The position numbers and the translations under genes are program-made. A stretch of 44,202 nucleotides of DNA from positions 1-44,202 of the forward strand of contig NZ_JALM01000103.1 of the NCBI RefSeq assembly GCF_000737195.2, in the 5' to 3' direction. Numbering within the stretch: position 1 is the stretch's first letter; each line of letters opens with the position of its first letter. This document shows, in pieces, positions 1 to 44,202 of the stretch. The notes below the pieces were generated by a model. That model did not search any database and was not told the DNA's origin. It was given only the letters and a program-made list of their open reading frames with translations. This DNA comes from Sciscionella sediminilitoris (lineage in GTDB: Bacteria > Actinomycetota > Actinomycetes > Mycobacteriales > Pseudonocardiaceae).

Positions 1-2957
1 ATCGCCGAGGGCACCAGATAGCCGGGCAGTGTTCGCCCGAGCTCGGCGCGCAGCTCCTCGGCCGTCGGCGCGGCCCCGCTCACGGGTACCGCATACCCGA
101 CGAGGCGCCGATCCCCCGGCCGGTCCTCCCGGACGACGGCCGCGGCCCGGGCGACCCCGGCCGAACGGGTCAGGGCGCACTCGATCTCGCCAAGCTCGAT
201 CCGGAAACCCCGCAGCTTGACCTGATCGTCCACCCTCCCGAGGAACTCCAGCTCCCCGTCCCGGTTCCACCGGACCCGGTCACCGGTGCGGTACATCCGC
301 CCTCCCGCGCGGCCGGAGGGGCAGGCCACGAAGCGCTCGGCGGAGAGCCCGGGGCGCCCCAGGTACCCCTGCGCCAGACCGTCCCCGGCGATGTACAGCT
401 CACCGGGGGTCAGGACTGGGACCGCGGACAGCGCGCGATCGAGGACGTACACCTGGGTGTTGGCGATCGGGGCGCCGATCACCGAGGCCGGACCGGGTTC
501 CTCGGGCAGCGGCGCGATCGTCGACCACACCGTCGTCTCGGTCGGGCCGTAGAGGTTGACCGCCGACCGGGTCCGCCGCCGCAGCGAGCGCGCCAGTTCG
601 GTGGGCAGTGCCTCACCGCCGACCAGGGCCCGGATATCGCGCAGCTCGTTCTCGCCCGCGGCATCCAGCACGGCACTCCACAGACTCGGGGTGGCCTGCA
701 TGACCGTGACTCGTTCCCCGTGCAGGGCGGCGACCAGCGCTTCCGGATCCCGGACCAGCTCACGGGAGGCCAGCACCACGGTGCCGCCGGTCAGCAGCGG
801 GCCGAAGATCTCCAGGCCGGCGATGTCGAAACCGACCGTCGTGGTGGCGAGCAGCCGATCCGTCGCGGCCAGCCGCACCGCGGGCACCATGGCGTGCAGG
901 AAGTTCGCCAGCGCGGCCCGGGTGACCACGACGCCTTTCGGGCGGCCGGTCGAGCCCGAGGTGTAGAGCACGTAGGCCGGTTGGTCCCCGGACGGCGCAC
1001 GGTGCTCGGGGTCCCTCGGCTGCCGCGCGGCCACCTCGGCGTCGGTGTCCGGGTCGCCGAGCACGACACACGGCACCTCGGTGCCCGCCGGTGCCGGGGT
1101 GGTGGCGAGCAGGAGGACCGGAGCGGCATCGGCGAGCATGAAGCCGATCCGGTCGGCCGGATAGTCCGGATCGATCGGCAGATAGGCGCCGCCGGTCTTG
1201 AGCACGGCCAGCAGGGCGACCACGAGCTGCTCGGTGCGGGGCAGCAGGACGGCGACCAGGCGGCCCGGCCCGGCGCCATGGGCCAGCAGGTGGTGCGCCA
1301 GTCGATTGGCCGCGGCGTCGAGTTCGGCGTAGGTCAGCGCACGCTCACCGAAGCGCACCGCGACGGTGTCCGGGCGCTGCCCTGCCTGGCGCCGCACGGT
1401 TTGCGTCAGCGGCTCGGCGGGCACCGGGGCGGTGGTCGCATTCCAGGTGTCCAGGAGTACTTCGCGCTCCTCGGCGGAGAGCACGGGCAGTTCGCGAATG
1501 GACCGTCCGGGCGCGTCGACCGCGGCGCTCAGGACCCGGACGAAGCGCGCGACCAGTGCCTCGGCGGTGGCCCGGTCGAAAAGGTCGGTGCTGAACTCCA
1601 GCCCGCCCCGCACTCCGGCAGCGGCCCCGCGCTCATCGTGGTGCTCGACAAGCGAGAAGTACAGATCGAACCGGGAGGTACCGGTGCCCAGCCGATACGG
1701 GCTGGCGGTGAGCCCGGCCAGGGTGCGGCCACCGGTGCCCGGATTTCCTGCCGAGGAGGCGAGCAGCACCTGGAACAGTGGGTGCCGGGCCAGCGATCGG
1801 ACCGGGCTGACCGCCTCGACCACTCGCTCGAACGGAACATCCTGGTGGGCGTACGCGGACAGGTCGGTCTGGCGCACCCGGCGGAGCAGCTCGGCGAAGC
1901 TCGGATCACCGCCGGTGTCGACGCGCAGCACCAGCGTGTTGATGAACAGGCCGATGAGCCGTTCGGCGGCCTCGTCCTCCCGGCCGGCTACGGGAGTGCC
2001 GATCGGGATGTCGGTACCGCCGGTCAGCCGGGTCAGCAGGGTTGCCAGCGCGGCGTGCATGACCATGAACACGCTGACCGACTGGCTCCGCGCCAAGGCC
2101 CGGGCCGCGCCGTGCACGGCGGCCGGGATCTCGAACTCGATGCGGTCGCCGCGGTACGAGGCGACACCCGGGCGTGGCCGGTCGGCGGGCAGGTCGAGTT
2201 CCCCGGGGAGCCCGGACAGGGTGCGGGTCCAGAAGTCCAGCTGCCGGCTCAGCATGGATTCCGGATCCTCGGCGGAGCCGAGCCCGCGTTCCTGCCGGAG
2301 GGCGTGATCGGCGTAGCGCATCGGCAACTCGGGCCAGTTCGGCGCGCCACCGGCCAGCCGCGCGGCATACGCCTGGCCCAGTTCCCGCGCCAGGATCTCC
2401 AGGGACCACCCGTCCGCGATGATGTGGTGCAACACCAGCAGCAGCACGTGATCCCCGGGCGCGAGCCGGAACAGCCACACTCGCAACGGCGCCTCGGCGG
2501 TCAGGTCGAACCGGTGCCGGGCCGCGGCGGACAGCGCGGGCAACAGCTCGTCCTCGGTGACATCCACGGTCTCCTGCCGCTGCGGCAGGTCCTCGTGCAC
2601 CACCTGGTACGGCCCGTCGGCCTCCTCACCGAACACGGTGCGCAGCACCTCGTGCCTGCCGACGACGTCGTCCAGCGCCGCCCGCAGTGCGGTCTCGTCG
2701 AGTGTGCCGGTGAGCCGGAGCGCGGTGGGCATGTTGTAGGTGGCGTTCGGCCCCTCCAGCTTGTGCAGGAACCACAATCGGCGCTGCGCCAGCGACAGTG
2801 GCAGCCGCTCCGGTTCCCGGTCGTCCGTCCGGCCCAGCCAGTCCACGGCCGGTTGCCGGTCCCGGGTCGTTTCCTCGTTCGAGATCCGCAAGTTCCCCTC
2901 CGGTTCCTGGTGGGCCTCGGAAAGCCGGCCGTCGATCGCGCGCGTTTTCCGGCTCAT
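1..2957 (-). CDS. NRPS, C-A... (5' part; runs off the left edge)
   Basis: Nonribosomal peptide synthetase; 985 codons are visible and the protein continues beyond base 1. A linker of about 57 residues precedes a condensation domain (about 60-490) with [15 protein letters not shown] near its start and an intact HHIIADGWS catalytic motif. This is the LCL type, which normally accepts an L-configured donor. The adenylation domain has [11 protein letters not shown] and TGDRVRW. Specificity positions read by eye are D-I-L-Q-L-G-L-V-W, almost identical to the published glycine code (DILQLGLIWK). The sequence stops within the A8-A10 region ([10 protein letters not shown]), so the A10 lysine, the carrier domain and any later modules or thioesterase are not visible. 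The ATG overlaps the stop of the upstream NRPS (ATGA), so translation is probably coupled. Glycine is a prediction; NRPS identity is certain. Confidence 0.95.
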
Positions 2958-5900
2958 GTCAGTGGCTCCGCCCGCAGCTCACTCTCGAATTCGTCGATCT
3001 CGGTCTGGCTGAGCGTGGACAGTTCGAGATCGGACGGGGTGAGCCCGCCGGATTCCGGCCGTTCCGCGTGGGCCGCCAGCGTCTCCAGTGCCCGGAAGAA
3101 GTCCCCGGCGATGCCCTGGACCGCTGTCTCGGCGATCAGGCCCGGAGCCCAGGTCCACACGGCGGTGAGTTCCGGACCGGCCGCGGTGTCCAGTACCGCC
3201 GCGTTGACCGCCAGAACATGCGGCAAGGGCAACGCCGGGTCCTGGTCCGATCCGGTGTCGACACCGGTTTCCATCGCCCAGTCGGTGCCCTCCGGCACGG
3301 CGAACCGGCCCAGGTAGTTGAAGCCGATCCCGGGGCGCGGCAGCGCGGCGAGTTCCGGGGCGGTCCGCGAGTTCAGATAGCGCAGCAGCCCATAGCCGAG
3401 GCCTCCCTCGGGCACCGCCCGGACCAGTTCCTTGACGTGTTTGACCAGCCGCCCGGTCGCCGCGCCGCCGGACCATGCTTCGGCCGGGTCGTCCGCCCCG
3501 ATGTCCAGGCGCAGCGGGTGGATGCTGGTGAACCAGCCGATCGTGCGGGACAGATCGGCGCCGCCGGCGAACCGGTCATCGCGCCCGTGCCCCTCGACGT
3601 CGACCAGCACGGCCCTGCCGTCGAAGGCGAGTGCGAGGGCGGCGAGCAGCACATCCGGCACGCTCGCCCGATAGGCGGCGGGCACCCGGGTCAGCACCGA
3701 TTCGGTGGTCGCGACCGGCAGGCCGCGGCTCAGTTTGCCCGCTGTCCCATACGTGTCCCCGGCGGACAGTTCCCGGCCGCCGGGCGCCGCTGCGGGCGCG
3801 GTCAGCATCCGCTGCCACCACTCGAGCTCGGCCTCCCGGACCGGGCGGACCGCCTCCTCGGCCAGGGCTCGGGCCCACCGGCGCAGCGAGGTCCGGACCG
3901 GTTCCAGGCAGACCTCGCGGTCATCGGCGACCGCCTGCCATGCGGCGAGCAGATCCGGCAGCAGGATCCGCCAGGACACCCCGTCGATCGCGAGGTGGTG
4001 GACCACGAGGAGCAGCCGCCCGGGACGGTCCCGGCCGCGGTCGAACCACACCGCCTGCAGCATCCGGCCCGCACGGGCGTCGATCCTGTCCCGGGCCGCG
4101 TCCCCCTCGGCGCGGACGACCGCCGGGTACGCCTCCTCGTCCAGGGCACCGGCATCCACCCGGTGCAGCACTCCGTTGACCGGCCCCGGTTCGGGAACGG
4201 TGAGCGACCAGGCACCGCCGTGTTCCACGAGTCGCAGGCGCAGCGCGTCGTGGTGGGCGACAAGGGCGGCCAGCGCGGCGGCGAGCCGCTGCTCGTCGAC
4301 GGTGCCCGGGACCCGGATCAGCTGCGACTGGGTGAACCGCGTCGCCGGGGTGGCCCGTTCGGCGAACCGGCGCATGATCGGTGTCAGTGGCAGATCGCCG
4401 ACACCTGGCTCGGCGTCGGCGGGATCCGGCGCGCGTTCGGTGGCCACCCGGGCCAGCGCCGCCGCGGTCTGGTGTTCGAAGACGTCGCGGACACTCAGCT
4501 CGAGGCCGAGCCTGCGCAGCCTGCCCACCAGGTCGATGGAGACGATGCTGTCCCCGCCCAGGTTGAAGAAGCCATCATCGGCGCCCACCTCGGGCAGGTG
4601 CAGGACCTCGGCGAAAAGCCGGCAGAACAGCGCCTCCCGCTCGGTACGCGGCTGCCGTTTGGTGGACTCGCGCCCGTAATCGGGTGCGGGCAGTGCCGCG
4701 CGATCGAGTTTGCCGTTGCGGGTCAACGGAAGCGCGTCCACCGGCACCAGCGCGGCCGGTACCTCGTGCGCCGGGAGCCGGGTGCCCAGATGCGCACGCA
4801 GTTCGGCCGGATCGATGCCCGCCGAGGTGGCCGGGACGACGTAGGCCACCAGCCGCCGGGCCGCGTTCCGGTCCTCCCGGACGAGCACCGCGCTGGTCCG
4901 GACCCCCGGATGCGCGTCGAGGACATGCTCGATCGCGGCCGGTTCGATCCGGAAACCGCGCAGCTTCACCTGATCGTCGGCCCTTCCGGCGAAGATCAGC
5001 TCGCCACCGGCCGTCCAGCGGGCCAGGTCGCCGGTGCGGTACATCCGCGCGCCATCCGGTTCGTACGGGGCGGCCACGAACCGTTGCGCGGACAGCCCGG
5101 GCCGTGCGAGGTAGCCGCGGGCCAGTCCCGCTCCGGCCAGATACAGCTCACCGACCACACCGGGCGGCACCGGGCGCAAGGCGCGATCCAGGACGTAGGC
5201 GCGGACGTTCGGCAGCGGCCGCCCGATCGGCACCGGCCCACCGGCCGCCAGTGGCGCACTGACGCTGGCGTTGACCGTGCACTCGGTCGGCCCGTACGCG
5301 TTGATCAGCCGTCGCCCTGCCGCCCAGCGCCGCACCAGTGCCGCGCCGGGTGCCTCGCCGCCGACGACGAGTGTCGTGAGGGTGTCCGGCAGATGTGCCT
5401 CGGCGGGCAGCGCCGCGACCACCGCGACGGGCAGCTTGGCGTAACTGATCCGCTCCCGCTCGATGAACTCGGCAAGCGGTGTGTCCGCCGTCCGGAACCG
5501 CTCCGGAACCAGGACCAGGGCGGCACCGGTCAACAGCGCGGTCCACATCTCCAGCACCGAGACGTCGAAGGACAGCGCGGCGAACTGCAGCACCCGCCCG
5601 TGCTCGGTGACGCCGTGCTCGGCGGCCAGCAGGGCACGGCTGGCCACCCCGGCGTGCGTGCACGCCACGGCCTTCGGTTGCCCGGTCGATCCCGAGGTGT
5701 AGATGAGGTAGGCGAGGTTGTCCGGCATGACCGCGGGCCGGGACCCGCGCGGGTCGGTGCCGGGGTGCCCGGACAGCTCGGGCAGCGCATCCAGCACCAG
5801 TGCGGGGCGCGCGTCGGCGAGCATGAACGCGATCCGCTCCTCCGGGAGTTCCGGATCGACCGGAAGATATGCCGCACCGGCCTTGTGCACGCCCAGCACG

Positions 5901-8900
5901 GCGAGCACCGCCTCGATGCCGCGCGGCATCCGCAGCGCGACGATGTCCTCCGGGCCGATACCGCGTTCGATCAGCCAGTGCGCGAAGCGGTCGGCACCGG
6001 CGTCGAGTTGCGCGTAGGTCACCTGTTCGCCCTCGTGTTCGACGGCGGTCCGCCCCGGATGCGCGCGCACCACCTCCGCGAACAGCTCCGGCACGGTACG
6101 CGCCCGCACCGGCCGGTCCGTGGCGTTGAATTCGCGCAGTACCGCGGCGCGTTCGCGGGCGGAGAGCAACGGCGCCGCGCTCAGTGGCCGGTCCGGGTGC
6201 TCGACGAGGTGCTCGAGCATCCCGAGCAGGCGTTCGGCCAGTCCGGCGACCGTCGCCTCGTCGAACAGCTCACGGTTGAACGTCAGGCGGCCGAGCAGAC
6301 CGGCGGGGCGCCCGTCCTCGCCGGTGTTCTCCAGCAGCGAGAAGGAAAGATCGAACTTGCCCGCCGGGGCGCCGATGCGTTCGTGCCGGACGGCAAGGCC
6401 GGGCAGCTCGGCGAGCACCTCGAGGGCCTTCTGGTGCTGGGCGCCGTCCAGGTTGAGCATGACCTGGAACAGCGGGTGCCGGGCCAGCGACCGCGGCGGG
6501 TTGAGCACCTCCACCAGCCGCTCGAACGGCACATCCTGCTGTCCGAAGGCGGCGAGATCGAACTCCCGGACCCGGGCGATCAGCTCCTCGAACGTGGGAT
6601 CCCCGGACACATCGGTCCGCAGCACCAGTGTGTTGACGAAAAAGCCGACCAGGCCATTCAGCGCGTCATCGCCGCGACCGGCGACCGGTGATCCGATCGG
6701 GATGTCCGGACCGGCCCCCAGCCTGGACAGCAGCCCGGCCACCGCTGCCTGCAGCACCATGAACAGCGATGCCCGGGACTCGCGCGCGAGTCCGAGCAGC
6801 GCCGCGTGCACGGCGGCGGTCACCTCGAAGCCGACCTCGCCGCCGGACCCCGGTCCGGTCTCCTGGCGCGGCCGGTCCACCGGCAGGGTCAGCTCGATCG
6901 GCAGCTCGGCGAGGGCTTCCTGCCAGAAGGCCGTCTGCCGCGCCAGGACCGCTTCGTTGCGGGCGTCGCGCTGCCACAACGCGTAGTCCACATAGGACAC
7001 GGGCAGTTCCGGCCAGTCCGGCGCCCTGCCGTCGAGGCGTGCCGCGTACGCCTGCGTCAGTTCCCCGGCGAGCACCGGCATCGACCAGCCGTCCGCGGCG
7101 ATGTGGTGGACCACGAGGACGAGTACGAATTCCGCGGCGCCGACGGTCAGCAGCGTGACCCGCAACGGCGGCTCGCGCAGCAGGTCGAACGGCTGCTCGG
7201 CCAGGCTCGGGAGCAGCTCCGCCAGCTCCGCCTCGGCTGCCGTCCGCTCGTCCAGCCGCGGCGTGGCCAGTTCGGCCGGGAGCACGACCTGGTGCGGGCC
7301 CGAGCCGTCCTCGGCGACGACCGTGCGCAGCGGCTCGTGGCGGAGCACCACATCGTGCAGCGCGGCGCGCAGTGCGTCCCGGTCGAGGCTGCCGGTCAGC
7401 CGCAGCGCCGCCGGGATGTTGTCGGCCGCGCTCGGCCCGCGCAGGTGCTGGACGAACCAGAGCCGCTGCTGCGCATAGGACAACGGCAGCCGCGCGGGAC
7501 GGTCGGTCACCCTGGTCACCGCCTCGTGGGCATCGCGGTCCTCCCGAAGGGCCGCCACCAGCCCGGCGACCGTCGGCGTCTCGAAGAGCTGCCGGATCGG
7601 CAGGTGAACGTCCAGCGCCTCCCGGATCCTGTTGGCCAGCCGGTTCGCCAGCAGGGAATGCCCGCCGAGGGCGAAGAAATCGTCCTCCGGGTAGACCGTG
7701 CCGACTCCGAGCACCTCGGCGAAGACCTCGCAGAGGATGGTCTCCCGCGGACCGCGCGGTGGCCTGCCGGGCGCATCGGCGCGGTAGTCCGGCTCCGGTA
7801 ACGCCTGCTGGTCCAGCTTCCCGTGTGCGGTGCGCGGCAAGCCGTCCAGCGCCACGAAGGCCGCAGGGACCTGGTGCGCGGGCAGGTGCCGGGCGGCGTG
7901 CTCGCGCAGCGCGGCCAGGTCCGCACGGGGACCGGCCGGGACCACGTAGGCCACCAGGCGCTGCTCCCCCACCGGATCGGGACGTGCCACCACCGCCACC
8001 TGTGCCACCTGCGGATGGGCGCCGATCACCGTCTCGATCTCGCTGAGCTCCACCCGATAGCCACGAATCTTCACCTGCGAATCCACCCGGCCCACGTATT
8101 CCAGCTCCCCGTCCGGGGTCCACCGGCCGAGATCACCGGAGCGATAGAGCCGTGCTCCCGCGGCGCCGTACGGGTCCGCGACGAAGCGGGCCGCCGACAG
8201 ATCCGGGCGGCCGAGGTAGCCGCGGCAGACACCGGCCCCGCCGACGTAGATCTCGCCCCGCACACCCGGCGGCACCGGGCGCAGCCGGTCGTCGAGCAGC
8301 CGCACGCTCAGGTCGGCGAGCGGCCGCCCGATCAGTCCGCGGGTGCCCTCGGTCAGCTCCCGGCCGACCCGCAGATGGGTCACGTGCACCGTGGTCTCGG
8401 TAATGCCGTACATGTTGACCAGTTCCGGCCCGTCCGGATGCCGGTCCAGCCACGGGCGCAGGCTCGCCAGATCGAGTGCCTCGCCGCCGAAGACGACGTA
8501 GCGAAGGGCCAGTTCGTCCTCGCCGGAGCGCCGCGCGTCGACCCGGTCCAGCTCGGCGAACGCGGCCGGGGTCTGGTTCAGTACCGTCACCCGTTCGCGG
8601 GCGAGCAGGCGGTGGAAGCGTTCCGGATCCCTGCTGTCGGTGGGCGAGACGATCACCAGCCGGCCACCGTGGCGCAGCGCGCCCCACAGCTCCCAGACCG
8701 AGAAGTCGAAGGCGTACGAATGGAACAGCGTCCACACGTCCTCGGGCCCGAACCGGAAATCCCGCTCGGTCGCGGTGAACAGCCGGTCCACATTGCCGTG
8801 CGGCACCACGGCGCCCTTCGGCCGACCGGTCGATCCCGAGGTGTAGATGACGTAGGCCGGGTGCCACGGACGCAGCGGGACGTGCACCCCGGCAGCGGCC

Positions 8901-11900
8901 CGGTTGTCCTGATCCGCCTCGGTGAGCAGGACGACCGGCGCACCGGTGAGCGGCAACCGGGCCCGGATCTCCGCGGTGGTCAGTATCAGCACCGGCCGTG
9001 CGTCCTCGACGATGAACCTGATGCGTTCCGCCGGGTAGCCGGGATCGACCGGCACATAGACGCCACCCGATTTCAGTACCGCCAGCACCGCGACGACCAG
9101 TTCGGCCGAGCGTGGCACGGCCAGCACCACCCGCGCCTCCGGGCCGGTCCCACGTTCGGCAAGCAGCCGCGCCAGCCGATTCGAGCGGGCGTCCAGCTCG
9201 GCGTAGGTCAGCCGGTGGTCACCGTGACTGACCGCGACCGCGTCCGGGCGGACGGAGACCTGCGCCGCGAACGCCTCCACCAGGGTGCTCGCGGGTGCGC
9301 TGCTCCCGGCCTGCCCCCACGCCAGCACCCGCTCGCGCCCCTGCGCGCCGAGGAGGTCGATATCGGCGAGTGCGCCGCCCGGATCGATACTGACCTGCCG
9401 GAGCACCCGGACGAGGCAGTCCACCAGGAACTGCGCGGTCTCCGGGCGGTAGAGGTCGGTGCTGTAGAGCAGGACACCGCGCAGTCCGGCCGCGCCGCCA
9501 TCGGCTTCCCACCGCTCTCCGACACCGAACAACAGGTCGAACTTGGCCACACCGGTGCCCACCTCGCGTGGTTCCGCGGTCAGGCCCATCCGCTCGCCGA
9601 TGCGCTCGGCCGTCTGGTCCTGCGCGGAGTTGTCGAAGGCGAGCGCCACCTGGAAAAGCGGGTGCCTGCCCGCCGAGCGCTCCGGGCTGAGCACCTCGAC
9701 GAGTTGTTCGAACGGCAGATCCTGGTGCGCGTAGGCGGCGAGGTCGACCTCCCGCACCCGGGCTAGCAGCCCGGCGAACGATGGGTTCCCGGACAGATCG
9801 TTGCGCAGCACGAGCGTGTTCACGAAGAACCCGATCAGGTCCTCGAGGGCCTCGTCGAGCCGTCCGGCGATCGGCGATCCGATCGGAATGTCCTGGCCGG
9901 CGCCGAGCCGGTGCAGCACGGTGGCCAGTGCGGCCTGCACCACCATGAACAGCGTGACGTGTTCCCGTGCGGCCAGCGCCCGCAGCTCCGCGTGCACCTC
10001 GGCGGGCACCCGGAATCCGACGCGCCTGCCCCGATAGGTCGGCGCCGGGGGCCGCGGCAGGTCGGTGGGCAGCTCGATCTGTTCGGGTAATCCGGCGAGC
10101 TGCTCGCGCCAGTAGTCGAGCTGCCCGGTCAGCAAGCCGTCCTCGAACAGGCGCTGCTGCCAGAGCGTGTAGTCGGCGTACTGCACGGGTAGCGGCGGCC
10201 ATTCCGGTGCACGGCCCTCGTGGCGCGCCGCGTACGCACCGGCCAGATCCTGCGCGAGCAGCGGTACCGACCAGCCGTCCGCGGCGATGTGGTGCACCAC
10301 GAGCAACAGGACATGGCTCCGCGGCGCCACTTCGAACAATCGCGCGACGACCGGGATCGCGGCGGCCAGGTCGAAGCGGTGCCCTGCGGCCTCCGCGAGC
10401 CGTTGCCCCACCGCCTCCGGCGCGATCCGCTCCACCGGCAGCTCGGGCCGGACCTGCCCGGGCCCGGCCACGAGCTGGTACGGCCCTTCGGCGTCCTCGG
10501 TGATCATCGTGCGCAACGACTCGTGCCGGAGCACGACGTCGGCCAGGGCCGCCTCCAGCGCCGACCGGTCGAGTTCCCCGGTCAGGGTCAGCGCCAACGG
10601 CATGTTGTAGGTACTGCTGTTCTCCTCGAGCCGGTGCAGGAACCACAGCCGGCGCTGGGCGAAGGACAGGGGCAGCCGTTCCGGGCGGGCGACGGGCTCG
10701 AGCTTCGGGCGAACGGCACCGGACCTCGCGGCCAGGGCCCGCGCCAGCCCGGCCGGGGTCGGCGTCTTGAACAGCTGCCGGATGGTCACCTCCACCCGGA
10801 ACAGCGCACGCACCCGGGAGGCCAGGCTGGTACCGAGCAGGGAATGCCCGCCGAGATCGAAGAAGCTGTCCTCCGGACCGACCTCGGGCAAGCCGAGCAG
10901 CTCCGCGAACAAGCCGCACAGCAGCTCCTCCTCCGGTCCGGAAACGGCCCGCCCCGGAGCACCCCGATGCTCGGGTGCGGGCAGCGCGGCGCGATCCACC
11001 TTGCCGCTGAAGTTCACCGGCAGTTCGGCCAGCCGGACATAAGCGGCGGGCAGCATGTGCTCCGGCAGGACACGGCCCAGGTACGCGCGCAGTTCCGCCT
11101 CGCCGACCGGCCGGTCCCTGGCCACCAGGTAGGCGACGAGTTGCCGGAGGCCGGGACGGTCCTCGCGCACCATGACGGCCGCCTGCCGGATCTGCGGGTG
11201 CCCGCGCAGCACGGACTCGATCTCCCCGAGCTCGATCCGGAAGCCACGCAGCTTGACCTGGTCGTCGACGCGACCCAGGAACTCCAGGTCGCCGCCGCGC
11301 ACCCAGCGCACCCGATCGCCGGTCCGGTAAAGCCGGGCACCGGCGGGCCGGAACGGGTTGGCCACGAACCGTTCCGCTGTCCGGCAGGGCTGCCCCAGGT
11401 AGCCGCGGGCGAGGCCGATCCCCGCCACGTACAGCTCACCGGGGGCACCGATCGGCACCGGCCGCAGCCGTTCGTCGAGCACGTAGACGCCGGTGTTCCT
11501 GGACGGCCGCCCGATGGGAACGGTCCGCGGTTCGCCTTCCCGGCAACGCCAGCTCGTGACGTCGACCGTGGCCTCGGTCGGCCCGTACGCGTTGTACATC
11601 ACCCGCCCCGCCGACCATGTCCGGATCAGCTCGGGAGTGGCTGCCTCACCGGCCACCACGAGCATCAGCCCTGCGGGAACCTGTCCGGGGCGCATCACGG
11701 CCAGTGCGGTGGGCGGCAAGGTCGCGTGGGTCACCGCCCGCTCGGTCAGGAACCGGGCAAGCGGCTCGCCGGGTGCTCGTTCGTCGGCCGAAGGCAGCAC
11801 CAGCGTGGCGCCGGAGAGCAGCGCCATGGAGATCTCCGAGACCGAGGCATCGAAACCCGCGGAGGCGAACTGCAGCACCCGGGAACCCGGGCCGACCCCG

Positions 11901-14900
11901 AAAGCGGGCACCTGGGTGGCGACCAGACTGGGCAGACCGGCGTGGGTGACCAGGACGCCCTTGGGTGTCCCGGTCGACCCCGAGGTGTAGATGAGATAAG
12001 CCGGGTGCGCGGGACGCGGGGTCCCGTGCCGGTCCCGCTCGTCCAGATCGGTGTCCGCGAATCCCGCGGTGTCCCCGGTCCGGAGCACCGTGGCCGGGTA
12101 CTCGGGCAACCGCGCACCGGTGTCCTCGTCGGTCAGCACCGCGATCGGGGCGGCGTCATCGAGCACCATCCGGGTGCGTTCGGGCGGGTAGTCCGGATCG
12201 ATGGGCAGATAGGCCGCGCCGGTCTTGAGGATCGCGATCAATCCGGTGATCAGCTCCACGGACCGGGGCAGCGCGATCGCCACCACCGTCTCCGGGGCGG
12301 CACCGGCGGCCACGATGCGGCGAGCCAGGCGGTTCGCCGCGCGGTTCAGCTCCCGGTAGGACAGGGCGACATCGCCGAACTCGACCGCGGTCAGTTCGGG
12401 CGTGCGCCGCACCTGCTCTTCGAACAGCACCGGCCAGGTCGCCATGGGCGCCGCGTATTCGGTGGCGTTCCACTCGTCCAGCAGCCTGGCGCGTTCCGCG
12501 CGATCGGTGAGCTCGACCGCACCGATCCGTACCCCCGGATCGGCGACCACCTGCCACAGCACGCGCTCCAGCCGGTCGATCAGCGACAGCGCGGTTTCCG
12601 GGTCGAACAGGTCCGCGGCGAACCGGACCCCGCCGGTGATGCCGTCCGGTGCACCATCGGGTGTGAACTGCTCCCCGAGATCGATGGACAGGTCGAACTC
12701 GGCGCCGCCGGTATCGGTGTCCAGCAGCTCGACCCCGAGCCCGGTGCGCTCGGCGACCGCGCGCAAGCCGTCGTACCGGAACGTGTTCTGGTAGCTCAGC
12801 ATGACCTGGAACAACGGATGCCTGGCAAGGGAGCGCTCCGGCCGGAGCACATCCACCAGCCGCTCGAACGGGATGTCCTGGTGCGAGTACGCGCGCAGAT
12901 CGGTCTCCCGTACCCGATCCAGCAACTGCGCGAAGCTCGGGTCCCCGGAGGTGTCGGTACGCAGCACCACGGTGTTGACGAACGCGCCGACCAGTTCCTC
13001 GACCGCGTCGTCTCGCCCGGCGACCGGAGAGCCGATCGGGATGTCCGCACCCGCGCCGAGCCGGGTCAGCAGCGTCGCGAGCGCGGCGTGCAGGACCATG
13101 AACACACTGGTGCCGCTGTTGCGGGCGAGCTGCTCGATTTCGGCGTGCAGCTCGCCGGGCAGCGCGATCTCCAGGCGCCGGCCACGCCGGGAGGCGACCG
13201 CGGGCCGGGGCCGGTCGGCGGGCAGAAACGCCAGCTCCTCCGGCAGGTCCCGCAACGTCTCCCGCCAGAACGCGAGCTGGCTTCCCATCGGGCTGCCCGG
13301 GTCGGTCTCGGCACCGAGTGCCGCGCGCTGCCAGACGGCGAAATCGGCGTACTGGATCTCCAGCGGGCGCCAGTCCGGGGCGCGGCCGTCCCGCCGTGCC
13401 GCGTAGGCGGAGGCGAGATCACCGACCAGCCGCTCCATCGACCAGCCATCGCCTGCCGCGTGGTGCAGCAACAGCAGCAGCACGTGCTCCCGCTCACCGA
13501 GCGGATACAGGGTGGCCCGCAACGGCAGATCGGTCGCGAGGTCGTAGCGGTAGCGGACCTCCCGCGCGAGCGCGTCCTGCAGGCTTTCCCCGGCGAGTTC
13601 GCGGATGCCGAGCTCGCAGGTGGCCTCGCCAGGCGCCACGATCACCTGGCGCAGCCCGTCGGCCTCGCCGACCAGCAGGGTGCGCAGGGCCTCGTGCCGC
13701 CGCAGTACGTCGTGCAGTGCCTGCCGCACGGCCCCGTGATCGAGCTCGCCGGTCAACCGCAGAGCCGCCGGAATGTTGTAGGTCGCGTTGGTCTCGTCGA
13801 TCCGGTCGAGCAACCACCACCGGTGCTGGGCGAACGAGGCCGGCACCGGATCCGGGCGCGGCATCGGTGCCAGCCGCGGCCGGGCGGAGGCCGTTCCGGT
13901 CAGCGCGGCGGCCACCCCGGCGACGGTCGGCGTGTCGAAGAGCTGCCGCACCGGGACATCCACCGCGAAGGTCGCGCGGATCCGGGAGACGAGCCGGGTG
14001 GCCAGCAGCGAGTGGCCACCGAGCCGGAAGAAGTCGTCCTGGACACCGACCTGCTCGATTCCGAGCACCTCGGCGAACAGCTCGCAGAGCAGCTCCTCGG
14101 TGACACCGTGCGGGCCCTGGCCGGACCGTTCGGCGGTGTACCGCGGTGCGGGCAGCAGCCGGTGGTCGACCTTGCCGTGCACCGTCAGCGGGATCGCGTC
14201 GAGAATCACCACGGCGGCCGGGACCATGTACTCGGGCAGCGCCGCGGCCACCGCGTCGCGCAGCGCGGCAGGCACGGGCGTACCGCCCTCGGCCGGGGTC
14301 ACGTATCCGACCAGACGCTGGTCGCCCGGCTGGTCCTCGCGCAGCACGACGACCGCCTTGGAGACCTCGGGGCGGTCGGTGAGCACCGCGGCGATCTCCC
14401 CGGGCTCCACCCGGTGGCCACGGATCTCGACCTGCTCGTCCGCCCGGCCCGCGTATTCCAACAGGCCATCGGTCCTCCACCGGGCCAGATCACCGGTGCG
14501 GTACATCCGCGAGCCGGACGGACCGTACGGATCGGCGACGAACCGCTCCGCCGTCAACTCCGGTTGACCGTGGTAACCACGGGCCAGCACCGTCCCGGCG
14601 ACGTAGAGCTCACCGGTGACCTCCTCGGGCAGCGGCCGCAGGGCACTGTCCAGCACATAAGCCCGTGTGTTGGGGAACGGCCTTCCGATCGGGACCGGTC
14701 CGGCGGCCAGCGGCTCACCGGGTTCGATGCGGTGATCGAGGCAGTTGACGGTGGCCTCCGTCGGCCCGAAGGCGTTGACCACCACCGCGTCCGGATGCCG
14801 CTGCCGCCACGACCGCAGTGCGTACCCGTGCAGCGCTTCTCCGCCGAGCACCAGGCACTCGGTCGGGGACGCCTGCTCGGAAAGGGCGCCGAGCAGTTCC

Positions 14901-16990
14901 AGATGGCTCGGGGTGAACTTGGCGAAGGTGGTGGGCCCGGCCGCGCGGACCCCCTCCTCGGTCAGCTCGGCCAGCCGTACGCAGCCGCCGCACACCAGCG
15001 GGGTGAACAGCGCGGTGACGGTGAGGTCGAAGGAAACCGGTGAGTGCAGTAACGATCGTCCCGCTGCGGCGGGATAGGCGTGGCGGGCCCGGTGCAGGTA
15101 CCCGGCGAGCGAGCGGTGCTCGACGACCACGCCCTTGGGACGGCCGGTGGATCCCGAGGTGTGGATGAGATAGGCCGGATGTGCCGCGCTGCGCGGGACC
15201 GGCCGGTCGGCATCGGTGACCGGCTCCGCCGAGTACCCGGCGAGCACCGATTCGGCCGTGTCGTCGAGGACGATCGTGCTCGCCTCGCCGGGCAGGTGCG
15301 GCACCATCTCCGGGGAGGTGATGACGAGCGCGGGATCGGCATCACGGAGCATGAAGGCGATGCGCCCGGCGGGCAGCCGTGGGTCGATCGGCAGGTAGGC
15401 GGCACCGGATTCCAGTACCGCCAGCAGTGCCGCCACCACGTCCGTGCCGGGCGGCAGCACGACGGCGATGTACGACTCGGCGACCGCGCCCCTGGTGATC
15501 AGCAGCCGGGCGAGCCTGCGGATCCTGCTCGTCAGCTCCGCGTAGGTCAGCGCGGAATCACCGTCCTGCACCGCGAGCGCGTCCGGGGTGGCGGCCGCCT
15601 GTTCGGCGAGCATGTCCGGCAGCAGCGCGGCGGGGACGTCGACGGTCTCGCCATGCGAAGCGCCGAGCAGTCCGGCCAGCCCGGCGGGCGGCACCACCGC
15701 GGTGTGGCCGACCGGACGGTCCGGCTCGGCGAGCAGGCCGTCCAGCAGGGCAAGGAAACCGTCCCGGTGGCGGCGGACGGCTTCTGGTGTGTAGTGCGCC
15801 GGATTGCCGTCCACGTCCAGGCGTACCCCCGCGCCGCCGGGCGCACCGTGGACGTGCACCGAGAAGTCCTTCACCCGGCCCGCGGACAGTTGCCGCGGCC
15901 GGGCGGACATGGTGCCGAAGTGCAGGGGCTGGTCGAACGTGGCCAGGTTGATCACCGGACCGGTGATCACCGCGGCACCGGAACGGCCGAGCGCGGCGTG
16001 CAACTCCTCACCCCGGAACCGCTGGTGGCGCACGGCCATGCGGAGCTTGGTGGCGGTGTGCCTGGCCAGCTCCCGGAATGTCGTCGCCGGGGACCCGGCG
16101 ATACGCAGCGGCACCTCGTTGGCGAGCATCGCGGGCGTGGCCAGGGCCACGGCTTCGGTGCGCCCGGTCACCGGGAGGCCGAGCACCACGTCCGTGCTCG
16201 CGGTGAGGCGCTGCACATACGCGGCGAACGCGGCGGTCAGCACCGCGCTCCACTGGACACCGGCCGCCTCCCCCGCCTCGGCCAGCGCGCGTTCCCGCGC
16301 CGCGCCGAGCATCCCGGTCGCCCGCGGTCCGCTGTGCCCCGGAGGAGCCGTCAGGGGCGTCAGCTGGGTCGGCCCTTCGACGTCACCGAGCTCGGCCAGC
16401 CAGTAGTCACGGTCCCGCCGATAGCGTTCACCACCGGAGTACGCCTCCTCCGTGGCGAGCAGGTCCGCCAGGTCACCGGCCCGTGCCGGCCGGGGTTCCG
16501 CTCCGGAGCACAGCGCGCCGTAGATCTCGGCGATGCGCCGCAGATGCAGCGTCTGGCCCCATCCGTCCAGCAGGATGTGGTGATAGCGGAAGTAGAGGAT
16601 GTCCCGGTCCGCCGCCACGCGCAGCAGCGCGTGCCGGTGCAGCGGCCCGGCAGCCAGGTCCGGGGGCGTGGCCAGGTCGGTCCGCATCCAGTCCTCGGCC
16701 GCGGGCTCGCCGGATGCCCGCAGATCGACCACGAGCAACGGCCGATCCGGTACCGGCTCCACGACCTGGCGGATCTCCGCGCCGTCGTCCGCGAACCGGG
16801 CCCGCAGCGCGGGAGCCTCGTCCAGTGCACGCGTCACGGCTTCGGCGAGCACCGCGGCCTCGACCGCGCCGGGCAGGTCCACGGCGACCGCGCACTGGTA
16901 AAGCGGGTCCCCGGGCTGTAGTTGCTGCGCCATCCACACGCCACGTTGCGCGGCGGAAAGCCCCTGGGTAACCGGCTCGACATCAACCAT
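2954..16990 (-). CDS. four-module NRPS, (C-A-T)x3-C-A-T-E
   Basis: Giant NRPS of 4678 residues. Domain order with approximate residues: C1 10-440, A1 460-960, T1 965-1035, C2 1045-1475, A2 1495-2000, T2 2020-2090, C3 2110-2540, A3 2560-3065, T3 3080-3150, C4 3165-3600, A4 3610-4100, T4 4110-4180, E 4200-4650. T1-T3 carry GGHSL; T4 carries GGDSI, the form usual before an epimerisation domain. E has [15 protein letters not shown] and FNYLGRF, so it looks active. The tail after E is acidic, with [10 protein letters not shown], as in communication-mediating donor segments. There is no thioesterase or methyltransferase. An in-frame TTG lies two codons upstream of ATG, but GCGGA sits six bases before the ATG, so I start there. 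The gene follows the ACP by 15 bases and overlaps the next NRPS by four. It should build an acyl-tetrapeptide ending in a D-residue. Confidence 0.97.
2957..7539 (-). other. NRPS module 4 (LCL C, A Asp-like, T, epimerisation)
   Basis: C4 carries [10 protein letters not shown]4 has a variant core, [11 protein letters not shown], with Ala where Gly is usual. Its specificity positions read D-V-L-K-V-G-A-V-N. The last six (K, V, G, A, V, N) are the same as in the Asp-like A1; only the second and third differ (V-L against L-T). Lysine at position 278 usually pairs with a carboxylate or amide side chain, so Asp, Asn or a derivative is likely. T4 (GGDSI) and the E domain follow, predicting a D-residue. 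The substrate call is tentative. Confidence 0.6.
7540..10714 (-). other. NRPS module 3 (LCL C, A predicted Thr, T)
   Basis: C3 carries HHIAADGWS and T3 carries LGGHSLL. A3 has [11 protein letters not shown]. Its specificity positions read D-F-W-N-V-G-M-V-H, matching the published threonine code DFWNIGMVHK apart from Val for Ile. A threonine here would offer a hydroxyl for a macrolactone or for glycosylation; that role is inference. Confidence 0.75.
10715..13879 (-). other. NRPS module 2 (LCL C, A aromatic/Tyr-like, T)
   Basis: C2 carries [10 protein letters not shown]2 has [11 protein letters not shown] and SGKVD. Its specificity positions read D-A-S-T-V-A-A-V-D. Eight of nine match a published tyrosine code (DASTVAAVCK); the exception is Asp where Cys is usual at the last pocket position. 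An acidic residue there could accommodate a polar or basic side chain, so Tyr is only the nearest match. T2 carries LGGHSLL. No epimerisation domain follows, so the residue stays L unless it is supplied otherwise. Confidence 0.6.
13880..16990 (-). other. NRPS module 1 (starter-type C, A predicted Asp, T)
   Basis: The first condensation domain opens with [17 protein letters not shown] and carries HHILLDGWG; the last Ser of the usual DGWS is Gly, but the catalytic His-His and Asp remain. Lying straight after a FAAL and a free ACP, it should join the fatty acyl group to residue 1. The A1 specificity positions read D-L-T-K-V-G-A-V-N with A10 lysine in HGKVD. This closely matches what I recall for aspartate-activating domains of calcium-dependent lipopeptide synthetases. 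Boundaries are approximate. Confidence 0.75.
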
Positions 16991-17005
16991 GTTCAATCCG
17001 CGCTT

Positions 17006-17257
17006 TCAACTGTGCCGGTACCCGGCTCCCTGATCGAGGAGAGCGACCAGGTCATCGACGGTGGGGTGATCGTGGAGCAGATCCGCGTCGAGTTCGCGGC
17101 GCAGTTCGGCCTCGAGCTCGCCGACAAGGGCGACCGCGGACACCGAGTCCATGCCCTGCTCGGTCAGCGGGCGCTCCGGGCTGATCCGCGAGGGTGCGAC
17201 GTCCAGCAGCAGCGCGACCCGGCCGAGGATCCAGGCGCGCAGGTCGTCATCGGCCAT
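17006..17257 (-). CDS. free acyl carrier protein
   Basis: Acyl carrier protein of 83 residues. Ser38 in GMDSVSAVAL is the phosphopantetheine attachment site; the rest has the usual four-helix length and acidic character. It should receive a fatty acyl group from the adjacent ligase and present it to the first NRPS condensation domain, as DptF does beside DptE in daptomycin assembly. The ATG lies inside the end of the ligase gene (11-base overlap), which argues for coupled expression. Longer upstream in-frame starts would read far into the ligase and add residues that do not look like protein, so I chose this one. The NRPS start follows 15 bases later. Confidence 0.92.
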   Translation of the reverse strand: MADDDLRAWILGRVALLLDVAPSRISPERPLTEQGMDSVSAVALVGELEAELRRELDADLLHDHPTVDDLVALLDQGAGYRHS

Positions 17258-19013
17258 CGGGAACCAGCTCCCGCGTCTCGACGAACCGGTGCCACCGCTC
17301 ATCCACATCGGCGTATTCCGTGGCCAGCTCGCCGGTACGGACCAGCTCGCGCATCGCGGAGCGTTCGACCTTGCCGCTGGTGGTACGCCGGACGCCGCCA
17401 CGGCGGACCAGGAGCACCGCGCCGGCGGCGACCCCGAACTCGGCGGAGATCGTGCGGCGCATCCGGGCGGCCAGCCCGGCCAGGCCCGGCCGATCGCGCG
17501 GGTCGGTGACCTCGTGCACCACGACAAGCAGGTCGTCGGTCTCGCCGTCCGGCGCCGTGAGGGTGAACGCCGCGCCGACACTGCCCAGCTCGGCGTGCCG
17601 ACTGCGTAGTTCGTGCTCCACATCCTGCGGGTACACGTTGCGGCCACGCAGGATCATGATGTCCTTGAGCCGGCCGGTCACGTAGATCTCACCGGCGTGC
17701 ACGGCGCCGAGGTCACCGGTGCGCACGTACCCGCCGTCGCCGTCCTCGGTCATCGCGCCGAACACCTCGGCCGTGGCATCCGGCCTGCGCCAGTAGCCCT
17801 GGCAGACGCTGTCTCCGCGCAGCCAGATCTCACCGATTTCCCCTGGCGCGAGCACCGCGCGGGTACGCGGGTCGACGATCCGCACGTCGAAGGCCGCGGC
17901 GACACCGTTACTGGGCAGCTCGCGGACCGCCGCCGCACCGCTCGCGGGCCGGATCCGGTCCTGCTCCAGCTGTGCAACATCGGCGCGCAGCGTGGTCAAC
18001 GGCCGTGGCGCGGCACCGGAGACGAACACCGTCGCCTCCGCGAGACCGTAGCAAGGGACGCACGCATCGGCGGAGAAACCGGTGCGCGCGAACCGATCCG
18101 CGAACGCCCGCATCGTGGCCACGCGCACCGGCTCCGAACCGTTCACGGCGTACCGCCACCTGGACAGGTCCAGGTCCGCGAGCTCCGCATCCCCGATCCG
18201 GCTCACACAGTGGTCGTAGGCGAAGTTCGGCGCGGGCGACCAGCCGATGTCGTACCGATCGATCATGCGCAGCCAGGCCCCCGGCCGCCGGAGGAAACCG
18301 GTCGGTTCCATCAGCACGCAGGTGCTCCCGCCGAACAGTGCGGGCAGCGTCTGCGCCATCAGCCCCATGTCGTGGAACTGCGGCGCCCAGCCACCGAAGC
18401 GGATCTCCGGCCCGACGCCGAGGGTGGCGAGCAGGGCGGCGCTGTTGGCAAGCAGGTTCCCATGCGATACCACGACACCCTTGGGCGCGCCGGTCGAGCC
18501 GGATGTGTACTGCAACAGCGCGAGGCTGGACCGGTCCAGGTCCGGCGGGGTCCAGGCGCCCGGGTCCGCGTCCGGTTCGCCGTCGGTGGCCAGGACGTCG
18601 AGACCGGCCAGTCCCACCGACGCCAGGAACTCCCCGACCTCGGCACCGTGCGCCGCCTGGGTGAGTACCGCGGCGATCCCGGCGTCGGCGGCGATCTCCC
18701 GAAGCCGCCGCTGCTCGTGCCGCTGGCGGCCGGGTAACGGTGTCGGGACGGCGATCATTCCGGCGTACAGGCAACCGAGAAATCCCGCGATGAACCGAAC
18801 CGGCGTGTACAGCAACAGGATCCGGGAACCGGCGGGATACCGTTCGCGCAGCCGCACCGCGATGGCCCGGGCCCGCTCATCGAGCTCGGCATAGCTGAGC
18901 TTGTCGTCGCACCCCGCGTCCGGATCCGACACCCAGACGAGCGCGGTGGACGCCGGCCGGTCAGCCACCCAGCGGCGCACCGCGCCGACGGCGTTTTCTG
19001 TCTCCATTTTCAT
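17247..19013 (-). CDS. fatty-acyl-AMP ligase (FAAL)
   Basis: Adenylate-forming enzyme of 588 residues that activates a fatty acid with ATP and passes it to an acyl carrier protein rather than to CoA. It has [11 protein letters not shown], the FAAL-type APQFHDMGL stretch, YGLAEATVFVS, RTGDLG and a C-terminal GRLKDIMILRGRNVYPQD block, with SGKVER near the end. These match the FadD32/DptE group rather than acyl-CoA synthetases. The start ATG is preceded by GAGGGA at good spacing; a second ATG two codons later is a less favoured alternative. It is the first gene of the left operon, with a clear promoter-like sequence upstream. Its partner is the overlapping ACP gene. Chain length and unsaturation of the fatty acid cannot be read from the sequence. 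Family call is firm; substrate unknown. Confidence 0.94.
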   Translation of the reverse strand: MKMETENAVGAVRRWVADRPASTALVWVSDPDAGCDDKLSYAELDERARAIAVRLRERYPAGSRILLLYTPVRFIAGFLGCLYAGMIAVPTPLPGRQRHEQRRLREIAADAGIAAVLTQAAHGAEVGEFLASVGLAGLDVLATDGEPDADPGAWTPPDLDRSSLALLQYTSGSTGAPKGVVVSHGNLLANSAALLATLGVGPEIRFGGWAPQFHDMGLMAQTLPALFGGSTCVLMEPTGFLRRPGAWLRMIDRYDIGWSPAPNFAYDHCVSRIGDAELADLDLSRWRYAVNGSEPVRVATMRAFADRFARTGFSADACVPCYGLAEATVFVSGAAPRPLTTLRADVAQLEQDRIRPASGAAAVRELPSNGVAAAFDVRIVDPRTRAVLAPGEIGEIWLRGDSVCQGYWRRPDATAEVFGAMTEDGDGGYVRTGDLGAVHAGEIYVTGRLKDIMILRGRNVYPQDVEHELRSRHAELGSVGAAFTLTAPDGETDDLLVVVHEVTDPRDRPGLAGLAARMRRTISAEFGVAAGAVLLVRRGGVRRTTSGKVERSAMRELVRTGELATEYADVDERWHRFVETRELVPDGR

Positions 19014-19430
19014 CTATCAAATCCCTCAGCGAAGGCGCACGAAAAGACGCACTTGGGAAATGGCGGGTCAGCGCAGATAAACTATTCATCCCCAGACCTG
19101 ATCGTACCCATAAACTCGGTACAGCCACCTTAACGACGCGTATTCCGGCGGTCAACGGGAGCAATTTTGGGTTCCGGTTGAACATCGAGGTACATCGCCG
19201 ATGCGACCGTTCTCCGCCACGGAATCACGTTCGGTCTTTCGCACCGTGCTAAAAGTAGGTGCCATCCATCCTGAACTGGGTGTTAAGGTCCAAAAGCCAT
19301 CGAGTGCACCGCTGGTCGTCAATGCGCTGCACACGCGCGAGAATTCTCGAAAAACACGGAATCGAACTCCGCAAACCGGCCCGTGACCTTTGCCGCGTAG
19401 CCGACCATCCGAGTATCCGGAGACAACGAC
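19014..19430. other. 417-base divergent intergenic region
   Basis: This non-coding stretch lies between the FAAL operon (minus) and the deoxysugar operon (plus). It is more AT-rich than the flanking genes. It contains the predicted FAAL promoter and a perfect 12-base palindrome (CGAGAATTCTCG) at 19338-19349, about 80 bases before the sugar-operon start. No convincing -35/-10 pair was found for the plus-strand operon. The short ORFs here lack ribosome binding sites and recognisable protein character. Confidence 0.7.
19127..19155 (-). promoter_or_regulatory. predicted promoter of the FAAL-ACP-NRPS operon
   Basis: On the minus strand, TTGACC (19155-19150) and TAAGGT (19132-19127) are separated by exactly 17 bases, a good fit to a housekeeping-sigma promoter. 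Transcription would begin near 19120, leaving a leader of about 107 bases before the ATG. Confidence 0.6.
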
Positions 19431-20075
19431 ATGAATATCACCGAGACATCGTTGCCGGACGTGTTCCGGATCCACCCGCACCACGTCCCCGACCGGCGGG
19501 GCACCTTCCACGAGGCGTTCCGCATCGACGCCCTTTCCGAGGCGATCGGCCGCAAGTTCGAGGTCCAGCAGGTCAATTTCTCCGTGTCCCGGCGCAACAC
19601 GCTGCGCGGTATCCACGGCTCCATCAAGCCGTACTGTCAAGCCAAGATCGTCACCTGCGTGCGTGGCGCGGTGCTCGACGCCGTCGTCGATCTGCGCATC
19701 GGCTCACCGACCTTCGGGCAGTTCGAGGTCACCTACCAGGACGCCGCCTCCGGCATCACGGTGTACCTGGCCGAAGGGCTCGGCCACGGTTTCCTCGCGC
19801 TGACCGACGACACCTGCATCAACTACGTCTGCAACGCCGAATACGTGCACGGCAGCCAGATCGCGGTCAACCCGTTCGATCCGGAGGTCGGCATCCCGTG
19901 GGATCTCGACGAGGAACCGACAAGGTCGGACCGGGACGCCGTGGCGCCGCCCTTGGCCGAGGTCGCCGCCAGCGGCAATCTGGTCACCTACGAGGAATGC
20001 CTCGCCATGATGCACGGCGAGGCGGGACTCCGCGGTGACCGGCCGACGGCCGCCAGCCCGGGGACACCGTCGTGA
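19431..20075 (+). CDS. NDP-4-keto-6-deoxyhexose 3- or 3,5-epimerase (RmlC/EvaD family)
   Basis: Sugar-nucleotide epimerase of the cupin-fold RmlC family, 214 residues, slightly longer than the usual 180-200 because of a Pro/Ala-rich tail. It has RGTFHEAF, LRGIHGS (catalytic His), a Lys in CQAKIV, AVVDLR with the catalytic Asp, SPTFGQFE, and PFDPEVGIPW near the end. A Tyr in NAEY aligns with the family's active-site Tyr. Whether it inverts C3, C5 or both cannot be told from sequence. GGAGA precedes the ATG. It overlaps the next gene by four bases (GTGA) and starts a four-gene operon for a 2,6-dideoxysugar. If C5 is inverted, the final sugar is in the L-series; that is inference. Confidence 0.88.
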   Translation: MNITETSLPDVFRIHPHHVPDRRGTFHEAFRIDALSEAIGRKFEVQQVNFSVSRRNTLRGIHGSIKPYCQAKIVTCVRGAVLDAVVDLRIGSPTFGQFEVTYQDAASGITVYLAEGLGHGFLALTDDTCINYVCNAEYVHGSQIAVNPFDPEVGIPWDLDEEPTRSDRDAVAPPLAEVAASGNLVTYEECLAMMHGEAGLRGDRPTAASPGTPS

Positions 20076-21505
20076 TCCCCGAAGGCGGCCAGGACGTACG
20101 CGAACTGGACGACGAACTGCCCTTCGAAGACTTCGCCGACCACCCCGCGGGCGATCTGACACTGGCCGAGTTCGACGCCTGGCTCGCCGGGCAGCACCGG
20201 GCCCAGCCGCACCAGGTGACCCGCATTCCCTTCGCGGCACTGGACGGCTGGCTGTTCGAGTCCGGCACCGGAAACCTGGTGCACCGCAGCGGCCAGTTCT
20301 TCTCGATCGAGGGACTGGATGTCCGCACCGACCGGGAGTGGGCGGGGCACTGGCGGCAGCCGATCATCGTGCAGCCCGAGGTGGGCGTTCTCGGCATCCT
20401 CGTGAAACGAATAGCCGGGGTGCCGCACATGTTGATGCAAGCCAAGATGGAGCCGGGCAATGTCAACGGCATCCAGCTCTCCCCGACCGTGCAGGCCACC
20501 CGGAGCAATTTCACCGGCGTGCACGGCGGCCGCGGCATCCCGTACCTGAACCACTTCCTCGGCCCGGAACGCGGCCGGGTCGTGGCCGATGTGCTGCAGT
20601 CCGAACAGGCCGCGTGGTACTTGCACAAACGAAACCGGAACATGATCGTGGAGGTCGAGGGGCCGGTCGAGGAACGGGACGATTTCTGCTGGCTGACCCT
20701 CCAGCAGGTGCGCAAACTGCTGCACCGCGACCATCTGGTCAACATGGACACCCGGACCGTACTCGCGTGCATGCCCCCACCGGTCGCCTCCGCGCGGCCC
20801 GGTCCGCCGTGTGCTCCGTTCGGCGCCCTGGTCCGCGAGTCGATGTCCGGGCGCCGCCGTTCCGAGACCTCCACCGAGGAGCTGCTGAGCTGGCTGACCG
20901 ATATCCGTACCCGGCGCCAGCTCGTCCAGCGCCGGGTTCCGTTGCACGACATGGCAGAGCACGGCTGGCGCCAGGGCCCGGACGAGATCACCCATGTGGA
21001 CGGAAAGTACTTCGACGTCATCGCCGTCCATGTGGAGGCGGGAAACCGCGAGGTCCAGTCCTGGAGCCAGCCGTTGATCGCGCCCGTGGAGCAGGGCGTG
21101 GTCGCCCTGATCGTCAAGGAGATCAACGGCGTCCTGCACGCGCTGATCCAGGCCCGGCTGGGTGCGGGCGCGGTCACCGTCGCCGAGTTGGCGCCGACGG
21201 TCAACTGCCAGCCCGGCAACTACCGCGAGGTGCCGGAGCGCTCCCGGCCCACGTATCTCGACCATGTACTGACCGCCGATCCGGCCAGGATCCGTTACGA
21301 CGTGGTGCACACCGAGGAGGGCGGCCGGTTTTTCCAGGCTCGCAACCGGTATCTGGTCGTCGAGGCCGAACCGGATTTCGACACCGCACCCGGCGAACAC
21401 TTTCGCTGGGTGTCGTTGCATCAGCTCTCCCGACTGGCGCGGCACTACAACTACCTCAACGTGGAACTGCGCAGCCTGATGACGGGCATACACACCCTGC
21501 AGTAG
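20072..21505 (+). CDS. NDP-hexose 2,3-dehydratase (EvaA/TylX3 family)
   Basis: Enzyme of 477 residues that removes the C2 hydroxyl of NDP-4-keto-6-deoxyglucose, giving the 3,4-diketo-2,6-dideoxy intermediate. The protein is an internal duplication: each half has a W..QP(L/I)I motif followed by a GV..(L/I)(L/V)VK(R/E)I.GV.H.L(I/M)QA(K/R) block and then a PTVQ.T- or PTVN.Q-like segment, the hallmark of this family. Length is typical. Translation starts at GTG, overlapping the preceding stop. It commits the pathway to a 2-deoxysugar and needs the following reductase to quench the unstable product. Assignment is firm. Confidence 0.92.
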   Translation: MIPEGGQDVRELDDELPFEDFADHPAGDLTLAEFDAWLAGQHRAQPHQVTRIPFAALDGWLFESGTGNLVHRSGQFFSIEGLDVRTDREWAGHWRQPIIVQPEVGVLGILVKRIAGVPHMLMQAKMEPGNVNGIQLSPTVQATRSNFTGVHGGRGIPYLNHFLGPERGRVVADVLQSEQAAWYLHKRNRNMIVEVEGPVEERDDFCWLTLQQVRKLLHRDHLVNMDTRTVLACMPPPVASARPGPPCAPFGALVRESMSGRRRSETSTEELLSWLTDIRTRRQLVQRRVPLHDMAEHGWRQGPDEITHVDGKYFDVIAVHVEAGNREVQSWSQPLIAPVEQGVVALIVKEINGVLHALIQARLGAGAVTVAELAPTVNCQPGNYREVPERSRPTYLDHVLTADPARIRYDVVHTEEGGRFFQARNRYLVVEAEPDFDTAPGEHFRWVSLHQLSRLARHYNYLNVELRSLMTGIHTLQ

Positions 21506-21515
21506 AGGAGACTCG

Positions 21516-22523
21516 ATGAACGCCCCGTTGCGCTTCGGGATCATCGGATGCGCCGATATCGCGCGGCGCAAGATGTTGCCGGCACTCGCCGCCGAACCGT
21601 CCACAGTGGTCACCGCCGTCGCCAGCCGCGAACTCGCCAAGGCGAGGACGCTGACCGGCCGATTCGGCGGCGATCCGGTGCAGGGCTACGACCGCCTGCT
21701 GGACCGTGCCGATGTGGACGCGGTCTACCTCCCGTTGCCCGCCGTGCTGCACGCCGAATGGATCGAGCGGGCGTTGCGGGCAGGCAAGCACGTGCTCGCC
21801 GAAAAACCCCTCACGACGGACGCCGCGCGGACCGAGGAGCTCTACGCGCTGGCGCGAGAACGGCGGCTCGTGCTGTTCGAGAACTTCATGTTCCTGCAGC
21901 ACTCCCAGCACGCCGCGGTCGCCGGACTACTCGCCGACGGGGGGATCGGTGAGTTGCGCGGCTTCGCCGCCACCTTCACCATCCCGCCCAAGCCGTCCGG
22001 CGACATCCGCTATCAGCGCGAGATCGGCGGCGGCGCGCTCGATGATATCGGCGTCTATCCGGTCCGCGCCGCACTCCACTATCTGACCGGGGATGTCGCG
22101 CTCACCGGAGCCGTACTGCGCCAGGATCCGGAGCACGACGTGATCGTCTCCGGCAACATCCAGCTGCACACCCCCACCGGAATCCCGGCACAACTCCAGT
22201 TCGGCATGGAACATGCCTACCGCAGCAGCTACGAACTCATCGGGAGCACGGGCCGGCTGCTGCTGGACCGCGCCTTCACCCCACCGCCCTCGCTGCCGCC
22301 GGTCGTCCGGATTTTCCAGCAGGACCACTACCACGAACTCACGTTGCCCGCCGACGACCAGTTCCGCAAGGTCGCCGCGCTGTTCGCCACCGCCGTCTCG
22401 AGCGGGGCCCCGCTGCTCGAGCACCGCAACGGATCGATCCGGCAGGCGAGGATGATCGAGACCATCAAAGCAGGCGCCGAAGTACGGCGCACCACGGCCG
22501 AGCCGGCCGGAGCACGTTCGTGA
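21516..22523 (+). CDS. NDP-hexose 3-ketoreductase (Gfo/Idh/MocA family)
   Basis: Oxidoreductase of 335 residues. The N-terminal Rossmann motif is FGIIGCADIARR; AEKPL holds the conserved catalytic-region Lys, and GGGALDDIGVYPVRA matches the family's second block. In deoxysugar operons such enzymes reduce the C3 ketone made by the 2,3-dehydratase, giving NDP-4-keto-2,6-dideoxyhexose with C3 equatorial or axial. Its position right after the 2,3-dehydratase supports this role. GAGGAG lies just before the ATG. The stop overlaps the next gene's GTG by four bases. Stereochemistry cannot be predicted from sequence. Confidence 0.9.
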   Translation: MNAPLRFGIIGCADIARRKMLPALAAEPSTVVTAVASRELAKARTLTGRFGGDPVQGYDRLLDRADVDAVYLPLPAVLHAEWIERALRAGKHVLAEKPLTTDAARTEELYALARERRLVLFENFMFLQHSQHAAVAGLLADGGIGELRGFAATFTIPPKPSGDIRYQREIGGGALDDIGVYPVRAALHYLTGDVALTGAVLRQDPEHDVIVSGNIQLHTPTGIPAQLQFGMEHAYRSSYELIGSTGRLLLDRAFTPPPSLPPVVRIFQQDHYHELTLPADDQFRKVAALFATAVSSGAPLLEHRNGSIRQARMIETIKAGAEVRRTTAEPAGARS

Positions 22524-23395
22524 AGGGGATCGTCCTCGCCGGCGGGACCGGCACCCGGCTGCACCCGATCACGCTTCCGGTCTCGAAGCAGCTCCTCCCG
22601 GTCGGGAACAAACCGATGATCTATTACCCGATCTCCGTGCTGATGGTCGCCGGTGTCCAGGACATCCTGTTGATCACCCGGCCGGCCGATGTCCCGATGT
22701 TCCGGACACTGCTCGGGGACGGCACGCACCTCGGCCTGAACATCAGCTACGCCGAACAGCCCCACCCGAGGGGAATCGCGGAGGCGCTGATCATCGGCGC
22801 CGACCACATCGGGCAGGAGCACTGCGCGCTGGTGCTTGGCGACAACATCTTCCACGGCACTCGCTTCGGCCGGCTGCTGCAAAGCGAGACGCGCACGATG
22901 GACGGGTGCACGCTGTTCGGTTACCGGGTGCCGGATCCCGAGCGATACGGGGTCGGCGTCACCGACGAGGACGGCAGGCTGATCGCCATCGAGGAGAAGC
23001 CGTCCAGTCCCCGTTCCGATCTGGCGATCACCGGCCTCTACCTCTACGACAACGAAGCCGTCGACATAGCCAAGAACATCCGCCCCTCGGCACGGGGCGA
23101 GCTGGAGATCACCGACGTCAATCGGATCTACCTGCAACGCGACCGGGCCAAGCTCGTCGATCTCGGCCGCGGCTTCGCCTGGCTGGACACCGGAACGCCG
23201 GAATCGCTGTTGCAGGCCGGACAGTACGTCAGCATGCTGGAGGAACGGCAAGGGGTGCAGATCGCCTGTCTGGAAGAACTGGCGCTGCGGATGGGTTTCA
23301 TCGACGCCGAGTCCTGCCACCGGCTGGGCGAGAGGATGGCGGGTTCCGGATACGGGCGCTACCTGATGAGCATCGCCCGCGAACTCGCGAGCTGA
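22520..23395 (+). CDS. rmlA: glucose-1-phosphate thymidylyltransferase
   Basis: Makes dTDP-glucose from glucose-1-phosphate and dTTP, the first step of the deoxysugar route. At 291 residues it has the standard length. The N-terminal GIVLAGGTGTRLHP nucleotide-binding loop, SKQLLPVGNKPMIYYP, LGDNIFHG, EEKP and AWLDTGTPESLL are all present. Starts with GTG, coupled to the reductase stop. It is the last gene of the sugar operon; a strong hairpin follows. The 4,6-dehydratase (RmlB) needed next is not in the window. Confidence 0.96.
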   Translation: MKGIVLAGGTGTRLHPITLPVSKQLLPVGNKPMIYYPISVLMVAGVQDILLITRPADVPMFRTLLGDGTHLGLNISYAEQPHPRGIAEALIIGADHIGQEHCALVLGDNIFHGTRFGRLLQSETRTMDGCTLFGYRVPDPERYGVGVTDEDGRLIAIEEKPSSPRSDLAITGLYLYDNEAVDIAKNIRPSARGELEITDVNRIYLQRDRAKLVDLGRGFAWLDTGTPESLLQAGQYVSMLEERQGVQIACLEELALRMGFIDAESCHRLGERMAGSGYGRYLMSIARELAS

Positions 23396-23413
23396 GCACG
23401 CCCGGCGCGAGAC

Positions 23414-23439
23414 TGGGGCCCGCCGACCGGCGGGCCCCA
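23414..23439. terminator. strong bidirectional hairpin terminator
   Basis: Perfect inverted repeat with arms TGGGGCCCGCC and GGCGGGCCCCA around a GACC loop. It lies 18 bases after the rmlA stop and just past the convergent exporter operon, so it could end transcription from both sides. No long T-run follows, as is common in high-GC actinomycetes. Confidence 0.8.
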
Positions 23440-23504
23440 TTCCGCTTCCCTCGGCCCGGTGTCTGGGGGACCACCGGTGGCCCGGGAAGACCCATCGGGT
23501 TTCG

Positions 23505-23762
23505 CTATGCGCGGTACGGCCCTTCCTGGCCGGCCGACCGTCCTTTCACGAGCCAGAGAACGACGCCGAGTCCCGGGGCCAGGAGAACCAGCCAGATCCA
23601 GCGCTTGCGGCTCCGCTGGGAAAGCGGTGCGCGCAGAATGCCGCGCAGGACGATCAGGAACAGGGCCACGTGGACGGCCAGCAGGAGTATCCAGAAGGCG
23701 GCGCCGACAACCGCGCCGAAATTGTTGTCCGCGTTGACATAACTGATGCTTTCCAACATCAC
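23505..23762 (-). CDS. small PLDc_N-like membrane protein
   Basis: Protein of 84-85 residues with two hydrophobic helices (about residues 15-42 and 57-75) separated by a basic loop (SQRSRKRW). This layout resembles PLD-nuclease N-terminal (PLDc_N) proteins, which are often found beside ABC exporters and have no nuclease activity. It is the third gene of the exporter operon, 36 bases after the permease. The start is GTG or the adjacent ATG (23759), with AAGGAAG upstream. It may assist export or immunity; that is inference from position. Confidence 0.75.
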   Translation of the reverse strand: MMLESISYVNADNNFGAVVGAAFWILLLAVHVALFLIVLRGILRAPLSQRSRKRWIWLVLLAPGLGVVLWLVKGRSAGQEGPYRA

Positions 23763-23798
23763 GGCCTACTTCCTTGCAGAACTGGAGGGGTTGAGGGA

Positions 23799-24647
23799 TC
23801 AGGAGATATCGCGGCGCATGACGCTGATCGCTCCGCCGCCGAGCGCGAGCACCACGTAGCTGGCCGCCACGACCAAGGCGCCACCCGGCGAGAACACATA
23901 GGGATGATTGCCGCCGCCGAGCTGCGAGGTCAGGTTCGGCAACAGGATCGAGGCGAGCCGGAGATCCCAGGGAGCCGGCAAGAAGTGCGCGAAGATCGGC
24001 ACCACGAGGACCAGCGCGCCGAGGGTGGTCAGCGCCGCGGCCGTGGACCGCATCATCGCGCCGAGCCCCAGCGCCACGAGGCAGCTGACCAGCACCATCA
24101 ACGCCGCGCCGAACACCGTCGGGATTCCGTCCGCCCACCGCGGCCACGGGTTGAACGGCGCCGGACGGTCACCGAAGAGCAACCGCGAATCGACGAAGGA
24201 CAGCACGGAGAACACCAGTCCGCACACCAGGCCCACCAATGCGGCCACCGTGGCTTTGGCGCCCATCAGGGTGCGCCGCTGCGGTACGGCGATCAGCGTT
24301 GGCCCGATCGATTTGGTGGTGAACTCGGTGGTGATGATCATCGCCCCGATCGCGCCGATGAAGAACATCACGAACGGCATGCTCACCACGGTCGGATCGG
24401 ATGCCTCGAAGCCTGCCTTCTTGGCCGGTGAGGACGCGTCGTAGGACTGGACCAGGATGAAGATGATCAGCGCGCCCACCGCCATCACCAGGACACCGGC
24501 GGCCAGGAACGCGTGCGTCGACCGGAGGCCGCGGATCTTCATCAGCTCGCTGCCGACCGCGAGCCGGTACACGCTCGCGCGCGGGGGCGGAGCCGAAACG
24601 GGAATGTCGAAATTCGTGGTCTTCCGATCGTCTTGCAGTGTGCTCAT
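23799..24647 (-). CDS. ABC-2 type transporter permease
   Basis: Integral membrane protein of 282 residues. A cytoplasmic N-terminal stretch of about 45 residues is followed by roughly six hydrophobic segments, the ABC-2 permease layout. Shortly after the first segments is a block with TEFTTKSIGPTLIAVPQRR, matching the coupling region of bacitracin- and lantibiotic-type permeases. The ATG shares one base with the stop of the ATPase gene. It should form a 2+2 exporter with that ATPase, removing the peptide product or a membrane-active intermediate. Substrate is inferred from context only. Confidence 0.88.
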   Translation of the reverse strand: MSTLQDDRKTTNFDIPVSAPPPRASVYRLAVGSELMKIRGLRSTHAFLAAGVLVMAVGALIIFILVQSYDASSPAKKAGFEASDPTVVSMPFVMFFIGAIGAMIITTEFTTKSIGPTLIAVPQRRTLMGAKATVAALVGLVCGLVFSVLSFVDSRLLFGDRPAPFNPWPRWADGIPTVFGAALMVLVSCLVALGLGAMMRSTAAALTTLGALVLVVPIFAHFLPAPWDLRLASILLPNLTSQLGGGNHPYVFSPGGALVVAASYVVLALGGGAISVMRRDIS

Positions 24648-25561
24648 CAGTGCACCGCCTTCTGCACGGCTCGGTATTCGACCGCCTCATCGGTCATTTC
24701 CAGGTAGACGTCCTCGAGCGAGGCGCTGCGCGTCGTCAGCCCGTGGACGGGGATCGACGCGGCCGCGGCCGCGTCGCCGATGGCGGGCGCGTCCACGCCG
24801 ACCACGACGAGATCGCCGTCCTCGGTGCGGGTGACCGTCGCGCCGAGGTGGACCAGGATGGGGGCGAGCTCATCGGCACGGGGAGCGCGAACGAGCACGT
24901 CATATCCGAACTGGCCTTCCATCTCGGCCACCGACATCTCCGCGATCAGCCTGCCCTTGCCGATGACCAGTACCTGGTCCACGGTCACCGCGAGTTCGCT
25001 CATCAGGTGGCTGGAGATCAGCACCGTCCGGCCCTCCGCGGCCAGTCCGCGCAGGGCGGAGCGGATCCACCGGATACCGGCCGCGTCCAGGCCGTTGACC
25101 GGTTCGTCGAGCAGGATCACCTCGGGATCGCCGAGCAGGGCGGCGGCGATCCCGAGCCGCTGGCGCATGCCGAGCGAGAACCCGCCGACCCGCTTCTGCG
25201 CGACGCCTTCCAGGCCGACCTGCTCCAGCACCGTGGTCACCCGGGACCGGTCGATGCCGTTGCTCTTGGCCAGGCAGGCCAGGTGGGCGAAGGCGGTGCG
25301 GCCGGGATGGGCGGCGTCCACATCGAATACCGCACCCACCTCGTGCAGCGGATAACGGATCTGGTCGTACCGGCGATTGCCGATCAACGCCGCACCGGAG
25401 GTCGGACGGTTCAGGCCGACCATGATCTGCAGGGTGGTGGTCTTGCCTGCCCCGTTCGGGCCGAGGAAGCCGGTGACCACACCCGGGTGGACCTCGAACG
25501 ACAGGTGATCCACCGCGAGCGTGGAACCATACCGCTTGGTCAGGTCTCGTACCTCAATCAT
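24647..25561 (-). CDS. ABC transporter ATPase (drug-exporter type)
   Basis: ATPase of 304 residues. Walker A is GPNGAGKTT, the signature is a degenerate FSLGMRQRL, Walker B is VILLDEP and the H-loop is SSHLMSE. About 80 residues after the core form the C-terminal extension usual in this family. It pairs with the permease downstream. I use the ATG that starts MIEVRDL, the standard beginning for the family; an ATG at 25570 is an alternative, and neither has a strong ribosome binding site. The gene diverges from the sensor kinase and shares a control region of about 110 bases with it, so the two-component system probably governs it. Confidence 0.93.
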   Translation of the reverse strand: MIEVRDLTKRYGSTLAVDHLSFEVHPGVVTGFLGPNGAGKTTTLQIMVGLNRPTSGAALIGNRRYDQIRYPLHEVGAVFDVDAAHPGRTAFAHLACLAKSNGIDRSRVTTVLEQVGLEGVAQKRVGGFSLGMRQRLGIAAALLGDPEVILLDEPVNGLDAAGIRWIRSALRGLAAEGRTVLISSHLMSELAVTVDQVLVIGKGRLIAEMSVAEMEGQFGYDVLVRAPRADELAPILVHLGATVTRTEDGDLVVVGVDAPAIGDAAAAASIPVHGLTTRSASLEDVYLEMTDEAVEYRAVQKAVH

Positions 25562-25619
25562 GGAAAACATGATTTCAGCGAAGACCGGTCCGCGCGTCTG
25601 ACTCAGGTCCGGACTTGAT

Positions 25620-25637
25620 GTCATACCCAGGTCATAC
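25620..25637. promoter_or_regulatory. tandem GTCATAC repeats between exporter and sensor kinase
   Basis: Two exact copies of GTCATAC lie 11 bases apart (25620-25626 and 25631-25637), one helical turn, in the short divergent region. This arrangement suits a dimeric NarL-type response regulator such as the one encoded two genes away. Binding is inferred from spacing and position. Confidence 0.5.
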
Positions 25638-25658
25638 GCGCGGCCGGGCACATGGATG

Positions 25659-25664
25659 TAGCGT
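25659..25664 (+). promoter_or_regulatory. possible -10 of a leaderless sensor-kinase transcript
   Basis: TAGCGT ends six bases before the GTG start of the kinase, the spacing expected when transcription begins at the start codon. No good -35 is present, so activation through the upstream tandem repeats is plausible. Confidence 0.35.
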
Positions 25665-25670
25665 TGGCCC

Positions 25671-26864
25671 GTGGCATGGCACAACGGATCCACCGCACGC
25701 GGTCAGCTGATCGACGCCGCGGCCGCCGTCGTGCTGGCCTTCGGCGCCGCCCGCGCCGTCCTCGAACCACCGGGGCCGCCGTTCACCGGCCCGCAGTGGG
25801 TGGCCTGGCTGGCCGGGGCCGCGGTCGGACTGCCGCTGGCGGTACGCCGCCGGTGGCCGCTGCCGGTATTGGGTTTCCTGGTCATCGCGACCACGGCCGC
25901 GACCTCGTTCGGCGCCGTGGGTGCCGGCGTCATCTGGGTGACCTACGTGGCCACCGCGCTGGCGCTGTACACCGCGGCCACCGCGACGGGCACCGTCGTG
26001 GCCACCCTGGCCCTGATCGTCAGCCTGGCCGGACCCGCAAGCACCATTCCCTGGCTCTATCACCGGACCGGGATGAGCCCGGCCGATGCACCGCTGAGCG
26101 AAGTTCCCCTGTGGTGGCAGGTCGAGCTCGGCCTTGTCGTCGCCGAATTGGCCATAGCGTGGGCCATCGGCATGGTGATCCGCTGGCGCAGGGCGATCCG
26201 GGCCGAATTCGCCCGCCGGTTCGCCCACGAGGCGGTCACCGACGAACGCCTGCGCATCGCCCGCGAACTGCACGACATCGTCGGGCACAGCATGAGCCTG
26301 ATCGCGGTGAAGGCGACCGTGGCCAACCACATCGCCGAACAGCGGCCGGTCGAGACCCGCGCGGCCCTGCAGATCATCGAGCACACCAGCCGGACCGCGC
26401 TCACCGAGATCCGGCGGTTGCTCGACGTCCTGCGCGCCGCCGACGATCAGGCCGCCGAATTGGCCCCCGTACACGGCACCGCCGACCTGCCCGAGCTCGC
26501 CGAACGGCTACGCTCCGCCGGGCTGTGGGTCGACCTGAGCCTGACCGGCGTCGAGGACCTGCCCGAGGCGGTCGATCTGACCGTGTACCGGATCGTTCAG
26601 GAATCACTCACCAACGTGATGAAGCATGCCAACGCCCACCGTTGCCGGGTGACGGTGCGCGCCGCGGGAGGCAGCGTGCACGTTGAGGTCGTGGACAGTG
26701 GCCGGGGCCAGCGGTCATCCGGTCATCGATCGGCCGGTCAAGGCCTGATCGGTATGCGCGAGCGGGTGACCATGTACGGCGGAACGCTGACCGCGGGAGC
26801 ACGCCCGGCGGGCGGGTTCGGGGTGGTCGCCGAGATTCCCTACGCCCCCGAGGAGCCCGCATGA
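25671..26864 (+). CDS. sensor histidine kinase (HisKA_3, NarL-system type)
   Basis: Membrane kinase of 397 residues. The N-terminal half holds about five hydrophobic segments with little extracytoplasmic sequence, suggesting it senses a signal within or at the membrane. The dimerisation box RIARELHDIVGHSMS contains the phosphorylated His at residue 201. The ATPase region has YRIVQESLTNVMKHANA and DSGRG followed by GLIGMRERV. GTG start, possibly leaderless. It overlaps the response regulator by four bases. Next to an ABC exporter, the likely job is to detect the peptide product or the membrane stress it causes and switch on export; that is inference from context. Confidence 0.92.
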   Translation: MAWHNGSTARGQLIDAAAAVVLAFGAARAVLEPPGPPFTGPQWVAWLAGAAVGLPLAVRRRWPLPVLGFLVIATTAATSFGAVGAGVIWVTYVATALALYTAATATGTVVATLALIVSLAGPASTIPWLYHRTGMSPADAPLSEVPLWWQVELGLVVAELAIAWAIGMVIRWRRAIRAEFARRFAHEAVTDERLRIARELHDIVGHSMSLIAVKATVANHIAEQRPVETRAALQIIEHTSRTALTEIRRLLDVLRAADDQAAELAPVHGTADLPELAERLRSAGLWVDLSLTGVEDLPEAVDLTVYRIVQESLTNVMKHANAHRCRVTVRAAGGSVHVEVVDSGRGQRSSGHRSAGQGLIGMRERVTMYGGTLTAGARPAGGFGVVAEIPYAPEEPA

Positions 26865-27547
26865 CGGACGCGGCACCGTCCCCGGACATCGCGGTACTGC
26901 TCGCCGACGATCACGACCTGATGCGGGAGAGCTTCCGGGCGCTGCTCGACGCGTCACCGGGTTTCCGCACGGCCGGCGAAGCCGGAACCGGTGCCGAGGC
27001 GATCCGGCTCGCCAGGGAGTACCGGCCCGATGTGGTGCTGATGGACGTCCGGATGCCCGAGATGGACGGGATCGAGGCCACCCGCAGGATCTGTGCGGAT
27101 CCGGACCTGTCCGGGGTACAGGTGCTGATTCTGACGACCTTCGACCTGGACGAGTACGTCTACGCCGCGCTCACCGCCGGGGCGAGCGGGTTCCTGGTCA
27201 AGGATTCCACGGCTACGGAACTGCTCAACGGCATCCGGCTGGTCGCGGCAGGCGAGGCACTGCTGGCGCCCCGGGTCACCCGCCGGCTCATCGCCACGTT
27301 CACCGGGAAAGGCCAACCGGCCGGTTCCCCGCGCGGGCTGGACGAGATCACCGAGCGGGAACAGGAGGTGCTCGTGCTCATCGCCAGCGGACTGTCCAAT
27401 ACGGAGATCGCCCAGGAGCTGAACGTGGCGCTCGGGACCGTGAAAACCCATATCGGCCGCCTGCTGAACAAGCTGGACGCGCGGGACCGGGCGCAGCTGG
27501 TGATCGCCGCCTATGATTCCGGACTGGTCACCCCGCGCTCGCGCTGA
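26861..27547 (+). CDS. NarL/LuxR-family response regulator
   Basis: DNA-binding response regulator of 228 residues. The receiver domain has the acidic pair in LADDHD, the phosphoacceptor Asp62 in VVLMDVRMPEMDG, and the conserved Lys in FLVKDS. The C-terminal LuxR helix-turn-helix starts at LDEITEREQEVLVLIASGLSNTEIA and includes LGTVKTHI. ATG overlaps the kinase stop (ATGA), so both are made together. Probable targets are the divergent exporter promoter with its GTCATAC repeats and possibly the downstream NRPS, 129 bases away. Confidence 0.94.
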   Translation: MTDAAPSPDIAVLLADDHDLMRESFRALLDASPGFRTAGEAGTGAEAIRLAREYRPDVVLMDVRMPEMDGIEATRRICADPDLSGVQVLILTTFDLDEYVYAALTAGASGFLVKDSTATELLNGIRLVAAGEALLAPRVTRRLIATFTGKGQPAGSPRGLDEITEREQEVLVLIASGLSNTEIAQELNVALGTVKTHIGRLLNKLDARDRAQLVIAAYDSGLVTPRSR

Positions 27548-27675
27548 GGCACCCGATCCTCGCTACCGGCCGGAAATGAGTTTAGGCCGGGGCTGAAACA
27601 CGTACGCGACCGGCGATGCGCGCTGTTAGGTTTGCCGGGACTGCCCTGGTGCGGAAACGATGGGGAGAGGCTGAC

Positions 27676-30600
27676 GTGAACCAACAGTCCCGAGTCATCC
27701 AAGACATCCTGCCACTTTCCCCGCTGCAGGAAGGTCTGCTGTTCCACAACCGGCTCACCGAGGAGGCCGGGGGAACCCGGGGCATCGACGTCTACGTCGG
27801 CCAGGTTGTCCTCGAGCTGGCCGAGTCGATCGACATCGCCCGGCTACGGCAGGCCGCCCAGTCCTTGCTTGACCGGCACGACAGCCTGCGTGCCTGCTTC
27901 CGGCCACGCAAATCCGGTGAGCTGGCGCAACTCATCACGCACTCGCCCACCTTGGCATGGCAGGAGGTTTCGGCGTCCCGGGCCGATGCCGAACAGCTGG
28001 TCGACGCCGAGCGGGAACGGGCATTCGACCTCGAGAGACCACCACTGCTGCGGTTCCTGCTGATCCGCGTCGAGAACGGCTGTCGGCTGGCACTCACGTT
28101 CCACCACATCGTGGTCGACGGCTGGTCGCTTCCGGTGCTGGTGCGGGAATTGCTGGCGCTGTACCGGAAAGCCGAACTGCCTTGCCCGCGCCCGTACGGT
28201 GACTACCTGCGCTGGCTGACCGCCCAGGACCGGGATGCCGCGCTGGCCGCCTGGCGCGCGGCGCTCGGCGATGTCGAGACGCCGACACTGGTCGCACCCG
28301 AGGCGTCCGCGCGGCCGGTCTTCCCAGAACAGCTGCATCGCGAACTGTCCGAAGTAGACACTGCGCGGCTCGTGCGGTGGGCGCGCTCGAACGGGTTGAC
28401 CCTCAACACCGTCGTGCAGGGCGTATGGGGCGTGGTGCTGGGCGGTTTCACCGGACGCGCGGACATCCTCACCGGCATCACGGTGTCCGGCAGGCCGCCG
28501 GAGCTCGACGGCGTCGAATCCATGGTCGGCCTGTTCGTCAACACGGTGCCACTGCGAGTCTCGCTGGACCCGCGAGAGCATCTCACCGCACTGCTGAAGC
28601 GGTTGCAGTCTGAGCAGTCCGCGCTGCTGGCCCACCAGCACATCGGACTCGCCGACATCCTGGCCGGGGCCAAACTGTTCGACACACTGTGCGTGTTCCA
28701 GAACTACCCGTCCAGCGAGTCCACTGTGGACAGTGAACCGGTGGTCACGAACATCGCGGCCCGGGGCGGCGACACGACCCACTATCCGCTCACGTTCATC
28801 GTCGGACCGGGCCGCACGCTGCGGTTCCACCTCGACTACCGCCCGGATGTGTTCCACCGCGCGACCATCGAGTCACTCGCCGACCAGGTGCTGCGGCTGC
28901 TCGGCAGCGCCGCCGACGCCGCGGACACACCGGTCGGCCGGATCCAGCTGCTCGGCGAGGAAGAACGCGCGCGGTTACGCCGGCGCAGCGAAGGCCCCGG
29001 CGATGTGGCGGTCCCCGGCGCGACGATCCCGGAGCTGTTCGAAGCACAGGCACGCCGCACACCGGAGAACACCGCCGTCGTCCGCGGTTCCGCGCGGCTG
29101 TCTTACACCGAGCTGGACGAGTCCGCGAATCGGCTGGCCCATCATCTCGTCGACCGCGGCATGGGGCCGGGATCGGTGGTGGCGCTGCTGCTGCCGCGCG
29201 AGCTGGAACTGGTGCCCGCCGTGCTCGGCGTGCTCAAGTCCGGCGCGACGTACCTGCCGATCGACCCGCAGCAGCCGAACGAGCGGCTGCGGTACCTGCT
29301 CGGTGACGCGTCCGCGAACCTGCTGCTGACCGTGCGCTCGCAGGCCGAGCGGTTGCCCGGGGACCTGCCCGCGCAGGTCCTCGTACTGGACGATCCGCGG
29401 CTTCCGCTGGCCGACTGCCCGGCAACCGCGGTCACCGGGACCGCTCCGCTGCTGCCGCAGCACCCCGCCTACATCATCTACACCTCCGGTTCCACGGGCG
29501 CACCGAAGGGTGTCGTCGTGACGCACGAGAACGTCGTGCGGCTGCTGACCGCGACCGAGCGGCACTTCGGGTTCGCCGAAACCGATGTGTGGACGCTGTT
29601 CCACAGCTACGCCTTCGACCTTTCGGTGTGGGAGATGTGGGGTGCGCTGCTCTACGGCGGCAAGCTCGTCGTCGTACCACACTCGGTCAGCCGCGCCCCC
29701 CGGGAATTCCTGGCGCTGCTCGCCGAGGAGCGTGTGACCTTCCTGAACCAGACACCCTCGGCGTTCTATCAGCTGGCCCAGGCCGATGCCGAGCGTCCGG
29801 GCCACGAACTGGCGCTGCGGCACGTGGTGTTCGGCGGGGAGGCACTCGAACCCGCGCGCCTGGCGGACTGGTACTCGCGGCACCCCCATGACGCGCCCCT
29901 GCTGTCGAACATGTACGGCATCACCGAGACGACCGTGCACGTCAGTTATCTGGCGCTGGACAAGGACATCTCGCACAGCATGATCGGCGGGCCCATCGCC
30001 GACCTTTCCGTCTATGTGCTGGACGGCAACCTGCGCTTGGTGCCGCCCGGGGTGACCGGTGAGCTGTATGTCGCGGGTCCCGGCCTGGCGCAGGGTTATC
30101 TGGGGCAGCCCGGCCGCACGGCATCCCGGTTCGTGGCGAACCCGTTCGGCACCGGCCGGTTGTACCGCACCGGCGATCTCGCGCGCCACACCGGCGACGG
30201 GCTGGAATACCTCGGCCGGTCCGACCAGCAGGTGAAGGTACGCGGGTTCCGCATCGAGCTCGGTGAGGTCGAGGCGAAGATCGTCGCGCAGCCCTCGGTC
30301 ACGGACGCGGCGGTGGTACTGCGCGAGATCGCCCCCGGAGACCAGGGCCTGGTGGCCTACCTGGTCGGTGAACCGGTCGAGGTGCCGGTACTGCGCGAAC
30401 AGCTCAAGGCCGTGTTGCCCGATTACATGGTACCGGCCGCGTTCGTGGTGCTGGAGCAGTTTCCGTTGACGGTCAACGGAAAGCTCGACCGCGCAGCCCT
30501 TCCCGCACCGCGGCGTCCGGTTTCCGGCAGTGGTCGTGCGCCGCGCGGCCCGCGCGAGGAGCTCGTGTGCGAACTGTTCGCCGAGGTGCTCGGTGTCGGC

Positions 30601-30768
30601 TCGATCGGGGTGGACGACGACTTCTTCGAACTCGGTGGGCACTCGCTGACCGCGGTGCGGCTCGCCGGGCGGATCCGGTCCGCGCTGGGGGCCGAAGTCT
30701 CGGTTCAGCAGGTCTTCGACAACCCCACCCCCGCCCAGCTGACCGACTGCCTCGAAGCCCCGCGCTGA
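27676..30768 (+). CDS. stand-alone NRPS module, C(DCL)-A-T
   Basis: Single-module NRPS of 1030 residues. The C domain begins [15 protein letters not shown] and carries HHIVVDGWS; this start is typical of DCL domains, which join a D-residue donor to an L-amino acid. The A domain has [11 protein letters not shown] and NGKLD; specificity positions read D-L-W-N-V-G-M-V-H, one change (Leu for Phe) from the Thr-like A3 code. The T domain has FFELGGHSL. No thioesterase or epimerisation domain. The short N-terminus before the C core resembles a communication-mediating acceptor, fitting the tail of the four-module NRPS. GTG start with GGGGAGAGG upstream; the in-frame ATG 20 codons earlier lacks such support. 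It follows the two-component system on the same strand. Acting between the two minus-strand NRPSs is my inference. Confidence 0.93.
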
Positions 30769-30781
30769 TCCGGTTCCCGGA
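30769..30781. terminator. weak hairpin between convergent genes
   Basis: TCCGG-TTC-CCGGA sits in the 24-base gap between the NRPS stop and the convergent eboF stop. Short stem and no T-run, so only a weak candidate. Confidence 0.25.
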
Positions 30782-30792
30782 CGGTCGAGTGT

Positions 30793-32175
30793 TCAGTCCG
30801 CCGGGACGGTCTCGCGCAAACCCTGCAGGCTCAGCACCATGTTCTTGATGTCGGTCACCGGCACGCTCTCCGGCAGGTCGAGCTCCCGTGAGCACAGCAC
30901 CAGCGGCGAGTCGGCGGCCGTGTCCGGCAGCCTGCCGTGCGATCCGCGCACCCATCCCGCGTCGGTCGGCACCATGGACATCCGGTAGCGCAGCCCGGCC
31001 CGCTTGCGGACCAGGTTCATGGCGGCTTTCGCCTTCGCCAGCGGGTCGGCCGGATCGAAGAAGAGCTCCGCGGGGTCATAGCCCGGCTTGCGGTGAATCT
31101 CGACGCCCCGGGCGAAATCCGGGGCGTGCGCGTCCTCGTTCCAGTAGTAGTACGTGAACCAGGCGTCCGGTTCCGCCACCAGTACCAGCTCTCCAGCACG
31201 GGCATGGTCGATTCCGTACGCGCGTTGCCCTTCCCGATCGAGCACCTGGTCCACACCGGGCAGCTCGGCAAGGACCGCCCGTGCCCGCGACAGATCGGTG
31301 GCTTCCGGGACGTACACGTGCGCGATCTGGTGATCGGCGACCGCGAATGCCCTGGAGGTCCACGGATCCAGGTATTCCATCCCCTCCTGGGTGTACACCT
31401 CGAGCAGCCCCGCGGCACGCAGTGCGCGGTTCACGTGCACCGGGCGCGATACCGCGGTAATGCCGTACTCGCTGACCACCAGCACCGTGATGCCCGAAGC
31501 CGCCGCCTTCTCGAGCAGCGGGGCGGCCGCCGCGTCCACCGCGCGTGCCGCGCGCGCGGCCGCGGCCGAGTCCGGCCCGTACCGCTGCAGGTCGTAGTCC
31601 AGGTGCGGCAGGTAGGCCATAGTCAGCTCCGGCGGATCGTCCAGCACCCGCATCCCGGCGGCGGCGATCCACCGGGACGAGGCGATGGCTGCCGTCGGCC
31701 CCCAGTACTGGAACAACGGGAACGGCCCCAGCTGCGCGGTCAGCTCGTCGTGCAGCCGCGGCGGCCGGACATAGCAGTCCGGGGACTTGCGGCCGTCCGC
31801 GTGATACACCGGCCGCGGGGTCACCGTGATGTCCGTGCTGGCGCCCATCGCATACCACCAGCACAGGTTCGCCGCCCGGTAGCCGGGGATCTCGGCCCGC
31901 GCCGCCTCCCAGATCTTCGTGCCGCCGACTAACCGGTTGTGCTGTCGCCACAGGTGAATCTCGCCGAGATCACGGAAGTACCACCCGTTTCCGACGATCC
32001 CGTGTTCGGCGGGCAGCAGCCCGGTCAGCATCGAGGACTGCACGCTGCAGGTCACCGCGGGCAGTACCGGCCGCAGCCGGGCCCGGGTGGCGAGCCGGCC
32101 GAGGTTCGGCATGTGTTCGAGCAACCCGGCGGTCAACCCGACAACGTTCAGTAACAGCACCCGCCCGCAGCTCAT
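30793..32175 (-). CDS. eboF: EboF-like alkaline-phosphatase-superfamily phosphodiesterase
   Basis: Protein of 460 residues of the type I phosphodiesterase/nucleotide pyrophosphatase group. The nucleophile region is PAVTCSVQSSMLTG, with Thr as the expected nucleophile, followed by AEHGIVGNGWYF. Further metal-site candidates are YLPHLDYDLQRYG, VVSEYGI, and HVYV after ADHQ. In ebo operons this gene (EboF) closes the set and its substrate is unknown; a prenyl- or metabolite-linked phosphodiester is possible. No signal peptide is apparent, so it probably acts in the cytoplasm. The ATG overlaps the eboE stop by four bases. It is the last gene of the seven-gene operon and converges on the plus-strand NRPS. 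Family is firm, role unknown. Confidence 0.85.
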   Translation of the reverse strand: MSCGRVLLLNVVGLTAGLLEHMPNLGRLATRARLRPVLPAVTCSVQSSMLTGLLPAEHGIVGNGWYFRDLGEIHLWRQHNRLVGGTKIWEAARAEIPGYRAANLCWWYAMGASTDITVTPRPVYHADGRKSPDCYVRPPRLHDELTAQLGPFPLFQYWGPTAAIASSRWIAAAGMRVLDDPPELTMAYLPHLDYDLQRYGPDSAAAARAARAVDAAAAPLLEKAAASGITVLVVSEYGITAVSRPVHVNRALRAAGLLEVYTQEGMEYLDPWTSRAFAVADHQIAHVYVPEATDLSRARAVLAELPGVDQVLDREGQRAYGIDHARAGELVLVAEPDAWFTYYYWNEDAHAPDFARGVEIHRKPGYDPAELFFDPADPLAKAKAAMNLVRKRAGLRYRMSMVPTDAGWVRGSHGRLPDTAADSPLVLCSRELDLPESVPVTDIKNMVLSLQGLRETVPAD

Positions 32176-33269
32176 CGCGGCACCGCCGCCGACAGCCGGG
32201 CACCGGCCCAGGCCAGCTCCGCCGCGATCCCCGGGACCAGCGGCTCGCGGTGCGCGCGCGGCAACACCGACCAGGTATAGGTTTCCACCTCGACCGGCAC
32301 ATCCTGGTCGAGGTCCCCAAGCACCGTCTCGATCACCTCGGTGGTCGCCCGCAGCGGAGCCCGGGGGCGGGCATGCAGCGGAACATGGAAATGCACCCGC
32401 CACGGTGCGCGCCCCGGCAGCGTGCCACCCAGCGCGTCCGCCAGGTCGTCCGCGCCACCCACGGACCGTTCCCGGACCTGGTGCAGATACCGCCCTTCGG
32501 CGAACTCCGCGAGCGCATCGCGCACCGCGGGGTCCATCGGGTCGGGCACCTCCAGCGCTGCCGATGCCTGCACCTTGGCCACCCGAAGCCCGGCGTCCGC
32601 GATCGAGGCGACGGTCGCGGACGGGTCCGCCCAGGACACCGCGAGGTGGCAGGTGTCAAGGCAGATACCGACCAGCTCCGGATCCACCCGGCCGGCCAGC
32701 CAATCCACCGCGTCGGCGACCGTGTCCAGCACACAACCGGGCTCGGGTTCGACCGCGAGCCGGATCGGCCGGCCCGCCCGCTCCCCCGCCGCGGCACACG
32801 CCCGTGCGGCCTCGGTCAGGCCCGCGGCAGCGCTCGCGTCATCGGCCGCCGTCCAGGGGGTTCGCCAGCCGAGCGGCAAGGTCGAAATGCTGCCCGCCCG
32901 CGCGTCATCGGCCAGCAGCCCGGCCAGCACCGTGGCGCAGTTCGCGGTGTAGCGCACTCGCGCCTGCTCCGTCCACGCCGGCCGGTAGACATCGTGCCGG
33001 ACGCGTTCCCGGTGGAAACCGCCGTACGGGAATGCGTTCAGCGTCAGCACATCCAGCCCGCGCGCGTCCAGCTCACCGCGAAATCGGCGCACCGCCGCCG
33101 GATCCGCGGCCAGCCCCTCGGCCACTCCGGCGGCCAGCCACAGTCCCAGTCCCAGCCGGTCGGCGCCGAGCTGGTGGCGCACCGGAAGCGAATACCGGTC
33201 CAGCTGCTCCAGTATCCCGGGCAGGTCCTCGGCCGGGTGCACATTGGTGCAGTAGCAGAGCTTGCTCAC
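32172..33269 (-). CDS. eboE: EboE-like TIM-barrel protein
   Basis: Protein of 365 residues of the xylose-isomerase-like TIM-barrel superfamily. It opens with KLCYCTNVHPAED and includes LNAFPYGGFH, AVEPEPGC, GICLDTCHLAV, VHFHVPLH and VEVETYTW, the pattern of EboE proteins, with His, Glu and Asp residues suited to a divalent metal site. EboE acts in export or maturation of secondary metabolites in cyanobacteria; its chemistry is not known. GTG start overlaps the eboB stop (GTGA) and the stop overlaps eboF. A second, unrelated-looking TIM-barrel gene lies upstream in the same operon. Assignment rests on motif pattern and neighbours. Confidence 0.85.
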   Translation of the reverse strand: MSKLCYCTNVHPAEDLPGILEQLDRYSLPVRHQLGADRLGLGLWLAAGVAEGLAADPAAVRRFRGELDARGLDVLTLNAFPYGGFHRERVRHDVYRPAWTEQARVRYTANCATVLAGLLADDARAGSISTLPLGWRTPWTAADDASAAAGLTEAARACAAAGERAGRPIRLAVEPEPGCVLDTVADAVDWLAGRVDPELVGICLDTCHLAVSWADPSATVASIADAGLRVAKVQASAALEVPDPMDPAVRDALAEFAEGRYLHQVRERSVGGADDLADALGGTLPGRAPWRVHFHVPLHARPRAPLRATTEVIETVLGDLDQDVPVEVETYTWSVLPRAHREPLVPGIAAELAWAGARLSAAVPR

Positions 33270-34132
33270 GGTCGTTCCCCTCGCAGCACCGAATTTCCCT
33301 CGAACACGGTGGTTTCCTCCGGCGGCTCGGGGAACGGCTCGGGATTCAGCCTGCCGGACTGGCCGTAGAAGTCGACGGGGTTGCGCCACAGCACCGTATC
33401 CACATCGCATTCGGTGAACCCGGCGTCCAGCATCGCGAGCGCCACCCGGTAGGTCTTCAGCGGATCCGAGCGGCCCCAGTCCGCCGCCGAGTTGACCAGC
33501 ACGCGTTCGGTGCCGTACTCCCGCAACACCCGGACCATGCGATGCTCGTCCATCTTGGTGTCCGGGTAGATCGAGAAACCCATCCAGCAGCCGCTGTCCG
33601 CGACCAGGTCCACGGTCGTCTCGTTCAGGTGATCGATCAGCGCGTATTGCGGCGACACTCCCGATTCGGCCAGCACGTCCAGGGCGCGCCGGGTACCGGC
33701 CAGCTTGTCCCGGTGCGGGGTGTGCACCAGCACGGGGAGTTCGAATTCGAGCGCCAGTTCGAGCTGGCGTTGCAGCGCGAAATCCTCTTCCGGGGTCATC
33801 GAGTCGTAGCCGACCTCGCCGACCGCGACCACGCCGTCCTTGGCCAGGTATCTCGGGAGCACGTCCAGCACCTCGACACAGCGAGGATCGTTGGCCTCCT
33901 TGGGATTCAACGCGATCGTGCAGTGGTGCCGGATGCCGAACTGCCTGGCACGAAAACGTTCCCAGCCGATCAGCCCGTCGAAGTAGTCCACGAACGAACC
34001 CACCCCGGTACGGGGCTGGCCCAGCCAGAACGCCGGCTCCACCAGGCCCCGCACACCCACCGCGTGCATGTTCTCGTAGTCGTCGGTGGTGCGGGAGGTC
34101 ATATGGATATGGGGGTCGAAGATCCTCAACAC
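33266..34132 (-). CDS. eboB: EboB-like TatD-family metal-dependent hydrolase
   Basis: Protein of 288 residues with the amidohydrolase/TatD metal site: DPHIHM near the N-terminus, GEVGYD in the middle, VHTPHRD, IDHLNE, and a final Asp in SAADWGRSDP. These are the expected His, Glu and Asp ligands. EboB proteins form a distinct branch of this family and their substrate is unknown. GTG start overlaps the eboA stop by seven bases; the next codon TTG is a less likely alternative. The longer upstream reading would run into eboA in another frame without protein character. Probably cytoplasmic. Confidence 0.86.
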   Translation of the reverse strand: MLRIFDPHIHMTSRTTDDYENMHAVGVRGLVEPAFWLGQPRTGVGSFVDYFDGLIGWERFRARQFGIRHHCTIALNPKEANDPRCVEVLDVLPRYLAKDGVVAVGEVGYDSMTPEEDFALQRQLELALEFELPVLVHTPHRDKLAGTRRALDVLAESGVSPQYALIDHLNETTVDLVADSGCWMGFSIYPDTKMDEHRMVRVLREYGTERVLVNSAADWGRSDPLKTYRVALAMLDAGFTECDVDTVLWRNPVDFYGQSGRLNPEPFPEPPEETTVFEGNSVLRGERP

Positions 34133-34713
34133 TGTGCTCCCAACGTCAGCAGGTACTCGGCATCCGCGCCCGGCGGGCGGCCCGCGGCCCGGCGTTCCTC
34201 GGCGAAATCCTCGACCATGCGCGACAGCTCGGCGTCCATCTTGGTGCGCAGTCCGGCAACCGCGCGCACCGGAATGCCCATGAACAGCACTTTCAACACA
34301 CCGTGCCGCCACTCGTGCTGCCCGAGGTGCTCCGCGGCGAACCGCCCCATCGCCACCGCGACCAGCCTGGTGTCGTTGCTGCGCAACGCATCGCGCACCA
34401 GCGAAACCCCGGTTTCGGCACAGGATCGCGGCAACAGCGGCAGGCCGCGCAGTACACCGCGCCGTTCCGCATCATCACCGTGCCGATACAACTCGCCGAC
34501 CATCGCGGGCAACCGTGCCGGGGCACACGAGTCCGCGAGTACCACCAGCAATTGACAGCGCGCCCTGTCCTCCACGCTGCCGTACACCAGGCCGTCCCGG
34601 TCCAGTTGCGGGTACAGGGCGGCACGTCCCACCATCCGGCCCACCGCGGGGAACAGCGTGTGCACCGCGGAGGGGCACTGCCGGATCCGTTCCTCGGCTC
34701 CTTCCAGCCACAT
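34126..34713 (-). CDS. eboA: EboA-like protein
   Basis: Protein of 195 residues, mainly alpha-helical by composition, with no catalytic motif I can recognise. Features that fit EboA are the segment LPRSCAETGVSLVRDALRSNDTRLVAVAMG interrupted into helices, then an LGQHEWRHGVLKVLFMGIPV block and a Glu/Arg-rich C-terminus. Identity rests mostly on its place directly before the TatD-like gene, as in other ebo operons. ATG lies one base after the preceding stop. Function of EboA is unknown in any organism as far as I know. Confidence 0.75.
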   Translation of the reverse strand: MWLEGAEERIRQCPSAVHTLFPAVGRMVGRAALYPQLDRDGLVYGSVEDRARCQLLVVLADSCAPARLPAMVGELYRHGDDAERRGVLRGLPLLPRSCAETGVSLVRDALRSNDTRLVAVAMGRFAAEHLGQHEWRHGVLKVLFMGIPVRAVAGLRTKMDAELSRMVEDFAEERRAAGRPPGADAEYLLTLGAQC

Positions 34714-34714
34714 C

Positions 34715-35554
34715 TCACACCACCGCCGTGGCAGCGGCGTTCAGCGCGCGCAGGGAGGCGGCGGCCAGCACAGGGGCCGCGTGACTGTGCCGGGGCAATT
34801 CCACGGCGGCGACGCCCCGGTACCCGACCTCGTCCAGGGCGGCCAGCGTCGCGGGCAGATCAAGCTCCCCCTCCCCGAACGGCAGATGCTCGTGCACGCC
34901 CGCACGCATATCGTCGAGTTGCACGTTCACCAGCCACGGCGCTGCGGCCCGCACACAATCGGCGGCCGACCGGTCCTCGACGGCGACACAGTGCCCGACA
35001 TCCAGGGTGATCCCGAGGGCCTCCGGATGCCCCAGCTCGGCCCGCAGCCGGAACAACGCGGGCAAGGTGTCCACCGCCATGCCCGGCTCCGGTTCGAACC
35101 CCAATCGCATGCCCCGCGCGCCCGCGTACTCCACCAGCGGCGGCAATCGATCCCGAAGCCGTTGCCAGGCCACGGTTTCCGGCACATCCCGGGGAACGGT
35201 CCCCGACCACAGCGAGACACATTCCGCGCCGAGCCGCTCCGCCACCCGTACCGCGCTCCTGGTCAGCTCCATCCGCGGTTCCGCAGCCTGGCTCACCAGG
35301 GTGGGCTCGTGCTTGTCGCGGGGGTCCAGAAGATACCGGGCTCCGGTCTCCACCACGCGGCGCAGTCCCAGTTCGTCCAGCAGGGCGGCGACCCGGTCCG
35401 TTCGGGCCGGAATATCGGTGGCGAGCGGATCAAGATGATGATGGTCGAGCGTGATGGCCACTGCCGAGTATCCGGTGTCGGCCAGCAGCCGCAGCGCGTC
35501 CTCCAGCCGATGACCGGCGAACCCGTTCGTGTTGTAACCGAGCGCGTAGGTCAT
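34715..35554 (-). CDS. sugar-phosphate isomerase/epimerase-like TIM barrel
   Basis: TIM-barrel protein of 279 residues. It begins ALGYNTNGFAGHRLEDALRLL and has AITLDHHH, GFEPEPGM, GITLDVGHC and AAVELPRH, the metal and substrate positions expected of the xylose-isomerase-like (AP_endonuc_2) superfamily. It is shorter than and clearly different from EboE. Such enzymes isomerise or epimerise sugars, inosose-type cyclitols or related keto compounds. Sitting between an inositol-phosphate synthase with a prenyltransferase and the ebo genes, it might act on a cyclitol; that is inference. ATG overlaps the UbiA stop by four bases. Confidence 0.85.
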   Translation of the reverse strand: MTYALGYNTNGFAGHRLEDALRLLADTGYSAVAITLDHHHLDPLATDIPARTDRVAALLDELGLRRVVETGARYLLDPRDKHEPTLVSQAAEPRMELTRSAVRVAERLGAECVSLWSGTVPRDVPETVAWQRLRDRLPPLVEYAGARGMRLGFEPEPGMAVDTLPALFRLRAELGHPEALGITLDVGHCVAVEDRSAADCVRAAAPWLVNVQLDDMRAGVHEHLPFGEGELDLPATLAALDEVGYRGVAAVELPRHSHAAPVLAAASLRALNAAATAVV

Positions 35555-36369
35555 GTCGGACTCGCCTTCCTGGCCAGCAACCGGGCGACCGGATATGCGG
35601 CAGCCACCATCGCCGCCCTCCGCTGTGCCCCGCCGGCGGCTACCAAGGTGGCCTGCAGGGGAATCATGCCGTGGATGCCCGCCGCTGTCGCCCTGCGAAC
35701 CGCATTCGCGCCACGGTCCCGCGCGGCCCGCAGCTGGGCATGCCCGACCGTTGCCGCATAACCGATCCGCCACGGCATGCCCGCCGATCCACCGCTCGCC
35801 GCACAGATCGCGGTCGCGGTCAACGCCAGCGCGCACGCCCCAGGCCCGGCACCGTGCACCTCGCCGCGGGAAAGCACGGTGACCCCCACCGTGTGCACCG
35901 CCAGCACCGTCGCGGCACGGGCCGCGGGCGCGCCGGGCGCACCGAGCAACACATCCAGCCCCCGGCACAGGGCCATCGTCGCCGGTCCCGCGGCGGTGCG
36001 CTTCGCATAACCGTCATAGCAAGCGATCGCGCCGGTCAGGGCCGCGGCGACCGGAACCGCGGCCCGACCTCCGCCGATCGCCGCGAACACCATCCCCGCA
36101 CCGGCGAGTCCCCCGGCCGCGGCCAGCGCAGCCGCGGGCCGGATCTCTCCTGAGGGGATGGGCCGCTCCGGCCGCTCCACCGCGTCCACCCTCCGGTCCG
36201 CCCAGTCGTTGAAAACCATGCCGGACCAGTAGAACGACGCGGAAGCCAACGGCAGCAACAACCTTCGGCCGCGCAGTGGCCTACCGCCCGCCGCGGCGCC
36301 CGCGACCGTGTCACCGAGCGCTGTCAACGCCGCGGGCGCCCGGAGCAGACGTAACCATGCCGCAGTCAC
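35551..36369 (-). CDS. eboC: UbiA-family prenyltransferase (EboC-like)
   Basis: Integral membrane prenyltransferase of 272 residues with about seven to eight hydrophobic segments. The first aspartate-rich motif is NDWADRRVDAVERPERPIPSGE, slightly over the usual core NDxxDxxxD, and a shorter second motif is YDGYAKRT. It should transfer an isoprenoid chain from a diphosphate onto a polar acceptor at the membrane. EboC in ebo operons has the same family membership. Next to inositol-phosphate synthase, an inositol-like acceptor is a reasonable guess. GTG start overlaps the stop of the inositol-phosphate synthase (GTGA); a longer upstream reading overlaps that gene and looks non-coding. Substrates unknown. 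Confidence 0.88.
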   Translation of the reverse strand: MTAAWLRLLRAPAALTALGDTVAGAAAGGRPLRGRRLLLPLASASFYWSGMVFNDWADRRVDAVERPERPIPSGEIRPAAALAAAGGLAGAGMVFAAIGGGRAAVPVAAALTGAIACYDGYAKRTAAGPATMALCRGLDVLLGAPGAPAARAATVLAVHTVGVTVLSRGEVHGAGPGACALALTATAICAASGGSAGMPWRIGYAATVGHAQLRAARDRGANAVRRATAAGIHGMIPLQATLVAAGGAQRRAAMVAAAYPVARLLARKASPT

Positions 36370-37502
36370 GAGGTCGCCCACCACCGCAACTGCTCGGCCT
36401 GCTGGGCCAGCCGGAGCTCGGCGCTGCCGACCGGTTCCTTGAAATAGAACCCCAACGCGCCCAATGGCCCGCTTTCCCCGCGCGCCTGCGCTCCCGCCAC
36501 CAACCGGGCGAGGTCGAGAACCAGCGGTGCGGCCAGCGCGGAATCGTAGCCGTCCCAGGACAGTTGCAGGTTCATCCGGGCGCCGAGGAACCCCTCGAAC
36601 GAGATGTAGTCCCAACTGACCTTGCGCTCGCCCAGTTCCGCGACATTGTCGATATGCAGCGGAGCCGGGATATCGGCACCCAGCAGCGACTCCAGCACCT
36701 GGCCCTTGGAGGCGAGTTTCCCGGCAGCACGTTCGGCATCACCCAGATTTGCGCCGTCTCCCCCGCCGAGCAGATTCGTCCCGGACCACGATCGGACCGG
36801 CAAGGCGCGGGCCGCGAACATGGGCGCCAGCACCGATCGCAGCAACGTCTGCCCCGTCTTGGCATCGGCACCCGCATAAGGAACTCGCTGCCGCAAGGCC
36901 AGCTCGGCGAGTGCCGGGTACCGGATACCCGGCGACGGGGTGAACTCCACATAGCCACAGCCCGCCCGCAGCGAGGCGTAACACCCCAGCGCGGTAACCG
37001 GCAGCACATCCCGGCCCTCGCCGAGCGTGCGCTCCAATGCCGTCAGGTCGTGGTGCTCCGGCTGATCGGGCACCGGGGGCTCCGTGCTCGTCACGTTCAC
37101 CACGACGACCCTGTCCAGCCGATGCCGATCACGGAACTCGGCGATCTCCCCGCCGATCCGGTCGGCCGCCGTGCCCTGCTCCTGTGCACCCCGTTGATAG
37201 CCGGTGCGGAGCTCTTTCTCGACGGCTTCGAGCTCATCACCCACCGCGCGGACCGCATCATTCGGGAGCAGCCCGTCCGCCGCCAGCAACTCGGCGCGCT
37301 TGACGAGCGGGACATCGACCACGTCATGACCGCCCACCACGAGCTGTGACCAATTCGGGAAGCACTCCGGCAGGTCGAGGGTTTCGGTGACACAACCGGT
37401 AGCGGGGTACAAACCCTTGCGCACCGCGGCAAGGCCGCAGATCGCTGTCACGGCAACGGATCCACGGGCGCCGAAAAACCACAACCCGACCCGGTCAGCC
37501 AT
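36366..37502 (-). CDS. ino1: myo-inositol-phosphate synthase
   Basis: NAD-dependent enzyme of 378 residues that cyclises glucose-6-phosphate to inositol phosphate. The N-terminal NAD-binding segment is LWFFGARGSVA; later come NVTSTEPP, FTPSPGIRYPALAELA, AGADAKTGQTLLRS with the catalytic Lys region, and WSGTNLLGGGDG. Length is near that of actinobacterial enzymes. GGAGGC lies six bases before the ATG, which is why I prefer it over the in-frame GTG 13 codons upstream. It is the first gene of the seven-gene ebo-like operon and diverges from a winged-helix regulator. A pathway-dedicated copy is likely, since actinomycetes usually have a housekeeping one elsewhere. Confidence 0.92.
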   Translation of the reverse strand: MADRVGLWFFGARGSVAVTAICGLAAVRKGLYPATGCVTETLDLPECFPNWSQLVVGGHDVVDVPLVKRAELLAADGLLPNDAVRAVGDELEAVEKELRTGYQRGAQEQGTAADRIGGEIAEFRDRHRLDRVVVVNVTSTEPPVPDQPEHHDLTALERTLGEGRDVLPVTALGCYASLRAGCGYVEFTPSPGIRYPALAELALRQRVPYAGADAKTGQTLLRSVLAPMFAARALPVRSWSGTNLLGGGDGANLGDAERAAGKLASKGQVLESLLGADIPAPLHIDNVAELGERKVSWDYISFEGFLGARMNLQLSWDGYDSALAAPLVLDLARLVAGAQARGESGPLGALGFYFKEPVGSAELRLAQQAEQLRWWATS

Positions 37503-37892
37503 TTCGATGCCTCCAGTATTCGGCGACGGTGCTGGCACCATTCACCCTGTCAAGGCTGCCCCTGCCGCACATCCTCTTTCACCCCAGCCGAAAACACTGG
37601 TGTCCACATTGGACTGTCGACGATCACACCCGCGCCCGAGAAGAACGACACATCCGCGCACGGAACGTATCGATGCGCTGCTACACATCCCGCACCGTCG
37701 GGGCACGGTCGGTGACCAGTCGCCCGCACTTGGGGGATATGTTGAGTTTTCACCCAATCCGGGGTATTTTTCGATGGTCGTTTGTCACATATCCTACCGA
37801 TTAGTTCCATTTTGAGCCGGCTGCTGGGGCCCGGTTTCCGGCGAGTATTTCTGCCACCGGGTGCTGTCCGGCGAGACGGGGAGGGCGGGAAC
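37503..37892. other. 390-base divergent intergenic region
   Basis: Non-coding stretch between the ebo-like operon (minus) and a winged-helix regulator (plus), locally AT-rich around 37735-37815. It holds a good plus-strand promoter (listed separately). For the minus strand, a perfect TTGACA is present at 37553-37548 but lacks a matching -10 at 16-18 bases, so the ebo promoter may need an activator. Short ORFs here have no ribosome binding site. Confidence 0.65.
37742..37770 (+). promoter_or_regulatory. predicted promoter of the first winged-helix regulator
   Basis: TTGAGT (37742-37747) and TATTTT (37765-37770) are 17 bases apart, a good housekeeping-type pair. Transcription would start near 37777, giving a leader of about 115 bases. 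Confidence 0.55.
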
Positions 37893-38972
37893 GTGAGCCG
37901 AATTTGCTTCGAGACGACCGATCTGACGCGAGTTCGCCTGGCGCCGACACTAGGGAGCAAGGTCGAGGCGATATTCGCGCTGGAACACCTGGACGCGGGC
38001 CGCAACTCGCGTCCGGCGCGGTGGCGGGACGGAGCGCGCGCCGTGCCGGGGCAACAGATGGCCGCCATATCGGAGCTGGTCGCCACCCTGCGCCCGGTCC
38101 CGGACCTGGTGCGGTTGCTCACCTGCCCCGAGGATGGCAGGCGATCACCCGAGCTGCCGCGCTGGCCGGCATCGGCCAATATGACCCAGCGCCGGGCTCA
38201 TCGGATCGTGAACGCTTACCGGGACACCGCGATCGCGCCGCACTGGCCGGAGATTCGCAACCACCTCCAGATCGATTTCGATGCCCGGAGCAGGCTGCTG
38301 GCCTCCGGTGGGGTCGACCGGCTGATGTCCACACTGGACTCCAGGCTCACATGGCGGTCCGGGCACCTGGAAATCCCGGACGACGACTCCGGCATCTACC
38401 GGCTCGCGGGCCGCGGGCTATTGCTCGTTTCCTCGGTTTTCCTCAGCAAGCGCCCCGCCGTCCTGCTCGGGGCCTATGCCGGTTCCCCGCACCCACCGGT
38501 CCTGGTCGTGTCCGCACCGGTCGAGCCGGGCCGCGCGGGCATCCCCTGGGGACCCGGGGCGCTGAACGGTCAGCAACTGTCGGCACTGATCGGCCGGACT
38601 CGCGCCGCCCTGCTCAACGCCATCCAGGACGGAACCTGTGGCACCAACACCGCACTGGCCGACCGGCTCGGCATTTCGTCCGCAGGGGTGAGCCAGCACT
38701 CGGACGTCCTGCGCCAAGCGGGTCTGATCACCAAGCGCCGCAACCGCAATACGGTGTGGCACACCCTGACTCCGCTCGGCGCCGCTCTGCTGTGCAGCGA
38801 CGGTCTCAGCGCCGCGCGTTCATCCTCGGTCGCCGACGACCGGCCTGCCGAGTCCGGGCCCGACGGCCGCGCCGGGCAGCACGGCGGTCAGGAGCAGCGA
38901 GGCGGCCATCGGGCACTGCCGGAATGGGTGTGCAGGGGCGGCCAGGACCGGATTCTCGGCGTGTGCACCTGA
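37893..38972 (+). CDS. ArsR-type winged-helix transcriptional regulator (paralogue 1)
   Basis: Regulator of 359 residues. The N-terminal 230 or so residues form a domain I do not recognise beyond its match to the second regulator in this window (LTRVRLAPTLGSKVEAIFAL start). The winged helix follows at about 230-300: TALADRLGISSAGVSQHSDVLRQAGLI and a wing with KRRNRNTVWHT. There are no clustered Cys residues for metal binding, so it is not a metal sensor. A polar, low-complexity tail of about 60 residues follows. GTG start with GGGAGGGCGGGA upstream. It diverges from the ebo-like operon, which it probably controls. Confidence 0.85.
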   Translation: MSRICFETTDLTRVRLAPTLGSKVEAIFALEHLDAGRNSRPARWRDGARAVPGQQMAAISELVATLRPVPDLVRLLTCPEDGRRSPELPRWPASANMTQRRAHRIVNAYRDTAIAPHWPEIRNHLQIDFDARSRLLASGGVDRLMSTLDSRLTWRSGHLEIPDDDSGIYRLAGRGLLLVSSVFLSKRPAVLLGAYAGSPHPPVLVVSAPVEPGRAGIPWGPGALNGQQLSALIGRTRAALLNAIQDGTCGTNTALADRLGISSAGVSQHSDVLRQAGLITKRRNRNTVWHTLTPLGAALLCSDGLSAARSSSVADDRPAESGPDGRAGQHGGQEQRGGHRALPEWVCRGGQDRILGVCT

Positions 38973-39025
38973 GCCAACCCGGCCGCTCGGATTTCCTGAA
39001 AGTCCCCCGGGATGGCACACCGGAT

Positions 39026-39832
39026 TCAAGAGGAATGGAAGAATTCGATGATGCTCTTGTTCACCATTTCCGGGCTTTCCAAGTAGCCGTAGTGACCTGC
39101 CTCCGGGACGAGTTCGAAGGAGGAACCGGGGATGAGCGCGGCGAGTTCACGACCGGCTCGAGGCGGGGTGATCAGGTCATCGGCGAAGGAGATCACGTGG
39201 CAGGGCACGGCAATGTGCCGGTAGGCGTCCCGCCGGTCGGGCATGGGTTCGAGCTTCAGCTGAGCCAGCAGGCCCTGTTTCGTAGCGCCGTTTCCGAGTT
39301 CGAACAGATCCAGCCAGTCGACGATGGACCGTTCGTCGTCGAGTGAGCTCGGGGACAGCATCTGCAAGGCACGCACGATGGCGGCGTAGCCACTCGGAAC
39401 GGCAACCCCGCTCTCCGCCAGTTCCCGTTCGCCACGCGCCAAAGCCGCACGGGCGGCATCGCTGCGCGCGCGGCTGGCCATCAGCACGGCCTGGCGCACG
39501 AGGCCGGGACGGGCCAGGCAGAGTTCCTGTGCCAGGTAGGCACCCATGGAGGTGCCGATGATCCGGGCCGGCCCGATCCCGAGGCTCTCGATCAATCCGA
39601 TGACATCGCCGAGCATGTCCTCGATGGTGAACCCGCTGGAACATTCGTCGGTGGGCGGAATCCCCCGGTTGTCCACCAGAACGGCCTGGAACCCCGCCGC
39701 GTTGAGCGCCGGAACCTGGTGCATACGCCAGCTCTGCGCCGTGCTGCCGCTGCCCATCAGCAACACGACCGGATCGCCGGAGCCGTGCACCTGATAGTGC
39801 AGCCGGATTCCGTTGACATTCAGGATCGGCAT
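39026..39832 (-). CDS. alpha/beta-hydrolase
   Basis: Hydrolase-fold protein of 268 residues with a full catalytic triad: Ser in IIGTSMGAYLA, Asp in ISFADDLITPP and His in EAGHYGYLESPE; an oxyanion-type HGSG lies near the N-terminus. No signal peptide, so cytoplasmic. It is the third gene of the MbtH-acylase operon, 20 bases after the acylase. GGAG lies six bases before the ATG. It may act as an editing or releasing thioesterase, since no thioesterase domain is visible in the NRPSs, or as a tailoring or resistance hydrolase. The sequence looks closer to general esterases and peroxidases of this fold than to type II thioesterases, so the role stays open. Confidence 0.85.
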   Translation of the reverse strand: MPILNVNGIRLHYQVHGSGDPVVLLMGSGSTAQSWRMHQVPALNAAGFQAVLVDNRGIPPTDECSSGFTIEDMLGDVIGLIESLGIGPARIIGTSMGAYLAQELCLARPGLVRQAVLMASRARSDAARAALARGERELAESGVAVPSGYAAIVRALQMLSPSSLDDERSIVDWLDLFELGNGATKQGLLAQLKLEPMPDRRDAYRHIAVPCHVISFADDLITPPRAGRELAALIPGSSFELVPEAGHYGYLESPEMVNKSIIEFFHSS

Positions 39833-39852
39833 GAGATGCTCCGTTCCATGGC

Positions 39853-42228
39853 TCAGCGCAGGGCGATGACCCGCAGCGCGGGCGAGGCGAGGATCTGGGA
39901 CCGCGTGAACCGGTCCGGTACCCATCGTCCGGCGGAGAACAGCCGGGTCTGGTCACTGAAATGTGGTGAGCCGGGGTCGGCCGACTGCGCGTAGGTCAGC
40001 AGCGTGGATCCGCTCGGCCCCGCCGCGGTGAACTGGATCGACTGGATGAAGCTGGAACCGCTCGTCACCTCGGTGTTGCCGCGACGGGGATCCCAGACCG
40101 GGGTGATCACGTTCAGTACGCCGGTCTGGTGCGGGGCACCGTGGATCGGGATGGTCTCGCCGTTGCGGGGCACCGCCTGGTACTGGCCAAGACCGGCATC
40201 CGGCGCGATGCCCGCAGCACGCAGCTCGGCGACCGCGGTGCCGAACGCCTTCTGGACCTCGGGATTCGCGGTGTTCAGCGAGTTCGGCGTGTGGACCGGG
40301 TCGCGTAGGTCGAACGGAACCTTCCACAGGTCACGGACACCGCCGAGGCCTTGCACGAAACGCTGGAACAACAGGGATCCCTTGCTGTGGACGGTGAACC
40401 GTCCGTCCCAGGTGGACAGTGCGCCGCAGTAGGGTGCGACGTCGGCCGGGCCGGTACTCGATGGGGCGATTCCGCCGGGGAACGCCGCGCACATCCTGGC
40501 CGTGTCCTCGGCGGCGAGCTCCGCGGCGCGGCTGGCGTCCGAGAACAGGATCGACCGCATGCTCGCGGCATCGAATCCCTTACCGGGCAAGCCATCAACG
40601 CCGGAGAGGCGCCGTTGAGCGGACAGGATGCCCTGTTGGGTGCGCAGTGACGGCGCGGTCCCGATGCTGCCCATGGTGCGCGGGTAGCCGGTGATCGGCT
40701 GCGCGGGGTTGGCCAGCCAAGCGGAGTCGTTGGAGTTGGTGACGAAGTCCGCACGGTCGCGCTGTGGCTGCCGGGACGGGCCGAGTAGCCCCGGTGCGGC
40801 CGAGTCCGGATCGGTGCGCCAGGAGCAGTCGCCGCGGGAGCCATCCACAATGGACAGACCGGCGGCCCGATAGGTCTGCTTGCCCATCGCGGTACCGCAT
40901 CGGTCCACGTACTCCTCGGTGACTCCGGGGGCAGCCTGGATATCGGCGAACAAGGCGCGGCCACGCCGGTCCACCGCGAGGGTGTTCACCCATGGCACGC
41001 CCTGAGTTCCGGCGAGGGTGCCGCGCACGCCATCGGTGCTCCGCGCGGTATCGAGGCCGAACCAGGTGTTGAGCAGCCGCAGGTTGCCCTGATTCGCGTC
41101 GCGCAACGAGAACACGTTTCCGCTCCAAGGCAACGGGACACCTGACGGACCGCTGGTGATCACCGGACCATAGCGGGTTCCGTAGATCGTCTTGGTGACC
41201 GGTGCTCCGCCGGCGAGCGGCACACTGATCCTGGTCGTCGTCATCTTTTCCGGTTTGCCGTCCACCAGATAGCTCGTCGGGTCACCGGGCACGGTGGGGT
41301 TCTGGAACAGGCCGAACGTTGTCGCCGTGGAGACCGTATGGCTCCAGGCCACCTCGGCGTTGTGCCCGATCATCACGATCGGCATGCCGAGCAGGCTGGC
41401 GCCACTGGCGTTGAATTTACCGGGGATGGTCAGCTGTGCCTGCCAGAACCGGCGCGGACCGCGCCACGGGTAGTGCGGATTCCCCAGTAGCGCACTGCGC
41501 ACTCCCGGCTTGGTGCCGCCACTGCCCGCCGCGATCGCATTGCTGCCCAGATCGTGTTCGGCGGCCCGGGCGCGCGCCGCGGCGACCAACTTCCCCGCAC
41601 TGGGCACCGCGGACTCGACGGCACCGGACGGTGGGGCCGCGCCGATCATCCCCTCGGCGGCGGCTCCGGACCCGGTGACGACGGCCAGCGCATAGGCGTG
41701 GGTGTACACATCGAGATCGCTGATCGGCCGAAGCCACGGCTTGCCCTTGCATGCCGGGTCCGTGACTCGCCCGCCGGCCAGATACTTGTTATATCCCTGC
41801 GCGAATCCGTGCACGAGCTGGCGAACTTCGGGGCGTGGACCGGCCGGTGCCCCGGCCGCCAGCGATCGCCGCACCGCGCCCGTGGCCGAGAGGTAGCGGA
41901 AGTACGTGTCGCTGCTGAGGTTGGTATCGGCGTTCGCCAGCGAGGTATCCGCCGGGCCGGACGCGCCGAGATAGCGGGACCGGTCGCCGCGCACCGTGAG
42001 GTACACCTCGGCCAGCGTACAGAGATTGTCCTTGGCCTCGGCGAAACCGTAACCGTAGCCGAGATCGGTGAAGTTGCGAGCCTCGATGTGCGGGACGCCG
42101 TGCTCGGTGTATGCCAGTGTGGCACGGGCACCGGAGGACGGGGAATCCCGCGCCGTCGTGGCCGCGCTCAGGCCGGGAACCAAGGCGAGCGCGGCCACCA
42201 CCAGCACTACGGTGATTCGTTTTAGCAC
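39853..42228 (-). CDS. secreted Ntn-hydrolase acylase (PvdQ/aculeacin acylase type)
   Basis: Acylase of 791 residues that hydrolyses amide-linked acyl chains. It has a basic start (LKR) and a hydrophobic stretch ending near SAATTA, a signal peptide. Penicillin-acylase fold precursors cleave themselves before the catalytic Ser; here that is Ser229 in LGSNAIAAG, preceded by Gly as required. NPHYPWRG and a following FWQAQLTIPG match the PvdQ, AhlM and aculeacin-acylase group, which remove long acyl chains from lipopeptides or acyl-homoserine lactones, rather than penicillin G acylase. GTG start with GAAGGA upstream; a longer GTG start overlaps the mbtH stop and would bury the signal peptide. In a cluster with FAAL and ACP it could deacylate the exported peptide; that is inference. 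Confidence 0.9.
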   Translation of the reverse strand: MLKRITVVLVVAALALVPGLSAATTARDSPSSGARATLAYTEHGVPHIEARNFTDLGYGYGFAEAKDNLCTLAEVYLTVRGDRSRYLGASGPADTSLANADTNLSSDTYFRYLSATGAVRRSLAAGAPAGPRPEVRQLVHGFAQGYNKYLAGGRVTDPACKGKPWLRPISDLDVYTHAYALAVVTGSGAAAEGMIGAAPPSGAVESAVPSAGKLVAAARARAAEHDLGSNAIAAGSGGTKPGVRSALLGNPHYPWRGPRRFWQAQLTIPGKFNASGASLLGMPIVMIGHNAEVAWSHTVSTATTFGLFQNPTVPGDPTSYLVDGKPEKMTTTRISVPLAGGAPVTKTIYGTRYGPVITSGPSGVPLPWSGNVFSLRDANQGNLRLLNTWFGLDTARSTDGVRGTLAGTQGVPWVNTLAVDRRGRALFADIQAAPGVTEEYVDRCGTAMGKQTYRAAGLSIVDGSRGDCSWRTDPDSAAPGLLGPSRQPQRDRADFVTNSNDSAWLANPAQPITGYPRTMGSIGTAPSLRTQQGILSAQRRLSGVDGLPGKGFDAASMRSILFSDASRAAELAAEDTARMCAAFPGGIAPSSTGPADVAPYCGALSTWDGRFTVHSKGSLLFQRFVQGLGGVRDLWKVPFDLRDPVHTPNSLNTANPEVQKAFGTAVAELRAAGIAPDAGLGQYQAVPRNGETIPIHGAPHQTGVLNVITPVWDPRRGNTEVTSGSSFIQSIQFTAAGPSGSTLLTYAQSADPGSPHFSDQTRLFSAGRWVPDRFTRSQILASPALRVIALR

Positions 42229-42253
42229 AAGGGTTCCTTCCACGCACCCCGGA

Positions 42254-42472
42254 TCAATCGGCACCGTCCATCGCGTCGGCGAGGGACTTCGGCCGCATGT
42301 CCGTCCAGTTCTCTTCGATGTAGTCGAGCGCCGACTGGCGATCGGTCTCCTCCAGGACGACCTTCCAGCCGTCCGGGACCTCCACGAAGGACGGCCAGAG
42401 CGAGTACTGGAGCTCGTCGTTGATCAGCACCAGGTAGCGACCGTCCGGGTCTTCGAAGGGGTTGGTGCTCAT
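42254..42472 (-). CDS. MbtH-like protein
   Basis: Small NRPS helper of 72 residues that binds and stabilises adenylation domains. It has the conserved [24 protein letters not shown] start broken by family-typical positions, then VPDGW and a final [11 protein letters not shown]. The family's conserved Trp residues are all present. ATG is preceded by GGAAAGGA. It heads a three-gene operon with the acylase and hydrolase instead of sitting beside an NRPS. It may serve any of the NRPSs here. Confidence 0.95.
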
Positions 42473-42535
42473 AGCGAATCCTTTCCGTTCAACATCGCCT
42501 GCGATCTCGAAGCGTTCGGTGCGGCATCGTTTCTG

Positions 42536-42565
42536 ACGCTAACCGAACCGCCGGTGCCTGGTCAC
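42536..42565 (-). promoter_or_regulatory. predicted promoter of the MbtH-acylase-hydrolase operon
   Basis: On the minus strand, GTGACC (42565-42560) and TAGCGT (42541-42536) are 18 bases apart. The -35 is only a fair match, which fits a promoter needing an activator. Start of transcription would be near 42529. Confidence 0.4.
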
Positions 42566-42582
42566 CATGCTTAAGGCGGGAA

Positions 42583-42610
42583 TGAAACGGGGCGACGCAA
42601 GGGCGTTTCA
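42583..42610. promoter_or_regulatory. inverted repeat TGAAACG-N14-CGTTTCA
   Basis: Perfect seven-base arms (42583-42589 and 42604-42610) with 21 bases centre to centre, two helical turns, just upstream of the predicted -35 of the mbtH operon. The position suits an activator site; the neighbouring winged-helix regulators are candidate ligands. Confidence 0.5.
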
Positions 42611-42653
42611 GTTTCCCGGTGACGAGGACATCGCCGCTGCCCGAGGGTGCGGT

Positions 42654-43601
42654 TCACCCCTCGAGCGCGGCGAATCCCTCGGCGGCCGGGGCCATCTGGT
42701 GCGGGATGGCAGCGACCTCCCGGTAGCCCAGCAGGTGCACACCGAGGGCGGTTACCGTGTGCATCACCGAATTGCGGTTGCGCCGTGTGGTGATCAGCCC
42801 CGCGCTGCGCAACACCGAGGCGTGCTGGCTGGCCGCGGCGACCGAGATGCCCAGCCGGTTGGCCAGTTCGGTGGTAGTGCTGCTGTCCACCAGGTGCCGC
42901 AGCACGGAGGCGCGGGTACGACCCAGTAGCGCGGAAAGCGAACTCTCCGCGCGGTAGCTGGCTCCGCCCCAGATCGCCTTGGCCACCTCCTGGTCCGGCG
43001 GCGCGGAGAACAGCAGTACCAGCGGATCCCCTTCCCCGGAAGGCTCGATACACGCCGCGGGCCTGGTACAGAGGAACGTGGAAGGGCACAACACCACGCT
43101 GCGCCCGTTCGCATACACGATGCGGTCCGGACCGGGGGCCTGGATCCGGATCACCGGGGGCTCCCAGTGAATCTGCGGATGCAGGGTGGCCAGCAGCCGT
43201 TCCACGCCCCCAGCGGCGAGCACCCGGCCGAGGACACCGCGGCGCGACTCGAGGTGTGCGAGGATGCCGCTCCAGTACGGTGTGATCATCAGCTGCGTGA
43301 ACTCGTTGAGTTCCGCGGCGAACCGTCGTTGCTCGCCGGTGAGACCGAGTCCCGGGTCGGCTGCGTGCATCCCCTGTTGCCAGCGCAGCTCCGGCTCGCA
43401 GTGCCGCGAATTGAACAACAGCCCGAGGCCGTTGCCGTCGTGGCCGAATCTGTTGCGGACCCGCTGTCTCCACTCGCCGAACGGTCCCGCGGTGTTGCCG
43501 TCGAGCAGATCGACGGCCAGCGCGGCCTCCACCTTCGGCCCCGCGGTGGCGATGATGCGTGTTCGGACGAGGTCATCGACAGTAAGCACGATCTGCAGCA
43601 A
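42654..43601 (-). CDS. ArsR-type winged-helix transcriptional regulator (paralogue 2)
   Basis: Regulator of about 315 residues, a paralogue of the one divergent from the ebo-like operon. Both share the order: LTVDDLVRTRI-like start, a long central domain of unknown function, then a winged helix (ELANRLGISVAAASQHASVLRSAGLI) with wing TRRNRNSVMHT. Recognition helix and wing nearly match those of paralogue 1, so the two may bind similar sites. Start is uncertain: TTG at 43601 lies just after GGGGGA and gives an N-terminus aligned with the paralogue; TTG at 43631 is possible. It ends 180 bases before mbtH on the same strand and has its own promoter. Confidence 0.82.
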   Translation of the reverse strand: MLQIVLTVDDLVRTRIIATAGPKVEAALAVDLLDGNTAGPFGEWRQRVRNRFGHDGNGLGLLFNSRHCEPELRWQQGMHAADPGLGLTGEQRRFAAELNEFTQLMITPYWSGILAHLESRRGVLGRVLAAGGVERLLATLHPQIHWEPPVIRIQAPGPDRIVYANGRSVVLCPSTFLCTRPAACIEPSGEGDPLVLLFSAPPDQEVAKAIWGGASYRAESSLSALLGRTRASVLRHLVDSSTTTELANRLGISVAAASQHASVLRSAGLITTRRNRNSVMHTVTALGVHLLGYREVAAIPHQMAPAAEGFAALEG

Positions 43602-43687
43602 CGGTCCCCCAGGTTCAACCGGAGTCAGCAATACTTGAACTATTCAGATTATGTCTGCAATCTACCTTTCTGAAAGCTGAAAACTTG

Positions 43688-43716
43688 AAGCTAGTTACGG
43701 CAAACCGGCAAGTCAA
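43688..43716 (-). promoter_or_regulatory. predicted promoter of the second winged-helix regulator
   Basis: On the minus strand, TTGACT (43716-43711) and TAGCTT (43693-43688) are 17 bases apart, a good fit. Copies of ACTTGAA at 43683-43689 (overlapping the -10) and 43633-43639 (in the leader) could be autoregulatory sites. Confidence 0.55.
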
Positions 43717-43842
43717 GGGACCGCTAATCGGATCGATAACATACGGATATCGCAAACCAAAGGAATCGTTTTCGTTTGGTGTTCACTCCTTCGGCCCCGT
43801 TTTTACGGTAGGGTCGAGCGCGCGCGGCACCGGCTATGGCGA

Positions 43843-44202
43843 TCACTTCGCCGATCCGGAGTTCTTGCGGTTGGCATTGAAGCGCGCTTTCTTCTGCCGG
43901 TTCCCGCAGGTGTTCATATCGCACCATCTGCGGGTGCGGCTCTGACTGGTGTCGAAGAAGGCGGCCTGACAGGTCGGTGAGGCACACAGGGCCAGCTTCC
44001 CGTCTCGTTCGCCCGCGATGATGCTGACCGCGTCGGCGGCGATCACGCTGAGGGCGTCTTCCACCCGGGAACCCGGGCCGAGCCGCCATTGCCGCTGCCC
44101 CTCGGGGGTCAGGACGGCCGCGGCCCGCCCCTGAACGCTGCGCTCGTTGATGATCCGGACCGCGGACGCGGGGAGCGGTTCCGCGACGGCGGCCGCCGTC
44201 GC
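43843..44202 (-). CDS. CGNR zinc-finger protein (3' part; runs off the right edge)
   Basis: The last 119 residues of a regulator; the start is outside the window. The C-terminus has the CGNR zinc finger: LCASPTCQAAFFD, then RRWCDMNTCGNRQKKARF, giving four Cys. This is the DNA-binding part of ABATE/CGNR proteins, which are stress-related regulators common in actinomycetes. It is 241 bases from the nearest cluster regulator and has no obvious link to the pathway, so it may mark the cluster border. Reading continues in frame upstream of the first internal Met, so that Met is not the start. Confidence 0.85.
   Translation of the reverse strand, partial: ATAAAVAEPLPASAVRIINERSVQGRAAAVLTPEGQRQWRLGPGSRVEDALSVIAADAVSIIAGERDGKLALCASPTCQAAFFDTSQSRTRRWCDMNTCGNRQKKARFNANRKNSGSAK

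Follow-up and report, generated by a model that had tools for sequence, protein, structure and literature searches.

An inositol-phosphate synthase in the EboD position of an ebo-type operon of Sciscionella sediminilitoris

Results

The window (the whole 44,202-nucleotide stretch analyzed here; contig NZ_JALM01000103.1, Sciscionella sediminilitoris assembly GCF_000737195.2) carries seven consecutive minus-strand genes, and profile matches confirmed both the identities and the order given in an earlier sequence-only reading (Ino1, UbiA, TIM barrel, EboA, EboB, EboE, and EboF). These are ino1, which occupies the EboD slot and encodes an inositol-phosphate synthase of archaeal type (36366 to 37541; PF07994, 138 bits; PF01658, 100 bits); eboC, encoding a UbiA-like prenyltransferase of the SCO3242 family (35551 to ~36378; NF045897, 298.5 bits; cutoff, 260); the gene for TIM2, a second xylose-isomerase-like TIM barrel (34715 to ~35563; PF01261, 121 bits); eboA (34126 to 34713; NF035938, 146.4 bits; cutoff, 50); eboB, encoding a TatD-like metal hydrolase (33266 to ~34150; PF01026, 46 bits); eboE, encoding a TIM barrel (32172 to ~33290; NF035939, 404.9 bits; cutoff, 250); and eboF, encoding a type I phosphodiesterase/phosphatase (30793 to ~32193; PF01663, 211 bits). 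Starts marked with a tilde are estimates from profile matches; with these, adjacent genes abut or overlap by up to ~25 bases. The start of ino1 is either the first ATG (37541) or the second in-frame ATG (37502, the end adopted in the earlier reading).

Homologues of EboA, EboB, EboC, EboE, and EboF are thus adjacent, as in an ebo operon, with EboC recognized through NF045897 (named after SCO3242) and EboA through a domain model, both scoring below the stricter EboC (NF035940, 137.6 bits; cutoff, 250) and EboA_family (NF035937, 55 bits; cutoff, 320) cutoffs. EboD, which belongs to the definition of the operon, was not found in the window by profile search, and a distant copy is excluded in this genome (96.9% complete) because its single DHQ-synthase match lies on another contig. 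Two Ino1 genes are present in the genome (C46 and the operon copy). The same seven-gene block recurs at 17 of the 20 EboE-bearing places in 19 actinobacterial genomes (window included), which argues against a chance arrangement.

Nonribosomal peptide synthetase (NRPS) genes and an AMP-binding ligase all lie on the lower-coordinate side of the operon (up to 30768). Domain matches identified an NRPS with five condensation and four adenylation domains (2954 to 16996, minus strand) and a C-A-T NRPS (27616 to 30768, plus strand) that faces eboF and ends 24 bases from its stop codon; the ligase (17247 to 19013, minus strand; PF00501, 210 bits) is possibly a fatty acyl-AMP ligase, as its gene position suggests. 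Beyond ino1 are genes for an HTH protein, an alpha/beta hydrolase, and a penicillin-amidase homologue. The operon, described earlier as lying inside a lipopeptide cluster, does adjoin an NRPS cluster, with NRPS genes on one side; "inside" and "lipopeptide" are likely descriptions. A general link to lipopeptides did not hold up: in the fetched stretches, NRPS domains occurred close to ebo at a single locus (L183) of the 38 from one genus and in 1 of 16 other Ino1-type genomes (G352), with a weak adenylation-type match near ebo at L152, and condensation-domain matches were absent from 6 of those 16 genomes among the matches listed. Peptide genes are therefore not a constant neighbor, and these counts do not support lipopeptide export as a general ebo role.

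The ebo genes are found across many phyla as well as in the plastids of algae. Counts across loci were made with HMMs built for this analysis, each with its own score limit (EboC scored below its limit in L169, L181, L192, and L203). Ino1 was present at 56 loci, EboD at 76, and both at none, as judged within the examined stretches (mostly ~20 kb), with the genome-wide EboD search covering the window's genome. The observation that Ino1 fills the EboD slot is correct and general; an ino1 gene beside a separate EboD, the arrangement proposed as a check on replacement, was looked for and was absent from every stretch examined. The supposed enzyme-for-enzyme swap was incomplete, because Ino1 replaces EboD together with TIM2. 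At the score limit used, TIM2 was confined to Ino1-type operons and a cyclase-less subtype (10 loci of one genus with TIM2 and neither cyclase), and TIM-barrel scores were at least 373 in the TIM2-bearing types versus a weaker 103 to 233 in four other loci. The EboF tree placed a single Ino1/EboD exchange (support, 100/100); three of its 49 rows labeled EboD (L052, L060, and L062) come from loci at which EboF alone was detected. As judged from gene content and alignments, the Ino1-type operon keeps the ebo core (A, B, C, E, and F), with EboD replaced by an Ino1 whose active site is intact and a second TIM barrel of predicted metal type.

The closest relative of the window Ino1 was 1u1i (195 bits, aligned over nearly the full length), which we take to be Ino1 of Archaeoglobus fulgidus. 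In PDB alignments, the catalytic residues N256, K279, and K368 aligned with N255, K278, and K367, which are mutated in 3qw2, 3qvw, and 3qvx. Among 56 ebo-linked Ino1 sequences, K228, N256, D262, K275, and K279 were kept in all, and K307 and K368 in 55 (the remaining one has a gap). Both the family profile and the catalytic Lys/Asn residues expected of a myo-inositol-1-phosphate synthase are present in the window protein, and its closeness to the Archaeoglobus enzyme, with catalytic residues retained, makes it probable that ebo-linked Ino1 is enzymatically active. The fold alone cannot tell its product, since a relative (6k96) is a synthase of a five-membered cyclitol phosphate; we count this against the reading favored below.

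TIM2 has invariant residues E157, E159, D188, H191, and E255. Its predicted model (pLDDT, 95.9) was nearest to ketose 3-epimerases, with IolI at rank 40; structure comparison of this model and that of EboE (pLDDT, 92.8) gave nothing beyond general sugar-isomerase folds. Alignments of EboB, EboC, EboE, and EboF revealed core residues common to Ino1-type and EboD-type operons, including 84 EboB columns shared at ≥90%. No secretion signal was seen by eye in EboF. In EboC, the first Asp motif characteristic of UbiA proteins (NDxxDxxxD) is retained in both operon types. A second Asp-rich motif belongs to the definition of UbiA prenyltransferases; at its site both types carry T165 and E171 instead. 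Two EboC positions, 14 and 134, separate the types without exception; they were set aside as specificity markers, because each type also forms its own clade. Fusion of actinobacterial EboA to a xylose-isomerase-like domain was noted in the 2016 paper (PMC5133447).

Neighbors of Ino1-type operons included genes for ROK, Gfo/Idh/MocA, and TIM-barrel proteins, a ThuA-3-keto-hydrolase, a sugar ABC importer (9 of the 14 genomes whose flanks were taken), and a secreted sugar dehydrogenase (GSDH). Of 17 actinobacterial Ino1-type genomes, 10 (0.25 expected) had GSDH no more than ~10 kb from ebo; in one genus (g8, by inference Streptomyces), it lay beside ebo in 29 of 38 nonrandom loci hand-picked for long contigs. 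In both sets, 3-keto-sugar genes were often present as well. Among Pseudomonadota with EboD-type operons, 9 of the 14 genomes had GSDH at this distance (0.21 expected), at loci chosen by EboF similarity and with L107 (5.3-kb contig) excluded; an even draw of 397 Pseudomonadota added only two ebo genomes, and neither of the independently found loci (L164 and L165) had GSDH nearby. Nor was GSDH found near the window operon, the six cyclase-less loci among the 38, or 70 of 80 named loci, and these absences count against the favored reading.

The 3-keto-disaccharide hydrolase PF06439 exceeded its curated cutoff in 12/19 ebo-positive versus 20/377 ebo-negative actinobacterial genomes (P = 3e-10; kinship ignored; both counts taken, from genome labels, as covering the same 396 genomes). 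Copies of >100 bits located >100 kb from ebo or on another contig were found in 11/19 versus 3/377 (kinship ignored), those three being all ebo-negative genomes with any copy of >100 bits, a limit (best E value, <1e-30 within the genus) set after the list had been viewed. Within g8 the counts were 98/107 and 4/43, mostly reflecting physical linkage, as PF06439 is next door in 31 of the 38 loci. A Fisher test on genomes outside family f5 was discarded because its denominator was an assumed one. Only 2 of the 17 actinobacterial genomes of the Ino1 type had PqqC, suggesting that PQQ is seldom self-made there (counted in favor), whereas it was found in 6 of 9 GSDH-linked Pseudomonadota genomes (counted against, as are Scy-type beta-propellers in just 3 of 17 cyanobacterial stretches examined). 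Next to 9 of the 10 cyclase-less loci there was a conserved P450-like open reading frame, with one member confirmed as p450.

Discussion

The reading that we favor, at somewhat under an even chance, is that EboD and Ino1 are interchangeable cyclases at the entry to a single pathway, whose product is a prenylated compound derived from a cyclitol that would, tentatively, serve extracytoplasmic oxidation. Ino1 would convert glucose 6-phosphate to inositol phosphate, which TIM2, EboB, EboE, and EboF may tailor by isomerization or dehydration and phosphate removal, and membrane-bound EboC would then attach an isoprenoid to the tailored cyclitol. In EboD-type operons, a different sugar phosphate would be the source of an equivalent ring, and the end product would be membrane soluble. 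Most tentatively, it could be a cofactor or electron carrier for extracytoplasmic redox enzymes, typically secreted six-bladed beta-propellers (GSDH and cyanobacterial Scy).

Support comes from the exclusive cyclase exchange, the EboF tree, the kept Ino1 residues, the common core residues, GSDH proximity, and PF06439 co-occurrence. It also comes from Ubi-297, a flavobacterial EboC that, in the accessible part of its report, farnesylates quinoline-type ring acceptors in vitro (PMC9235831); according to the same part, no product formed with phenols or catechols, which counts against. Finally, loss of any of five ebo genes or of the beta-propeller gene scyE causes the same scytonemin loss and accumulation of the same compound (PMC6282210; PMC4870267).

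The main rival to extracytoplasmic oxidation, which we consider rather unlikely, is an export carrier: the prenylated cyclitol would be a lipid handle moving a metabolite (scytonemin monomer or lipopeptide) across the membrane, with Ino1 altering only the head group. In Nostoc, the scytonemin monomer is confined to the cytoplasm in every ebo mutant (6% versus 21% release to the periplasm), unlike in the scyE mutant, where it also reaches the periplasm (PMC6282210), a difference more easily explained by export than by lack of a cofactor. NRPS genes adjoin the window operon and lie near L027 and L183, and L152 adds its weak match, but the commoner neighbors, GSDH and the sugar importer, bring substrate in, condensation-domain matches are missing from the six genomes noted above, and none of the seven operon genes matched a known transporter family. 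A stronger form of the oxidation reading, which we think improbable, would make the product a prenylated cyclitol redox cofactor or carrier belonging to no known class and serving secreted beta-propeller oxidoreductases, its ring made by EboD or by Ino1 plus TIM2; the scytonemin "export" defect would then be secondary to dead periplasmic oxidation.

It is about equally doubtful that the operon makes an end product in its own right, a prenylated inositol-derived metabolite or membrane lipid with no helper role and merely coregulated neighbors. The retained P450-like gene recalls a natural-product cluster, and an isoprenoid-cyclitol end product was proposed for EboD-type operons by Yurchenko in 2016 (PMC5133447, section 3.7), but the 3-keto hydrolase co-occurs even far from ebo. 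Breakdown of 3-keto sugars, with Ino1 and the barrels processing imported sugar and EboC not acting as a prenyltransferase, would account for the sugar-related neighbors and is very unlikely, since operons that lack such neighbors (the window's included) have the same EboB, EboC, EboE, and EboF with the same conserved residues, and it is not apparent what a UbiA-type membrane protein would do in sugar breakdown.

A prenylated cyclitol as the common theme of ebo systems, as the sequence-only reading suggested, is supported as an inference. Our literature search found no published description of the exchange of Ino1 for EboD; the prenyl-cyclitol (PMC5133447) and lipid-carrier (Klicki 2018, PMC6282210) ideas were already published. 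The clean swap of EboD for an unrelated, well-studied cyclase points to a cyclitol as the ring precursor, and Ino1-type operons would offer a tractable host (laboratory Streptomyces) and a labeled precursor (inositol) for finding the product. The GSDH neighbors suggest a testable use for it, distinct from the one in the published export model.

Among known systems, Ubi-297 is of the same EboC family as the window protein, and its gene set, according to the authors in the accessible part of the report, includes eboD (PMC9235831). Ino1 of A. fulgidus resembles the window Ino1 in sequence and catalytic residues and differs in that the window copy sits in an actinobacterial operon and is known from sequence. 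The CDA lipopeptide cluster of Streptomyces coelicolor likewise has a SCO3242-type transferase and Ino1, with a peptide that differs from the window's; its remaining ebo genes are presumably SCO3237 to SCO3241. SCO3242 ("putative transferase") and SCO3243 (myo-inositol phosphate synthase) are given as CDA cluster genes in the accessible part of PMC3610822, and our literature search found no described function for either. The canonical eboABCDEF operon (PMC5133447; PMC6282210) shares with the window operon EboA, EboB, EboC, EboE, and EboF in one block as well as common residues, whereas the window operon lacks EboD, has Ino1 and a second TIM barrel, and runs in the order Ino1-C-TIM2-A-B-E-F.

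The ebo operon runs on the minus strand of the contig (37541 to 30793) and comprises, 5' to 3', ino1, an EboC-like UbiA prenyltransferase gene, a second xylose-isomerase-like TIM barrel (TIM2), eboA, eboB, eboE, and eboF, in agreement with the seven genes and order proposed by the sequence-only reading. Neighboring genes are contiguous or overlap by up to ~25 bases (gene starts estimated from profile matches), so a single transcript is likely. EboE exceeded its NCBIfam cut-off (405 versus 250). EboA scored 146 with a domain model (cut-off 50) and fell short of the stricter family-level threshold. The prenyltransferase passed the SCO3242-named model (298.5 versus 260); its score with the EboC model, 137.6, was below the required 250. 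The window covers the contig in full (44,202 bases); the host genome (7.4 Mb) has a second Ino1 on contig C46 and one dehydroquinate (DHQ)-synthase match, on contig C16.

Of 396 actinobacterial genomes, 19 carried EboE (18 above the cut-off), at 20 places including the window. Seventeen carried Ino1, TIM2, and EboA, -B, -C, -E, and -F without EboD; the others were L029 (EboD, neither Ino1 nor TIM2), L026 (no cyclase, with a second, complete operon in the same genome), and L043 (EboE broken, no cyclase found). Among 80 named loci from other phyla, a set biased to the EboD type because it was reached via an EboF alignment headed by L029, EboD occurred in 73 and Ino1 in none; the remainder had EboF alone (five), EboE and EboF (one), or lay on a 5.3-kb contig (one). 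In one genus, g8 (probably Streptomyces), 38 loci chosen for long contigs had Ino1 (32) or neither cyclase (6), and 11 additional loci, from nine genomes without a strong match to PF06439 (3-keto-disaccharide hydrolase), had Ino1 (7) or neither (4, one of them at a contig end); EboD was found in neither set. Two newly found Pseudomonadota loci both had EboD. Over all stretches examined, Ino1 occurred at 56 loci, EboD at 76, and both together at none, which bears out the earlier suggestion that Ino1 replaces EboD. Among the papers listed by literature searches, mostly outside subscription journals, none was seen to describe this replacement. In a maximum-likelihood EboF tree (80 sequences), the 49 rows outside the Ino1 and cyclase-less groups were set apart by a branch with 100/100 support, so a single exchange explains the tree.

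Ten g8 loci (L026, L151, L156, L158, L168, L171, L180, L186, L188, and L193) had EboC, TIM2, EboA, EboB, EboE, and EboF without a cyclase. Eight were second copies in genomes that also held an Ino1-type operon; L151 and L158 were the sole EboE loci found in genomes G460 and G408, respectively. A P450-like open reading frame, one member of which was identified as p450 by Pfam, adjoined nine of the ten. These operons may use inositol from elsewhere in the cell.

The window Ino1 aligned over nearly its full length with that of Archaeoglobus fulgidus (195 bits) and scored far lower (44 bits) against 1gr0, the mycobacterial enzyme. Its N256, K279, and K368 aligned with the positions mutated in 3qw2, 3qvw, and 3qvx, presumably catalytic. 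K228, N256, D262, K275, and K279 were present in all 56 ebo-Ino1 sequences, and one gap was the sole deviation at K307 and K368. Because one relative, 6k96, is annotated as a five-membered-cyclitol-phosphate synthase, the substrate may differ. Many residues of EboB, EboE, and EboF were identical between Ino1-type and EboD-type operons, which favors a common set of later steps. EboC kept the first UbiA motif and had a T..E pair at the expected site of the second Asp motif in both types alike. TIM2 had an intact metal-type residue set, and its confident predicted model (pLDDT 95.9) broadly resembled ketose 3-epimerases and IolI, folds from which the EboE model was more distant. At locus L041, one open frame (6959-8629) holds EboA and TIM2, like a fusion mentioned in PMC5133447.

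The operon was also described earlier as lying inside a lipopeptide cluster. Its lower-coordinate flank held nonribosomal peptide synthetase (NRPS) genes, an AMP-ligase, nucleotide-sugar genes, and a two-component pair; beyond ino1 were an HTH protein, an alpha/beta hydrolase (39026-39925), and a penicillin-amidase homologue (39853-42264), with no NRPS genes found on that side within the contig. The last two are possibly tailoring enzymes for the NRPS cluster. A nucleotidyl transferase and a Gfo/Idh/MocA dehydrogenase (21516-23395) suggest a nucleotide-sugar pathway, and the peptide is perhaps glycosylated. NRPS domains near ebo were infrequent elsewhere (G352 among 16 genomes; L183 among the 38 g8 loci; a weak adenylation-type match at L152 among the 11 additional loci). 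At two loci of one clade, a phosphopantetheinyl transferase homologue lies directly 3' of eboF (L027, 7008-7862; L153, 7093-7926), and L027 has NRPS genes in its vicinity. The gene list of the Streptomyces coelicolor lipopeptide (CDA) cluster includes SCO3242 and SCO3243, with no role in its product given in the available text of PMC3610822.

Flank clustering over 14 genomes, with Pfam, showed what lies next to Ino1-type operons. A ROK regulator was found there in 9 of the 14 genomes, as was a sugar ABC importer gene; a Gfo/Idh/MocA dehydrogenase was found in 7, and so was a further TIM barrel. Also seen were a secreted glucose/sorbosone dehydrogenase (GSDH) bearing PKD and CBM6 domains, and ThuA protein with a 3-keto-disaccharide hydrolase. 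Of 17 Ino1-type genomes, 10, from four families (f5, f3, f17, and f32), had GSDH no more than ~10 kb away from EboE, against 0.25 expected from each genome's own GSDH count. It adjoined 29 of the 38 g8 loci (29/32 with Ino1, 0/6 without). The 3-keto hydrolase was above cut-off in 12/19 ebo-positive and 20/377 ebo-negative actinobacterial genomes (P = 3e-10, kinship ignored), and distant copies (>100 bits; >100 kb from ebo or on a different contig) occurred in 11/19 and 3/377 (kinship ignored). A single frame adjoining ebo at L034 (298-4092) encodes a very large, apparently secreted protein with GSDH, ThuA, and 3-keto-disaccharide hydrolase, with similar frames at L028, L032, and L035; at L037, these parts are divided between a pair of proteins that also bear CBM6, PKD, and ricin-lectin domains. 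L162 (genome G405) has the sugar-oxidation neighborhood, and of ebo only an EboF-like piece was found, possibly through loss or an assembly fault.

Of 14 Pseudomonadota genomes, 9 likewise had GSDH next to an EboD-type operon (GSDH profile; 0.21 expected), as did one Bacteroidota locus, so that 10 of the 80 named loci were GSDH linked; Pfam supported its identity in the five proteins tested. An even draw of 398 genomes gave two Pseudomonadota loci, neither of which had GSDH nearby. Of 17 cyanobacterial stretches, three had NHL/SGL-type secreted beta-propellers (some Pfam matches below cut-off) upstream of eboA, and the third of these was truncated at the stretch edge; by position and the description in PMC4870267, they are probably ScyD/E/F.

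The sequence-only reading suggested a prenylated cyclitol as the shared theme of ebo systems. The neighbors suggest secreted beta-propeller oxidoreductases as an alternative common denominator, and because they point that way, the product could be a membrane-soluble redox helper for these enzymes. A literature search combining ebo and sorbosone dehydrogenase returned PMC6282210, where that enzyme serves as a periplasmic marker, and PMC5133447 alone, the latter lacking the term. ScyE is periplasmic and of the beta-propeller clan (PMC4870267). According to Klicki and others (PMC6282210), all five ebo genes that they studied are required for scytonemin, and ebo mutants accumulate the monomer, like a scyE mutant; it is restricted to the cytoplasm solely in ebo mutants, and this localization favors export over a redox helper. 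Those authors' own interpretation was export, with a lipid carrier as their suggestion. A prenylated cyclitol is the likely ebo product, as in the isoprenoid-cyclitol proposed by Yurchenko and others (PMC5133447).
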